43,498 nt of DNA from Planctomycetota bacterium (GTDB lineage Bacteria > Planctomycetota > B15-G4 > JADJEK01): assembly GCA_016213895.1 (NCBI GenBank), contig JACQZJ010000142.1, forward strand, positions 1-43,498, written 5' to 3'. Shown piece after piece: positions 1 to 43,498 of the stretch. The position numbers were made by a program, and so were the translations under genes. The notes under the pieces were generated by a model. It did no database searches and was not told the DNA's origin. It saw only the letters and a list, made by a program, of their open reading frames with translations. Positions within the stretch are counted from its first letter, which is position 1; every line of letters starts with the position of its first letter.

Positions 1-86
1 CACAACGAACGCGTGCGCGCAGCCGACCGAGGGCCGACGACGACGCCCGCCCAGCCCGGACGCGGAACCACCCGGCCCTGAGACCC

Positions 87-172
87 GACGGATGCTGCCA
101 CCATCGCCAACACCACCGGCCGCCGCCCCCTGAACGATGCCTCCCCGCGACAGCTGATGGACCACGATCCGC
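87..172. repeat. imperfect direct repeat, left copy
   Basis: This stretch resembles 435-521 at an offset of 348 bases. The best-conserved core (87-118 against 435-466) differs at 3 of 32 positions. Read on the minus strand both copies encode a similar peptide containing VVLATVAASVG, so they may be remnants of two related cassette genes. No attC site was seen between them. Confidence 0.5.
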
Positions 173-254
173 CGGCCAACAGCCCGGCTCTTCGGCGGGC
201 CCCGCAGCGCAGTCCGCTGCAGCCGCATGTTGGCCCGAGCCTGCACTTGCTCGT

Positions 255-527
255 TCAACACCGCGTGAACCTCCGCAAGCCCGACCCAACCAGGTCTCCC
301 GGACCCCAGGATTCTCGCCGTCGACCTCGTGCCCGCTGACAACGGCGCTGATGCGACCACGCATGCGTTGCCGATCGCGGGCCCATGACCACTTGCGCCA
401 GGCCCAGACCCGCAAGTAGTAGCCCGTCGGCCCCGACGGACGCTGCCACCGTCGCCAACACGACCGCCCTTGGCGAGCCGACCGATGCCTCGCGGCACCA
501 GCCGATCGACCAGGAACCGCAGCCCAT
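255..527 (-). CDS. possible small cassette ORF, unknown function
   Basis: A 90-residue reading frame beginning about 60 bases beyond the attC site at 590-649 in cassette orientation (minus strand), where the next cassette gene should start. A GAGGG stretch sits 5 bases before the ATG. Residues about 20-48 are hydrophobic and small-residue rich; the C-terminal half is Arg-rich and looks like non-coding translation. No family is recognised. The direct repeat overlaps its N-terminal half. It could be a real membrane-associated peptide or a chance frame in high-GC DNA. Confidence 0.3.
   Translation of the reverse strand: MGCGSWSIGWCREASVGSPRAVVLATVAASVGADGLLLAGLGLAQVVMGPRSATHAWSHQRRCQRARGRRRESWGPGDLVGSGLRRFTRC
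435..521. repeat. imperfect direct repeat, right copy
   Basis: Partner of the repeat at 87-172. It lies inside the possible minus-strand ORF 255-527 and codes there for the segment around VVLATVAASVG. Confidence 0.5.
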
Positions 528-589
528 CGTACCCTCTGCGAAGCTCCCGCCGCGCCGTCGTCACTCCTCTCATGCCCATGCCTATCTCG

Positions 590-649
590 GGCTAACGCAC
601 CGGGTCAGCGGCGGCGCCCGGCGCCGCCCGCTGCACCCGGTTGTTAGGC
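590..649 (-). other. integron attC site (cassette 2)
   Basis: Sixty bases bounded by core-type sites GGCTAAC (590-596) and GTTAGGC (643-649). Between them are long inverted arms (around ACCGGGT and ACCCGGT, then the GCGGC blocks) that would fold into a hairpin. The right arm carries extra unpaired bases absent from the left arm. In attC sites such extrahelical bases lie on the R''/L'' side, so the site reads on the minus strand, matching the cassette ORFs. The stop codon of the upstream ORF (TAA, 644-646) lies inside the core site, as is common in gene cassettes. Confidence 0.8.
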
Positions 650-880
650 GGACTTCCTCGAGAACACTCTCGCAGCCTCACGCGGAACCTCGATCGGCAC
701 AAAGAACCGCCCCGGGTACAGGTAGTCCTCGCCCGACTCATCGATCACCCGCACCAAGCCCCGAGCCTCTGCGGCGGCGTCTTGAACAAGCCGGTAGATC
801 TTTCGGACCTCAAGCGCCGCCGGGTAACCCCGGTTCTCCACACAGACACCGTACCGAATGCTCTTTGCCATTGTCGTCAC
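644..880 (-). CDS. small conserved hypothetical protein, cassette gene 2b
   Basis: A 78-residue protein. The body looks like a genuine small globular protein (CVENRGYPAALEVRKIY and DESGEDYLYP segments) of a type found as a short conserved hypothetical in many genomes; its function is unknown. The ATG overlaps the end of the preceding ORF (877-880), giving translational coupling, and the TAA stop falls inside the GCCTAAC core of the attC site. With 877-1110 it forms a two-gene integron cassette bounded by attC sites. No signal peptide or membrane segment is visible. Confidence 0.8.
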   Translation of the reverse strand: MTTMAKSIRYGVCVENRGYPAALEVRKIYRLVQDAAAEARGLVRVIDESGEDYLYPGRFFVPIEVPREAARVFSRKSA

Positions 881-1110
881 CCAAGAAGCCGCTTGATCTT
901 CATTTCACGACGACCGATCCCGTGCGCCTCGTACCAGTGTAGCTCGGCACGGGCGGTACCGCCATCCGCGAACTCGATCGTTGCCACGCCCTTCAGCTTC
1001 CGCCATCTCGTACCGCCGTGGAACTTCCGAAGTCGCACGCGCTCGCGGACGGACCGCCCGACAGCGATCGGCTCGATCTCGCCTATCTCACCGACGACTC
1101 TGAACCACAC
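877..1110 (-). CDS. small conserved hypothetical protein, cassette gene 2a
   Basis: A 77-residue basic protein starting with GTG 31 bases after the attC site at 1142-1209, a leader length typical of gene cassettes. An AGGAAG sequence lies about 7 bases before the GTG. The sequence includes FADGGTARAELHWYEAHG and a basic tail (RREMKIKRLLG), consistent with a compact beta-rich fold. It overlaps the next ORF by 4 bases. No function is recognised. The pairing of two short genes in one cassette recalls a toxin-antitoxin arrangement, but no known TA family is seen. Confidence 0.75.
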   Translation of the reverse strand: MWFRVVGEIGEIEPIAVGRSVRERVRLRKFHGGTRWRKLKGVATIEFADGGTARAELHWYEAHGIGRREMKIKRLLG

Positions 1111-1141
1111 AGCTCGCTTCCTCTGCGCTTCCGAACGCTCC

Positions 1142-1209
1142 GCCTAACGCCGGCCATAACCCGTGGACGACGCGAAGCGGCGGCCATCGGGTTCATGGCC
1201 TTGTTGGAC
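1142..1209 (-). other. integron attC site (cassette 1)
   Basis: Sixty-eight bases bounded by GCCTAAC (1142-1148) and GTTGGAC (1203-1209). The inner arms pair as GGCCATAACCCGTGG against the complement of CCATCGGGTTCATGGCC, leaving two extra bases unpaired on the right arm. This is the extrahelical-base signature of attC and sets the orientation to the minus strand. The 415-residue ORF of cassette 1 reads through the core site and stops inside the attC (1193-1195). The GTTAGGC at its cassette-distal end exactly complements the first core of the next attC, as expected for neighbouring cassettes. Confidence 0.85.
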
Positions 1210-2440
1210 GGCGCCTCGGCGTCTTCGACACCTTCGGCGGAAGGGTCTTCCGCTTGGGCCCCATCTTCTTCTTGGGCTCCCGAGTCAGAGCGACAAACTC
1301 GGCCGCCGTTGAGGTTCCTCCAGCATTGGATACCGCGAACTTGCTGAACGAAGGCGTCTCCTCCTTTTGGATCATCTCAAGTAGTACCTGGGATACCCCA
1401 AGGAATTGGCCCTCGAACGAATTGAACATCTCGTTCGTTGCCGCGAGCTCAGTCAGCATTCGTTTGTCAACGGCCATCAGGGTGGCGGTGTCCCTTATGG
1501 CGTCCTCGGCCTGTTCCATACTCGAATGCCAGGGTAGGCCGAAGCTCACTCGCTCCTGCATTACGGTTCTCCATGCTCCGAGGAGGTCAAATAGATACGC
1601 GAGGGTGCGCCTGTGCGTTGTTGCCACGATGAATTCCAGAAGTTCCGCCTTGACAGGCTTCTTGTCATCCATAACAGCATTCCAGAGGCGTTGCATCTCA
1701 CGCCACGAGTGGTATATGGCCTCGGAATCGCGGTAGGCCGTGGCCGGAAAGCCCGGTATGGGACGATTCTTGGTGAATCCATCGATGACATCCCACGATA
1801 GAACGACTCGCTTCCTTGGCGTGTTTCGCCTCTTTGCTGCATGGATTTCATGCGCCGTCTTGAGACACTTCTGGAACACGCGAAGGACACCGGTTACCTC
1901 GCTCACCAACCCTTCAATCATGATAGCGGCTCGGCGTGTCTCCCAAGCATTGATCACTCTAAGTTGCTCGACCTCCGAGGTGCGAAGGATATCGAGTACC
2001 GGGCTGTCCGGCAGCGCGGCCTTGTCGCACTGGACGAGCCGTGCTTTAACGAATGCCTTCAAGTCGTCCCGATCGGCCTCATGGGCAACTGAGAACTTGT
2101 GGGAGAAGTAGGACTGAAGGTCGAATGGGTACTCATCCCACTGCTCGACGAGCATTACAGTGTTCAAGCGAAGACTATGGCGTACACCGAGTTCATAGAA
2201 TACATTCGGGTTGCGCGCGCTCAGAACTGCGATGACGACGTCGGACGACGCTAATCGTCGAATGATGGCGGCCACCAGATTGCCGAAAGGCTGCTCCATG
2301 CGATCCACCGTGATATCAGGCCGAAACTCCAACACGGCTTCCCTGAGGATTGCGTAGGATGGCGGCGCCGGCGGGCGAAAGACGGCCCTGCCTTTGCACC
2401 CGAAAGGCCGTGAGCGGAGGCCTCGGCGCGCGCGGGTCAT
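1193..2440 (-). CDS. TIR/nucleoside-deoxyribosyltransferase-like effector, cassette gene 1
   Basis: A 415-residue protein. Residues about 25-135 match a Rossmann-like domain shared by TIR-type and nucleoside 2-deoxyribosyltransferase-like proteins: an ILREAV helix, then SSDVVIAVLSARNPNVFYEL with a conserved Glu (about residue 83) in YELG, and an aromatic PFDLQSYF segment. Such domains cleave nucleotides or NAD and often act in anti-phage defence. The rest (140-370) is mostly helical and unrecognised; the tail is Lys/Arg/Pro-rich. The ATG at 2440 is 6 bases after the intI stop codon, and the first 20 residues do not look native, so the true start or cassette junction is uncertain. A defence role is inferred from fold and integron context. 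Confidence 0.7.
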   Translation of the reverse strand: MTRARRGLRSRPFGCKGRAVFRPPAPPSYAILREAVLEFRPDITVDRMEQPFGNLVAAIIRRLASSDVVIAVLSARNPNVFYELGVRHSLRLNTVMLVEQWDEYPFDLQSYFSHKFSVAHEADRDDLKAFVKARLVQCDKAALPDSPVLDILRTSEVEQLRVINAWETRRAAIMIEGLVSEVTGVLRVFQKCLKTAHEIHAAKRRNTPRKRVVLSWDVIDGFTKNRPIPGFPATAYRDSEAIYHSWREMQRLWNAVMDDKKPVKAELLEFIVATTHRRTLAYLFDLLGAWRTVMQERVSFGLPWHSSMEQAEDAIRDTATLMAVDKRMLTELAATNEMFNSFEGQFLGVSQVLLEMIQKEETPSFSKFAVSNAGGTSTAAEFVALTREPKKKMGPKRKTLPPKVSKTPRRRPTRP

Positions 2441-2446
2441 GCATGG

Positions 2447-2453
2447 TCAACAT
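2447..2453 (-). other. candidate attI core site
   Basis: On the minus strand GTTGACC overlaps the TGA stop codon of the integrase gene and immediately precedes the first cassette. It resembles the GTTRRRY core at five of seven positions plus a G in the next. The position, between the intI end and the first cassette ORF, is where attI must lie if this reversed integron is functional. No second integrase-binding site was identified. Confidence 0.35.
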
Positions 2454-3520
2454 CCGAGCAGCCGGTCGGCCGGGCTCACGACGCCGGCCGGGCCGCGGTT
2501 CAAGACGTGGGTGTAGATCATGGTCGTGGTCACGTCCTTGTGGCCAAGAAGCTCCTGGACGGTGCGGATGTCGCTGCCGTCCTCGAGGAGATGCGTGGCG
2601 AACGAGTGGCGCAAGGTGTGGCAGGTGGCGCGCTTGGGGATGCCGGCGGCCAGCACCGCGCTGCGCACCGCGTGCTGCAGGACGGTCTCGTGCAGGTGGT
2701 GGCGCCGGCGCTCGCCGGTCAGCCGGTCCACGTAGATGCGCGTGGCCGGGAAGACCCACTGCCACGGCCATTCGCGGCCGGCGCTCAGGAGCTTGCGCGC
2801 CAGCCCTCCGGGCAGCTCCACGTAGCCGGCGCCGGTCTCGAGATCCTGCTGGTGCTGCAGGCGCGCGCCCTCCAGCTGGCTCGCGAGCGCGGGCTTCACC
2901 GCGCGCGGGAGCATGGTCGCCCGGTCCCTGTTGCCCTTGCCGGCCCGCACCGTGATCTGGTTCCGCGCGAAGTCCACGTCCTTGACGCGCAGCCGGCAGC
3001 ACTCGAGGAGCCGGAGGCCGCACCCGTACAAGAGGGTCGCCATCAGGCGCGGGACGCCGTCGATCTTCCCCAGCACGGCACGCACTTCCTCGCGCGTGAG
3101 AACCACGGGGAGGCGCACCGCTCCCTTCGCGCGCACCACGTCGTCGAGCCACGGCAGGTCCAGACCGAGCACCTCGCGGTACAGGAAGAGCAGGGCCGCG
3201 AGGGCCTGGTTCTGGGTCGAGGCCGAGACGCGCTCGCGCGTCGCCAGCGAACTCAGGAAGGCGGTGACGTGCTCGGCGCCGAGCAGCGCCGGATCGCGCC
3301 CGCCGTGGAACTCGTGGTAGCGGCGCATCCACTGGAGGTACGCCTCCTCGGTCCGCGTGCTGAGGTGCCGCAGCCGCATGGCCTCGCGGGCGCGGTCGCC
3401 GAGCCTCCGGGGGCGGCTGTGCGCCGCGCCGGCGGGCGCCTCGCGCACCGCGCTCGCCCCACCGCGCTCGCGGAGCACGTCTGGCCGGAACGATCTTCCT
3501 CGAAGCGCCGTCGTCGGCAT
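2447..3520 (-). CDS. intI: integron integrase (IntI-type tyrosine recombinase)
   Basis: A 357-residue tyrosine recombinase that would insert and excise cassettes at attI and attC. The N-terminal SAM-like domain includes [17 protein letters not shown] (48-64). The catalytic set is complete: R170 (GCGLRLLE), K195 (AGKGNRDR), H301 and R304 (HTLRH), H327 (LLGHKD), Y336 (MIYTH). Residues about 222-260, with the [12 protein letters not shown] segment and PWQWVFPA, match the extra domain that distinguishes integron integrases from XerC/D. The start is uncertain: ATG 3520, ATG 3541 or a downstream GTG are all possible. The gene reads toward the cassettes rather than away from them. A decayed relative lies at 28424-28690. 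Confidence 0.9.
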
Positions 3521-3689
3521 CGCAATCCCCGTCGTGCGCATGGAGTCTATCGAGAAGGACGAAGAAGGACAACCCGCCCTGCGCGAGGAGCCCTCACCGG
3601 AGGAGAGACGCGCCGCGCGGCTTCTGGTCGCGGCCTTTCTGGACTTGGTGGGCCGGGGCCCTGACGCGCGGCCGCCGCCCCTGAGGAAG

Positions 3690-4468
3690 CCGCGCGCCGG
3701 CGACGCGGGAGCGGATCGCGGACGTGACCGAAGCGCTCGCCGCCGACGTCGCTCTCGGCCGCCTCGATCTCGAGGTGTCGAACGTACTGGCCGGCGGGAG
3801 ACGAAAACCGTGCCTGAGGGCTCGCGGCTGGTGCTCCCGGATGCAGACCCGGCGGGGAGGCTGCGGATCCTCCGCGCGGTATACGGCGTGCTGACAGAGC
3901 ACCCCACGGTGATGCCCGAGCCGCTCTTCGTGGACATGGCCGCGCCGCTGGCGGCGAGGATCGCTGGGGATTCGATCGAGGTGGTCGCCAGCAACGACCT
4001 GGCCGGCGATCCCCTGCTCAACGTGCAGAAGAAGCTGGAGGTCGACTACCGGCTGGACGGCCTCGCGGCCACGGCGCGAGTCGCCGAAGGGAAGCGGATC
4101 GAGATCGGCGCGCTCCGCTGGGCAACGGATCCGCTCGTGCCGCGCCTCGTGTCCGCGGCCGGCGCAGGGTGCACGCTCGAGGCCTGGGAGGGGGGCCGCT
4201 ACGACCTGGTTCGCGCGGATGTCGGGCGGCAGCTCGTCGAAGCGCCGTCCCTGCCGGAGCCCGTCGAGATTCCGGGCCCGTGGCAGCTCGGTTTCCCGCA
4301 AGGCGGCGGCGCGCCCGCGCGCTCCTCGAGCACCGGCCGCGTCCGGTCGCGGAGAGGGTCGCCTTCACCACCTGGAAGCACTGGAGCAAGGACTCGATGC
4401 TCCTGCCCTCCGGCCTGATCGGCCCGGTGCGTCTCGTCCCTCAGGCGCGCCTCGCGGTCGAGCGCTGA
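3690..4468 (+). pseudogene. decayed glycoside-hydrolase-type gene (DUF3395-like and C-terminal pieces)
   Basis: Three pieces in different frames follow one another. First is [20 protein letters not shown] (about 3705-3790), resembling a DUF3395-type segment. Then from about 3801 in another frame comes [20 protein letters not shown] and a second DUF3395-like repeat with [20 protein letters not shown]. This leads into GPWQLGFPQGGGAP, typical of sugar-binding domains of large glycosidases (alpha-L-rhamnosidase/GH2-like). After another frame change the typical end of such enzymes appears, FTTWKHWSKDSMLLPSGLIG. The intervening segment is missing, so this is a relic with at least two frameshifts and an internal deletion. 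It lies beside the integron and is divergent from intI. Confidence 0.6.
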
Positions 4469-4509
4469 GCTCCGGCGGCCCGCGTCGAGCCGCACGGGGC
4501 GCACCGCCC

Positions 4510-4788
4510 TCAGCGCACGCGCAAGTGCTGGAGATATTCAGCAGTGATTTGCACGCACGCAATGGAGACCAGCGCGAAGCAGGCATTCACGATCGTGACG
4601 ATGGAGCAGAGCTGCCGGTACGGGGGCTCCACCGCGCTCGGATCGATCGGGAAGCGCATGGAGCAAGACACGTAGAGCATCAGGACCGCGAACAGCGTCC
4701 CGTACATCAGGGCGTGGAGCGGCGGACCAACGAGGGGCAAGCTCTCGAGACGCTCACCGACGCGTCCTAGCCTTCCGATTCCGCGCAA
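4510..4788 (-). CDS. small membrane protein, unknown function
   Basis: A reading frame of 92 residues with two hydrophobic segments, about residues 27-43 (LMYGTLFAVLMLYVSCSM) and 61-79 (LCSIVTIVNACFALVSIACV), separated by a polar loop. It ends in a short basic tail. No family is recognised. The start could be the ATG at 4788 or a later one at the MYGTLF position. It follows the 40-residue ORF on the same strand by only a few bases and may be co-transcribed with it and the AlbA_2 gene. Confidence 0.5.
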   Translation of the reverse strand: MRGIGRLGRVGERLESLPLVGPPLHALMYGTLFAVLMLYVSCSMRFPIDPSAVEPPYRQLCSIVTIVNACFALVSIACVQITAEYLQHLRVR

Positions 4789-4791
4789 GGC

Positions 4792-4914
4792 TCAGGCCCT
4801 CCTGCTTCGGAGCTTCGTCTGCTCGCAGTACGGGCCGCTCCCCGAGATCTCGTCGTGGGTGCAGCGGGTGTCCTTCTTCTCGGCCTTCGTGCCGTTGCCC
4901 TTCTTGCCTGCCAT
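4792..4914 (-). CDS. 40-residue Lys-rich micro-ORF with three Cys
   Basis: It encodes a 40-residue peptide beginning MAGKKGNGTKAEKKDTRC and containing CTHDEISGSGPYC. Start and stop are clear, and GAGG lies 6 bases before the ATG. It begins 14 bases after the stop of the AlbA_2 gene on the same strand, so it is probably its operon partner. No family is recognised; the basic N-terminus suggests nucleic-acid or protein binding. Reality as a protein is supported by position and ribosome-binding site only. Confidence 0.45.
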   Translation of the reverse strand: MAGKKGNGTKAEKKDTRCTHDEISGSGPYCEQTKLRSRRA

Positions 4915-4928
4915 GCGTGCCTCGCTCC

Positions 4929-6386
4929 TCAGCGTCTCGTCCCTTTGCCCGTCTTCAGGAACTGGCGCCCCTTCGCTGTGAGCCGGTAGCGCTGGCGGCT
5001 GCTGCGGGGCTTGTCGGGGATGGTCAGCTCGATCAGGCCCTCCGCGAGCAGGGGCGCCAAGACTTGGTTCCTGAACTTGGTGCGGTCTGTCCGGCCGGCA
5101 ATCTCCATCAACTCAACTAGCCGCTGTTCTAGCAGGCACTTACGCAAGGTGGCGACTTGGTGCTGACTTAGTGCCGACTTGGTGCCTGACTGGGCCCCGC
5201 CTTGGTCCCGCCTTGGTCCCGACCTAGTCCCATCCCCCGCCCCGGCCTCCACCGCCGCCCGCACCTCGGGGTTGGGCCGGAAGATTGCCGTGGTGAAGCC
5301 GCTCGTCTCCCACACGGGCTCGGGGTAGCCGCCGTCGCGCGCCTCGTCGCGGATGCGCTTGACGCCGGTCCCGGCCTTCTCGATGAAGTCGATCCGGTGC
5401 AGCAGATCGGCGATCACGGCGTTCCGCCGCACGCTCTTCTTGCCGAGGTCGGCCAGCGTCATCCCTTTCGGCAGGCCTCCCGGGCTCACGACCTCGATGC
5501 GGTCGGTATAGAGCTCGACGAAGACGTTGGCGCCGTCCATGTACCAATCCCGGTGCATGACGGCGTTGATGATGGCCTCGCGCAGCCCCTTCATCGGGTA
5601 CTCGGGGATGTCTTGCCGCTGGACGGCCTCGATCTTCCAGGCGGCGCGCGTGTTTCTCGCGACGAAGCGCATGGCGTCCTCGATGTCCGCCACGATGCCG
5701 CCGTCGAAGTCCTTGCGGTCGAGCACGTCCACCTTGTCCGTCCCCTTCCCGAGGAGGCAGGTGATGTATGCCTGGTTGAAGAAGTGCCGCACGTTCTTCG
5801 CGAAGAACAGCACGCCGGCGTTGCGGAAGAGGAGCTTGCCGCCGGCGCGCTCGGCCGCCTCGATGTTGACCAGCACGTCCTCGGTGCGCGGCCGGCCGGT
5901 GATCCCGGAGAGCTTCAGCCACGCGTTGTACTTGGCGCGGTCGAAGTCCTGCGGGTAGCGGAAGCGGGGACAGGGCGAAAGATCGAAGCGGATCGCTCCC
6001 TCGCTCCGGAAGAAGTCGCGGATCTCGTCGCGCGACAGCTTCTGCGTGACTGCGCCCTGCCGCCAGAAGAACCCGTCGCTGCACTGGACGGGCTTGGCGT
6101 CGCTCTCGCGGACGTGCACCACGATCACCTCGTCCACCGGCTCGACGAGGACCTTCACGGGCGGGTCGCAGTTGCGGGCGATGTCCTGGATTCGGGCGCG
6201 GAGCGGGTTCGAGTCCTTCAGGCCGGCCACGCTGCGGTCGTCCCGCACGCCGAGCAGGATTCGCCCGCCGATGGTGTTGGCCATCGCCACCAGATCGCGG
6301 GCGAGGTTCGCGGGGAGGCTTTCCTTGAACTCGAGGGTGGTTCCCTCGCCCTGCTGCACGACGATTCGCAGGTCCGCGGGCTTCAT
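4929..6386 (-). CDS. AlbA_2 (Schlafen-type) ATP-binding regulator with winged-helix tail
   Basis: A 485-residue protein starting at ATG 6386, with GGGGAG 7 bases upstream. The N-terminus carries the AlbA_2/divergent AAA-4 signature (EGTTLEFKESLPANL, then ANTIGGRILLGVRDD). The middle has the HATPase_c_4 part (GLREAIINAVMHRDW; SPGGLPKGMT). The last 80 residues look like a winged helix (LMEIAGRTDRTKFRNQVLAP). Proteins of this family are putative transcriptional regulators or ATPases, often found in defence and mobile regions. Between the ATPase and winged-helix parts is a linker encoded by an 11-base tandem repeat. Its ATG overlaps the stop of a nuclease/helicase remnant upstream. Confidence 0.88.
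   Translation of the reverse strand: MKPADLRIVVQQGEGTTLEFKESLPANLARDLVAMANTIGGRILLGVRDDRSVAGLKDSNPLRARIQDIARNCDPPVKVLVEPVDEVIVVHVRESDAKPVQCSDGFFWRQGAVTQKLSRDEIRDFFRSEGAIRFDLSPCPRFRYPQDFDRAKYNAWLKLSGITGRPRTEDVLVNIEAAERAGGKLLFRNAGVLFFAKNVRHFFNQAYITCLLGKGTDKVDVLDRKDFDGGIVADIEDAMRFVARNTRAAWKIEAVQRQDIPEYPMKGLREAIINAVMHRDWYMDGANVFVELYTDRIEVVSPGGLPKGMTLADLGKKSVRRNAVIADLLHRIDFIEKAGTGVKRIRDEARDGGYPEPVWETSGFTTAIFRPNPEVRAAVEAGAGDGTRSGPRRDQGGAQSGTKSALSQHQVATLRKCLLEQRLVELMEIAGRTDRTKFRNQVLAPLLAEGLIELTIPDKPRSSRQRYRLTAKGRQFLKTGKGTRR
5161..5228. repeat. 11-base tandem repeat inside the AlbA_2 gene
   Basis: Six degenerate units of 11 bases (one of 12), including two exact adjacent copies of CCCGCCTTGGT at 5196-5206 and 5207-5217. 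They encode the Gly/Ser/Gln/Lys-rich linker. The unit is not a multiple of three, so gain or loss of one unit would shift the downstream winged-helix domain out of frame. Confidence 0.65.
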
Positions 6387-6665
6387 TTCGCTCTCCCCGG
6401 AGTGCACATCCGGCGCCAGGCGCACGCGGCGCACTTCCTTGCGGCCGGAGCAGCCGCCAGCATACCGCCCCGCGGCGCCGTGGCCGCACCCCACGTGCCC
6501 CTCTTCACGTCATGGATGTAATCGTGGTCCACCGAACACGGCTTGCGCTTGCGCTGGTCGAGTTCGTACACCTCCACGTAGTCCGGCCGCCGCCTGCCAC
6601 CCAGCGCGGCAGCCTCAACCTGCGCTTCGGTCCGCCCGAATCCCCGCGCGCTTCCCGGCCAGGCT
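6383..6665 (-). pseudogene. C-terminal remnant of a PD-(D/E)XK-nuclease/UvrD-like helicase gene
   Basis: Open on the minus strand without a proper start. The frame reads RTEAQVEAAALGGRRRPDYV, then EVYELDQRKRKPCSVDHDYI, then after an apparent internal deletion KCAACAWRRMC. These pieces resemble the end of helicase-associated or Cas4-like nucleases, where the closing CxxC...C binds an iron-sulphur cluster. The N-terminal bulk of the gene is absent. Its TGA overlaps the ATG of the AlbA_2 gene (6383-6386), so the two were probably once a translationally coupled pair. The other possibility is a chance ORF, but the run of family-like residues argues against that. Confidence 0.5.
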
Positions 6666-6708
6666 GCTAACCTAGGAGCACTTTTGTCCCAACAGCCCGG
6701 GGGTGCAC

Positions 6709-7953
6709 ATGACCGGCACGGCGATCTACGACCTCATCTACGACTGGAACCTGGCCGGCAAGCCTGCCCCGAACTCGCGCCGCAGGATCCAGTTCGACGA
6801 CGAGACGCTCCGCGACGGGCTGCAGAACCCGGCGGTGCACAACCCCTCGATCGACGAGAAGATCAAGATCCTGCACCTGATGGATCGCATCGGCATCGAC
6901 ACCGCCGACCTCGGCCTGCCCGGCGCCGGGCCGCACCACGTGTCGCACATCGAGGCGCTGGCGCGCGAGATCGCCACCGCCCGCCTGAAGGTGGCCGCGA
7001 ACGTGGCCTGCCGCACGGTCGTGGGCGACGTCGAGCCGGTCGCCGGCCTGACGCAGCGCGTCGGCATCCCGATCGAGTGCTGCTGCTTCATCGGCTCGAG
7101 CGAGATCCGGCGCTACACCGAGGACTGGGACCTCGACCGCATGATGCGCAGCATCGACGAGACCCTGTCCTTCTGCCGCGATCACCAGCTGCCGGTGATG
7201 TTCGTCACCGAGGACACCACGCGCGCGCGGCCCGAGGTGCTGGAGAAGCTCTACGGCCTGGCCATCGACCTCGGCGCCAAGCGCCTGTGCTTCTGCGACA
7301 CCTGCGGCCACGCCACGCCGGACGGCGCGCGCAACCTGATCCGCTTCGCCAAGGACCTGGTGCGCCGGAAGGCGCCGGGCAGCAAGATCAAGATCGACTG
7401 GCACGGGCACGAGGACCGGGGTCTCGGCGTGATCAACTCGATCGCCGCGGTCCAGGCCGGGGCGCACCGCGTGCACGGCGCGGGCTGCGGCATCGGCGAG
7501 CGCTCAGGGAACGCCGCCATGGACCTGATCCTGGTCAACCTCAAGCTCATGGGCCTGATCGACAACGACCTGTCCGCCCTCGGCGAGTACGTCCAGACGG
7601 TCAGCGCGGCCGTGCGCCTGCCCCTTCCCCACAACTACCCGGTCTTCGGCACGGACGCGTTCGAGACCGCGACCGGGGTGCACGCCGCGGCCGTGATCAA
7701 GGCCATCAGGAAGGGCGACGTCACGCTCGCCAACCTGGTCTACAGCGGGGTGCCGGCCCACGAGTTCGGCATGGAGCAGAAGATCCGCATCGGCCCGATG
7801 AGCGGCAAGTCGAACGTGGTCTACTGGCTCGAGCGCCACGGCCACGAGCCGACCGAGGCCCTGATCGACCTGGTCTTCGAGGCGGGAAAGAACTCGCCGC
7901 GGCTCCTGACCGACGCCGAGGTCGAGGCGGTCATCGCGCGGCAGAAAGCTTGA
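6709..7953 (+). CDS. HMGL-family (2-isopropylmalate/homocitrate synthase-like) enzyme
   Basis: A 414-residue TIM-barrel protein of the HMGL-like/LeuA superfamily, which condenses or cleaves acyl-CoA with 2-oxoacids using a bound divalent metal. The signatures are DDETLRDGLQNP (about 26-37), the metal-binding HGHEDRGLGV, and the family's GCGIGERSGNAAMD loop. It lacks the C-terminal leucine-binding domain of full LeuA, so feedback control by leucine is not expected. Substrate cannot be fixed from sequence: isopropylmalate, homocitrate or related acids are possible. An upstream GTG at 6703 is an alternative start; the ATG at 6709 has a GGGGG stretch close before it. The gene is monocistronic. 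Confidence 0.85.
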   Translation: MTGTAIYDLIYDWNLAGKPAPNSRRRIQFDDETLRDGLQNPAVHNPSIDEKIKILHLMDRIGIDTADLGLPGAGPHHVSHIEALAREIATARLKVAANVACRTVVGDVEPVAGLTQRVGIPIECCCFIGSSEIRRYTEDWDLDRMMRSIDETLSFCRDHQLPVMFVTEDTTRARPEVLEKLYGLAIDLGAKRLCFCDTCGHATPDGARNLIRFAKDLVRRKAPGSKIKIDWHGHEDRGLGVINSIAAVQAGAHRVHGAGCGIGERSGNAAMDLILVNLKLMGLIDNDLSALGEYVQTVSAAVRLPLPHNYPVFGTDAFETATGVHAAAVIKAIRKGDVTLANLVYSGVPAHEFGMEQKIRIGPMSGKSNVVYWLERHGHEPTEALIDLVFEAGKNSPRLLTDAEVEAVIARQKA

Positions 7954-7990
7954 GCGCCGGCAGGCGCAAGCGGGCCGCGCGGAAGAGAGA

Positions 7991-8197
7991 TCAGCTCACG
8001 GCGATCTTCATGAGGTGCGGGTGCACACGAGCGAACTCTTGGAAGCCGCACTTGTGGCACTTGTGGTAGCAGCGGATCTGCCGCTTCAGGCAGGTGTCCT
8101 CGGTGATGTGCTGCTGGAAGAGGGGCTGGGACTCCCCCTCGCTCCCCACGTCAGGGCATAGGCGGAACGTCGCGCGCGGCCGATTGTCGGAGACCAT
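7991..8197 (-). CDS. small Cys/His-rich protein, unknown function
   Basis: A 68-residue protein with a cluster CYHKCHKC in the second half, preceded by TCLKRQIR and followed by FQEFARVHPHL. The spacing of Cys and His suggests a small metal-binding fold, perhaps zinc. It is convergent with the HMGL-family gene, 38 bases away. The N-terminal 25 residues are less convincing, and the start may be downstream. No named family is recognised. Confidence 0.5.
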   Translation of the reverse strand: MVSDNRPRATFRLCPDVGSEGESQPLFQQHITEDTCLKRQIRCYHKCHKCGFQEFARVHPHLMKIAVS

Positions 8198-8280
8198 CGA
8201 TCCACCATTCCCGCCGCCGCAGGCGGCCTAGATGGGCCGTCCAAACACTGGACACCCTGAACCAACCGTAGCACGGAAGA

Positions 8281-9141
8281 TTACCGACTGCCGGGAGGGA
8301 AACCAAGTTTTCCGAGAGAGAAGCCCGCTTCGCGAAGCGCGCGCAGCGCCCGTTCAGCGGTCTTCGGCGCCTCGCGCGCATGCGCGGGCAGTTCGACGGA
8401 AAGCACTCCAGAGTATTGGATTGCGTCGATCCTCCGGGCGATCGCCGGCAAGTCGATCGCCCCTTCCCCGAAGAAGCGGTGCTCGTGCTGTCCCACGGTT
8501 GCATCATCGAGATGGAGGTTCTTCAGCACCGCCCGATGCTGCTCGAGGTGGGCATCGAAGGGCGGCGCTTCCCGCGCGGCGAGATGCCCGATGTCGATCG
8601 TGAGCCACAAGTCGAAGCCCGAGAGGCGCGCCCGCAGCCGCTCGTAGTCGGCGAGCGTCTCGACCCGCATGTCAGGCTCCGGCTCGAAGCAAAGCAGCAC
8701 GCCTTGCTCGGCCGCGTGCTCGAGCACGGGCTTCAGCCGCTCGGCCAGGAGGTCGAGGGCCGCGTCGCCTTGCGGCGCATCCGCCTCGCTCGCGCCCGAC
8801 CAGATCGAGACCAGGGGGCTTTCCACCTCGACCGCCAGGTCGATCAACCAGAGGTAGAACTCCTGCCGCCGCTCGAAGCCCCGGCTGCTGAGGAGCGCCG
8901 GCCAGTGCTTCTGCCGCGGATCGAGGACGTAACGCGCGCCGCTCTCGATCGTGACCCCGAGGCGCGTCTCCTCGAGCATGCGGCGGAAGCCCGCGACCTC
9001 GGCGGGCGCGGCGCGGAAGGGGTCGAGGTGGGCAACGTCCGGGGTGAGGGCGATGCCGTCGTAGCCCAGGCCGGCCAGCACCCGCACCACGTCCTCGAGC
9101 CGGTGGTGCGCGAAGCCGTTGCTGTTGTAGTAGATGGGCAA
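8281..9141 (-). CDS. sugar phosphate isomerase/epimerase-like TIM barrel protein
   Basis: A 286-residue protein of the AP_endonuc_2/xylose-isomerase-like family. Typical features are the N-terminal strand and helix (YYNSNGFAHHRLEDVVRVLA), GYDGIALTPDV, a central LLCFEPEPDM strand carrying a metal-binding Glu, LTIDIGHL with Asp and His, and NLHLDD followed by HRFFGEGAIDLPAI. These supply the usual metal ligands. The actual sugar or cyclitol substrate is unknown. It begins 9 bases after the rsmB stop codon and is likely the last gene of the minus-strand housekeeping operon. Length is normal for the family. Confidence 0.85.
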   Translation of the reverse strand: MPIYYNSNGFAHHRLEDVVRVLAGLGYDGIALTPDVAHLDPFRAAPAEVAGFRRMLEETRLGVTIESGARYVLDPRQKHWPALLSSRGFERRQEFYLWLIDLAVEVESPLVSIWSGASEADAPQGDAALDLLAERLKPVLEHAAEQGVLLCFEPEPDMRVETLADYERLRARLSGFDLWLTIDIGHLAAREAPPFDAHLEQHRAVLKNLHLDDATVGQHEHRFFGEGAIDLPAIARRIDAIQYSGVLSVELPAHAREAPKTAERALRALREAGFSLGKLGFPPGSR

Positions 9142-9150
9142 GGGACTGCC

Positions 9151-10616
<1,466 letters not shown>

Positions 10617-10620
<4 letters not shown>

Positions 10621-11561
10621 AGCAGCCTCGCGCCTTCCTCGAGCGGGAAGCCGCGCAGGAAGGACGCGGCGTCCGCTTCCTGGCGGCCGGCGCGCAGCAG
10701 GCGCAGGATGCGCAGGCTGCCGTAGCCCGTGCCCACCACCAGCTCGTCGCTGGCGCGGATCACGGTCCCGGGCATGACCTGGGGCGCGCCGCTTTCGACC
10801 ACCTCGCTCCGCCGCACGATGATGCGCTCCGGCAGCCCGCCCTTCCGCGGCAGGTGCGTGTACGCCGCGGGCCAGGGCGTCATGGCGCGAACGTGGTCGC
10901 GCACGCGCTTCGCCGACTTCTCCCAGGGAATGCGCCCCTCGTCCTTCTCGAGCTGCGGGGCGTGCGTGGCCGCGGCGTGGTCCTGCGGCGTGCGCGGCGC
11001 CTCGCCCGCCTCGATCAGGTCGATGTTGCGCAGGAGCACGCGCGCGCCGAGGACCGCGAGGCGCGCGCTCAGCTCGCCCGCGGTCTCATCCGCAGCGATC
11101 TCCGTGCGCTCGACGTCGATGACGTCGCCCGCGTCCACCTCCAGCACCACGTACTGCAGGGTGACGCCGCCCTTCTCTTCCCCGGCCTGGATGGCGCGCG
11201 CGATCGGCGCCGCGCCGCGCCAGGCGGGCAAGACCGAGCCGTGCAGGTTGACCGTGCCCTTCCGCGGCAGCGCGAGCATGGTCCGGCCCAGGATCTGCCC
11301 GTAGGCCGCCACCACCACCAGATCGAGCGCGGCCGCGCGCAGGCGCTCGACGGACTCGACCGAGTTGATGCGCGGCGGCTGGAAGAGCGGCAGGCTGAAC
11401 GCGCGCGCGCGCTCCGCCACCGGGGAGGGCTCGACCTTGCGGCCGCGCCCTTTCGGCCGATCCGGCGGCGTGACCACGAGGCAGACCTCGTGGCAGGACG
11501 CCGCGAGCGCGTCCAGCGCCGGCACGGCGAACTCGGAAGTGCCGAACAGGGCGGTTCTCAT
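10617..11561 (-). CDS. fmt: methionyl-tRNA formyltransferase
   Basis: A 314-residue enzyme that formylates Met-tRNA(fMet) with 10-formyl-tetrahydrofolate for translation initiation. The N-terminus MRTALFGTSEFAVPALDAL, then TPPDRPKGRGRK, and the catalytic loop NLHGSVLPAWRGAAPI with an adjacent DAGD segment are diagnostic. The C-terminal domain has the expected WPAAYTHL and LRAGRQEA segments. Length is normal. It overlaps rsmB by 4 bases, a common fmt-rsmB arrangement. The usual upstream neighbour def (peptide deformylase) is not present; trxA is there instead. Confidence 0.95.
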
Positions 11562-11607
11562 GAGTCCTTGGCGGGTGCTCCGCCCGCGCGGCGCTGGAGG
11601 AGAGTGC

Positions 11608-11949
11608 TCAGAGGTCGATGCCGAGGTGTTCCCGGCAGAGCGCCTTCAGCCGATCGACGGTGTGCCCGCCCCCGATGACGCGGTGCGACTCCTCGCCGGC
11701 CTTGAACAGGATGAGCGTCGGGATGGCCGTGACCCGGTAGCGCACCGCGATCTCCGGGCTGTCCTGGGTGTTGTGCTTCGCCACCTTGAGCTTGCCCTTG
11801 ACCTCGCCGGCGAAGCGCTCGATGGTCGGCGAGAGCTGGCGGCAGGGACCGCACCAGGGCGCCCAGAAGTCGACCAGGACCGGCAGCTGCGCCTGCAGCA
11901 CCTCGGCGGCGAAGCTCTCGTCGGTGACCTCGATCACGTTCTCTGCCAT
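11608..11949 (-). CDS. trxA: thioredoxin
   Basis: A 113-residue classical thioredoxin. The active site WCGPC (Cys33, Cys36) sits after VDFWAP, and the cis-proline loop TAIPTL is present. It acts as a cytoplasmic disulfide reductase. It lies between scpA and fmt on the same strand with gaps of about 50 bases each and is probably part of the same operon. An additional Cys sits in the last helix (KALCREHLG). No signal peptide is present, so a periplasmic role is unlikely. Confidence 0.95.
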   Translation of the reverse strand: MAENVIEVTDESFAAEVLQAQLPVLVDFWAPWCGPCRQLSPTIERFAGEVKGKLKVAKHNTQDSPEIAVRYRVTAIPTLILFKAGEESHRVIGGGHTVDRLKALCREHLGIDL

Positions 11950-12004
11950 CGCAAGTAACCTCCGCCGCTTCGCCCGGAAACGCGAGCGAGCGCTGATTTC
12001 GTGC

Positions 12005-12880
12005 CTACTGAGCCTGCTGCTCCATCTCGCGGACCGGCGCGCTCGCGCCGGCCGCCTCGCTCGCCAGGAGGGGCTGCGGCTCGTCCTGACGCTCCAGCAG
12101 GAGATCCTGCTGCTCGTCCGGCGCCAGCATCCCGGCCTCCATCATCTCGATCTCGTCATCCGACAGGTCGCGCTCGTCCAAGAGGACGATCTCGATGTCG
12201 GCGAAGCAGCCGGCCTGCACCGCGCGGATGCGCCGCCGGCGCAGGAGCTCGAGGAGCGCGAGGAAGCGACCGAGGACTTCCTGACGGTCCTTCTGGCCCT
12301 CGAACAAACCCTTGAATGTTATCGAGCGCGCGGCGCGGACGATACGGAATACCTCGTCGATCACCTCGCGCAGCGGCTTCTCGTTGGGAATCAGGCGCGG
12401 CGCGCGGTCGAGCCCGGTCTCGGCGAGGATGGCCGAGAAGGCGCGCAGCAGGTCCCAGACGTCGACCTCGTCGAGCTCGACCTCCTGCTCCTGCCCCGCC
12501 TGGCGCGGCGGCGCGTAGGGGAAGATGCGCGAGCGCTCGAGCGCCAGCCCGTCGAGGTCGCGCGACGCCAGCTTGAACTGCTTGTAGGCCAGGAGCTGCT
12601 GGATCAGCTCGTCCTCCGGGTCCAGCTCCTCGTCGAGATCGACCGCCTCTTCCACCGGCAGGAGCTTGCGCGACTTGATGAGCATCAAGGTCGCCGCCAT
12701 GACCAGGAACTCCGAGGCCAGGTCCACGTCGAGCTGCTCGAGCCCCTTCAAGTACTCGAAGTAGCGGTCGCAGATCGTGGCGATCGGGATGTCGTGGATC
12801 TCCACCTCCTCCTCGCGAATGAGATGGAGCAGGAGGTCGAGAGGCCCGCTGAAGTTGTCGAGGCTGACCGTGTAACTCAT
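12005..12880 (-). CDS. scpA: segregation and condensation protein A
   Basis: A 291-residue ScpA kleisin, which with ScpB and SMC forms the bacterial condensin. The family start FSGPLDLLLHLIREEEVEIH is clear, as is SEFLVMAATLMLIKSRKLLP. The C-terminal winged-helix part includes VLGRFLALLELLR and the stretch ending DIEIVLLDE. The last 60 residues are an acidic, Gln-rich extension beyond the usual end. scpB is not adjacent within the window. It starts 3 bases after the M50 protease stop codon, so the two are transcribed together, an arrangement seen in many bacteria. Confidence 0.93.
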   Translation of the reverse strand: MSYTVSLDNFSGPLDLLLHLIREEEVEIHDIPIATICDRYFEYLKGLEQLDVDLASEFLVMAATLMLIKSRKLLPVEEAVDLDEELDPEDELIQQLLAYKQFKLASRDLDGLALERSRIFPYAPPRQAGQEQEVELDEVDVWDLLRAFSAILAETGLDRAPRLIPNEKPLREVIDEVFRIVRAARSITFKGLFEGQKDRQEVLGRFLALLELLRRRRIRAVQAGCFADIEIVLLDERDLSDDEIEMMEAGMLAPDEQQDLLLERQDEPQPLLASEAAGASAPVREMEQQAQ

Positions 12881-12883
12881 GGC

Positions 12884-13549
12884 TCAGCCGAACGTCCAGT
12901 TGATGAAGAGGTCGCTCCACCAGCGCCACGCCTGGCCCGCGGGCTGCATGATCCACCTGAATGCACCGCTGAGCAACAGCGCGATGAGAATGAAGATGCC
13001 GATTCCATCGAGCCGGTAGAACGCGCCCCTGATCTGTCTCGGCAGGAAATAGGCGACGAGACGCGAGCCGTCAAGCGGCGGCAGCGGAACCAGGTTGAAG
13101 AACGCCAGAAAGAGGTTGATCTTGATGCCCCAGCCCAGCAGGCGCGAGACCACGGTCCCGTCCTCGACCAGCGGGGCGTCGCCCCGCTGCAGCAGCACGT
13201 AGGCGGCCGTGAAGAGGAGCGCGAGCAGGACGTTGCTCGCCGGGCCGGCGAGCGCCACGAGCGCGAAGTCGCGCGCCGGCGAACGCATGCACTCCGGCCG
13301 AACCGGCACGGGCCGGCCCGCGCCGATGAGGAACGACGACTGGGCGAAGATGAGCAGCGCCGGCGCGAGCACCGAGAGGAACGGATCCAGGTGCTTGAAG
13401 GGGTTCAGGGTCACGCGGCCGCGCTCCCCGGGCGTGGGGTCGCCGAGCGCGTGAGCGACGAACGCGTGCGCCGATTCGTGGAGCGAGATCGACACGAGGA
13501 GGACGAGGAGCGCGCCGACCGTGCTGGCGTTGACCGTTAAATCGGGCAA
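12884..13549 (-). CDS. site-2 protease family (M50) membrane metalloprotease
   Basis: A 221-residue integral membrane zinc metalloprotease. The first membrane helix holds HESAH (residues 24-28), the HExxH zinc site; the third zinc ligand motif NLVPLPPLDGSR lies near residue 170. Four or five hydrophobic segments are visible. There is no PDZ domain, so it belongs to the compact S2P/Rip-like group often paired with scpA. Substrates are unknown. The start appears to be TTG at 13549, with GGAG about 10 bases upstream; no suitable ATG precedes the HESAH helix. It heads the minus-strand operon and is divergent from kdsD. Confidence 0.88.
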   Translation of the reverse strand: MPDLTVNASTVGALLVLLVSISLHESAHAFVAHALGDPTPGERGRVTLNPFKHLDPFLSVLAPALLIFAQSSFLIGAGRPVPVRPECMRSPARDFALVALAGPASNVLLALLFTAAYVLLQRGDAPLVEDGTVVSRLLGWGIKINLFLAFFNLVPLPPLDGSRLVAYFLPRQIRGAFYRLDGIGIFILIALLLSGAFRWIMQPAGQAWRWWSDLFINWTFG

Positions 13550-13566
13550 GGACCCACTCCCGACTG

Positions 13567-13596
13567 TTGTTCCCGAACAGGCTACCCCAATATGAT
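13567..13596 (+). promoter_or_regulatory. possible sigma-70-type promoter for kdsD operon
   Basis: TTGTTC (13567-13572) and TATGAT (13591-13596) are separated by 18 bases in the divergent gap between the M50 protease and kdsD. The AT-rich -10 stands out in this GC-rich region. The start codon of kdsD is about 118 bases downstream. Confidence 0.35.
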
Positions 13597-13713
13597 GGGG
13601 GAGAGAACGAGTCGGCGGGCGGCGCGCGGCCTGGAGCGCGCGCGCCGCATGGCGTGCCTTGCGCCCAGAGCACGGCGTCGGGCGCCCTTCACTGAACGGC
13701 GGAAGTCCCAGCA

Positions 13714-14742
13714 GTGACCAGAGAAGCGGCCAGGGTGGACCCCGGTGAGCAGACCCTCGCGGAGGGCCGCGCCGTGCTCGAGGCAGGCTCCCGCTGCCTG
13801 GCGGCCCTGGCGCGCGAACTCGGACAGCCCTTTTTGCAGGCGGTCGAGACCATCCTCGCCTGCAAGCGCCAGCTCGTGGTCACGGGCATCGGCAAGGCCG
13901 GGCACGTGGCCACAAAGGTCTCCGGGACCTTCGCCAGCACCGGCACCCCTTCCATATATTTGCATCCCGCCGATGCCCTGCACGGAGACCTCGGCCGCCT
14001 GGGCCCTGACGACGTGGTCCTGGCCCTCTCCAATTCCGGGGCATCCTCCGAGATCGTGCGCCTCCTTCAGCCCATCCGCAGCATCGGCGCGCCGATCATC
14101 GCCGTGACAAGCGCAGCCGATTCGCCCCTCGCGGCCGAGGCGGACGTGTGCCTCGGTTACGGCAAGCACGAGGAAGCCGGGCTCTTCGGGCTCGCTCCCA
14201 CCACGTCCACCACGGCCATGCTCGCGCTCGGAGACGCCCTGGCCATGGCCGTGCTCTCGCGCCGCGGCTTCACTCCCGCCCAGTTCGCCCGCTACCACCC
14301 GGGAGGGGCGCTCGGCCGCAGCCTGATGCGGGTCGGCGAGGTGATGCGACAGGGCGAAAAGAACCCCTTCACAACGGAAGATAAGCCGCTTTTCGAAGTC
14401 CTCCGCCTCATGACGACGACGGTGGGACGCCCAGGCGCGGCAAGTATCACGAATGATGACGGTGTTTTGACGGGCTTCTACACGGACGGTGATTTCCGTA
14501 GACACATGGACGAGCTGGTCTCGGGTAAGTCCCAGTCCAGCGAGATCAGCTTCCTGAAGCGTCCGATCCGGGAGCTCATGACCCGGAACCCCAAGACGAT
14601 CCGGCCGGAGCAGCTCGTGGGCGAGGCCGTGCGCCTCCTCAGCGAGCGCAAGATCGACCAGCTCCCCGTGGTGGACGAGCACATGCGTCCCGTTGGCCTG
14701 CTGGACGTTCAGGATCTGCTCGACGTGAGGGTGTTGGGATGA
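13714..14742 (+). CDS. kdsD: D-arabinose-5-phosphate isomerase (KdsD/KpsF)
   Basis: A 342-residue enzyme converting ribulose-5-phosphate to arabinose-5-phosphate, the first committed step of KDO synthesis for LPS. An N-terminal SIS domain (VVTGIGKAGHVATKVSGTFA; LALSNSGASSEIVRLL; APTTSTTAMLALGDALA) is followed by two CBS domains in the last 130 residues. ARYHPGGALGRSL is the usual SIS-CBS junction. The start is GTG at 13714. It overlaps kdsC by 4 bases. Length is that of the classical KdsD. Confidence 0.95.
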   Translation: MTREAARVDPGEQTLAEGRAVLEAGSRCLAALARELGQPFLQAVETILACKRQLVVTGIGKAGHVATKVSGTFASTGTPSIYLHPADALHGDLGRLGPDDVVLALSNSGASSEIVRLLQPIRSIGAPIIAVTSAADSPLAAEADVCLGYGKHEEAGLFGLAPTTSTTAMLALGDALAMAVLSRRGFTPAQFARYHPGGALGRSLMRVGEVMRQGEKNPFTTEDKPLFEVLRLMTTTVGRPGAASITNDDGVLTGFYTDGDFRRHMDELVSGKSQSSEISFLKRPIRELMTRNPKTIRPEQLVGEAVRLLSERKIDQLPVVDEHMRPVGLLDVQDLLDVRVLG

Positions 14743-15263
14743 TCCCACCCGTTATTCATGAAGATGCGGCCCGGGGAATCCGGCTTCTCTTGCTGGACGT
14801 GGACGGGGTCCTGACCGACGGCCGGCTCTACTACGGGAACGGCGGGGAGGAGATCAAGGCCTTCCACGTGCGGGACGGCCTCGGCATCACCCTGCTGCAT
14901 CGCGCCGGGGTCGAGACCGGCATCGTGTCCGGCCGCGCGGACGCCTGCGTGCGGCGGCGCGCCGAGGAGCTGGGCATCTCGCTCGTCGTGCTCGGCGAGC
15001 AACGAAAAGGGATCGCGGTCAAGAGGATCATGGCCGAGCGCGGCCTGCCGCGGGAGGCGGTCGCGTTCCTGGGCGATGACGTCAACGACCTGCCGGCCCT
15101 GTCCGAGGTCGGGGTGCCGATCGCCGTGGCTGACGCCCACCCGGACGTGATGTCGTTCGCGCGCTACACCACGCGCGCGGCGGGCGGATGCGGGGCGGTG
15201 CGCGAGGTGGCGGACGCCATCCTCGGCGTGGGCCAGGCGCTCGGTGAGGAGGAGGCGCCATGA
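14739..15263 (+). CDS. kdsC: KDO-8-phosphate phosphatase (KdsC, HAD family)
   Basis: A 174-residue HAD-type phosphatase that removes phosphate from KDO-8-phosphate. The DVDGVLTDG loop (nucleophile Asp20, acid/base Asp22), the GIVSGRADACVRRRAEELGI segment and GDDVNDLPAL are the three HAD motifs. KdsC proteins lack a large cap domain, as here. ATG overlaps the kdsD stop and its own end overlaps the next gene by 4 bases, so kdsD, kdsC and the LptC-like gene are translationally coupled. The kdsA and kdsB genes are not in this window. Confidence 0.93.
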   Translation: MIPPVIHEDAARGIRLLLLDVDGVLTDGRLYYGNGGEEIKAFHVRDGLGITLLHRAGVETGIVSGRADACVRRRAEELGISLVVLGEQRKGIAVKRIMAERGLPREAVAFLGDDVNDLPALSEVGVPIAVADAHPDVMSFARYTTRAAGGCGAVREVADAILGVGQALGEEEAP

Positions 15264-18200
15264 GACGCCGCTGGGTGCGCTTCGCGCTGCTCCTCGCGGT
15301 CGGCCTGATCGCGGTCTGGGTGCTGGGCGTGCGCTCGGGCGAGACCTTCTTCGGCCGCAGGCAGGAGCGCGTCAAGGTCGACCCCGAGGAAGCGCGGCGC
15401 GTGCGCGAGAGCCAGACCGGCTCGGACGTGGACGTGGCCCTGACCGGCGCGATGATCCCGATCCGCGAGGAGCTGGCCGATCAGCCCGGCGTCCTGGTCC
15501 TCAAGTACGGCATCCACATCGGCCACAGCGCCAGCGGCGGCTCCAAGAGGATGCCGGCAGAGGACGTGATCGTCGACATCTACAACAAGAAGCCGCCGCC
15601 CGACGAGCGCATCGTGGCGCGCGCCTCGGGCGACGAGGCGCTCATCGAGTTCCAGAGCGCGCCCGACGCCAAGGCCGGCTTCCGCGACACCGTCATCGAG
15701 GGAATGACCTTCCTCAAGAACACGCGCGTCGAGTACCTCGACGAAGCGGGCCAGCCGGCCACCACCATGACCAGCGAGCAGCTGCAGGTGACCGAGGAGC
15801 GCTTCCGCGTGCCGGGCCACGCCGTCATCACACAGGAGGGCCTGAAGGTCGAGGGAGACGTCCTCTCCTACGAGAAGGCGACCGGCGCGTTCGAGTTCGA
15901 GCAGAACGTCAAGGTCGAGGGCACGCGCTTCGCCCTGCCCGAGACCGGCGCGGCGGAAGAGGAGCCGGCCACGGAGGAGAAGCCCGCGGTCGAGGGAGAG
16001 CCTCCGGCCGTGGAGACCGTGACGACCGTGTCGTGCGACGGCCGCTTCACCTACCTCCCGGCCGAGGATGAGTCGGGCGGCGCCGCCATCACCGGGAAGC
16101 AAGACGCGGCCGAGGCGCTGGGCAAGGTCAAGGGCGGACTGCTCACCTTCCGCGAGAACGTCACCGGCAGGCAGGACCAGAGCACGCTGCTCTGCGAGGA
16201 GCTCGAGATCAACATCGAGTCGGTGAAGGAGCCGGAGGGCGCGAAGCCGGAAGAGAAGAAGGAAGACAAAGAGCGCCTCGAGGTCACGCGCGTGATCGCA
16301 CGCGGGGCGCCGGGCCGGCCCGCTCTCTTGAAGGACCCGCAGGGCACGCTCGAGGGCGAGACCCTGACCATGGTGAAGACCGAGGCCGGCCAGGTCGTCA
16401 CGCTGCTCGGCGAGCCGCGCATCCACGACGCCACCTTCGGCGGCCCGAAGCCAACGGAGACTGGCGCCGCGCCGGAAGAGGGCGCGGCCGAGGCCGAGGA
16501 AGGCGCGGCCGCGCCGCCAGAGAGCCGCGCGCTCACCTTCTCCGCCGGAGCGCGGCGCCAGATCCAGCTCCGGCCCGCCGCGCCTCCTCCGGGTGAAGCG
16601 CCGCAGGCAAAGGGCGCCGAAAAGACGCGCAAGATCCTCCTCGAACTGGAAGACACGGCCTTCCTCGAGACCAAGAGCGACACGCCGGAGAACGACTTCC
16701 GCATCGAGGGGCACCGCTTGCACCTCGACGTGCTGCAGACCGAGAAGGAGACGCCGGAGGGCACTGCCACCGACATGCGCCTCGAGCGGCTGCTCGCCAC
16801 GGGCGCGGCGCGCGGCCTGTTCTCGGGCGGGGTGTTCACCGGCGACCAGGTCGAGGCCTTCCCGCGCGCCGGCTCCACGGACAGCTCGCAGTTCGAGATC
16901 CACGTGTCGCCCAACCCGGACGTGTTTCTCGTCTCGAAGCTCGAGGGCGAGACCGCCGGCGAGCGCCGCGTGCGCATCCGTTCGGACAAGGGCGAGCTGA
17001 CCTACGTGCCCGCCGCCACGGAAGAAGAGAAGACGCAGGCGGTCTTCACCGGGCCCACGCTCCTCACCGTGGAAGAAGCCGGCCAGCTCACCACCACGCT
17101 CAACGCGGACACGCGCGTGACCGTGGTGCTCGACACGGCCGCAGGGGAGGGCGGCGACGCGCTCTCCTCGATGGTGGCCGAGGGGAACGTCAGCTTCGAA
17201 AACGTGCCCCAGGGAGTGACCGGCACGGGCGAGCGCTTGACGCTCGTGCCGACCGAGGCGGGCCGCTACCGCTTCCGCCTGTCGGGCAGCGCCGAGCGGC
17301 CCGCGGTCGCCCACTCAGCCGCCGAGGGCGAGGCGTCGCGGGACGTGGCCGCGCTCGACATCGACTTCGATCCGGACAGCGGGCGGCTGAACGCCAAGGG
17401 CCGGGTCGAGGCGCGCGGCACCGGCCTCTCGCTCGGCGAGGACATGGGCCCGGCGCTCGCGGAGGCGCAAGTGACCGCCGATCCGAGCGTGCTGAAGTGC
17501 GAGGATCTGCAGGTCTTCTCGGACGAGAGCGGCGGCTCGGTGGTCGAGGCCAGGACGGACGTGCGCTTCGAGGACCCGGCGCGCCGCCTGTCGGCCACGG
17601 CCGACCAGCTCTTCTACGAGGAGACCGCCGGCAAGGCGCGGCTCCTCGGCCGGGAGTACGAGCCCGCGTTCGTCACGCGCGGCGCCGCGCCAGGCAGCGA
17701 CGGCCGGCCGCCGCGCACGGTGTCGATCGGCGGGCCGGAGGTCCTGCTCGACCAGGCGAGCAACACCTTGACGTGCGAGCGGAACGGGGTCGTGCGCCTG
17801 GTGCGGCCCGAGTTCGAGGGCGCGAAGGAGCAGCGCGTGGACGGCCGCTCGGCCGGCCCGGTGCGCTACTTCCAGGACCGGCTCGTGCTGCAGCAGGACG
17901 TGGTGGTCGGCTTCGCCGAGGACGGGGTCGAGACGCGCGCGCTCTGGTGCGACCTGGCCACCGTGCTCTTCTCGGAGCAGGAGCCGGAGGCGCCGGCAGA
18001 GGAGAGCGCGGCAGAGGGCGAAACGGCCGGCGCCGAGGCCGCTGGCGCCGTTGCCGCGCCGGGCAGCGCGCGCGAGGACAGCGGCTTCGACCGCCTCGTC
18101 GCCGAGGGCCGCATCCACTTCGAAGAGACCGCGCCGCGCGAGATGATCGCCGAGGGACAGCGCCTCGAGTGGATCATGAACGAGGCGGACGAAGTGCTCA

Positions 18201-18358
18201 TCCTCAGCGGAACCAACCCGCAGTGCTGGATCGTGGGCCTGCTGGGTGATAAAGACTTCCGAGACGAGGCGGATTGGTTCCGCCTGCACCGGATCTCGAA
18301 CGAAGTCCAGGCGGAGAACGGCAGGACCGTTTTCATCCAGGAAGTGAGCCGGCGGTAA
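15260..18358 (+). CDS. giant LptC/LptA-like LPS-transport protein
   Basis: A 1032-residue protein with one N-terminal membrane anchor (about residues 6-23), then a long extracytoplasmic part built of OstA/LptC-like beta segments. Recurrent patterns are LSSMVAEGNVSFENVPQGV, LNAKGRVEARG, VVEARTDVRFEDPARRLSAT, LVLQQDVVVGFAEDG and VAEGRIHFEE. Ordinary LptC is about 190 residues and LptA about 180, so this single chain may combine the inner-membrane LptC role with the LptA bridge. Glu/Ala-rich linkers (near residues 233-255 and 395-415) break up the repeats. It is coupled to kdsC by a 4-base overlap, with lptD 4 bases downstream. No lptB, F or G is in the window. Confidence 0.75.
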   Translation: MRRRWVRFALLLAVGLIAVWVLGVRSGETFFGRRQERVKVDPEEARRVRESQTGSDVDVALTGAMIPIREELADQPGVLVLKYGIHIGHSASGGSKRMPAEDVIVDIYNKKPPPDERIVARASGDEALIEFQSAPDAKAGFRDTVIEGMTFLKNTRVEYLDEAGQPATTMTSEQLQVTEERFRVPGHAVITQEGLKVEGDVLSYEKATGAFEFEQNVKVEGTRFALPETGAAEEEPATEEKPAVEGEPPAVETVTTVSCDGRFTYLPAEDESGGAAITGKQDAAEALGKVKGGLLTFRENVTGRQDQSTLLCEELEINIESVKEPEGAKPEEKKEDKERLEVTRVIARGAPGRPALLKDPQGTLEGETLTMVKTEAGQVVTLLGEPRIHDATFGGPKPTETGAAPEEGAAEAEEGAAAPPESRALTFSAGARRQIQLRPAAPPPGEAPQAKGAEKTRKILLELEDTAFLETKSDTPENDFRIEGHRLHLDVLQTEKETPEGTATDMRLERLLATGAARGLFSGGVFTGDQVEAFPRAGSTDSSQFEIHVSPNPDVFLVSKLEGETAGERRVRIRSDKGELTYVPAATEEEKTQAVFTGPTLLTVEEAGQLTTTLNADTRVTVVLDTAAGEGGDALSSMVAEGNVSFENVPQGVTGTGERLTLVPTEAGRYRFRLSGSAERPAVAHSAAEGEASRDVAALDIDFDPDSGRLNAKGRVEARGTGLSLGEDMGPALAEAQVTADPSVLKCEDLQVFSDESGGSVVEARTDVRFEDPARRLSATADQLFYEETAGKARLLGREYEPAFVTRGAAPGSDGRPPRTVSIGGPEVLLDQASNTLTCERNGVVRLVRPEFEGAKEQRVDGRSAGPVRYFQDRLVLQQDVVVGFAEDGVETRALWCDLATVLFSEQEPEAPAEESAAEGETAGAEAAGAVAAPGSAREDSGFDRLVAEGRIHFEETAPREMIAEGQRLEWIMNEADEVLILSGTNPQCWIVGLLGDKDFRDEADWFRLHRISNEVQAENGRTVFIQEVSRR

Positions 18359-18362
18359 CGCC

Positions 18363-21143
18363 ATGCAGGGAGGGCCGCGCGAGCGCGTGAAGGCGGGCAT
18401 TGCCACGACGAGCGGGCGGATCGCGGGCCTCGCGGCCCTGGCGCTCCTCTTCTTCGCCGGCTTGCCCCTGGCGCGCGCGCAGCAGCCGGCCGGCAAGGAA
18501 GCGACCGTTCCCCCGCCCGAGACGCGGCAGCGGCGCTTCGTCCTCGACTACGAGGGCGCGGTGCGCCACGTGGTGCGCGACGGTGATCCCCTGACCGGCG
18601 ACGCGCCGCTGGTGATCGCGGTCGCGGGCGGGGCCAAGCTCTGGTTCGACAACCGCTTCCTCACCGCCAAGAACCTGCTGGTCTGGATCGACCCCGACTC
18701 GCTCGAGGACGGCGCGGCCGAGCGGCCGGACGAGTTCCCCTACGGCGTGGAGGCGCCCATCGAGCGGCGCGGGCCGCCTTCCGAGGACTTCGCCGCGGTC
18801 AACGACCTGGACGGGCCGCCGCCGCAGGTGGCCATCGGCCGCGTGCGCGAGATCTACGCCGAGGGCGACGTGTACATCGCCGAGGGCAAGAAGCGCATCT
18901 TCCAGGCCGAGCGCGCCTACTTCAACCTGATCGAGAACCGCTCGCTCATCATCAACGGCGAGATCCGCACCGACCTCGAGAGCATGGCGATCACGCCCGG
19001 CGCCGAGGAGGAGGCGAAGGAAGAAGACTCGGCGCGCGACGAGCGCGAGCGGCCCGTGCCCATCGTCATCCGCGCCGCCGAGATCCGCGGGGTGTCGAAG
19101 GGCCTGTACGAGGCGGACAACGCCAAGGTCACGACGTGCACCTTCGCCGAGCCCGGCTACCACATCGCCATGGACAAGGCGGTCTACGAGGAGCAGGTCA
19201 CGCGCCTCGGCGGGCAGATCAGCGGCTACGGCAACCGCTTCGTGCTCGGCGACGTGCCGCTCTTGTCGCTGCCGTACTTCACGATCCGCACGGGCGTGGA
19301 GAGCCCGCTGCCGCTCATCGGCTTCTCCGCCGGCGTCTCCAGCCAGTACGGCCTCTACGTCAAGACGCGCTGGGGGAACGCGTTCGAGGAATTGGGCAAC
19401 GAGGTCAACCGCCGCCTCGGCATCGAGGGCAGCTTCAGCGGCCTGTGGTTCGCCGACGTCAACCTCTACACCGCGCGCGGGCTGGGGATCGGCGGCGGGG
19501 TCGAGTATGAGACGCGCGACAAGTACTTCGGCAAGACCGAGTTCTTCGTCATCTACGACATGCGCGGCGAGGACACGAAGCGCGGCTACGACGAGGACCG
19601 CCAGGAGAGCCACAGCGGCTTCCGCGGACACTTCAAGACGCAGAACCGCTTCTTCCTGCCGGACGACTGGCAGCTCGACACCGAGCTGAACTACGTCAGC
19701 GACCGCAACTTCTTGAAGGAGTTCAAGGAGAAGGAGTTCGACGAGGAGAAGGAGCCGGAGACCTACGCCTACCTGAAGAAGCAGGACGGCGACACCGCGG
19801 TCACCGCGACCGCGCGCTTCCGCCTCAACACCTGGCAGACGCAGACGCAGTACCTGCCGCAGGTCACGTATGACGTCATCTCGCGGCCGATCGCGTCGTT
19901 CCCGGACTTCGGCGAGTATCTCGGCATGCCGGAGCCGGTGCGCCTCTACTGGACGCACCGCTCGGAGGCGGCCTTCGTCAACCGCTTGATCGGCTCGGAC
20001 GCCGACGAGGAAGAGGACGACGACGACGAGTATGACGCGGGCTCGGCGCTGCGCGTGGATAACATCGACCGCCTGAACATGCCCTTCGAGGTCGGGGACT
20101 TCGGCTTCGATCCCTACTTCGAGAACCGCGTGACCGCGTGGCTCGGCGACGCGGACGAGGACGGGGGCGGCGGCGGCCTGCGCGAGGGCATGACCATCGG
20201 CTTCAACGCCAACACCCAGTACTCGCGCACCGACCCGGACGTCGAGTCCGAGTACTGGAACATCCACGGCATCCGCCACATCCTCATCCCGTCGCTGCGC
20301 TATCGCTGGACCTTCCTCTCCACGCGCGAGTCCCGGGACTTGGTGCAGTACGACAGCGTGGAGCGCTTCGACCGGCTGCACGTGCTCGTGCCCGGCTTGA
20401 ACAGCCGCTACCAGACCAAGCGCATGACGCGCCGCGGCCCGGAGACCGTGACCTTCTTCGAGTACGACGTGCAGCAGCCGCTCGTCTTCGACAACGCGCG
20501 CGAGGACGACCAGCAGTTCCTCGGCGACCTGCACTTCGAGGCGCGCTACCGGCCCGACCTCGACCAGTACCTGCTGCGAAACTCCTACTTCCGGCTGATC
20601 ACCGACCTCAACTGGAACGACGCCGCGCTCGACACCTTCCGCGCCGAGTTCCGCACCGAGCCGGGCCCGGACTTCTTCACGCGCCTGGCCTACTCCTACG
20701 CGCGCCGCGGCCGCGTGAGCCCGACGCTTGCCCTCGAGGGCTTCCCGCCGACCAACGTCCGCGACGAGCCGCTCAACGCCCTCACCTTCGAGATCGGCTA
20801 CCAGGCCACGCGCCTGTGGGAGTTCGTCTTCCTCGAGCAGCTCGACATCAGCGGCGCCGGCGGCGGCGAGACGCGCGCCATCGTGCGGCGCAGCACCCAC
20901 GACTGGCTCTTCGAGTTCGGCCTGGGCACGGGCGGCGGCGGCGGCGTCAACTTCGCCGTGTCCCCCATCGCCTTCTTCGAGCGCAAGGAGCGCGAGCGCT
21001 TCCGCTCCGCCCTGTCCGACGGCTACGACCTCACCCCCATCTTCGACGAACCGACCTACGCCGCCGGCCCGGCCTTCGGCTCCCAGCCCACCTTCTCCGG
21101 CGGCCCGCCCGAACCGCCGGTCCAGGAGGTCGAGAGGCCGTAG
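18363..21143 (+). CDS. lptD: LPS-assembly protein LptD
   Basis: A 926-residue outer-membrane protein that inserts LPS into the outer leaflet. It has an N-terminal signal peptide (hydrophobic part [17 protein letters not shown], about 25-41), an OstA-like periplasmic domain to about residue 260 ([32 protein letters not shown]), and a long C-terminal beta-barrel rich in alternating aromatic strands. LptD hallmarks include the TTC segment followed by PYFTIRTG. Acidic insertions ([25 protein letters not shown]) probably form extracellular loops. The Pro-rich tail follows the last strand. It is the last gene of the kdsD operon. A scrap resembling its codons about 780-800 recurs at 26934. Confidence 0.88.
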
Positions 21144-21288
21144 GGGAGGGGCGGCGAGCCGGGCCCGTCGGCCCACGGAATGCACGCCTCTCCCAGGCGC
21201 CGCCGCTCCCCTTGCCCAACTCCACCGCCCGCAACGGGCGCGGGCGCGTGCGTCCGGCCCCGGCCGGCGAGGCTATTCTGAAGAGAGC

Positions 21289-23577
21289 ATGAGCACCGGC
21301 AGTCCTAACACGCGACGAGTGGACCTTCCCGTCACCGGCATGAGCTGCGGCGCGTGCGTCCGGCACGTCGAGAAGGCGCTGCGGGAGAGCAAGGGGGTGG
21401 AATCCGTCACGGTGAACCTGGCCACCGAGCGCGCCACGGTGCAGTTCGACCCGGCGGTCACGTCGCTCGCGGCGCTGGCGGCGGCGGTGAACGACGCGGG
21501 CTACGCGCTGATCCTGCCCGACGCGGAACAGGACGCCGAAGACGTACCAGCCGACGCGCTGGAGGAGGACGATCCCGCGGCCGCGGCGCGCCGTCGCGAA
21601 GTCGCGGACGTCCGCCGCCGATTCCTGGTCGCGATCCTGTTCGGCGCCCCCGTCGTCGTGTTGGGGATGACCCACGGCCGCCTGGGCATTCCGCACGAGG
21701 CGTGGATCCAACTGCTCCTCACCCTGCCGGTCCTGCTCTTCGCCGGCGGCGGGTACTACCTGCGCGCGTGGGCGGCGCTTCGCCACGGGACCGCGGACAT
21801 GAACTCGCTGGTGGCGCTGGGCACCGGCGCCGCCTTCCTCTACTCGCTGCTGGCCACCGCCGGCCCTTCGCTCGTGAGCGTGCAGGGGGGTGCAGAGCAT
21901 CCGCAGGTCTACTTCGAGACGGTCTGCGGCATCATCGCCCTGGTGCTCATGGGGAAACTGCTGGAGTCCATTGCCCGCTCCCGCACCTCCCAGGCGCTCT
22001 GCAAGCTGGCGAAACGGCAGGCGAAGAGCGCGCGGGTCTGGAAGGACGGCCGTGAGGTGGAGGTGCCGGTGGGCCGGGTGCAGGCGGGGGACGAGGTGGT
22101 GGTGCGTCCCGGCGAGACGGTTCCCCTGGACGGCGAGGTGGTGGACGGGTCGTCCAGCGTCGACGAGTCCCTTCTCACCGGCGAGAGCCGTCCGGTGACC
22201 AAGTCCGCCGGCGATGAAGTGACCGGCGCCACCCTGAACCGGCACGGCTCGTTCCGCTTCCGCGTGACGCGGGTGGGGAAGGACACGGTGCTGCAGCAGA
22301 TCGTGCGGTTGGTGGAGGAGGCGCAGGGTTCGCGGGCGCCCATCCAGCGTCTCGCCGACCGGGTGAGCGCGGTCTTCGTTCCCGTCGTGCTCTTTTTGGC
22401 GGTGATCACCTTTCTCGCCTGGTTCCTCGCCGCCCCCGCGGAGTCGCGGCTCACCATGGCCCTGGTGAGCGCGGTGTCGGTGCTGATCATCGCCTGTCCC
22501 TGCGCCATGGGGCTGGCCACGCCCACCGCCATCCTGGTGGCCACCGGCCGCGGCGCCGAGGTGGGGCTGCTCATCAAGGGGGGCGTGGCGCTGGAAACCG
22601 CCCACGCGCTGGACACCATCGTGCTGGACAAGACCGGCACCATCACTCTCGGAACGCCGGCGGTGACCGAGATCGACACCGCTTCGGACGGACTGGACGA
22701 GACGGAACTGCTGCGGCTCGCCGCCGCGGCGGAGCGGGGTTCGGAGCATCCGCTGGGCGAGGCCATCGTGGAGGCGGCTGCGGCGCGGGAACTGGAGGTC
22801 GAGACCGCCGGGTCGTTCGAGGCGCGGCCGGGCCGCGGAGTGGTGGCGAAGGTGGGCCGTCGCGATCTGCTCCTGGGCAGCGCGCGCTTCCTGGAAGAGG
22901 AACGCGTCGAGCTCGGTTACTTGAAGTCCCGCGCGACGGAGCTGGCAGAGCGGGGGCGAACGCCCGTGCTGGTGGCGGTGGACGGCCGGGCTGCGGGGCT
23001 CATCGCGGTGTCCGATCCGATCCGCGACGGCGCAAAGGAGGCGATCGCCGCAATGAAGAGCATGGGACTGGAGGTGGTTCTGCTCACCGGCGACCTGAAG
23101 AGCACGGCCCAGGCGGTGGCGCGCGAGGTGGGGATCGATCGGGTCGTGGCCGAGGTCCTTCCCGAGCGGAAGGCGGACGAGATCGCGCTGCTCCAACGGC
23201 ACGGGAAGAGGGTGGGGATGGTGGGGGACGGCATCAATGACGCGCCGGCGCTGGCGCGGGCCGACCTGGGCATTGCCATTGGCACCGGCACCGACGTGGC
23301 GCTGGCCGCGTCCGACATCACTCTGGTGCGCCCGGACCTGGACGGCGTGGTGGCGGCGATCCGTCTGTCGCGGCGGACCATAAGGGTGATCCGCCAGAAC
23401 CTGTTCTGGGCCTTCGGCTACAACGCGCTGGGCATCCCGCTGGCGGCCGGGGCCTTCTACCCGTGGACCGGGTGGCTCCTGTCGCCGGTGTTCGCGTCGG
23501 CGGCGATGGCGCTGTCCAGCGTGTCGGTGGTGAGCAACAGCCTGCGCCTCCGTCGCGTTCCCGTCGACGGCCGCTGA
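21289..23577 (+). CDS. copA: Cu+-exporting P1B-type ATPase
   Basis: A 762-residue copper-exporting ATPase. An N-terminal heavy-metal-associated domain with GMSCGAC (Cys20, Cys23) is followed by a transmembrane region and the catalytic core. The motifs are complete: TGES in the actuator domain, membrane CPC (403-405), the phosphorylated Asp447 in DKTGTIT, HPLGEAI in the nucleotide-binding domain, and [10 protein letters not shown]. The Cu+-specific FGYNALG and [12 protein letters not shown] in the last two helices indicate Cu+ or Ag+ rather than Zn2+. It uses the ATG at 21289. No copper-responsive regulator or chaperone lies beside it. Confidence 0.93.
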
Positions 23578-23650
23578 GGAAGGAGGCCCCGGTGGTGCAG
23601 CGGTCGAATCGCGTCGCGCGGCCTCCAGGGGCCGAGATGCGTCCTCTGCG

Positions 23651-24007
23651 TCACTTCAGCCACGAGTCCGGCAGCGGCACGAAGAGGACCGCCGCCAGCA
23701 GCACGACGAGCACGGTCACGATCACGTTCGCGCGGAGCGACTTCCGCGCCATCCATCCGTCCCACCCCCGCGTGAGCACCACGCTCGCGTAGACCGCGAA
23801 GCCTGCCCAGCCGAAAACTACCGCTGCCGCGGGCCATTTGCTGTCGAACACGCCGCCCTTCGGGGCGCACGTCATGATCAGGTAGTTTCCGCTGCTGAGC
23901 GTCAGCGGGAACACCCACAGGGCCACAGAGGCGTCCTGCACCGCGCGCATCCAGCCCGGCCGCCGCCTCGATCTCTCCCTCGCTCTCATGACCGTCCTCG
24001 TGCGCAC
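23651..24007 (-). CDS. small membrane protein, unknown function
   Basis: A frame of 118 residues with three hydrophobic stretches, around residues 27-45 (ASVALWVFPLTLSSGNYLIM), 58-78 and 92-112. The N-terminus is very basic (RARERSRRRPGW), favouring a cytoplasmic start. No family is recognised. The start is GTG 24007 or an in-frame ATG at 23989. It follows the next membrane gene by 4 bases, so the two form a pair, and it is convergent with copA. Confidence 0.55.
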   Translation of the reverse strand: MRTRTVMRARERSRRRPGWMRAVQDASVALWVFPLTLSSGNYLIMTCAPKGGVFDSKWPAAAVVFGWAGFAVYASVVLTRGWDGWMARKSLRANVIVTVLVVLLAAVLFVPLPDSWLK

Positions 24008-24011
24008 GTTG

Positions 24012-24347
24012 TCAGACAGGAGGCGCGCCCCCCTCGGGCGGTCGTCCCGTCGCGTTCTCCAGAATCCACCTCAGCGCGATGCAATTCAGCAGCACCGGCG
24101 ACAAGAACAGCAGCGGGATGAGGATCTGCCACCCCGATTCGAAGCTCCTCATCCCCGGCACGAGAATGGCGATCGCCAGCAGGTTGACCAGGATGCCGAC
24201 TCTTGCCGTCCACCGGTTCAGAGGAAGGTACAGCGCAAGCAGCGCCGTCGCAGGAGCCGGCGCCGCGACAAGCACGCCGCTGGCCAGGATCAGGACCAGC
24301 AGCGCCAAGTTCATCCATATGGCCACCTGCCTCATGGCGAAACTCAC
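24012..24347 (-). CDS. small membrane protein, unknown function
   Basis: A frame of 111 residues with three hydrophobic segments: ALLVLILASGVLVAAPAPA near the N-terminus, a second around VGILVNLLAIAILVPG, and a third around LIPLLFLSPVLLNCIALRWI. The C-terminal tail is short and Pro/Gly-rich. The middle contains LNRWTARVG. The layout resembles many short uncharacterised inner-membrane proteins. It is followed after 4 bases by a second membrane gene, and preceded by the zinc-ribbon gene 34 bases away, all on the minus strand. Confidence 0.6.
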   Translation of the reverse strand: MSFAMRQVAIWMNLALLVLILASGVLVAAPAPATALLALYLPLNRWTARVGILVNLLAIAILVPGMRSFESGWQILIPLLFLSPVLLNCIALRWILENATGRPPEGGAPPV

Positions 24348-24381
24348 CGACCCTCGCGGCGATAGCGAGGAGCGAACCGTG

Positions 24382-24717
24382 CTACGAGATCATGTATCGG
24401 TCTGGATCCGCGCCGAACGTGCCTTTCTTGCAGTACGGACAGGGACGGCCATCCAGCATCCACGTGGCAACGATGTCCTCTGCGCCGCAGGATGGACACG
24501 CGCTCGAGGGCGCCCGTGAATCCGACATGAAGTCGCGGCCGCACGCCAGGCACAGGTGCGGTGAGTCATTCCCGACGCAGCGGTCGACGCCCTGCATGTC
24601 GGGATGGTAGGCGTAGTGCTTGGCCCCGGCCTCGTCGATCCAGTAGGGGTTGCCCTCGTCCCATGCCTCGATGGCATGGCCGCAGTTCCCACAGACGAAC
24701 ACCCTTCCGGCGGCCAT
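24382..24717 (-). CDS. zinc-ribbon protein, unknown function
   Basis: A 111-residue protein with four CxxC knuckles: CGNC (9-12), CLAC in the middle, then CPSC and CPYC near the end, enough for two zinc-ribbon folds. Between them is YWIDEAGAKHYAYHPD, which also supplies His. No enzyme motif is present. It probably binds zinc and may contact nucleic acid or protein. It heads a short run of minus-strand genes with two membrane proteins downstream; the upstream gap to the DUF5615 relic (about 215 bases) contains nothing recognisable. Confidence 0.65.
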   Translation of the reverse strand: MAAGRVFVCGNCGHAIEAWDEGNPYWIDEAGAKHYAYHPDMQGVDRCVGNDSPHLCLACGRDFMSDSRAPSSACPSCGAEDIVATWMLDGRPCPYCKKGTFGADPDRYMIS

Positions 24718-24931
24718 GGCCTGTTCCTCCTATCTCGGACGCGGCGGCCTGTGCCCGGCTCTCACCCGCCCGCTGGCCTTCCGCGTGCAAGATACCCTGC
24801 CGGCCGGGCGGGCGTAACCGTCGTCGCGCCCGTTTCCCGGCTTCTCGCGCGAACGCGGCGATAGCCCTCGCCGCGCGCCCGCGCGACCACGCCCGCGGGC
24901 CGAGAGGTCGGCCGGTCGACGCATCCAGCCG

Positions 24932-25087
24932 CTACCTGGATTCCCCGCGAATCCGGATGCGCCGCTCGTCGACGATCCACAGGCGCCCCACCACTGGCTC
25001 GCGATCGACCGCCTCGAGAAACCGCGTCAGGAGTCTCCGGACCTCGGCGGCGCCGACGGGGAGATTCTCATCCAGCTTGAATCTCAT
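24932..25087 (-). pseudogene. internally deleted DUF5615 (PIN-like) toxin
   Basis: A 51-residue remnant starting MRFKLDENLPVGAAEV, the standard beginning of DUF5615 proteins, and jumping directly to RRLLTRFLEAV...LWIVDERRIRIRG, the standard end. The full family is about 115-120 residues, so roughly 70 residues including most of the catalytic acidic positions are missing, with the frame preserved. The ATG overlaps the DUF433 stop by 4 bases as in intact DUF433-DUF5615 pairs. The product cannot be an active nuclease. It may survive as a short peptide under the antitoxin's promoter. Confidence 0.75.
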
Positions 25088-25323
25088 GCGGCGTGCGAGC
25101 CTGGCATTCCGACGATGCGCTCACGAGCAAGTTCCGCTGCGTAGTCGATCGCTGCCGGGATTGCCTCGGGAGCCAGGGACGGATAGTCCCTGAGGATGTG
25201 CTGCGCGGATCTCCCGGCCGCCAGGTTGTCCAGCACGACACTGACCATGACCCGCGTACCCTTGAAGCAGGGCGCGCCGTGGCACACCGCCGGGCTCACG
25301 GTGACGTGATCACGCCAGTTCAT
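25084..25323 (-). CDS. DUF433 antitoxin-like protein
   Basis: A 79-residue DUF433 protein. The start NWRDHVTVSPAVCHGAPCFK, then GTRVMVSVVLDNLAAGRS and a helix-turn-helix-like ILRDYPSLAPEAIPAAIDYA, is typical of the family, which is predicted to be the DNA-binding antitoxin of DUF5615 toxins. Length is normal. Its toxin partner downstream has lost its core, so the antitoxin appears orphaned. Confidence 0.85.
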   Translation of the reverse strand: MNWRDHVTVSPAVCHGAPCFKGTRVMVSVVLDNLAAGRSAQHILRDYPSLAPEAIPAAIDYAAELARERIVGMPGSHAA

Positions 25324-25383
25324 TCGACTCCTCTGTTCATCGCCGTGCGGCGACCATCCTCAGCCAGCCCGCGGTATTCGGCC

Positions 25384-25710
25384 TCATGGGCCGCGCCGGG
25401 AACCGCTGTTCCGCCGGCGGCGCCTCGCTCCGCTTCTCGCCCGCCGCGCGGGTCCTTTCTCGATGACCTCGCGCTCGAGAAGGCGCGAGACCGAACTCCT
25501 CCGCCCGGCTCGCAACCACTTCAGGATCTCCCCGCGCGGGAGCTGTACCTGCACCCCGGGCACGTCCAGTGGCGACCGCTCCGGCCTGGCGGGCAGCACC
25601 ACGAACACCTGGCCATCCCGACGCCGGATCTGGACCCGGCCCTCGCGCCGCGCCTGATCGAGCAGCGTGGCCAGTCGCTGGCGCGCTTCCGAGTACGTGT
25701 ACGTCTTCAT
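25384..25710 (-). CDS. Phd/YefM-family antitoxin
   Basis: A 108-residue protein whose first 60 residues fit Phd/YefM antitoxins (TYSEARQRLATLLDQARREG, then a strand with VQIRRRDGQVFVVLPA). The family folds the N-terminal part as a DNA-binding dimer, and the C-terminal part wraps the toxin. Here the C-terminus is unusually long and Arg-rich (RRARSGARRRRRNSG), perhaps extended by a frameshift or lost stop. It begins 3 bases after the PIN toxin, so the order is toxin first, the reverse of most type II pairs. Confidence 0.75.
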   Translation of the reverse strand: MKTYTYSEARQRLATLLDQARREGRVQIRRRDGQVFVVLPARPERSPLDVPGVQVQLPRGEILKWLRAGRRSSVSRLLEREVIEKGPARRARSGARRRRRNSGSRRGP

Positions 25711-25713
25711 GCG

Positions 25714-26106
25714 TCAGACCTCCAGCAGAGCCACTCCAGCCCGTTGCGCCGCCCGCGCCAGCACCTGATCAAGCGTCAACAAGGGAGCTGCTCGGCTCAG
25801 CGCTACCTGCAGAACGTAAGCGTCGTAGGCGTAGAGGTCGAAGTCCGCGGCCACCCTGAGGGCCCGCGCAACATCCACTTCCACCAGCCGCAGAGGGATC
25901 TGCTCGAACGACGCCCACGCTGCCGCCACATCCTCCGCGCGCAGGCGCCTCCGCCGCAACCCGGCGACCAGGCCGTTCCCGATCTCCCAGGGCGTCGAGG
26001 CCGACGCGATGAGTACCCCCGATGCTGTCGCTGCGACCAGGGCATCCCGCTCGGGTTCCTGCAGCAGCACCGCCAGGATGGCGGATGGGTCGATCACGAT
26101 CTGCAC
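25714..26106 (-). CDS. PIN-domain (VapC-like) ribonuclease toxin
   Basis: A 130-residue PIN protein. The acidic metal-binding residues are in place: Asp6 (VIDPSAI), Glu41 (TPWEIGN), Asp95 (YAYDAYVLQ), and Asp113 (LLTLDQ). VapC toxins cleave tRNA or rRNA in a magnesium-dependent way. Length is normal. It lies directly downstream of a palindromic operator-like site and upstream of its presumed antitoxin. Confidence 0.85.
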   Translation of the reverse strand: MQIVIDPSAILAVLLQEPERDALVAATASGVLIASASTPWEIGNGLVAGLRRRRLRAEDVAAAWASFEQIPLRLVEVDVARALRVAADFDLYAYDAYVLQVALSRAAPLLTLDQVLARAAQRAGVALLEV

Positions 26107-26129
26107 CCGTTGGACCCTCCGTTACGTAC

Positions 26130-26141
26130 TATTGTACAATA
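26130..26141. promoter_or_regulatory. palindromic operator upstream of the PIN/Phd pair
   Basis: TATTGTACAATA is a perfect 12-base palindrome, 24 bases before the PIN-toxin start. It is strikingly AT-rich against the surrounding sequence, and a TACGTA palindrome lies beside it. Autoregulation through such a site is usual for type II toxin-antitoxin operons. Confidence 0.55.
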
Positions 26142-26269
26142 ACAGCCTGCGCGCTGGCTGTCAACGTGCCGCAGCCCGGCCTTCGTCCCGCTCCTTCGAA
26201 TGGCCCTGTTCCGCCCGGCGACCTACTCGTCCGGGGCAGGTCTCGCGCGCCGCGCCCGCGCACCTGCCT

Positions 26270-26935
26270 TTCCTCCGTGGGCACGGGCACCACGCAGTCC
26301 ACGCCGAAGTACTGCTGCAGCGGCTCGGAGCGCTCGTCGTGGCCCGCGGCCTCGCGGCCGAGGAGCAGGGGCCTCGCCGAGCGAGAAGACGCCCAGGTCC
26401 AGCTCGTCCCGCACCCTGCGGCCGTCGAGCGAGATGGCGATCGCGCCGTAGTCCCAGCTCTTGGTCAGGCCGAGCTTCCCGCGGTAGCTCCCGGACCCGG
26501 GCACGGGCACGCGTAGCTCGATCAGATCCCCGGGCTTCGTGGCCTTGACCCAAAGGCGCGCGCCGCCGCTCCAGCGGTCGGCCGGCATGCCCTGGCGCTC
26601 GTGTTCGAGTCCCGGGCTCGCGCTCACCACGAGCAACCCCTCGGCCTCGAGCGCGCCCGCGACCACGCGCGGCGGGCCCCCGGTCTTGTTGAGCTGCACG
26701 CTCTCGAAGAGCGCCTGGTCGGGCACCACGATCTCGAGATCGAGGCGGTGCTTCCCCGCCCGAAGCGGCACGGGATCGAACGCGAAGCCGAGCAGGCGCG
26801 GGAAGCCCAAGGTGCGCAGCACCACCACCTGCTCGCCCTCGTGCTGCAGGACCTGCCGCCGAGGCGCGCCAAGACGATCGGCCCGTCGTGCTGGAGAAGC
26901 GCGGTGAAGTAGAGCGCGAACAGGCCTTCCTCCCG
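26270..26935 (-). pseudogene. GH172/DUF2961-like gene, C-terminal fragment with frameshifts
   Basis: Reading on the minus strand, EEGLFALYFTALLQHDGPIV, then in another frame VLQHEGEQVVVLRT through GLTKSWDYGAIAISLDGRRV, then in a third frame HDERSEPLQQYFGVDC. This follows the C-terminal 270 residues of the intact enzyme at 34252-36774 almost residue for residue. There are at least two frameshifts (near 26865 and 26350). About 16 residues are also missing between the DELDL and DLGVF segments, consistent with deletion between short repeats. The first 550 residues of the protein are absent. It cannot be functional. Confidence 0.85.
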
Positions 26936-26998
26936 CGCCGCGGCCGCGTGAGCCCGACCCTCCCCGTCGAGGGTCTCCCGCCGACGTGCGCGCGACCA
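26934..26998 (+). other. lptD-like sequence scrap at a junction
   Basis: Positions 26934-26958 match lptD 20701-20725 exactly over 25 bases, and similarity continues to about 26998. The translation [17 protein letters not shown] resembles Lpt[18 protein letters not shown]. The scrap sits between the GH172 pseudogene and the transposase tail. Confidence 0.5.
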
Positions 26999-27032
26999 GC
27001 GGACGTACGCCGACGGCCCGAACGCGCACCGG

Positions 27033-27380
27033 CGCAGGACGCATGGCAGGCGATCGACCTCGTGCTCGACCACCTCGCACGTCACGGAGACAACCTCTGG
27101 GGCCACGCCATCGCGCTGCCTCCCGAGGCCGGGGGCGGCGTGCGCCTCGTCGACCGCACCAACAACGCTCAGGAAGACTCGTTCCGCCACCTCAAGCACG
27201 GCGAGCGCCGACGCAGCGGCCGCAAGGTCCCGACGCAGGACCTCGAGCGCCTGCCGCCCCAGGCCGCCCTCGCCGCCAACCTCGATCGCCCCGACTACGT
27301 CGCCGTCCTCTGCGGCTCCCTCGACGCCCTGCCCGTCGCTTTCGCCCAGCTCGACGCCACACAACGCCAGACGCCAGCCT
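27033..27380 (+). pseudogene. transposase C-terminal remnant
   Basis: The frame carries AIDLVLDHLARHGDNLWGHA, then RTNNAQEDSFRHLKHGERRR and LPPQAALAANLDRPDYVAVL, which match the end of a transposase-type protein as I recall it from high-GC genomes: the NN...E-x-FF/SF...K stretch carries the last catalytic acidic residue. No start codon, N-terminal part or terminal inverted repeats were found. The reading frame continues beyond 27380 but loses family character. Confidence 0.55.
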
Positions 27381-27795
27381 TCGCCAAGACGACGCCGCTA
27401 TGCACCGCCGGATCAACCACGCCGCTCGCAGCCGAGCGCCCAAGACAACGCGCGTGGTCCGATCAGGACCCCGCACCGACGGCGCCAGCGGGCACGGATG
27501 TCCGCGTAGCGCACTGCCGCGACGCGCGTTGCCCCTTGAGGATCTCCAGTCGCTCGCCGGGCGCCTGCGTCGCCTGGATGGTGTCGGAGATTCTCCTCGC
27601 GGCGTCCCAGTCCATCGCCATCTCCATGAACATCGGAAGGCCAGGGGATCGAATGCTCGGCGGGATGCCGTCCTCGCGCGGGCCGCAGGCGCCCCGCCCG
27701 CCCCGTGCTCTCCGCCTGCCTATCGACCAGGGCCTCCGGCCGCGCGCCGGACGCTCGGCCTCCGCGGCCGAGTCCCCTCTTGCTGCAAACGGCAG
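27381..27795. other. stretch without a recognised gene
   Basis: Nothing firm. The minus strand has a 56-residue frame at 27463-27633 (MFMEMAMDWDAARRISDTIQ...) with a plausible helical start, but no ribosome-binding site or family was recognised. A 7-base-stem hairpin lies at 27754-27772, 24 bases after the DUF2283 stop, without a U-tract. Confidence 0.3.
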
Positions 27796-28041
27796 TCAGG
27801 TGCCCGGTTTCTTCGCAACCCGAAGGTCCGCGGCCACCGGAAGCTCGAAGAGATCGTTCCGCAGCAGTCTGGTCGAGAAGAAGAGCACCTCGAGATTCTC
27901 GACTTCGTCCGTGCCGGGGTTGATCCGCGCGATGACTTCGTCCCCGAGTTCCTCCGACTGCTGCGCCGCATAGGGTGGACACTTGTCGATGTGCAGAATG
28001 TCGGCCTCGCGGTCGTACCTGAACGTCAGTCGCGTTTCCAT
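27796..28041 (-). CDS. DUF2283 protein, possible antitoxin
   Basis: An 81-residue DUF2283 protein: TRLTFRYDREADILHIDKC, then SEELGDEVIARINPGTDEVE and NLEVLFFSTRLLRNDLFELP. The family is a small beta-rich fold with YDxEADxLxI at its start. It overlaps the upstream RNase-like gene by 16 bases. Such pairs are commonly found together, and the arrangement suggests toxin followed by antitoxin. The start is ATG 28041; longer upstream frames do not look coding. Confidence 0.8.
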   Translation of the reverse strand: METRLTFRYDREADILHIDKCPPYAAQQSEELGDEVIARINPGTDEVENLEVLFFSTRLLRNDLFELPVAADLRVAKKPGT

Positions 28042-28352
28042 TCGATCGCTCCTTCGGCCAGCGTTCGCGCCAGATAGGCAGTGATGATCCAGTGACGCTG
28101 GGCTGGGTCCAGCTCGCTGACCACGACGACAACAGCGTGTCTCCCCAGGCGAGCGTCCGCGTACCACCGCGAAAGCAGCCTCGCGGCCCCGAAGCGAGAG
28201 CTCCTGCGGACCTGATCGGGCTGGGCGAGGGTCTCCCCGATCCGTCCTCGGTGCTCAGGGAGAAGGTCGGGATGTCGCTCCGCGATGTGTCGCTCCCGCT
28301 CCTCCGTCAGCTCGACCTCGCCGTTGAGGTAAGGGCATGGGAAGTGGCTCAT
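28026..28352 (-). CDS. BECR-fold RNase-like protein, possible toxin
   Basis: A 108-residue protein with GEVELTEERERHIAERHPDL, then ETLAQPDQVRRS, a central RLLSRWYADARL strand, and HWIITAYLARTL. The HI..RHP start and the IITAY strand near the end fit the phage-barnase/EndoU/colicin-E5 (PBECR) nuclease-like families, with His and Arg as likely catalytic residues. ATG 28352 has GGAGGAG 5 bases upstream and is preferred over ATG 28370. It pairs with DUF2283. A toxin role is inferred, not shown. A decayed integron integrase lies just upstream on the same strand. Confidence 0.6.
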   Translation of the reverse strand: MSHFPCPYLNGEVELTEERERHIAERHPDLLPEHRGRIGETLAQPDQVRRSSRFGAARLLSRWYADARLGRHAVVVVVSELDPAQRHWIITAYLARTLAEGAIEWKRD

Positions 28353-28423
28353 CGCGCTCCTCCACCCCACGTTCTAGCCTATCCGAGCGCCTGGCAGGTA
28401 CTGCCGGGTCCGTCTGATTCCGC

Positions 28424-28690
28424 TCCGGGACGTGCACGAACCTGCCCAGGAGCCCGGGAAGCGGCGCGACAAGATCCAGCGGCGGAGCGGGGAGGATGTC
28501 GCTGCCGTGCCCGGGCGACGCCTGGCGGACGAACGACGCAAGGCATGCCCGATGAAGCGCTTGGGAATGCCGGCAGCCTCCCGCGTACGGGGCCGAGCGT
28601 GCGGGAGCTGGGTCTTGCGCTGGTTGTGATGCCGCCGCTCGCCAGTCGTTCCGGCGACCCGCGCGCCATCGAGAACGCGGAGCCGCGTCC
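28424..28690 (-). pseudogene. decayed integron integrase (C-terminal part)
   Basis: Codon-level similarity to the intact intI runs across about 260 bases: TGERRHHNQRKTQ for [20 protein letters not shown], then HALRRSSA for HTLRHSFA, and in a second frame GSDI and FVHVPERN for YTHVLNRG. The catalytic His and Arg of the HTLRH motif are damaged, and the Tyr segment is out of frame. It is therefore a frameshifted relic. It precedes the RNase-like/DUF2283 pair on the same strand, the same order as integrase and cassettes at 1-3.5 kb. No attC was found beside it. The rest of 28691-28926 is unrecognised. Confidence 0.65.
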
Positions 28691-28926
28691 GAACCGGACG
28701 CGGTGGCCGGCGGCGAGGATCGCGCCCAGGCCGCAGTGCTCGGCCTCGCGGGCGACCTGCCTGGAGCCCTCCTGGCGAACGATTCGGAATCTCCGGATAG
28801 TTCCGCAGGCCGGTCGAGTGCCCCCACCGCGCCGCACACCCACTTGGTGGACACGCCAGGCGTACCGCCGGTGGCGGCGGGAACAGCCGGAACGCGGCAT
28901 CACGCCCCCTCCAGCACGCAACCCTC

Positions 28927-28958
28927 TTGACACCCGCCTGGCCTCCTGCTGCGATTCT
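28927..28958 (+). promoter_or_regulatory. promoter-like block of sigma locus 1
   Basis: TTGACA (28927-28932) follows GCAACCCTC, with TGCGAT 17 bases later and GATTCT after 20. The same elements with the same spacing precede sigma locus 2 (38459-38490), and the distance from TTGACA to the start codon is 96 bases in both. The nearby GCAACC/GGAACC resembles ECF -35 elements, so either a housekeeping or an autoregulated promoter is possible. Confidence 0.55.
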
Positions 28959-28972
28959 CCTACTGGGACACG

Positions 28973-28990
28973 GCGCCTTCAGGGAGGCGC
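28973..28990 (+). other. 5'-leader hairpin of sigma locus 1
   Basis: GCGCCT (28973-28978) pairs perfectly with AGGCGC (28985-28990) around a six-base loop, 33 bases before the sigma-factor ATG. A comparable hairpin sits at 38502-38517 in the second locus. Confidence 0.45.
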
Positions 28991-29022
28991 TGGCCCCATG
29001 AGCGAAGGAGAGGCTGCCTGGG

Positions 29023-29742
29023 ATGGACGCTCAGCAAGAGGATCACGACCGCCTGCCCGAGGAACCGGACGGCATCCAGGTCGTGCTCAACTCTCTCAAG
29101 CGCCTGGAGAAGGCCCCACGCATCGATCCGCGCCGCGCCGCGGACCCGGACCACCTCGCGGACGTCCTCCTCGATCACGCCGACCACTTCGACGGCACCC
29201 GTTTCCTCTACTTGCTCATGGCATTGCAGGTCGAGCGCTTTGACGAGCTGGCCAGGGTAATGTGCGAGCGCGAGTACCTGATGCTTGACGCGCGCGGCCT
29301 CGCCGAGGAAGCGATCGTGAGCGTGTACACTGGCTACGTCGACGGCACGCGGCAGGTGCCGTTCCGCGCCTGGGCCAGGCAGATCATCCGCCGCGTCACG
29401 AGGCGCGCGTGCAATGACCCGGAGCTCGCCCCGTTCCACCGAGACGGCGGCAGCCCCGCCGAGCAAGTGGTCACGGCGATCCTCGCCGACAAGGTCAACA
29501 AGCTCGACTTCGACTCGCGCCGCCTCATTTGGCTCGCCTGGGTCGAGAAGCTGCCGCTCTCGGACGTCGCGCGCGAGACCGGAGTGCCGTTCGAGCGCGC
29601 GGAGTGGCTGCTTGCTTCGGTGGCCGAGTCCGCCCACGCCGCCGTCAAGGACCTGCTCCTCGGCGGCCGCCCGCACGGCGAGAAGAAGGACCGGAACGAT
29701 CCCTGGAACCTCGCGGGACTGGAGGGCGCCGATGGACGCTGA
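29023..29742 (+). CDS. ECF-like sigma factor, locus 1
   Basis: A 239-residue protein. Residues about 60-135 carry a sigma-region-2-like helix set (RFLYLLMALQVERFDELARV, then VPFRAWARQIIRRVTRR), and residues about 170-215 a region-4-like helix-turn-helix (LIWLAWVEKLPLSDVARETG, then PFERAEWLLASV). The N-terminal 55 residues (LPEEPDGIQVVLNSLKRL) are an extra segment not found in standard ECF factors; a polar tail follows region 4. It should direct RNA polymerase to a small regulon, probably including its own operon. It overlaps the partner gene by 11 bases, exactly as in the second copy at 38555, which has the same length. Confidence 0.75.
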   Translation: MDAQQEDHDRLPEEPDGIQVVLNSLKRLEKAPRIDPRRAADPDHLADVLLDHADHFDGTRFLYLLMALQVERFDELARVMCEREYLMLDARGLAEEAIVSVYTGYVDGTRQVPFRAWARQIIRRVTRRACNDPELAPFHRDGGSPAEQVVTAILADKVNKLDFDSRRLIWLAWVEKLPLSDVARETGVPFERAEWLLASVAESAHAAVKDLLLGGRPHGEKKDRNDPWNLAGLEGADGR

Positions 29743-30751
29743 ACCAGTCCCCGTGGCGATGAAGGACTTGCTCCGGCGGCTTCCCGAGCTGCTCGCAGGG
29801 TCCGAGCCGGTCCTGAGTCGGCCGAAGGTCCGCGAGTACTTGAAGCAGGATCCCGCCGCCGGCGCTCTCATCACGGTCATCGCCGAGCTGGCCCGGGCCA
29901 TGAGCGAAGGCTCGGAGCTCGTCCGCGCTCTGCCCCGAGCCACGGTGCGCTCTCTCGCCAAGCCCATCGAGACGGCCCGCCGCTACTTCAAGAAGGAGCT
30001 GGTGGACCTGCTCTTCGACATCGGGCTGGCGGAGTTCGAGCAGGTCACCAACGGCATGGGGATGTCCTTCCCTTCGCCGAACACCGGCAGGGCTCTCTTC
30101 CCTCGCGGCGCGTCCCGCAAGCGCGTGGTCCTCAGCGTGGCCGACGCACTCGAGATCGATCTTGAGTCTTGCCTGTCCGCAAGCGGTTTCTCCTCCTCTG
30201 ACCTCGGCGGCTTCTTTTCGTCCGAGCAGGCCTCCCTGTCCAGAGTGACACGACTCATGGGTGCCTGCGATACTCTTATCCCCGGGCTCGATGGCGTACA
30301 GTTCTTCACCGTTCTCACGCCCGAGTTGGTAGGACAGCCTGGTCGTTCGTCTTCGTGGCTGGACTACGTTCGTTCGGCTTCGACTCCGTACTGCAAGCAT
30401 GCCGGTCTCTTGCAGGCAGCGCACTCGTACTCAGCGGACGGGGAATACCAGATGGCCCGGCGGCTCGATGAGTTGGCCCTGCGCCATCATCCCACGTCGG
30501 TGATGGCCCCCTACCTGAGCGCTCTGCACGCCGCGCTTGCTGGAGACGTGTCGGTCCTGCAGAGCAGGCTAGCGGACTGGCTGCATTCGCTCGGAGCCCT
30601 GCCTGGCGCCGAGAGTCTGCCCGCGCGGCTATTCCACGAGGATCGGGCCCTGTGGAGCAAAGTCCGCGTGCGCGACCGGACCGCTTTCGATCGAGCCGTC
30701 TCGCACCTGCCAGAGGACCTCGCCGGCAGGATTCAGGAGACTCTGGCATGA
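29732..30751 (+). CDS. sigma-partner protein, locus 1, unknown family
   Basis: A 339-residue soluble protein. The N-terminus MDAEPVPVAMKDLLRRLPEL and a LSRPKVREYLKQDP stretch are shared with the second copy. The middle is helical; the C-terminal third has a TPR-like look (HAGLLQAAHSYSADGEYQMA, then LRHHPTSVMAPYLSALHAAL). There is no membrane segment, signal peptide, or zinc-binding anti-sigma (ZAS) motif. Its fixed position directly after the sigma gene, with an 11-base overlap, suggests an anti-sigma or co-regulator function. It overlaps the next ORF by 4 bases. No named family is recognised. Confidence 0.65.
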   Translation: MDAEPVPVAMKDLLRRLPELLAGSEPVLSRPKVREYLKQDPAAGALITVIAELARAMSEGSELVRALPRATVRSLAKPIETARRYFKKELVDLLFDIGLAEFEQVTNGMGMSFPSPNTGRALFPRGASRKRVVLSVADALEIDLESCLSASGFSSSDLGGFFSSEQASLSRVTRLMGACDTLIPGLDGVQFFTVLTPELVGQPGRSSSWLDYVRSASTPYCKHAGLLQAAHSYSADGEYQMARRLDELALRHHPTSVMAPYLSALHAALAGDVSVLQSRLADWLHSLGALPGAESLPARLFHEDRALWSKVRVRDRTAFDRAVSHLPEDLAGRIQETLA

Positions 30752-30942
30752 AGAAGTTCCTCCTCCTCGTGGTTCTGGCCGTGCTGCTGCCGGACGCGCA
30801 AGGTCTCGTCAGGCCAAGAACGTCCAACGCGCCCCGGCCTGGCCTCTCGATCGGAGGCTCCGGAGACGTTCCTGGTAGTCCTGGTGGCGGCGCGAGAAGA
30901 CCCGGGGTTTCCAGCTCTCCCGTTCCGTCATTTCGACCGTGA
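30748..30942 (+). CDS. small secreted peptide, locus 1
   Basis: A 64-residue ORF with a clear signal peptide (MKKFLLLVVLAVLLPDAQG) and a short Gly/Pro/Ser-rich remainder. The ATG overlaps the partner stop (ATGA), and its own TGA overlaps the GTG start of the giant gene. Its counterpart in locus 2 keeps the signal peptide but almost nothing else, so coupling of translation or a leader role is as likely as a mature function. Confidence 0.55.
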   Translation: MKKFLLLVVLAVLLPDAQGLVRPRTSNAPRPGLSIGGSGDVPGSPGGGARRPGVSSSPVPSFRP

Positions 30943-33900
30943 TGTCGCCGCCGAGGCTCGATGAGCCGCCGAGAGCGGCGCGAAGCAGCCATCTCCTCGC
31001 CCTCGGCGCTGCGCTCGTCGCGCTTTCGGTGGCGGCGGCGCTCCTCGTCCACCGCGGCAGCGATCGACCGCCCGATGGTCAGCAGTCTGCCGCGGCACAA
31101 CTCCCCGTCGAGGCGGCCTCCGGGGATCGCGGGCCGGCGACAGAGAGCGATTCCGGTTCTCTCGCTCCGGCCTCCACGCCTGTCCGCGACGCCGCGGAAG
31201 ACCGGTGCCGCCTGCTCTTCCTGCTCGAGGGCAAGCCCGCTCCAGCGACAGAGATCTACATCCTGCCCTGGACCGAAGACATCCGCTCCATGGCGTCCTC
31301 GGCCACGGGCCTGCCGAAGACCCTCATTCTTCGTGAATCCACCCGGGCCGTGGCCGACGACTCCGGCGCGGCGCTGATCGCCTCGCCATCCCCACCCTTC
31401 TTCCTCGCGGCACGCGCGCCCGGCTCCGCGCCCTACGGCGTCGTCTGTGAGTCGGCCGAGGCATTTCGGTCGCTCGACCTTCCTCCCGAGCAGCACCTGG
31501 TCGGACGCGTCGTGTCCGCGGTCGAGGGCACGCTTTCGGGCGTCACCGTCCTCGCCTACCGCGCCTTCCAGGACGAGTACTACTACGACCACGTCTGCGC
31601 GGACGATCTGCGCACCGCGGGCATGTTCTTCGAGAGCCGCACCGCGCCCGCCTCGGATGGCGCCTTCGACCTCTCGGGGCTGCCGGCGTCTCGCGTGTAT
31701 GTCGCCGCCTACGGCCCGGGAACCGCGTCCGAGCGCCGCGCGGACTTCATCCTCCCCACCCAGGAGCCCTGCGAGCTGGTCCTGCGCACGACCTTGACCC
31801 TCGAAGGACACGTCCTCGAGGAAGGCACGGGCCAGCCCATCGAGGGCGCCCGTGTGTCCGCCTTCCTGCGCTCGGGCCAGCTCGGCTTTCGCGACTGCAC
31901 CGTCACCACCACGCTCGCAGGCGGCTCTTTCCAGCTTCTCGGCGTCCCGATCGCCCACGACGATCTCGGGCTCAGCGTCTTCCGCGAGGGCTACGCCGCC
32001 GTCACCCAGCGCATCGCCACCACGGAGCTCCGCGACCAGAAGGACCTCGTCTTCCTCCTGCAGCGTTCGTGCCGCGTGTCCGGCACCATCCGCTCGCGGA
32101 ACGGCCCGCCCCTTCCCAACGCCTACATCCAGGTCCACGAGCCCGCGACCCTGGACATGGTCCGCTACACGCAGGCCGATGCTGCCGGTGAGTTCGTCCT
32201 CGACTTCATCGCTTCGGGCCGCGCCTATACACTCGTCGGCTCCGCCAAGAAGCACTATTACCTCTTCCTGAAGGACACGGACCTCTCGGCGCGCGATCCC
32301 CTCGAGCTCGTGCTCGAGCCTCAGCCGACGCTACGCGGTCACGTCACCACCGAGGACTATCCCATTCGCAACGGCACGGCCCGGATCATCGAGGAGGACG
32401 ATGCGGGCAACCTCATGTTCGAAGCCAACGCGGAGATTGACCCGGATAGCGGCGACTTCCACTTCCCCGCACTTGCCGCCGGCCAATACCTTTTGGACGT
32501 TGTCGCCGACGGGCTGGCGCCCGCCCATGTTCCACAGGTGCCCGTGCTCGACGGCGCCGAACCGAACGTCATCGATGTGGCCATGACCCGGGGAGCCGTG
32601 CTGCGCGGCACGGTCCGCGCCAGGGACTCCGGGCAGCCTGTGCCCGGCGCCGAGGTGACGTTCGCCGATCGCTCCTGGCAGGGGAGCATCTGGGGCGGCC
32701 TGCCGGGCGCCGCGTGCGCCACCACGGACGGAACCGGCGCCTTCCTTCTCGAGCACGCGCCCGCGGGCTCGACCACCGTCCTCCTCGTCGACCACGAGGG
32801 CTACGCCCCGGCCAACGCCGAGATCAAGGTATCGCCCGGCCAGCCCTCCGCCCGGCTCGACGTGCTGCTCGACAGGGCCTGCTGCGTCACGGCCACGATC
32901 AGGAACGAAGAGGACCGGCGCTTTCTCGCCCTCGATGGCTATGTCCACACGGCGGATCGAAGGATACATAGCGCCATGACGACGTCTGGGGAGCTGCGCT
33001 TCGACCGCCTCCCTCCAGGCGAGGTCACGGTCCAGGCCATCATCGCTGCCGGCGTTCGCGATGACATCGACGGCTGCTCCTTCCACAAGTACCTCCGCTT
33101 GCGCCCCGGTGAGACACAGACCGTGGCTTTCACCCTGGCCGGTGGCGCACGCATCTCAGGCAGGGTTACCGGTCCCGCTCTGAGCGATTCCTTCCGCAGG
33201 TTGGCAGTGAGCGCGGCCTCCGCGGACGACCCGGTACGTTTCGATCTCTACACCGTGACTGATCACTTCTACCGCTACGTCTTGGTGGGAGTCCCCCCAG
33301 GGAGACACGTCGTCACCGTCCAGACCGAGGACTTCGGCGCTGGCTTCACCGTGTCGCGCACCGTCGATGTCCTGCCGGGCGCGGACATCCAGCTCGACTT
33401 CCACCTCCCCGTTTCGGGTCTCCGGGGCAAGGTGACGGACAGCGGCGGTACTCCCCTCGTCGGCGCCGTCATCTACGTCCGCGCCTGGGATGCCGCGCGC
33501 GACGCCTTCGACGATTCGCCGCACGGACAGATCCAGCAGACGGCGGTGTCCGACGAGTGCGGTTCCTACTTCGTCACGGGCGTGAGCCCTGGTGCGTACG
33601 CCTTCTCGGCCAAGGCCGCGGGTTGCGCCTGGGCCGAGGGCCTGTTCGAGATCCCCGACGAGGAGACGGTGGTCGAGCAGGACATCATCCTGGAGAAGGA
33701 CGGCCGCCTGGAAGTGCTCGTCTCGGATCGCGCCGGCACGCTGGTGACGGGCGCGACATGCACCGTCCAGCGCGACGGCGTGCACTACGCCACGCCGCTC
33801 ACCGCGCTCGCCGAGTCCCTGCCTGACAGGCTCGTGTTCGCGGGCGCGGCCACGGCCACCTACCGCGTGCGCGTGCGAGCCGACGGCTTCTTCCCCGCCG

Positions 33901-34244
33901 ACGAGACCGTGTCCTGCGCCTCGGGCACGACCGCGACCCTGCGAATCGCGCTGCGGCGGCCCGGCTCGCTCGCCATCGACCTCGTTGGACCCGACGGCGC
34001 GGCCGCGACGCATGCACCGGTCGAGGTCCAGGACCTCGAGAGCGGGGCGTTCGCCGGGGACTGGATCGTAGCGGGCCTGGTGACCAGCTCGACGTCATCT
34101 TCCACGACGGACGCCCACGGCGAGCTGCGCCTCGACGGCCTTCCCGAAGGCCGCTTCCGCGTGCGCGCCCTGGGCGTCGCGAAGGACGTCGACGTCCTGC
34201 CCGGCGCCCTGACCGGGCCGATCCGGCTGCAGCAGATCCCGTGA
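30939..34244 (+). CDS. giant membrane-anchored carboxypeptidase-regulatory-like repeat protein, locus 1
   Basis: An 1101-residue protein. After a short basic N-terminus comes one membrane helix (about residues 20-41, LLALGAALVALSVAAALLV), then an Ala/Pro-rich stalk, then roughly nine to ten beta-sandwich repeats of the carboxypeptidase-regulatory/CNA-B-like type. Repeat signatures include LSGVTVLAYRAF, LEGHVLEEGTGQPIEGARVS, VLRGTVRARDSGQPVPGAEV, LRGKVTDSGGTPLVGAV and closing strands such as GRLEVLVSDRAGTLV. There is no sortase motif and no catalytic residues. It should be a cell-envelope stalk or sensor. GTG 30939 or ATG 30942 starts it. It is convergent with the GH172 gene, 7 bases apart. 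Confidence 0.72.
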   Translation: MMSPPRLDEPPRAARSSHLLALGAALVALSVAAALLVHRGSDRPPDGQQSAAAQLPVEAASGDRGPATESDSGSLAPASTPVRDAAEDRCRLLFLLEGKPAPATEIYILPWTEDIRSMASSATGLPKTLILRESTRAVADDSGAALIASPSPPFFLAARAPGSAPYGVVCESAEAFRSLDLPPEQHLVGRVVSAVEGTLSGVTVLAYRAFQDEYYYDHVCADDLRTAGMFFESRTAPASDGAFDLSGLPASRVYVAAYGPGTASERRADFILPTQEPCELVLRTTLTLEGHVLEEGTGQPIEGARVSAFLRSGQLGFRDCTVTTTLAGGSFQLLGVPIAHDDLGLSVFREGYAAVTQRIATTELRDQKDLVFLLQRSCRVSGTIRSRNGPPLPNAYIQVHEPATLDMVRYTQADAAGEFVLDFIASGRAYTLVGSAKKHYYLFLKDTDLSARDPLELVLEPQPTLRGHVTTEDYPIRNGTARIIEEDDAGNLMFEANAEIDPDSGDFHFPALAAGQYLLDVVADGLAPAHVPQVPVLDGAEPNVIDVAMTRGAVLRGTVRARDSGQPVPGAEVTFADRSWQGSIWGGLPGAACATTDGTGAFLLEHAPAGSTTVLLVDHEGYAPANAEIKVSPGQPSARLDVLLDRACCVTATIRNEEDRRFLALDGYVHTADRRIHSAMTTSGELRFDRLPPGEVTVQAIIAAGVRDDIDGCSFHKYLRLRPGETQTVAFTLAGGARISGRVTGPALSDSFRRLAVSAASADDPVRFDLYTVTDHFYRYVLVGVPPGRHVVTVQTEDFGAGFTVSRTVDVLPGADIQLDFHLPVSGLRGKVTDSGGTPLVGAVIYVRAWDAARDAFDDSPHGQIQQTAVSDECGSYFVTGVSPGAYAFSAKAAGCAWAEGLFEIPDEETVVEQDIILEKDGRLEVLVSDRAGTLVTGATCTVQRDGVHYATPLTALAESLPDRLVFAGAATATYRVRVRADGFFPADETVSCASGTTATLRIALRRPGSLAIDLVGPDGAAATHAPVEVQDLESGAFAGDWIVAGLVTSSTSSSTTDAHGELRLDGLPEGRFRVRALGVAKDVDVLPGALTGPIRLQQIP

Positions 34245-34251
34245 GCCCGCC

Positions 34252-36774
34252 CTACTTCTCCTCCGCCTCCTCGGGCATGAGCAGCACGTAGTCCACGCCG
34301 AAGTAGTAGTAGGGCGGCTCGGACTTGTCGTTGCGGCCCACGGCCTGGAGGCTGAGCAGCGCCGCGTCTCCGAGGAAGAACACGCCGAGGTCGACTTGCG
34401 GCGCGAGGTCCGAGGCCCGCTCAGCCTCGTTGAAGAGGTCCAGCTCCTCGATGACCCGGCGGCCGTCGAGCGAGATCGCGATCGTGCCATAGTCCCAGCT
34501 CTTCGTCAGACCGAGCTTCACGCGATAGCTCCCGGTCGCGGGCGTTGACACGCGGAGCTCGATCAGGTCCCCGGGCTTCGTCGCCTTGACCCAGAGGTGC
34601 GCGCCGCCGCTCCAGCGGTCGGCCGGCATGCCCTGCCGCTCGTGCTCGAGTCCCGGGCTCGCGCTCACCACGAGCAGCCCCTCGGCTTCGACCGCGCCCG
34701 GGACGATTCGCGGCGGGCCGCCGGTCTTCCGGAGCTGCACGGTCTCGAAGAGCGCCTGGCCGGGCACCACGATCTCGAGCTCGAGGTGGTGCTTCCCCGC
34801 CCGAAGCGGCACAGGATCGAACCCGAAGCCGAGGAGGCGCGGGGAGCCCGGGGTGCGCAGCACCACCACCTGCTCGCCCTCGCGCTGCAGGACCTGCCCG
34901 CCGAGCCGCGCCGAGAGGATCGGCCCGTCGTGCCGGAGAAGCGCGGTGATGTAGAGCGCGTACAGGCCCTCCTCGGGCGCCGCCACCTCGAGCGCCAGGC
35001 GCTCGGCCGCGCCCGCGCCGCTCCACGAGAGCAGCGGTCCGCCGCGCGAAAGCGCGCTCTCCTCGGCGCCCACGTCGCCGGCGCTCGCCTGGGGCGCGAG
35101 CTCGGTCGCGGGCCGGCGCGTGGCCTCGCCCTCCTCGCTCCACACGCCTTCCCCCCAGTTCGGGATCGCGGGCACGAGCAGCTCCCTCGGCTGCAGGCGC
35201 CGGTGGTCGTCGATCGCCCCGGGCCGCGCGTACCACCACGCGATCCGCCCATAGGACAGCGGCTCGACCGGCACGTGGCTCCACAGCTCGAGGAAGAGCG
35301 CGGCCGAGCGCTCGAACGGGATGTCATCCAGGATGAAGAAGCGGTGATTGCTGACGTAGCCGCAGTTCCCCGGCCCGGAGTCGAGCGGCTGCCCGCAGTA
35401 GGGATGGTCGAACAGGTCGATGCGGCTCCAGGAGTAGTTGTAGAAGTCCTCCGAGCCCGTGCCGAAGGTGGACGGCGCGCTCTCGCCGTCGATCAGGATC
35501 TTCTCGTCGCCCTCGCCCCACCAGTTACCGGAGCGATCGGGCGCGGGCAGGGGGTTCATCAGCATGCACGCCGCGCCCACCAGGCGGCCCTGTCCGATCG
35601 CCACGAGATACGGCAGATCGCAGGGCGCGGCGCCGGCCTGCGCGCGCAGCTCGTGGTCCACGCGCCAGCGCGCGCGGAAGTAGAGGCTCTGCTCGTCGAA
35701 GGGGCGCGGCCGCGTCGCGATCTCGGCGCGGCCCTGAACCGTCGCGCCGCTCAGGTTCTCGAGGCGCACGCGCGCCTCCTTCTGGAACGGCATGGGAAAG
35801 CGGCAGATCATCGTGCCGTCGCGCCGCACCGTCATGGGCACGGCCTCGAGGGGGTTCAGGCCGACGCCCGAGCCGAAGAAGTCGCCGGCCGGCGCCTCGA
35901 CCTGCGGCTCCTCAGCGCCGTCGTAGTTAATGGTAAGCAGCGTGCCGCGCAGCGCGGCGGCGCGGTCGGGTCCGGACAGGTTGAGCGCGAACCAGCAGAT
36001 CTCGCCCGCCGCCCCGCCGCCGGCCGTCCTCTCGGCCGTTTCCCCGGGCGCAAGCGCGATCTCCCAGACTTCCGCTCCTTCGGCCGCCGCGTCCTCTGCC
36101 GCCGCGCGCTCCGCGAGCCAGGCCCGGACCTGCTCGGAGAGCCCTGGCGCTGCGAAGCTCTCGACGCGCGCGCCCTTCTCGTAGCAGCGCACCTGCAGGT
36201 GGTAGAAGTGCACCTCGTTCAGGCTCCCCTCCCAGGTCACGCGCAGGCCTTCCGCGAAGGGGATGGGCAGGTAGTCGGCGTCCTGCTGCACGAAGGGATC
36301 GCGGCCGAGCCACGCGCTCGCCGCGGACATGGCGCCGAAGTGCTCGGAGCGCCGCGCCAGGAACGCGTAGGCGTCCCCCTCGTAGAGCGGCTCACTTGCA
36401 CCGTCGAGGAAGACGCGCAGGATCCCGCCCATGCCGGCTGACCAGCCGCGCACGATCGCGCCCGGCCCGTCCACCTCGGCCACGAGGTAGAGGCCGATGC
36501 CCGACTCGTCCGGCGCGCGCAGCACGCCGAGGAACGCCGGCAGAGGCTCCCCGCCGAAGCCGTCGGCGTTCGCGAACCAGGACGGCGCGTCGCGGTTCGT
36601 GGAGCGGCGGTCGAAGCTCGAGAACTGCACCGTGCGATAGGACGGCGCGGGCAGGCGGCCGAGGCGCTCGAGATCGGCCATCTCGTCAAGGAGCGTGGCC
36701 GTGGTGACCGGGGCGGCCTCGCCGCCGCTCTGGCCGAGGGCGAGGCTAAGAAGCAGGACTGCGGCGTTCAGCAT
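34252..36774 (-). CDS. secreted GH172 (DUF2961)-type glycosidase
   Basis: An 840-residue exported protein with a signal peptide (LNAAVLLLSLALGQSGGEA). The core has the DUF2961 signatures SYRTVQFSSFDRRS, then LYFRARWRVDHEL and FGTGSEDFYNYSWSRIDL with conserved Glu and Asp. Known GH172 members are fructofuranosidases and arabinofuranosidases; the glycan here is not determined. Residues about 570-820 form an added carbohydrate-binding-like beta region, the part also present as a pseudogene at 26270. ATG has GGAAGGAA upstream. It follows the Nmad3 gene by 27 bases on the same strand. Confidence 0.82.
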   Translation of the reverse strand: MLNAAVLLLSLALGQSGGEAAPVTTATLLDEMADLERLGRLPAPSYRTVQFSSFDRRSTNRDAPSWFANADGFGGEPLPAFLGVLRAPDESGIGLYLVAEVDGPGAIVRGWSAGMGGILRVFLDGASEPLYEGDAYAFLARRSEHFGAMSAASAWLGRDPFVQQDADYLPIPFAEGLRVTWEGSLNEVHFYHLQVRCYEKGARVESFAAPGLSEQVRAWLAERAAAEDAAAEGAEVWEIALAPGETAERTAGGGAAGEICWFALNLSGPDRAAALRGTLLTINYDGAEEPQVEAPAGDFFGSGVGLNPLEAVPMTVRRDGTMICRFPMPFQKEARVRLENLSGATVQGRAEIATRPRPFDEQSLYFRARWRVDHELRAQAGAAPCDLPYLVAIGQGRLVGAACMLMNPLPAPDRSGNWWGEGDEKILIDGESAPSTFGTGSEDFYNYSWSRIDLFDHPYCGQPLDSGPGNCGYVSNHRFFILDDIPFERSAALFLELWSHVPVEPLSYGRIAWWYARPGAIDDHRRLQPRELLVPAIPNWGEGVWSEEGEATRRPATELAPQASAGDVGAEESALSRGGPLLSWSGAGAAERLALEVAAPEEGLYALYITALLRHDGPILSARLGGQVLQREGEQVVVLRTPGSPRLLGFGFDPVPLRAGKHHLELEIVVPGQALFETVQLRKTGGPPRIVPGAVEAEGLLVVSASPGLEHERQGMPADRWSGGAHLWVKATKPGDLIELRVSTPATGSYRVKLGLTKSWDYGTIAISLDGRRVIEELDLFNEAERASDLAPQVDLGVFFLGDAALLSLQAVGRNDKSEPPYYYFGVDYVLLMPEEAEEK

Positions 36775-36801
36775 GGCGGACGTTCCTTCCAGTCCGCTCT
36801 T

Positions 36802-37701
36802 CTACCACGTGGCGCGCGTTCGATGAACGGGCTCGAGGGGCGTTGCCGCCGCGCCGCACGCGCCCGCGGCGAACAGCTCGGCCAGCCACGGCCGCGCCTC
36901 GGGGTAGTGATCGACGTCAAGCACGAACTCCTGCCCGCGGGCCACGGAGCGGAGGAGCAGGCGCCCGTCCTGCATTGCCCAGCGCTCGGAATCCTCGTGA
37001 TACCCGAGCGCGGGACGGCCGCGGCGAGGAGCGAACCACGTCGGAACTTCCCAGACGCTGCGGGTCTTGCCCGCCGCGCTGAGGCGCAGTCGCTCGTGGT
37101 AGCGGGCGAACGCACCGCCACCCGGCACGATGCACGGCATTCCTTGCAGCTGCATCTGCTTCGACGCCACGTACAGGGTGTTGCGGTCCCTGCCCGGCTG
37201 CCGCACATGCGGATGCGCCGCGGCCCAGCGCGGCGTGCGCGCGCTCGGAATGGCGAGAACGCGGCCCACGCGCAGCCAGCCGAAGATCACATGCTTGCCC
37301 GCAGCGCCTGGCACGAAGCGAAGTCTCCCTGCGCGCTCCTCGACCTCCCGGAACCAGCCGAAGAAGAGAAAGAGGTCTCCCTTGCCGACTCGCGCGCGGT
37401 CCAGCACGCCCTGCGCGGCGCCTGCCTGGCCGAATGCTGGCCTCCAGCGCAGTGCGCGAGGAAGCGCCTCGGCCCGAAGATCTGGATCGAGGTGCGCGCC
37501 GCAGCGCGAGCGGACCTTCCCCTTCGTCAGCTCCTCGACGATGCGGCCCACGGGCCGTCCGCTCCATGCGATCTCGGCGTAGCTCGTTTCGCTGCCCCAC
37601 TCAGGGATGGGGAGCGACAGCATCGAGCCGTCCGGGAAAACGGGGCTCGGCGTGCCGCCGGCGGAGGAATCGAAGCCCTTTCGGCTGAGGATCAGGCGCA
37701 C
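36802..37701 (-). CDS. Nmad3 (nucleotide-modification-associated domain 3) protein
   Basis: A 299-residue protein starting at GTG 37701, which has GGAGG exactly 5 bases before it; a longer ATG start at 37734 is less likely. LILSRKGFDSSAGGTPSPVF, then MLSLPIPEWGSETSYAEIAW, and CGAHLDPDLR are signatures of the Nmad3 family. The last part contains WEVPTWFAP and a C-terminal W...L helix. Nmad domains were predicted from genome context to act in DNA or nucleotide base modification; the reaction is not established. It overlaps Nmad2 by 10 bases. Confidence 0.78.
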   Translation of the reverse strand: MRLILSRKGFDSSAGGTPSPVFPDGSMLSLPIPEWGSETSYAEIAWSGRPVGRIVEELTKGKVRSRCGAHLDPDLRAEALPRALRWRPAFGQAGAAQGVLDRARVGKGDLFLFFGWFREVEERAGRLRFVPGAAGKHVIFGWLRVGRVLAIPSARTPRWAAAHPHVRQPGRDRNTLYVASKQMQLQGMPCIVPGGGAFARYHERLRLSAAGKTRSVWEVPTWFAPRRGRPALGYHEDSERWAMQDGRLLLRSVARGQEFVLDVDHYPEARPWLAELFAAGACGAAATPLEPVHRTRATW

Positions 37702-38348
37702 GAGGGCCTCCAGGAGTCGTCCTCCGCAGACCATCCGGCCGGCGGACCCAGGACTCCGCGTTCCTTGCGGGCGAAGAAGTCGTGAACTGCCGCGATCTGC
37801 TCGGGCGAGAAGCGGCAGCGGTGCCCCCGGCCGGTTCGCAGGAACTGAAGGCGTCTCGGCAGCACCGGGCCCTGGCCTCCGAAGTAGACGAAGTCACGGG
37901 ACACCAGCACGGCATTGGCGCCCGTGTCGCGGCGCCTGGCGCTCTGGCTTTCCTGATCTCTCTTGTGATCCCAGTGGGCCGATCGGAGCTGAACGAAGCC
38001 GCCGGCGCCGTCCGGCCGGTAGATGTTGTCGCCGCGCCGCCGCCTCGCGAGCGGCGACTCCCATTCCGGGCGCTTCGCTCGGAACCGCGGATCGGCCCAG
38101 TACTGCTCGAACGAGAGCCGCTCGTCCACTCGCATCACGTAGACGATCCGTTCGCATCGCCGGGAAAGGCCGATGATCACGTCTCCGGGCGCCGCGGCGC
38201 CGCGGATGCGCGGCTTGCAGCACGCCAGGGTGCACCAGCCGTGGAAGGGGTTGGGAGCGAAGCCCCCGTCTTGGACGACCACGTAGGAGAAGACGCGAGA
38301 GGGATCCCTCGTCGTTCTTCCGGGGCGGCTCACTCTCTTCCAGGACAT
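37692..38348 (-). CDS. Nmad2 (nucleotide-modification-associated domain 2) protein
   Basis: A 218-residue protein with VVVQDGGFAPNPFHGWCTLA followed by CCKPRIR, GDVIIGLSRRCERIVYVMRV, LSFEQYWADPRFRAKRPEW and RRRGDNIYRP, all typical of the Nmad2 family. A later FVYFGGQGPVLP segment and a C-terminal helical part complete it. The family is linked to nucleotide modification by gene context only. It heads a minus-strand run with Nmad3 and the GH172 gene and lies between the two sigma loci. Confidence 0.78.
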   Translation of the reverse strand: MSWKRVSRPGRTTRDPSRVFSYVVVQDGGFAPNPFHGWCTLACCKPRIRGAAAPGDVIIGLSRRCERIVYVMRVDERLSFEQYWADPRFRAKRPEWESPLARRRRGDNIYRPDGAGGFVQLRSAHWDHKRDQESQSARRRDTGANAVLVSRDFVYFGGQGPVLPRRLQFLRTGRGHRCRFSPEQIAAVHDFFARKERGVLGPPAGWSAEDDSWRPSCA

Positions 38349-38458
38349 CCCTGACTACCCGCTCGGCATCATGCCGCCTGACCCTACGGGATGCGCCTCC
38401 CTACGCCAAGGCCGATGGGGGCGGCGCGCACTTGCGGCGACCACCCGCACGGAACCCC

Positions 38459-38490
38459 TTGACAGGCGCCCGCGACCCTGTTTCGATCTT
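38459..38490 (+). promoter_or_regulatory. promoter-like block of sigma locus 2
   Basis: TTGACA (38459-38464) preceded by GGAACCCC, with TTCGAT 17 bases later and GATCTT after 20. It matches the block at 28927-28958 in spacing and in distance (96 bases) to the start codon. Confidence 0.55.
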
Positions 38491-38501
38491 GCTACACGGA
38501 G

Positions 38502-38517
38502 GCCCCGCCTTCGGGGC
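38502..38517 (+). other. 5'-leader hairpin of sigma locus 2
   Basis: GCCCCG (38502-38507) pairs with CGGGGC (38512-38517) around a CCTT loop. It lies at nearly the same distance from the start codon as the hairpin in locus 1, although the sequence differs, suggesting conserved structure. Confidence 0.45.
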
Positions 38518-38554
38518 GGCGCCGGACCCTGCGGTGGAGGATAGACAGCCTGGG

Positions 38555-39274
38555 ATGAGCGCGGACCGCGACGACCGCGACCGCTTGCCGGAGGAGCCGG
38601 ACGGCATCCAGGTCGTGCTCAACGCTTTGCGGCGCCTGAAGAAGCCGCCGCGGATCGCCCCCCGCTACGCCGCTGACCCCGACCACATCGCGGATGTGCT
38701 CCTCGACCGCGCTGACCAATTCGACGGCACGCGCTTCCTCTACCTTCTCACGGCGCTCCAGCTTGGGCGCTTCGATGAACTGGCCCGGGAAATCTGCGAG
38801 CGCAAGTACCTGATGCTCGACACCGAGGGCCTGGCTGAGGAGGCCATCGTGGCCATCTACACCGGCTACGTGGATGGCTCGCGCCAGGTGCCATTTCGAT
38901 CCTGGGCCAGGCAGATCATGCACTGGGTCGCGAAGCGCGCCTGCCACGATCCGGACCTGGCGGCCTTCCGTTCGAACGGCGGCAGCCGCGCCGAGCAGTT
39001 GGTGATGTCGATCCTCGCCGAAAAGGTCAACCAACTCGACCTCGACACGCGACGCCTGGTCTGGCTCGCGTGGATGGAGAAGCTGACCCTGCCTCAGATC
39101 GCGCGCGAGACGGCCGTGCCGTTCGAGCGCGTCGAGTGGATCCTCGCTTCGGTGATGGAATCCGCGCAGCGCGAGGTCAAGGACCTGCTGCTCGGCAGGA
39201 TCCCGTTCGGCGAGGAAGGCGGTCCCGGCGAGCGCGAGGACAGCGCGGGGCTGGAGGGCGCCGATGAACTCTGA
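38555..39274 (+). CDS. ECF-like sigma factor, locus 2
   Basis: A 239-residue paralogue of the protein at 29023, co-linear from end to end. It keeps the N-terminal LPEEPDGIQVVLNALRRL segment, the region-2-like helices (FDELAREICERKYLMLDTEG; VPFRSWARQIMHWVAKR) and the region-4-like helix-turn-helix (LVWLAWMEKLTLPQIARETA; PFERVEWILASV). Differences concentrate in the linker and C-terminal tail. It may act on the same or a diverged promoter; cross-talk is possible because the promoter-like blocks are alike. It overlaps its partner gene by 11 bases. Confidence 0.75.
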   Translation: MSADRDDRDRLPEEPDGIQVVLNALRRLKKPPRIAPRYAADPDHIADVLLDRADQFDGTRFLYLLTALQLGRFDELAREICERKYLMLDTEGLAEEAIVAIYTGYVDGSRQVPFRSWARQIMHWVAKRACHDPDLAAFRSNGGSRAEQLVMSILAEKVNQLDLDTRRLVWLAWMEKLTLPQIARETAVPFERVEWILASVMESAQREVKDLLLGRIPFGEEGGPGEREDSAGLEGADEL

Positions 39275-40280
39275 GCCCGTGCCCGTGCCCGTGAGGGACC
39301 TGCTCTGGCGCCTGCCCGAGCTGCTCGAGGGACCCGAGCCGGTCTTGAGCCGGCCCAAGGTGCGCGAGTACCTGAAGAGCGATCCGGATGCTGCCATGGC
39401 CATCGCCGTGGTTGCCGAGATGTCTCGCACCATGAGAGAAGCTTCGGCGCTCCTCCGCTCCCGCCCTCCCGCCGGCCGCCGCTCCCCTGCCCTGGCCATC
39501 GAGACGGCCCGCCGCTGCTTCAGGAAGCAGCTCGTGGATCTTCTCTTCGAGCTCGGCATCGTGGAGTTCTGGCGAGCGACCCAGCAGGCGGGAGTGCCGT
39601 TCTTCTCTGACGCTCTGCGGGATGTGCCTGCAACGAAGCCCCCCGCCGAAGACGTCCTGCCGCGCATCGCCGATGTGCTCGGCATGAACCTGGCCTCCAT
39701 CTGGCCAGCGCAAGAAGCCGGGGGTCCTCTGCCCGAAGTCCTCCGCGCGGGAGAGTCACCATCCCTGGCCCACGCTGAGCGCCTGATGAACGCATGCGAC
39801 GCGCTCATCCCGGACCTCCCCGGCGTACGCTTCTTCCGCCTCCTCATCCCGCAGCTCCAGGGAAGGCCCGTCCTGCCGTCTGCCTGGCTCGACTTCGTTC
39901 GCACCGCGGATGGGGCGTTCGACAAGCACGCCGCGCTCATCCAGGCGGGGCACCTTCTGTTCCTCGCGGGTGACCTACGCGCGTCCGTGCAGGCGAATGA
40001 ACTCGCTCTGCGGCACTGCCCGAGTTCCCCCTTCCCGCCCTATTTCATTGCGCTGTATGGTGCCCTCGCGGGAGAGGAGGCAGCGCTCGCCGATCGCTTG
40101 TGTCGCTGGTCGGAGTGCATCCGTGCTTCCAGCTCTCTGCTGTTGGCCGCGGTGACGCAGGTGCGTCACGACCGTTTGCTCTGGAAGAGGCTCGCTGTCC
40201 GCTCGGCGAAACCGGCCTCTCATGCCCTGTCGCGCTTGCCTCCGGCAATCGCGAACGCCCTCGACGAGGTCCTCCGATGA
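39264..40280 (+). CDS. sigma-partner protein, locus 2, unknown family
   Basis: A 338-residue paralogue of the partner at 29732. MNSEPVPVPVRDLLWRLPEL, GPEPVLSRPKVREYLKSDP and the helical middle (IETARRCFRKQLVDLLFELG) align closely. The C-terminal third again looks TPR-like (AALIQAGHLLFLAGDLRASV; LRHCPSSPFPPYFIALYGAL). No transmembrane segment or zinc motif is present. It starts inside the sigma gene and overlaps the small ORF by 3-4 bases. Confidence 0.65.
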   Translation: MNSEPVPVPVRDLLWRLPELLEGPEPVLSRPKVREYLKSDPDAAMAIAVVAEMSRTMREASALLRSRPPAGRRSPALAIETARRCFRKQLVDLLFELGIVEFWRATQQAGVPFFSDALRDVPATKPPAEDVLPRIADVLGMNLASIWPAQEAGGPLPEVLRAGESPSLAHAERLMNACDALIPDLPGVRFFRLLIPQLQGRPVLPSAWLDFVRTADGAFDKHAALIQAGHLLFLAGDLRASVQANELALRHCPSSPFPPYFIALYGALAGEEAALADRLCRWSECIRASSSLLLAAVTQVRHDRLLWKRLAVRSAKPASHALSRLPPAIANALDEVLR

Positions 40281-40360
40281 TGGCGCGCCGCTTCTTCTTC
40301 CTCGTCCTGCTGCTGCTCTTCCTCGCTCCGGCGCCGGCTCAGTCCGAGGGACTCCGGTAG
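40277..40360 (+). CDS. micro-ORF, signal peptide only, locus 2
   Basis: A 27-residue ORF (MMARRFFFLVLLLLFLAPAP, then AQSEGLR and TAG). It corresponds to the small secreted peptide of locus 1 but stops right after the signal peptide; its downstream sequence retains a weak likeness to the longer version. The ATG overlaps the partner stop. It may be a leader peptide, or a truncated gene. Confidence 0.45.
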   Translation: MMARRFFFLVLLLLFLAPAPAQSEGLR

Positions 40361-40415
40361 GCGGGGGCGCCCGAACAAACGCCCCGCTGAAGAACCCCGC
40401 CCCCTGAACCCACCG

Positions 40416-43400
40416 TGACTCCGCTGAACTCGCTGCGCAAGCTGGGCGTCACGGGGCTTCTGCTGGCCGCGCTGATCCTCGTCGGTTTCTTGGCCGTAAG
40501 GCCGTTCATCTCCGGGGACAGGCGGCCCGAGGAACCGGCGCCTTCCGTTGCGCCGCGGGTTGAACCCAGCGTAGCGCTCGCTCCAGCCGCTGACGAATCG
40601 GATGATCAGGCGAGCGCGGCGCCCGCGCGCGCGGCTGCCGCCACCTCCCGCACCTTCCGCTTCCTCTTGAACGACCAGCCCGCCGCCGACACGGAGTTCG
40701 CCCTCCTTCCCTGGGACGACGAGATCGCCCTCGCCGCGCGCTCGCACATCGGCCTGCCCAAGAGCCTCATCGCTCGCCTGGCCCAGCGCTTCGTCACCGG
40801 CGCCTCGGGCGAGGCCTCGGTGGACGTTCCGTCCGTACCCTTCTTCCTGGCCGCTCGCGCGCCCGGATCCGCGCCCTTTGGCCAGCGCTTCGACCGCCTT
40901 CTCGAGAGCGTCTCGCTTGCGCTACCCCCGGAACAGCGCCTGCACGGCATCGTCGTCAACAGCATCGACGAGCCCGTCAGCGGCGTGACCGTGCTTGCGC
41001 ACCGCGCCTTCCAGGATGAGTACGTCTACGACCGCATCCGCGACGACGATCAGCGCACCGCGGGCATGTTCTTCGAGAGCATCGCCCCGGCGCTCGCCGG
41101 CGGCTCGTTCGACGTGGGTGGGCTCCCGGCCGCCCGCGTCTTCGTCATCGCCCTCGCTGGCCAGAAGACCTCCGAGCGCCGCGTCGACTTCGTGCTGCCC
41201 TCCGAGGAGGTGTGCGAGCTGATGCTGCGCGACGCCATCACCTGGAGGGGGCTCGTGGCAGACGAGGCCACGGGGCAGCCGCTCGAAGGAGCACAAGTCT
41301 CGTCGTTCGAGCGCAAGGGCGACCTCAGCATGTTCCAGCACGTCGTGACCACGACCGATGCTCTCGGCCGCTTCGAGCTCGCTGGCGTGCCCGCCGCGGC
41401 AGACCTGTTCGGCTTGTGCGTCTCTCGCAGGGACTACGCCACCTACATGCGGCGCCTCGAACCGACCGTCGTCGAGCGCAGCGAGGACCTGTTCGTGCCC
41501 CTGAAGAGGGCCTGCTCCGTTGCAGGCGTGGTGCGCTCGCTGAAGGGAGAGCCTCTCGCCGGCGTGTGGGTGCAGGTGCATCAGGATGGCACCTTCGACC
41601 TCGTGGACTACACGCAGACCGACGCCAGCGGCCGCTTCGCCATCGAGTTCGTCGCCCCTGGCGAGCGCTACGCGCTGGTCGGCTCGGGCCAGGGCTACCA
41701 CATCGCCATTCAGGAGGGAGTCGAGATCTGCTCCGTGTTCGAACACGAGATCCTGCTCGACCCCCTGCCTTCGCTCCGCGGGCGCGTGCTCGTCGAGGAC
41801 TACCCGGTTGAGCGCGGCATCGCGCGGGTCTTCCAAGAGGACCGTGCGGGCAATCGTCTCCTCCAAGCCACGGCCGACGTCGCTCCGGCGACCGGCGAAT
41901 TTGAGTTCCCCTTCCTGGACGCAGGCCGCTACGTGCTCGATGTCTCCGCCTCCTGCTATGCGCCCCTTCGCGTCGCCGATGTGCCGGTCCAGGCCGAGAC
42001 GGATATAAACTCCATCGAGGTGACCTTACGGCGCGGCGCAACCCTGCGCGGCACGGTGTTCGCGCGCGGCACTCGCCAGGTGATCATCGGCGCCAAGGTG
42101 ACGCTTGGCGATGAGTTGTTGGACGGCGACATCGTCGGCCCCCTTCCCGGGGCGCCCGCCGCCGTGACGGACGGCAACGGCGAGTATCTCCTCGAGAACG
42201 TACCGGTGGGCACAGCCAGGAAGCTCTTCGTAGACCACCCCGACTACAGCGTCGGCACGGCCGTGCTGTTCCTGGAGGAGGGCTCGCTCTCTGCCCGCCT
42301 GGACGTCGAGCTGACGCGTGCGTGCCTCGTCACGGCAACGGTCACGGATGAACTGGGCCGCCGGTTCATGTCCATCGACGGCACTGCCTACACTTCCCAG
42401 GGAGAGCAGCGCGACATCTGGGACTCGTCGGGCATCCTCCGCTTCGATCGACTGCCGCCGGGGAATACCGCCATACAGGCTGGTGTCTCGGCGGGAACGC
42501 GCGCGGATCTCCGTGACCGGCGCATGGCCCAGCGGTTCGAGCTGGCCGAGGGGGAAACGCGCGCGCTCACCTTCTCCCTGGCCGGCGGCGGCCGCGTCCA
42601 CGGCCGCCTCGTCGGACCAGCCGCAAGCCCCCTCTTTCGCCGGCTCTGGGTCCTGTCCTCGCTGGCGGAACACCCCGACCTCGTCGACCAGGCCACGTCT
42701 CCCGACCATCACGGGTACTACGTCCTCTCGGGAATCGCCCCGGGCCGGCGCGTCGTGTACGTGGAACCAGCCGATGCAGGCACAGGTTTCCGCGTGTCCA
42801 GGACAGTGGACCTGCTGCCAGGAAGCGACATCAAGCTGGACTTCCCGCTGCCCCTTTCCGGCATGCAGGGCACGGTGTCCGCGCGCGGCGGCGGTCCTGT
42901 GGTCGGCGCGCGAATTCAGATGCTGCCGCGCGACCCGGCGGCGAGCGCGCCCGCCGAGACCCCCTACCCCTTCCGCCTCGATACGCGCTCGAACGAGTCG
43001 GGCGCGTACCAGATCGTCGGCGCCCAGCCCGGATCCTACGCCTTCTCCGTCAAGGCCGCGGGCTTCGCCTGCGAGGAGGGGATGATCCAGATCGCCGACG
43101 AGGAGGCCGTTGTCCAGCAGAACATCGTCCTCGAGAAGGAGGCGCGCCTCGAGGTCGTGCTCTCGGACCGGGCCGGCTCGCCCGTCCTTTCCACGGCGTG
43201 CACCGTGGAGCGCGCCGACGGCGCCTCGCTCCAGCCCCTGCGCGCGCTCCCGGAACTCCTCCCGGACAGACTCGTCTTCGAGGGCGCCGCTACCGCCCTC
43301 TATCGCGCGCGGGTGCGGGCCGAGGGCTTCTTCCCCGCCGAGCAGACCGCCTCCTGCACATCCGGTACGACCACCACCCTGCCGATCACCCTGCGCCAGC

Positions 43401-43498
43401 CGGGCTCGCTCGTCATCCGCCTCGTCTCGCCCGCGGCCCTGCCCGCGGCGCAGGTCGCGCTCGACGTCCTCGATCTCGAGACCGGCGCGCGCGCCGCG
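40416..43498 (+). CDS. giant membrane-anchored carboxypeptidase-regulatory-like repeat protein, locus 2 (partial)
   Basis: The frame is open from GTG 40416 to the window end, more than 1020 codons with no stop. After a short N-terminus there is one membrane helix (GVTGLLLAALILVGFLAV, about residues 11-28), an acidic Ala/Pro-rich stalk, then repeats aligned one for one with the protein at 30939: PFFLAARAPGSAPFG, VSGVTVLAHRAFQDEYVYD, LVADEATGQPLEGAQVSSF, LRGRVLVEDYPVERG, TLRGTVFARGTRQVIIGAKV, and LEVVLSDRAGSPV. Repeat cores are conserved, while loops and the stalk have diverged. It is separated from the micro-ORF by 55 bases, unlike the overlap in locus 1. The C-terminus lies outside the window. 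Confidence 0.7.

Follow-up and report, generated by a model that had tools for sequence, protein, structure and literature searches.

Twin loci of a multi-copy surface-stalk cassette family in Planctomycetota, with a sigma-like protein and a possibly anti-sigma-like partner

The window analyzed here is the whole of one contig (C79; 43,498 nucleotides) from a Planctomycetota bacterium. It contains two tandem loci of four genes each, in which a sigma-like gene is followed by a partner gene, a micro-ORF and the gene of a giant stalk protein. The features are located as follows.

28927..28955, + strand: promoter of locus 1, sigma70-type, predicted by sequence match (TTGACA, 17 nt, TGCGAT)
29023..29742, + strand: sigma-like protein of locus 1, 239 aa, ECF fold, with degenerate region 2.2 and recognition helix
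29732..30751, + strand: partner of locus 1, 339 aa; N-terminus (about 1-75) resembling an anti-sigma domain, C-terminus (about 165-339) TPR-like
30748..30942, + strand: micro-ORF of locus 1, 64 aa; signal peptide, then a Gly/Ser/Pro-rich tail
30942..34244, + strand: giant of locus 1, 1100 aa; N-tail of 17 residues, one transmembrane (TM) helix, about 9 CarboxypepD_reg repeats
34252..36774, - strand: DUF2961 protein between loci 1 and 2; flanking
36802..37734, - strand: Nmad3 (nucleotide modification associated) protein; flanking, with synteny kept in the sister species
38459..38487, + strand: promoter of locus 2, sigma70-type, predicted by sequence match (TTGACA, 17 nt, TTCGAT)
38555..39274, + strand: sigma-like protein of locus 2, 239 aa
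39264..40280, + strand: partner of locus 2, 338 aa
40277..40360, + strand: micro-ORF of locus 2, 27 aa, without the tail
40415..43498, + strand: giant of locus 2, 1028 aa as far as the contig end, incomplete

The sigma-like and partner genes overlap by 11 nt in both loci, and the partner gene and micro-ORF share ATGA in both. These coordinates confirm the preliminary description of two tandem loci with conserved order, strand, lengths and overlaps. Giant 2 is cut by the contig end because the window is the entire contig; when contig ends were compared in order to complete it, none of C44, C124 and C85 overlapped exactly. The start of giant 1 is the ATG at 30942, with an alternative GTG possible at 30939. 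Micro-ORF 2 consists of the signal peptide only; its Gly-rich tail is gone, and it is shorter than the copy in C44 and the other copies. The DUF2961 protein is probably a flank outside the module. DUF2961 debris in the flanks points to duplication of the unit.

The twin loci are members of a genus-restricted, approximately 10-copy surface-stalk cassette family, being 2 of about 10 related loci in the same genome. The constant core of this family is the micro-ORF and giant, found in 10/10 loci, and a sigma-like/partner pair lies upstream of the core in 5 of them. Tabulation of neighbouring genes, as the preliminary description had proposed, recovers the order sigma, partner, micro-ORF and giant in these 5 loci of one genome. 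Besides the twins, the genome holds 3 more sigma-like/partner pairs in the same order, with proteins of 235-239 and 338-339 aa and overlaps of 11, 11 and 8 nt (the sigma-like protein of C112 has 238 aa and an 11-nt overlap). Because these pairs share order, lengths and overlaps with the twins, the twin arrangement is not due to chance. The junction of partner and micro-ORF is overlapping in 5/5 loci (ATGA in 4, GTGA in 1), and the order partner, micro-ORF and giant is also found in a second species. Three further loci (C25, C44 and G001:C401) have the micro-ORF and giant with the regulators deleted; in C52 a canonical ECF gene is followed by the micro-ORF and then the giant. Between the two species, dN/dS values of 0.32 for the micro-ORF (orthologous pair) and 0.30-0.35 for the giant reflect purifying selection.

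The sigma-like protein has the fold of an ECF sigma factor, as judged from a structural model and a profile match. The AF2 model has a pLDDT of 83, and every one of the 20 leading Foldseek hits is an ECF sigma or a complex of sigma with anti-sigma (probability 0.97-1.00, with E-values of only 0.003-0.06), including PhyR-NepR (3t0y) at rank 19. The profile also matches the tethered ECF family described below across sigma2-sigma4 (P = 5.5e-8). Both the sigma2 and sigma4 domains are present, and sigma3 is absent. The residues of a working sigma factor are another matter. In region 2.2, the Gln found in 24/24 control ECFs is replaced by Glu or Asp in 6/6 sigma-like relatives, and the Asp located 3 residues before it, an invariant position like the Gln, is likewise lost in 6/6. 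The basic -35 recognition helix is absent from all 6 relatives; the net charge of the helix is -1 to 0 in this family, whereas 39 controls have +4.0 (s.d. 1.2, minimum +1). The gene is nevertheless under purifying selection (dN 0.20, dS 0.64). A simple recent tandem duplication as the origin of the twins was considered and does not fit cleanly, the dS of the twin sigma-like genes (0.64) exceeding that of the sister-species pair (0.37). No TM helix was found in the window sigma-like protein tested, no receiver domain was matched in its 239 aa, and a motif scan of GTDB gave no relatives. One orphan relative in the same family, in G003, has neither partner nor stalk. For the ECF-like sigma of the preliminary description, the fold is supported and a working sigma is not: residue loss combined with purifying selection is what a PhyR-type sigma mimic would show. 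Since the gene-switching residues appear to be lost, a decoy for the partner is more likely than a gene switch, although the loss of consensus contacts can instead reflect altered promoter specificity.

The partner is restricted to one genus (2/392 phylum genomes), and no relatives were found outside it. In 5/5 complete cases its gene lies directly behind the sigma-like gene and overlaps it, and the copy in G001 is cut by a contig edge. Partner homologues apart from sigma-like genes, which would speak against a joint system, were not found: a sigma-like gene adjoins each, with the edge-cut G001 copy set aside. That the partner is soluble, as first described, is supported. The earlier statement that it lacks anti-sigma motifs is correct for zinc motifs, since Hx3Cx2C is missing and the equivalent positions read YLxxDPxA or similar, but the N-terminus looks different when the zinc columns are masked. 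Under this masking, its 75 columns score 21.7 against the zf-HC2 profile, compared with 9.2 +/- 1.9 (maximum 17.3, n=300) for permuted columns and at most 14.2 for other 75-column partner or sigma windows not overlapping the N-terminus. Unmasked hhalign against the anti-sigma domain gave a probability of only about 5%, a plain HMM search for the domain did not separate the partner from background, and AF2 confidence is poor over this region. The profile comparison is suggestive of a zinc-less anti-sigma domain of class I. The N-terminus is better conserved than the C-terminal half in 10/10 paralogue pairs, and the C-terminus is TPR-like by profile (E 1e-8) and also by fold. Neither the sigma-like protein nor the partner matched a chaperone or export family.

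The giant consists of an N-terminal TM helix and tandem CarboxypepD_reg (PF13620) beta-sandwich repeats, and the micro-protein carries a signal peptide, so that the earlier accounts of a single-pass beta-sandwich giant and a secreted micro-protein are both upheld. The suggestion that the giant is itself a transmembrane sensor fares less well. Because its cytoplasmic tails have only 2-17 residues, a direct sensor is unlikely in these loci, and direct evidence for one was not found.

Sequences resembling sigma70-type promoters, TTGACA-17-xxxxAT or close variants, are located at -96 to -116 in 9/9 paralogous loci examined, which belong to three sequence clades. The best pair in locus 1 precedes the start of the sigma-like gene by 96 nt and was equalled by 0/300 shuffles; that in locus 2 was equalled by 2/300. 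A simple ECF-type pattern (GAAC...CGT) had no match in the 9 loci. The operon promoters are accordingly predicted to be sigma70-type and not ECF-type, as sequence matches rather than mapped starts. An autoregulated ECF-type promoter is not an absolute requirement for a functional ECF sigma; the idea that sigma drives the giant is weakened by promoters of the sigma70 type. A working sigma in control of the giant, as originally envisaged, is disfavoured by the lost contacts, by these promoters and by the survival of the core without sigma or partner in 3 loci.

The link between sigma factors and stalks is nevertheless real. In twelve normal ECF sigmas of this genome, a single membrane helix joins the sigma part to a large ectodomain, and at least 7 of them carry CarboxypepD_reg, the domain of the giants, in the same frame. 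This tethered family was detected in 66/294 phylum genomes sampled, with the TM helix confirmed in 24/24 readable loci. Only about 35 residues separate sigma4 from the TM helix, leaving no room for an anti-sigma domain. A search of the open-access literature yielded no description of sigma/CarboxypepD_reg fusions; a prior mention is possible.

The reading that we tentatively favour, somewhat short of calling it probable, is a switch composed of a sigma mimic and an anti-sigma-type partner at the stalk loci. The partner would act as an anti-sigma-type protein, and the sigma-like protein would be its bait, a PhyR-like mimic or anti-anti-sigma that recognizes no promoter. By partner switching, the two may control how active one or more genuine sigma factors are. 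The operon, including the stalk, would be transcribed from the sigma70-type promoter and would deliver the stalk to the cell surface. The analysis shows the ECF fold and its degeneration, purifying selection, the order of the genes, promoter-like sequences and losses of the regulators; physical contact between sigma-like protein and partner, the sigma factor that would be the client and the role of the stalk are inferred. Against this reading, the loci themselves encode no genuine client sigma or intact ECF gene, no PhyR-like receiver domain for a phosphorylation-type switch is present, the resemblance of the partner to an anti-sigma domain is weak in absolute terms, and the G003 relative stands alone.

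An unlikely but serious alternative is that a genuine, divergent ECF sigma and its soluble anti-sigma partner control the stalk operon, the giant being the regulated output. The ECF fold, the directly overlapping gene of an anti-sigma-like partner, purifying selection on the sigma-like gene and the canonical ECF of C52 are all consistent with this. It must be set against the disappearance of core-binding and DNA-contact residues in 6/6 relatives, a sigma70-type promoter at each locus examined, and a stalk and micro-ORF that stay constrained in loci from which sigma and partner have gone. Somewhat less likely still, the stalk may be an extracytoplasmic sensor and the four-gene locus a split version of the sigma-TM-ectodomain arrangement, the state of the ectodomain being relayed across the membrane to partner and sigma. 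The 12 fusions, with CarboxypepD_reg in at least 7, and the breadth of the tethered family with its consistent TM helix make this worth considering, but the short tails leave little for a soluble partner to contact, stalks persist without sigma and partner, and the sigma-like protein of the window does not belong specifically to the tethered subfamily.

Most improbable of these is a role outside transcription, in which the sigma-like protein and TPR partner form a TPR-based cytoplasmic accessory complex that helps to make, export or assemble the micro-protein and the stalk. Degenerate sigma contacts, the TPR fold and the tight translational coupling of partner and micro-ORF (through ATGA in 4 loci and GTGA in 1) agree with it; the missing chaperone or export match does not, nor do the 3 loci that keep micro-ORF and stalk without the pair, though paralogues could serve them in trans.

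If the mimic and partner switch is right, sigma-factor mimicry extends beyond the stress response of Alphaproteobacteria, and selection acts on a degenerate sigma paralogue and its anti-sigma-like partner beside surface machinery. The tethered ECF family, in 66/294 genomes, may matter more than the mimic. Because these ECF sigmas with large ectodomains are single-pass, their release or action at the membrane is directly testable. It is possible, though doubtful, that the switch arose independently of PhyR and was wired to multi-copy stalks, and that the fusions of this phylum are undescribed single-chain transmembrane transcription factors.

The closest known parallel is the PhyR-NepR-EcfG system of Alphaproteobacteria. 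There PhyR keeps the proper structure of an ECF sigma, its contacts to promoter and core are degenerate, and it titrates an anti-sigma (PMC8103513). In both systems an ECF fold of degenerate contacts is paired with an anti-sigma-type protein, a putative one in the present loci. The present loci differ in having no receiver domain, NepR homologue or genuine sigma, in the TPR-like C-terminus of the partner, and in the link of the pair to a secreted micro-protein and stalk. ECF sigmas with soluble class I anti-sigma factors (ASDIs), such as ChrR and RsrA, share the adjacent overlapping genes, the sigma2-sigma4 protein and a partner whose possibly ASDI-like N-terminus is fused to a second domain. 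Here, however, sigma contacts and zinc ligands are lost, the sensor-like domain is TPR and autoregulation is without support. The Hx3Cx2C motif is in any case not required, being found in about 56% of ASDIs and missing from about 44% (PMC7406223). ECF48/52/53 (for example SCO4117) and IutY, whose C-terminal extensions span the membrane, likewise unite sigma, TM helix and extracytoplasmic domain in one chain, as do the fusions of this genome (PMC8999054); the ectodomain here consists of CarboxypepD_reg repeats, and the window loci themselves are unfused. The giant, with its N-terminal TM helix and tandem PF13620 repeats, is similar to CarboxypepD_reg or Cna-B-like surface stalk proteins, but here it goes with a Gly-rich, secreted micro-protein that is conserved, and five loci add the sigma-like/partner pair.

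The preliminary description of two loci matching in gene order, gene lengths (239/239 and 339/338 aa) and overlaps (11 nt, then ATGA) was borne out by reading both directly from the sequence, except that giant 2 is incomplete and only a signal peptide of 27 aa is left of micro-ORF 2. Giant 2 runs off the contig end because the window is the entire contig C79, one of 218 in a fragmented, metagenome-type assembly of 5.5 Mb. The recurrence of the sigma-partner-giant order, proposed as the mark of a system, was also found. A homologue search within this genome yielded about ten closely related giants, five partners and 6-8 sigma-like genes, intact or as remnants. The full order, including the micro-ORF, is present at five loci: C79 (twice), C112, C154, where the giant ends at the contig end, and C142, where it lies in two frames. 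In a second species, partner, micro-ORF and giant follow one another at G001:C394. The sigma-partner overlaps across the five loci are 11, 11, 11, 11 and 8 nt, and the partner-micro overlap is 4 nt in all five. The split C142 giant (L032:8184-10757 and C142:19609-20691) reflects a frameshift or an assembly error.

Locus 1 is preceded by decayed remains of a DUF2961 gene (26287-26962), mirroring the stretch ahead of locus 2 (34252-38348), where the DUF2961 gene is intact, and the corresponding place in the sister species holds DUF2961-Nmad3-sigma without locus 1. This arrangement suggests duplication or loss of a unit. Because dS of the sigma-like genes (0.64 and 0.22) is below that of partners (1.35, 0.85) and giants (0.92, 0.62) in the same paralogue pairs, the 5' parts of the loci may have undergone gene conversion (28908-30037 against 38441-39569).

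The constant core of the loci is the micro-ORF plus the giant. The micro-ORF, a signal peptide with a Gly-rich tail, was found in 10/10 loci with a readable upstream region; it is 62-81 aa long, save for the short second copy of the window, and its dN/dS between species is 0.32. At C25, C44 and G001:C401 the sigma C-terminus or nearly the whole sigma is gone, and the partner survives only as a short tail ahead of the micro-ORF; the micro-ORF and the giant nevertheless persist intact and under constraint (dN/dS of the giant: 0.35 for C25/G001:C401, 0.30 at a locus with regulators). C52 has a canonical ECF sigma ahead of micro-ORF and giant, in place of the sigma-like protein and its partner. 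Contig C44 (L015, 4748 nt), whose two ends share an identical 141 nt, closing a cycle in the assembly graph, contains a promoter, a 29-aa sigma remnant, a micro-ORF and a giant that is complete and shares 90% identity with giant 2; it may be a circular element or come from a tandem array.

The sigma-stalk connection is NEVERTHELESS real. Cross-matching of sigma and CarboxypepD_reg matches across the genome revealed twelve ECF sigmas that are followed, about 35 residues on, by a single TM helix and then a large ectodomain, with same-frame CarboxypepD_reg in at least seven and an FGE-sulfatase domain in one (C202).

Tethered ECFs (locus:coordinates)
L039:3-2777, tethered ECF
L103:2373-5507, tethered ECF
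L104:2149-5724, tethered ECF
L105:2324-5599, tethered ECF
L106:1719-4787, tethered ECF
L107:4194-6914, tethered ECF
L108:4392-7718, tethered ECF
L109:4345-8256, tethered ECF
L110:1533-4913, tethered ECF
L113:1832-3877, tethered ECF
L114:4934-7108, tethered ECF
L115:4194-6599, tethered ECF

Neither the canonical Gln nor the basic helix is lost in these proteins. Members occur in 66 of the 294 phylum genomes, often in at least nine copies, nine being the most that were scored, and all 24 readable loci, a few of them the profile's own members, show the TM helix and long downstream frame. SCO4117 and IutY, ECFs with membrane-spanning extensions, carry an anti-sigma region (PMC8999054), for which the tethered ECFs of this genome have no room. 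The family may merit separate study.

The first protein of each twin locus had been called an ECF-like sigma; the fold was supported, while features for core binding and -35 recognition are lost. Pfam/NCBIfam sigma matches are weak, profile-profile comparison supports sigma identity (P 5.5e-8), and every top Foldseek match of the AF2 model (pLDDT 83) is an ECF sigma or a sigma-anti-sigma complex, PhyR-NepR included. With E-values of 0.003-0.06 and low TM-scores, this assignment rests on the match probability and the consistency of the matches; the arrangement of sigma2 and sigma4 is probably different. When aligned with 24 ECFs of this genome and related ones, 6/6 family members have Glu or Asp in place of the region-2.2 Gln that never varies in these controls, and the Asp three residues before it is lost; we take both positions to correspond to E. 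coli sigma70 residues important for core binding. The recognition helix has a net charge of -1 to 0, vs +4.0 +/- 1.2 in controls. Purifying selection on the twin genes (dN/dS 0.31) indicates a maintained protein rather than a pseudogene. A solitary relative in another genus (G003, L063:201-812), its recognition helix equally degenerate, has an RpoD-type sigma gene and a TrpG-like gene for neighbours, but neither partner nor stalk.

The partner is soluble and TPR-like in its C-terminal half. In a conventional HMM search for anti-sigma domains it did not stand out from background, and no further partner turned up among 392 phylum genomes or in a GTDB motif scan. Residues 1-75 can be aligned gap-free with zf-HC2-type anti-sigma domains of 14 related genomes, YLxxDPxA standing where these have HLxxCPxC. 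The zinc-masked score is 21.7 vs 9.2 +/- 1.9 for 300 column permutations; scored singly, the five sequences rank among the best 5% of 728 windows, though not uniquely at the top. These comparisons are suggestive of a candidate zinc-less anti-sigma domain. Conservation in the shallow alignment of five paralogues is higher at the N-terminus than in the C-terminal half for every pair, which would fit an N-terminus that binds the conserved sigma-like protein and a C-terminus that varies.

In 9/9 loci examined, a sequence match to a sigma70-like site lies 96-116 nt ahead of the sigma-like start: TTGACA-17-(TGCGAT/TTCGAT/TCCGAT) in the C79/C44/G001 clade, TTGAC(A/G)-17-TGGAAT at C142/C25 and, more weakly, TTGxxx-17/18-(G/C)ACAAT at C112/C154/C105. 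A simple pattern revealed no ECF-type site at these loci. Given the degenerate sigma fold, the candidate zinc-less anti-sigma domain, the obligatory gene coupling and the sigma70-like promoters, a partner switch is most likely, in preference to a self-regulated sigma. By analogy with PhyR, the sigma-like protein would act as a mimic in a switch with the candidate anti-sigma partner; stalk and micro-protein would form a co-transcribed surface product, and the client sigma might be an ECF of the C52 type or one of the tethered family. The ECF-like domain of PhyR, degenerate at its core- and promoter-contact regions, titrates an anti-sigma (PMC8103513), and the sigma-like protein of the window is degenerate in exactly the same regions.

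Follow-up and report, generated by a model that had tools for sequence, protein, structure and literature searches.

Nmad2 and Nmad3 form a genuine recurrent two-gene module, which was found without GH172 in distant bacteria, and the GH172 glycoside hydrolase gene beside the pair in the window (the whole stretch of 43,498 nucleotides that was analysed) probably lies there by chance, a deletion having moved it nearer. By their predicted folds, the two proteins look like sensors of modified DNA or RNA rather than makers of modifications. The names of both families refer to nucleotide modification, Nmad3 is widespread (at least 460 relatives were confirmed in one scan), and no paper using PF18753, PF18754, Nmad2 or Nmad3 in this sense was found in the literature searched. 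All three genes were located on the minus strand, at the positions given by the sequence-only reading, as follows.

37692-38348, minus strand: Nmad2 gene, 218 aa (PF18753, E 1.8e-58), predicted PUA-like (YTH/EVE/ASCH-like) fold
36802-37734, minus strand: Nmad3 gene, 310 aa from the first ATG (PF18754, E 8.4e-79), predicted EVE-like fold
34252-36774, minus strand: GH172/DUF2961 glycoside hydrolase gene, 840 aa (PF11175, E 1.2e-53), a neighbour outside the module

The Pfam matches, the coordinates and the spacer confirmed the arrangement described in that reading, namely overlapping Nmad2 and Nmad3 genes followed by GH172, with 27 bases from the Nmad3 stop to the GH172 start. Nmad2 scored 197.8 bits against a gathering cut-off of 26.1, Nmad3 265.1 bits against 27 and the DUF2961 domain of GH172 182.5 bits against 27, each being a member of its family. 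The alignment of starts among relatives pointed to a GTG near 37701 as the likelier start of Nmad3, giving 299 aa, so that the overlap of the two genes is about 10 bases and not 43. Between the window's species and that of the same-genus genome G001, dN/dS was 0.45 for Nmad3, 0.37 for the N-terminal half of Nmad2 and 0.28 for GH172; the Nmad2 of G001 was found to be broken in its second half.

Nmad2 was found adjacent to Nmad3 in 17 of the 80 genome loci (15 upstream and 2 downstream, one of the 17, L097, being weak). The 80 loci were collected by way of Nmad3 and ordered by their likeness to it, and fractions of 80 are therefore not frequencies. The paired loci were titled Nocardioidaceae, Deltaproteobacteria, Nitrospirales, Phycisphaerales, Spirochaetae, Gammaproteobacteria and others, that is, several phyla. 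Among 392 genomes of the window's phylum, Nmad3 was present in 14 and Nmad2 in 13, both were present in 5 against 0.46 expected (Fisher p 2.9e-5, a value that ignores kinship), and the pair was adjacent in 4 (G000, G001, G022 and G159). The proposed trio was thus borne out in so far as Nmad2 and Nmad3 belong together; GH172 was not found to be part of it. No adjacent Nmad2 was present in 63 of the 80 Nmad3 loci, many of which lay in housekeeping surroundings. A role of the pair in DNA or RNA repair or in housekeeping, rather than in defence, is suggested by the occurrence of Nmad3 alone in many Halomonas, Marinobacter and Microbulbifer loci and by its conserved neighbours in Halomonas, some of them repair-like by eye; the TIR and Mrr genes that partner Nmad2, its plasmid loci and the patchy spread in the phylum, where neither Nmad was found in two genomes of the same family, G002 and G003, argue against such a role, which is considered somewhat unlikely.

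The AF2 model of Nmad2 (pLDDT 86.8) was found to match YTHDC1 (YTH) best, with a VIA Z of 7.0 over 132 residues at 3.8 A, and all 50 listed structure matches were YTH. The Nmad3 model (pLDDT 93.4) matched the EVE protein MJECL36 best (VIA Z 7.4, 137 residues, 4.1 A), followed by the EVE protein PH1033 and then by the N-terminal domain of T. gammatolerans McrB, THYN1 and VcaM4I. The resemblance of both predicted folds to EVE/YTH/ASCH (PUA-like) modified-base readers, at Z of about 7, is suggestive only, as Z values below 8 may, according to the comparison tool, reflect merely a common arrangement; the best Foldseek E values of the two Nmads were modest (0.012 and 0.11). The comparison of 57 Nmad3 sequences (set A3, the window and 56 of 91 fetched loci) and 20 Nmad2 sequences (set A4, the window and 19 of 24 matches) with Pfam returned essentially their own families alone. 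No EVE, YTH or ASCH match was obtained for them at E up to 10, so the Nmads were not assigned to those families, and no catalytic domain was recognised by Pfam in the 77 sequences. The Nmad2 and Nmad3 profiles did not match each other (2.3% probability), and no relatives of note with solved structures were found by sequence in the PDB.

The claim that the Nmads are modifying enzymes was thus not upheld, the Pfam scans giving their own families only and the predicted folds being reader-like. Writers, which would make or help to make a modified nucleotide in host DNA or RNA, are suggested by the Pfam family names, by the NTP pyrophosphohydrolase, uracil-DNA glycosylase and thymidylate synthase genes that adjoin Nmad2 in plasmid loci, and by the many invariant His, Asp, Arg and Lys residues of Nmad3, which resemble an active site (invariant S6, R7, K8, D11, H70, D72, D109, H137, H163 and H165; invariant motifs SRKxxD, HxDP and HPH). 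They are nevertheless judged unlikely, since no cofactor-binding or known transferase domain was found by Pfam in the 77 sequences, the best structural neighbours of the models include modified-base binders, and no base-modification genes adjoining the window's pair were recognised.

The presence of GH172 near Nmad3 was found in one of the 80 loci, namely the same-genus contig of G001, and in none of 8 further stretches of the window's phylum. In the G001 contig, all three genes were arranged in the window's order, with a two-gene antitoxin-like pair between Nmad3 and GH172. Separation of the trio in relatives, named beforehand by the sequence-only reading as speaking against its combination of Nmads and glycosidase, was thus found in the only close relative having the trio, and GH172 could not be retained as part of that combination. 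In the available portion of the source on alphaFFase1 of Bifidobacterium dentium, a GH172 enzyme, W267, E270, E291, D292 and W298 are reported as the catalytic set (PMC8605356). The window's protein was found to match this set with W418, E421, E442, D443 and W449 at the same 21-residue Glu-Glu spacing, so that the acid/base and nucleophile Glu and the Trp/Asp/Trp of the -1 subsite are present; its PDB sequence matches included 4kq7 and 7v1v. It shares the DUF2961 domain and the catalytic residues with alphaFFase1, and differs in its 840 aa with a long C-terminal part; alphaFFase1 has, in that portion of the source, no link to Nmads.

One functional operon, in which the glycosidase would act with the Nmads on a sugar-modified base or glycan, is consistent with the 27-base spacing, the shared strand, the retained catalytic residues and the identical gene order in G001. 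It is held to be highly improbable and was rejected on the separation in G001, the single locus among 80 and the spacing, which resembles a deletion scar; the 8 further stretches and the GH172 paralogues of G000 and G001, which sit on other contigs, also stand against it, and the hydrophobic N-terminus, judged by eye, suggests that the enzyme is exported, away from DNA.

The surroundings of the three genes were found to contain the following features.

29023-34244, plus strand: left sigma unit (sigma-like gene, unassigned gene, CarboxypepD_reg protein), flanking repeat
38432-43498, plus strand: right sigma unit, flanking repeat cut by the contig end, 64-75% identity to the left unit
26272-26962, minus strand: GH172 3' remnant beside the left sigma unit, 88% over 569 bases against the full gene
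25504-26106, minus strand: Phd/YefM antitoxin and PIN toxin genes (PF02604, E 1.5e-8; PF01850, E 3.1e-11) beside the GH172 remnant
27796-28370, minus strand: antitoxin-like pair, DUF2283 protein (27796-28041) and partner (28026-28346)
36775-36850, minus strand: putative deletion scar, Nmad3 end and 27-base spacer, from the comparison of the window with 2280-2400 and 3000-3120 of G001 locus L025

The sigma units were found to be true direct repeats at an offset of about 9.4-9.5 kb; in the left unit, Sigma70_r2/r4 matched at E 0.02-0.035, below the cut-off, and CarboxypepD_reg at E 1e-63. The GH172 remnant matched the full gene in separate frames. The DUF2283 protein matched PF10049 (E 8.2e-6), its partner had no Pfam match, and the antitoxin-like pair showed 73.5% nucleotide identity with 2471-3046 of L025, its counterpart standing between Nmad3 and GH172 in G001. 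The Nmad3 stop codon of the window sits within sequence homologous to the G001 region immediately upstream of GH172, and the 27-base spacing resembles what a deletion of about 0.7 kb would leave behind. A frame at 26888-27973 appeared transposase-like by eye and had no Pfam match.

The description of the three genes as inserted between twin loci therefore stood as to the sigma repeats and failed in that the left twin is itself flanked by the GH172 remnant and the antitoxin-like pair. Excision or amplification through the sigma copies was rejected, since no identical run shared by them reaches 30 bases, the longest having 28. A better pair of repeats is formed by the two GH172 copies (a 37-base identical run, 88% identity), whose recombination would delete the left sigma unit and spare the trio, so that homologous excision of the trio appears unlikely. 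A decayed Nmad copy was sought in the left unit; no signal was found at the DNA level (p 0.25-0.65), one of six frame tests gave 61 against a maximum of 59 in 200 shuffles, and no such copy is claimed. The 28.4-28.9 kb stretch was compared with the Nmads. The pair lies beside a multicopy sigma family, and GH172 with small antitoxin-like genes may have been duplicated there as a unit, each copy then losing different parts.

Of 18 plasmid records, 14 had a TIR gene upstream of Nmad2, recognised in 3 of them by a weak or partial match; the same arrangement was seen in 2 of the 4 viral contigs found through Nmad2, and TIR_2 was present in all 8 records tested. No locus among those examined contained both TIR and Nmad3. 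In G230, Mrr_cat (E 8.6e-28) was found directly upstream of Nmad2; the Mrr-like protein of L171 had no PDB sequence match and was later confirmed by Mrr_cat. The pair of G159 was accompanied by an McrBC component (PF10117, E 5.1e-37) and an AAA_5 ATPase, and other pairs by a DruE-like helicase (L036), an AbiLi/AriA-like ATPase with an RloB-like fragment (L026) or AbiEii (L035, L055). The neighbour sets comprised 137 of 139 listed neighbours (A5, one protein of more than 1900 aa having been excluded earlier) and 137 of 144 (A6). The PADLOC comparison (164 families against 229) did not show pair loci to be richer in defence families than loci with Nmad3 alone; the defence context is therefore given by example, and no enrichment is claimed; in 6 of the 13 Nmad2 genomes of the phylum, TIR, Mrr and Nmad3 were all unrecognised next to Nmad2. 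The pattern scan of viral contigs gave 11 with Nmad3 and 4 with Nmad2. Of the earlier statement that Nmad genes usually occur in phage or defence contexts, the defence part is matched by these examples; the Nmads were rejected as phage genes, no match to either being found by tblastn in 50,697 phage records.

It is judged an even chance that Nmad2 senses modifications as an exchangeable part of a defence module in which Nmad3 takes the partner's place, the pair lying beside GH172 by chance. The predicted PUA-like pocket of Nmad2 would take up a modified base in invading DNA, RNA or nucleotides, as EVE, YTH and SRA domains do, and this uptake would switch on the co-encoded partner, which may be Nmad3 here, a TIR NADase in plasmid loci and an Mrr nuclease in the relative G230. 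Nmad3 may be a second reader, giving two-site recognition, or itself the effector, a hydrolase built on an ASCH/EOLA-type fold. The wider reading, in which the members of a modular immune family share Nmad2 as their sensor and Nmad3 is a new PUA-like effector or co-reader replacing TIR, is put forward tentatively. Should Nmad2 prove to be a reader whose effectors are exchangeable, it would offer a new handle on the bacterial detection of hypermodified phage DNA, and the idea is directly testable with few proteins.

The window's pair was not classed as a phage DNA hypermodification operon, since it was found among bacterial chromosomal genes and neither protein had a match in the phage records. 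TIR-based anti-phage systems, of which Thoeris is an example, are similar in that a small TIR gene precedes a partner gene, on plasmids that carry further defence genes; they differ in that the window contains no TIR and the TIR of Nmad2 loci bears only a weak likeness to solved structures (8wcf, E 8.6e-4). The NMAD-containing candidate defence system of DefensePredictor, whose NMAD domain is called predicted and not validated (PMC13092281), likewise places a predicted nucleotide modification associated domain in defence; the available portion of that text does not state the Nmad family. With the EVE, YTH and SRA readers of type IV restriction (VcaM4I, Thermococcus gammatolerans McrB), the Nmads may share a PUA-like fold, as their models suggest, and McrBC and Mrr genes neighbour them in relatives. 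Pfam revealed no nuclease in the two genes of the window's pair or in those directly beside them, so the pair was not classed as type IV restriction; the Nmads differ from those readers in having neither a fused nuclease or GTPase nor a Pfam EVE/YTH match, and in that two distinct reader-like proteins are encoded together.

The finding at this locus is the Nmad2-Nmad3 pair (PF18753 and PF18754), not the trio that the pair forms with the neighbouring GH172/DUF2961 gene. The three genes proposed by the sequence-only reading were found to be real, each matching its family far above the cut-off:

37692-38348, minus strand, Nmad2
36802 to about 37701 (GTG start), or to 37734 from the first ATG, minus strand, Nmad3
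34252-36774, minus strand, GH172/DUF2961

The N-terminus of Nmad3 aligns with its relatives from the GTG codon; this is likely the true start, and it leaves a short overlap with Nmad2. The 27-base spacer from Nmad3 to GH172 was confirmed, and the catalytic residues described for alphaFFase1 (PMC8605356) were found to be preserved in the window GH172.

The Nmad3 alignment was scanned against genome contigs and at least 460 relatives were confirmed, the best 80 loci being used for counting. Nmad2 was found to adjoin Nmad3 in 17 of these best 80; beyond the 17, L055 and L065 contained an Nmad2 fragment about 3 kb from Nmad3 with AbiE-type genes in between, which in L055 (2334-6555) were a confirmed AbiEii and a partner gene. 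GH172 was present in one of the best 80 Nmad3 loci, that of the same-genus genome G001 itself. The genes of the sequence-only reading stand, the trio as a unit is rejected as a local accident, and GH172 very probably lies outside the Nmad2-Nmad3 module. Among 392 genomes from the same phylum as the window, Nmad3 was found in 14 (13 above the cut-off), Nmad2 in 13 and both in five, a co-occurrence with a Fisher's test p of 2.9e-5, uncorrected for kinship; the two genes were adjacent in four (G000, the genome of the window, G001, G022 and G159). In a Burkholderia stagnalis plasmid (L024, 4949-9037), a truncated copy of Nmad2 comes after Nmad3, and upstream of both lie genes resembling MotA, MotB and FliG by eye. 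Six loci (L082, L083, L087, L098, L103 and L110) contained a gene, by eye AlkA-type DNA glycosylase-like, directly upstream of Nmad3.

The window contains two sigma units as direct repeats of 64-75% identity on the plus strand (left, 29023-34244; right, 38432-43498, cut by the contig end). Nmad2, Nmad3 and GH172 flank the right unit on its left side. On the same side of the left unit there are an antitoxin-like pair (a DUF2283 gene and its unassigned partner), a stretch with no family match and a GH172 remnant, followed by PIN and Phd genes. A transposase-like fragment was seen by eye, with no Pfam match, between the remnant and the antitoxin-like pair (26888-27973). The sigma family is multicopy and dispersed in G000, with further matches on contigs C44, C105, C112, C124, C154, C85 and C91; G001 contained a single strong sigma-unit match, at a contig end.

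One contig of G001 (L025) was found to contain a sigma gene of the right-unit type at the contig end, followed by Nmad2, Nmad3, the DUF2283 pair, GH172 and genes named by eye as Phd-like, zinc ribbon, copper ATPase and LptD-like. The DUF2283 pair separates Nmad3 from GH172 there, which speaks against the trio as a unit. The G001 Nmad2 (866-1480) has an open frame with its second half exchanged for unrelated sequence, and neither Nmad was found in G002 (88% complete) or G003 (84% complete), the other two family members searched. The flank of the window's GH172 remnant is the same as that beside the G001 GH172. The spacer upstream of the window GH172, together with the Nmad3 stop codon, is homologous to the G001 stretch between the DUF2283 gene and GH172, and the G001 Nmad3 ends about 0.7 kb earlier. 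An insertion in G001 is less likely than a deletion in the window, because the left unit of the window also has a DUF2283 pair near GH172.

Over 675 shared GH172 columns, identity was 86.4% between remnant and full copy, 86.5% between full copy and G001, and 83.6% between remnant and G001; over 372 sigma columns it was 83.3% between the right unit and G001, 75.3% between left and right, and 72.0% between left and G001. The sigma duplication therefore looks older than the species split. Excision through the sigma copies, as proposed earlier, is disfavoured by a longest identical run of 28 bases, against 37 between the GH172 copies; recombination between the latter would delete the left sigma unit and leave a gene order resembling that of G001.

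Beside the pair, several defence-type genes were found: an AAA_5 ATPase gene and one for a McrBC component, both a short way ahead of it in G159 (L168, 5026-10481), a DruE-like helicase in L036, an ATPase resembling AbiLi/AriA together with a RloB-like fragment in G022, AbiEii in L035 and L055, Cas1/Cas2-like genes in L044 (by eye, with two Cas2 matches in a pooled scan) and toxin-antitoxin-like genes in L042, L045 and L047 (by eye and pooled scan). ABC transporters, GroEL and further ordinary genes were likewise present, and PADLOC families numbered 229 in Nmad3-only loci against 164 in pair loci, that is, more without Nmad2. A defence role is therefore one that we infer from particular partners.

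In 18 plasmid records collected with Nmad2 by tblastn, a TIR gene was found upstream of Nmad2 in 14, three of them (L174, L175 and L180) by a weak or partial match, and not in L178, L187, L188 or L189. The TIR gene ended within about 15 bases of the Nmad2 start, or overlapped it, in 13 of the 14; L180 had a partial match alone, ending about 360 bases before Nmad2. For L183 the adjacency was taken from the annotation table, the printed Nmad2 coordinates being those of a second match. The gene preceding Nmad2 matched TIR_2 in all eight records tested, below the cut-off in L173 and in one of the two L179 copies. Directly upstream TIR genes were seen in plasmids L172, L173, L176, L177, L179 and L181-L186, and also in L127, L128, L030 and L031. 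Genes for NTP pyrophosphohydrolase and uracil-DNA glycosylase followed or lay near Nmad2 in several plasmid records, and TIR-Nmad2 is a recurrent module with these two often nearby. TIR was present in two of four viral contigs found through Nmad2. In the 13 Nmad2 genomes of the phylum, the neighbour was Nmad3 in four, TIR in two, a Mrr nuclease in one and none recognised in six; the Mrr-type nuclease (G230, L171 9640-10580; Mrr_cat E 8.6e-28) lies directly upstream of Nmad2, and a type I methyltransferase lies downstream. Nmad3 was absent from the examined flanks of Nmad2 in all 18 plasmid records, and TIR and Nmad3 occurred together in no locus examined, which suggests that they occupy the same slot beside Nmad2; the locus sets were drawn through one gene or the other and do not prove exclusivity.

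The AlphaFold2 models had pLDDT values of 86.8 (Nmad2) and 93.4 (Nmad3). In Foldseek, Nmad2 matched ASCH, EVE and YTH proteins first (best E 0.012) and Nmad3 gave a mixed list (best E 0.11). With a second aligner, every one of the 50 rows for Nmad2 was a YTH domain (Z up to 7.0). For Nmad3, where Z reached 7.4, the first 24 rows consisted almost entirely of EVE, YTH and ASCH domains, with two DrmAB entries among these rows. Such Z values are no proof by themselves, and the predicted likeness to PUA-like folds takes its weight from agreement across both proteins; sequence profiles of the two gave the link no support. PUA-like domains include hydrolases, ASCH and EOLA proteins being examples. 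They also include readers, among which are EVE, YTH and SRA (PMC7641849). Nmad3 may accordingly be a reader or a hydrolase, because both occur among these domains. The favoured reading, to which we give an even chance, is that the pair forms a module that senses modified nucleic acid and whose partners can be exchanged.

A literature search found no paper using Nmad2, Nmad3, PF18753 or PF18754 in this sense, and PMC12839542 and PMC12458937, searched for the name, contained no mention of Nmad. In the DefensePredictor paper (PMC13092281), the abbreviation NMAD is explained in the legend of a validated-systems figure, and the sections on predicted, unvalidated defence domains highlight a nucleotide modification associated domain among them.
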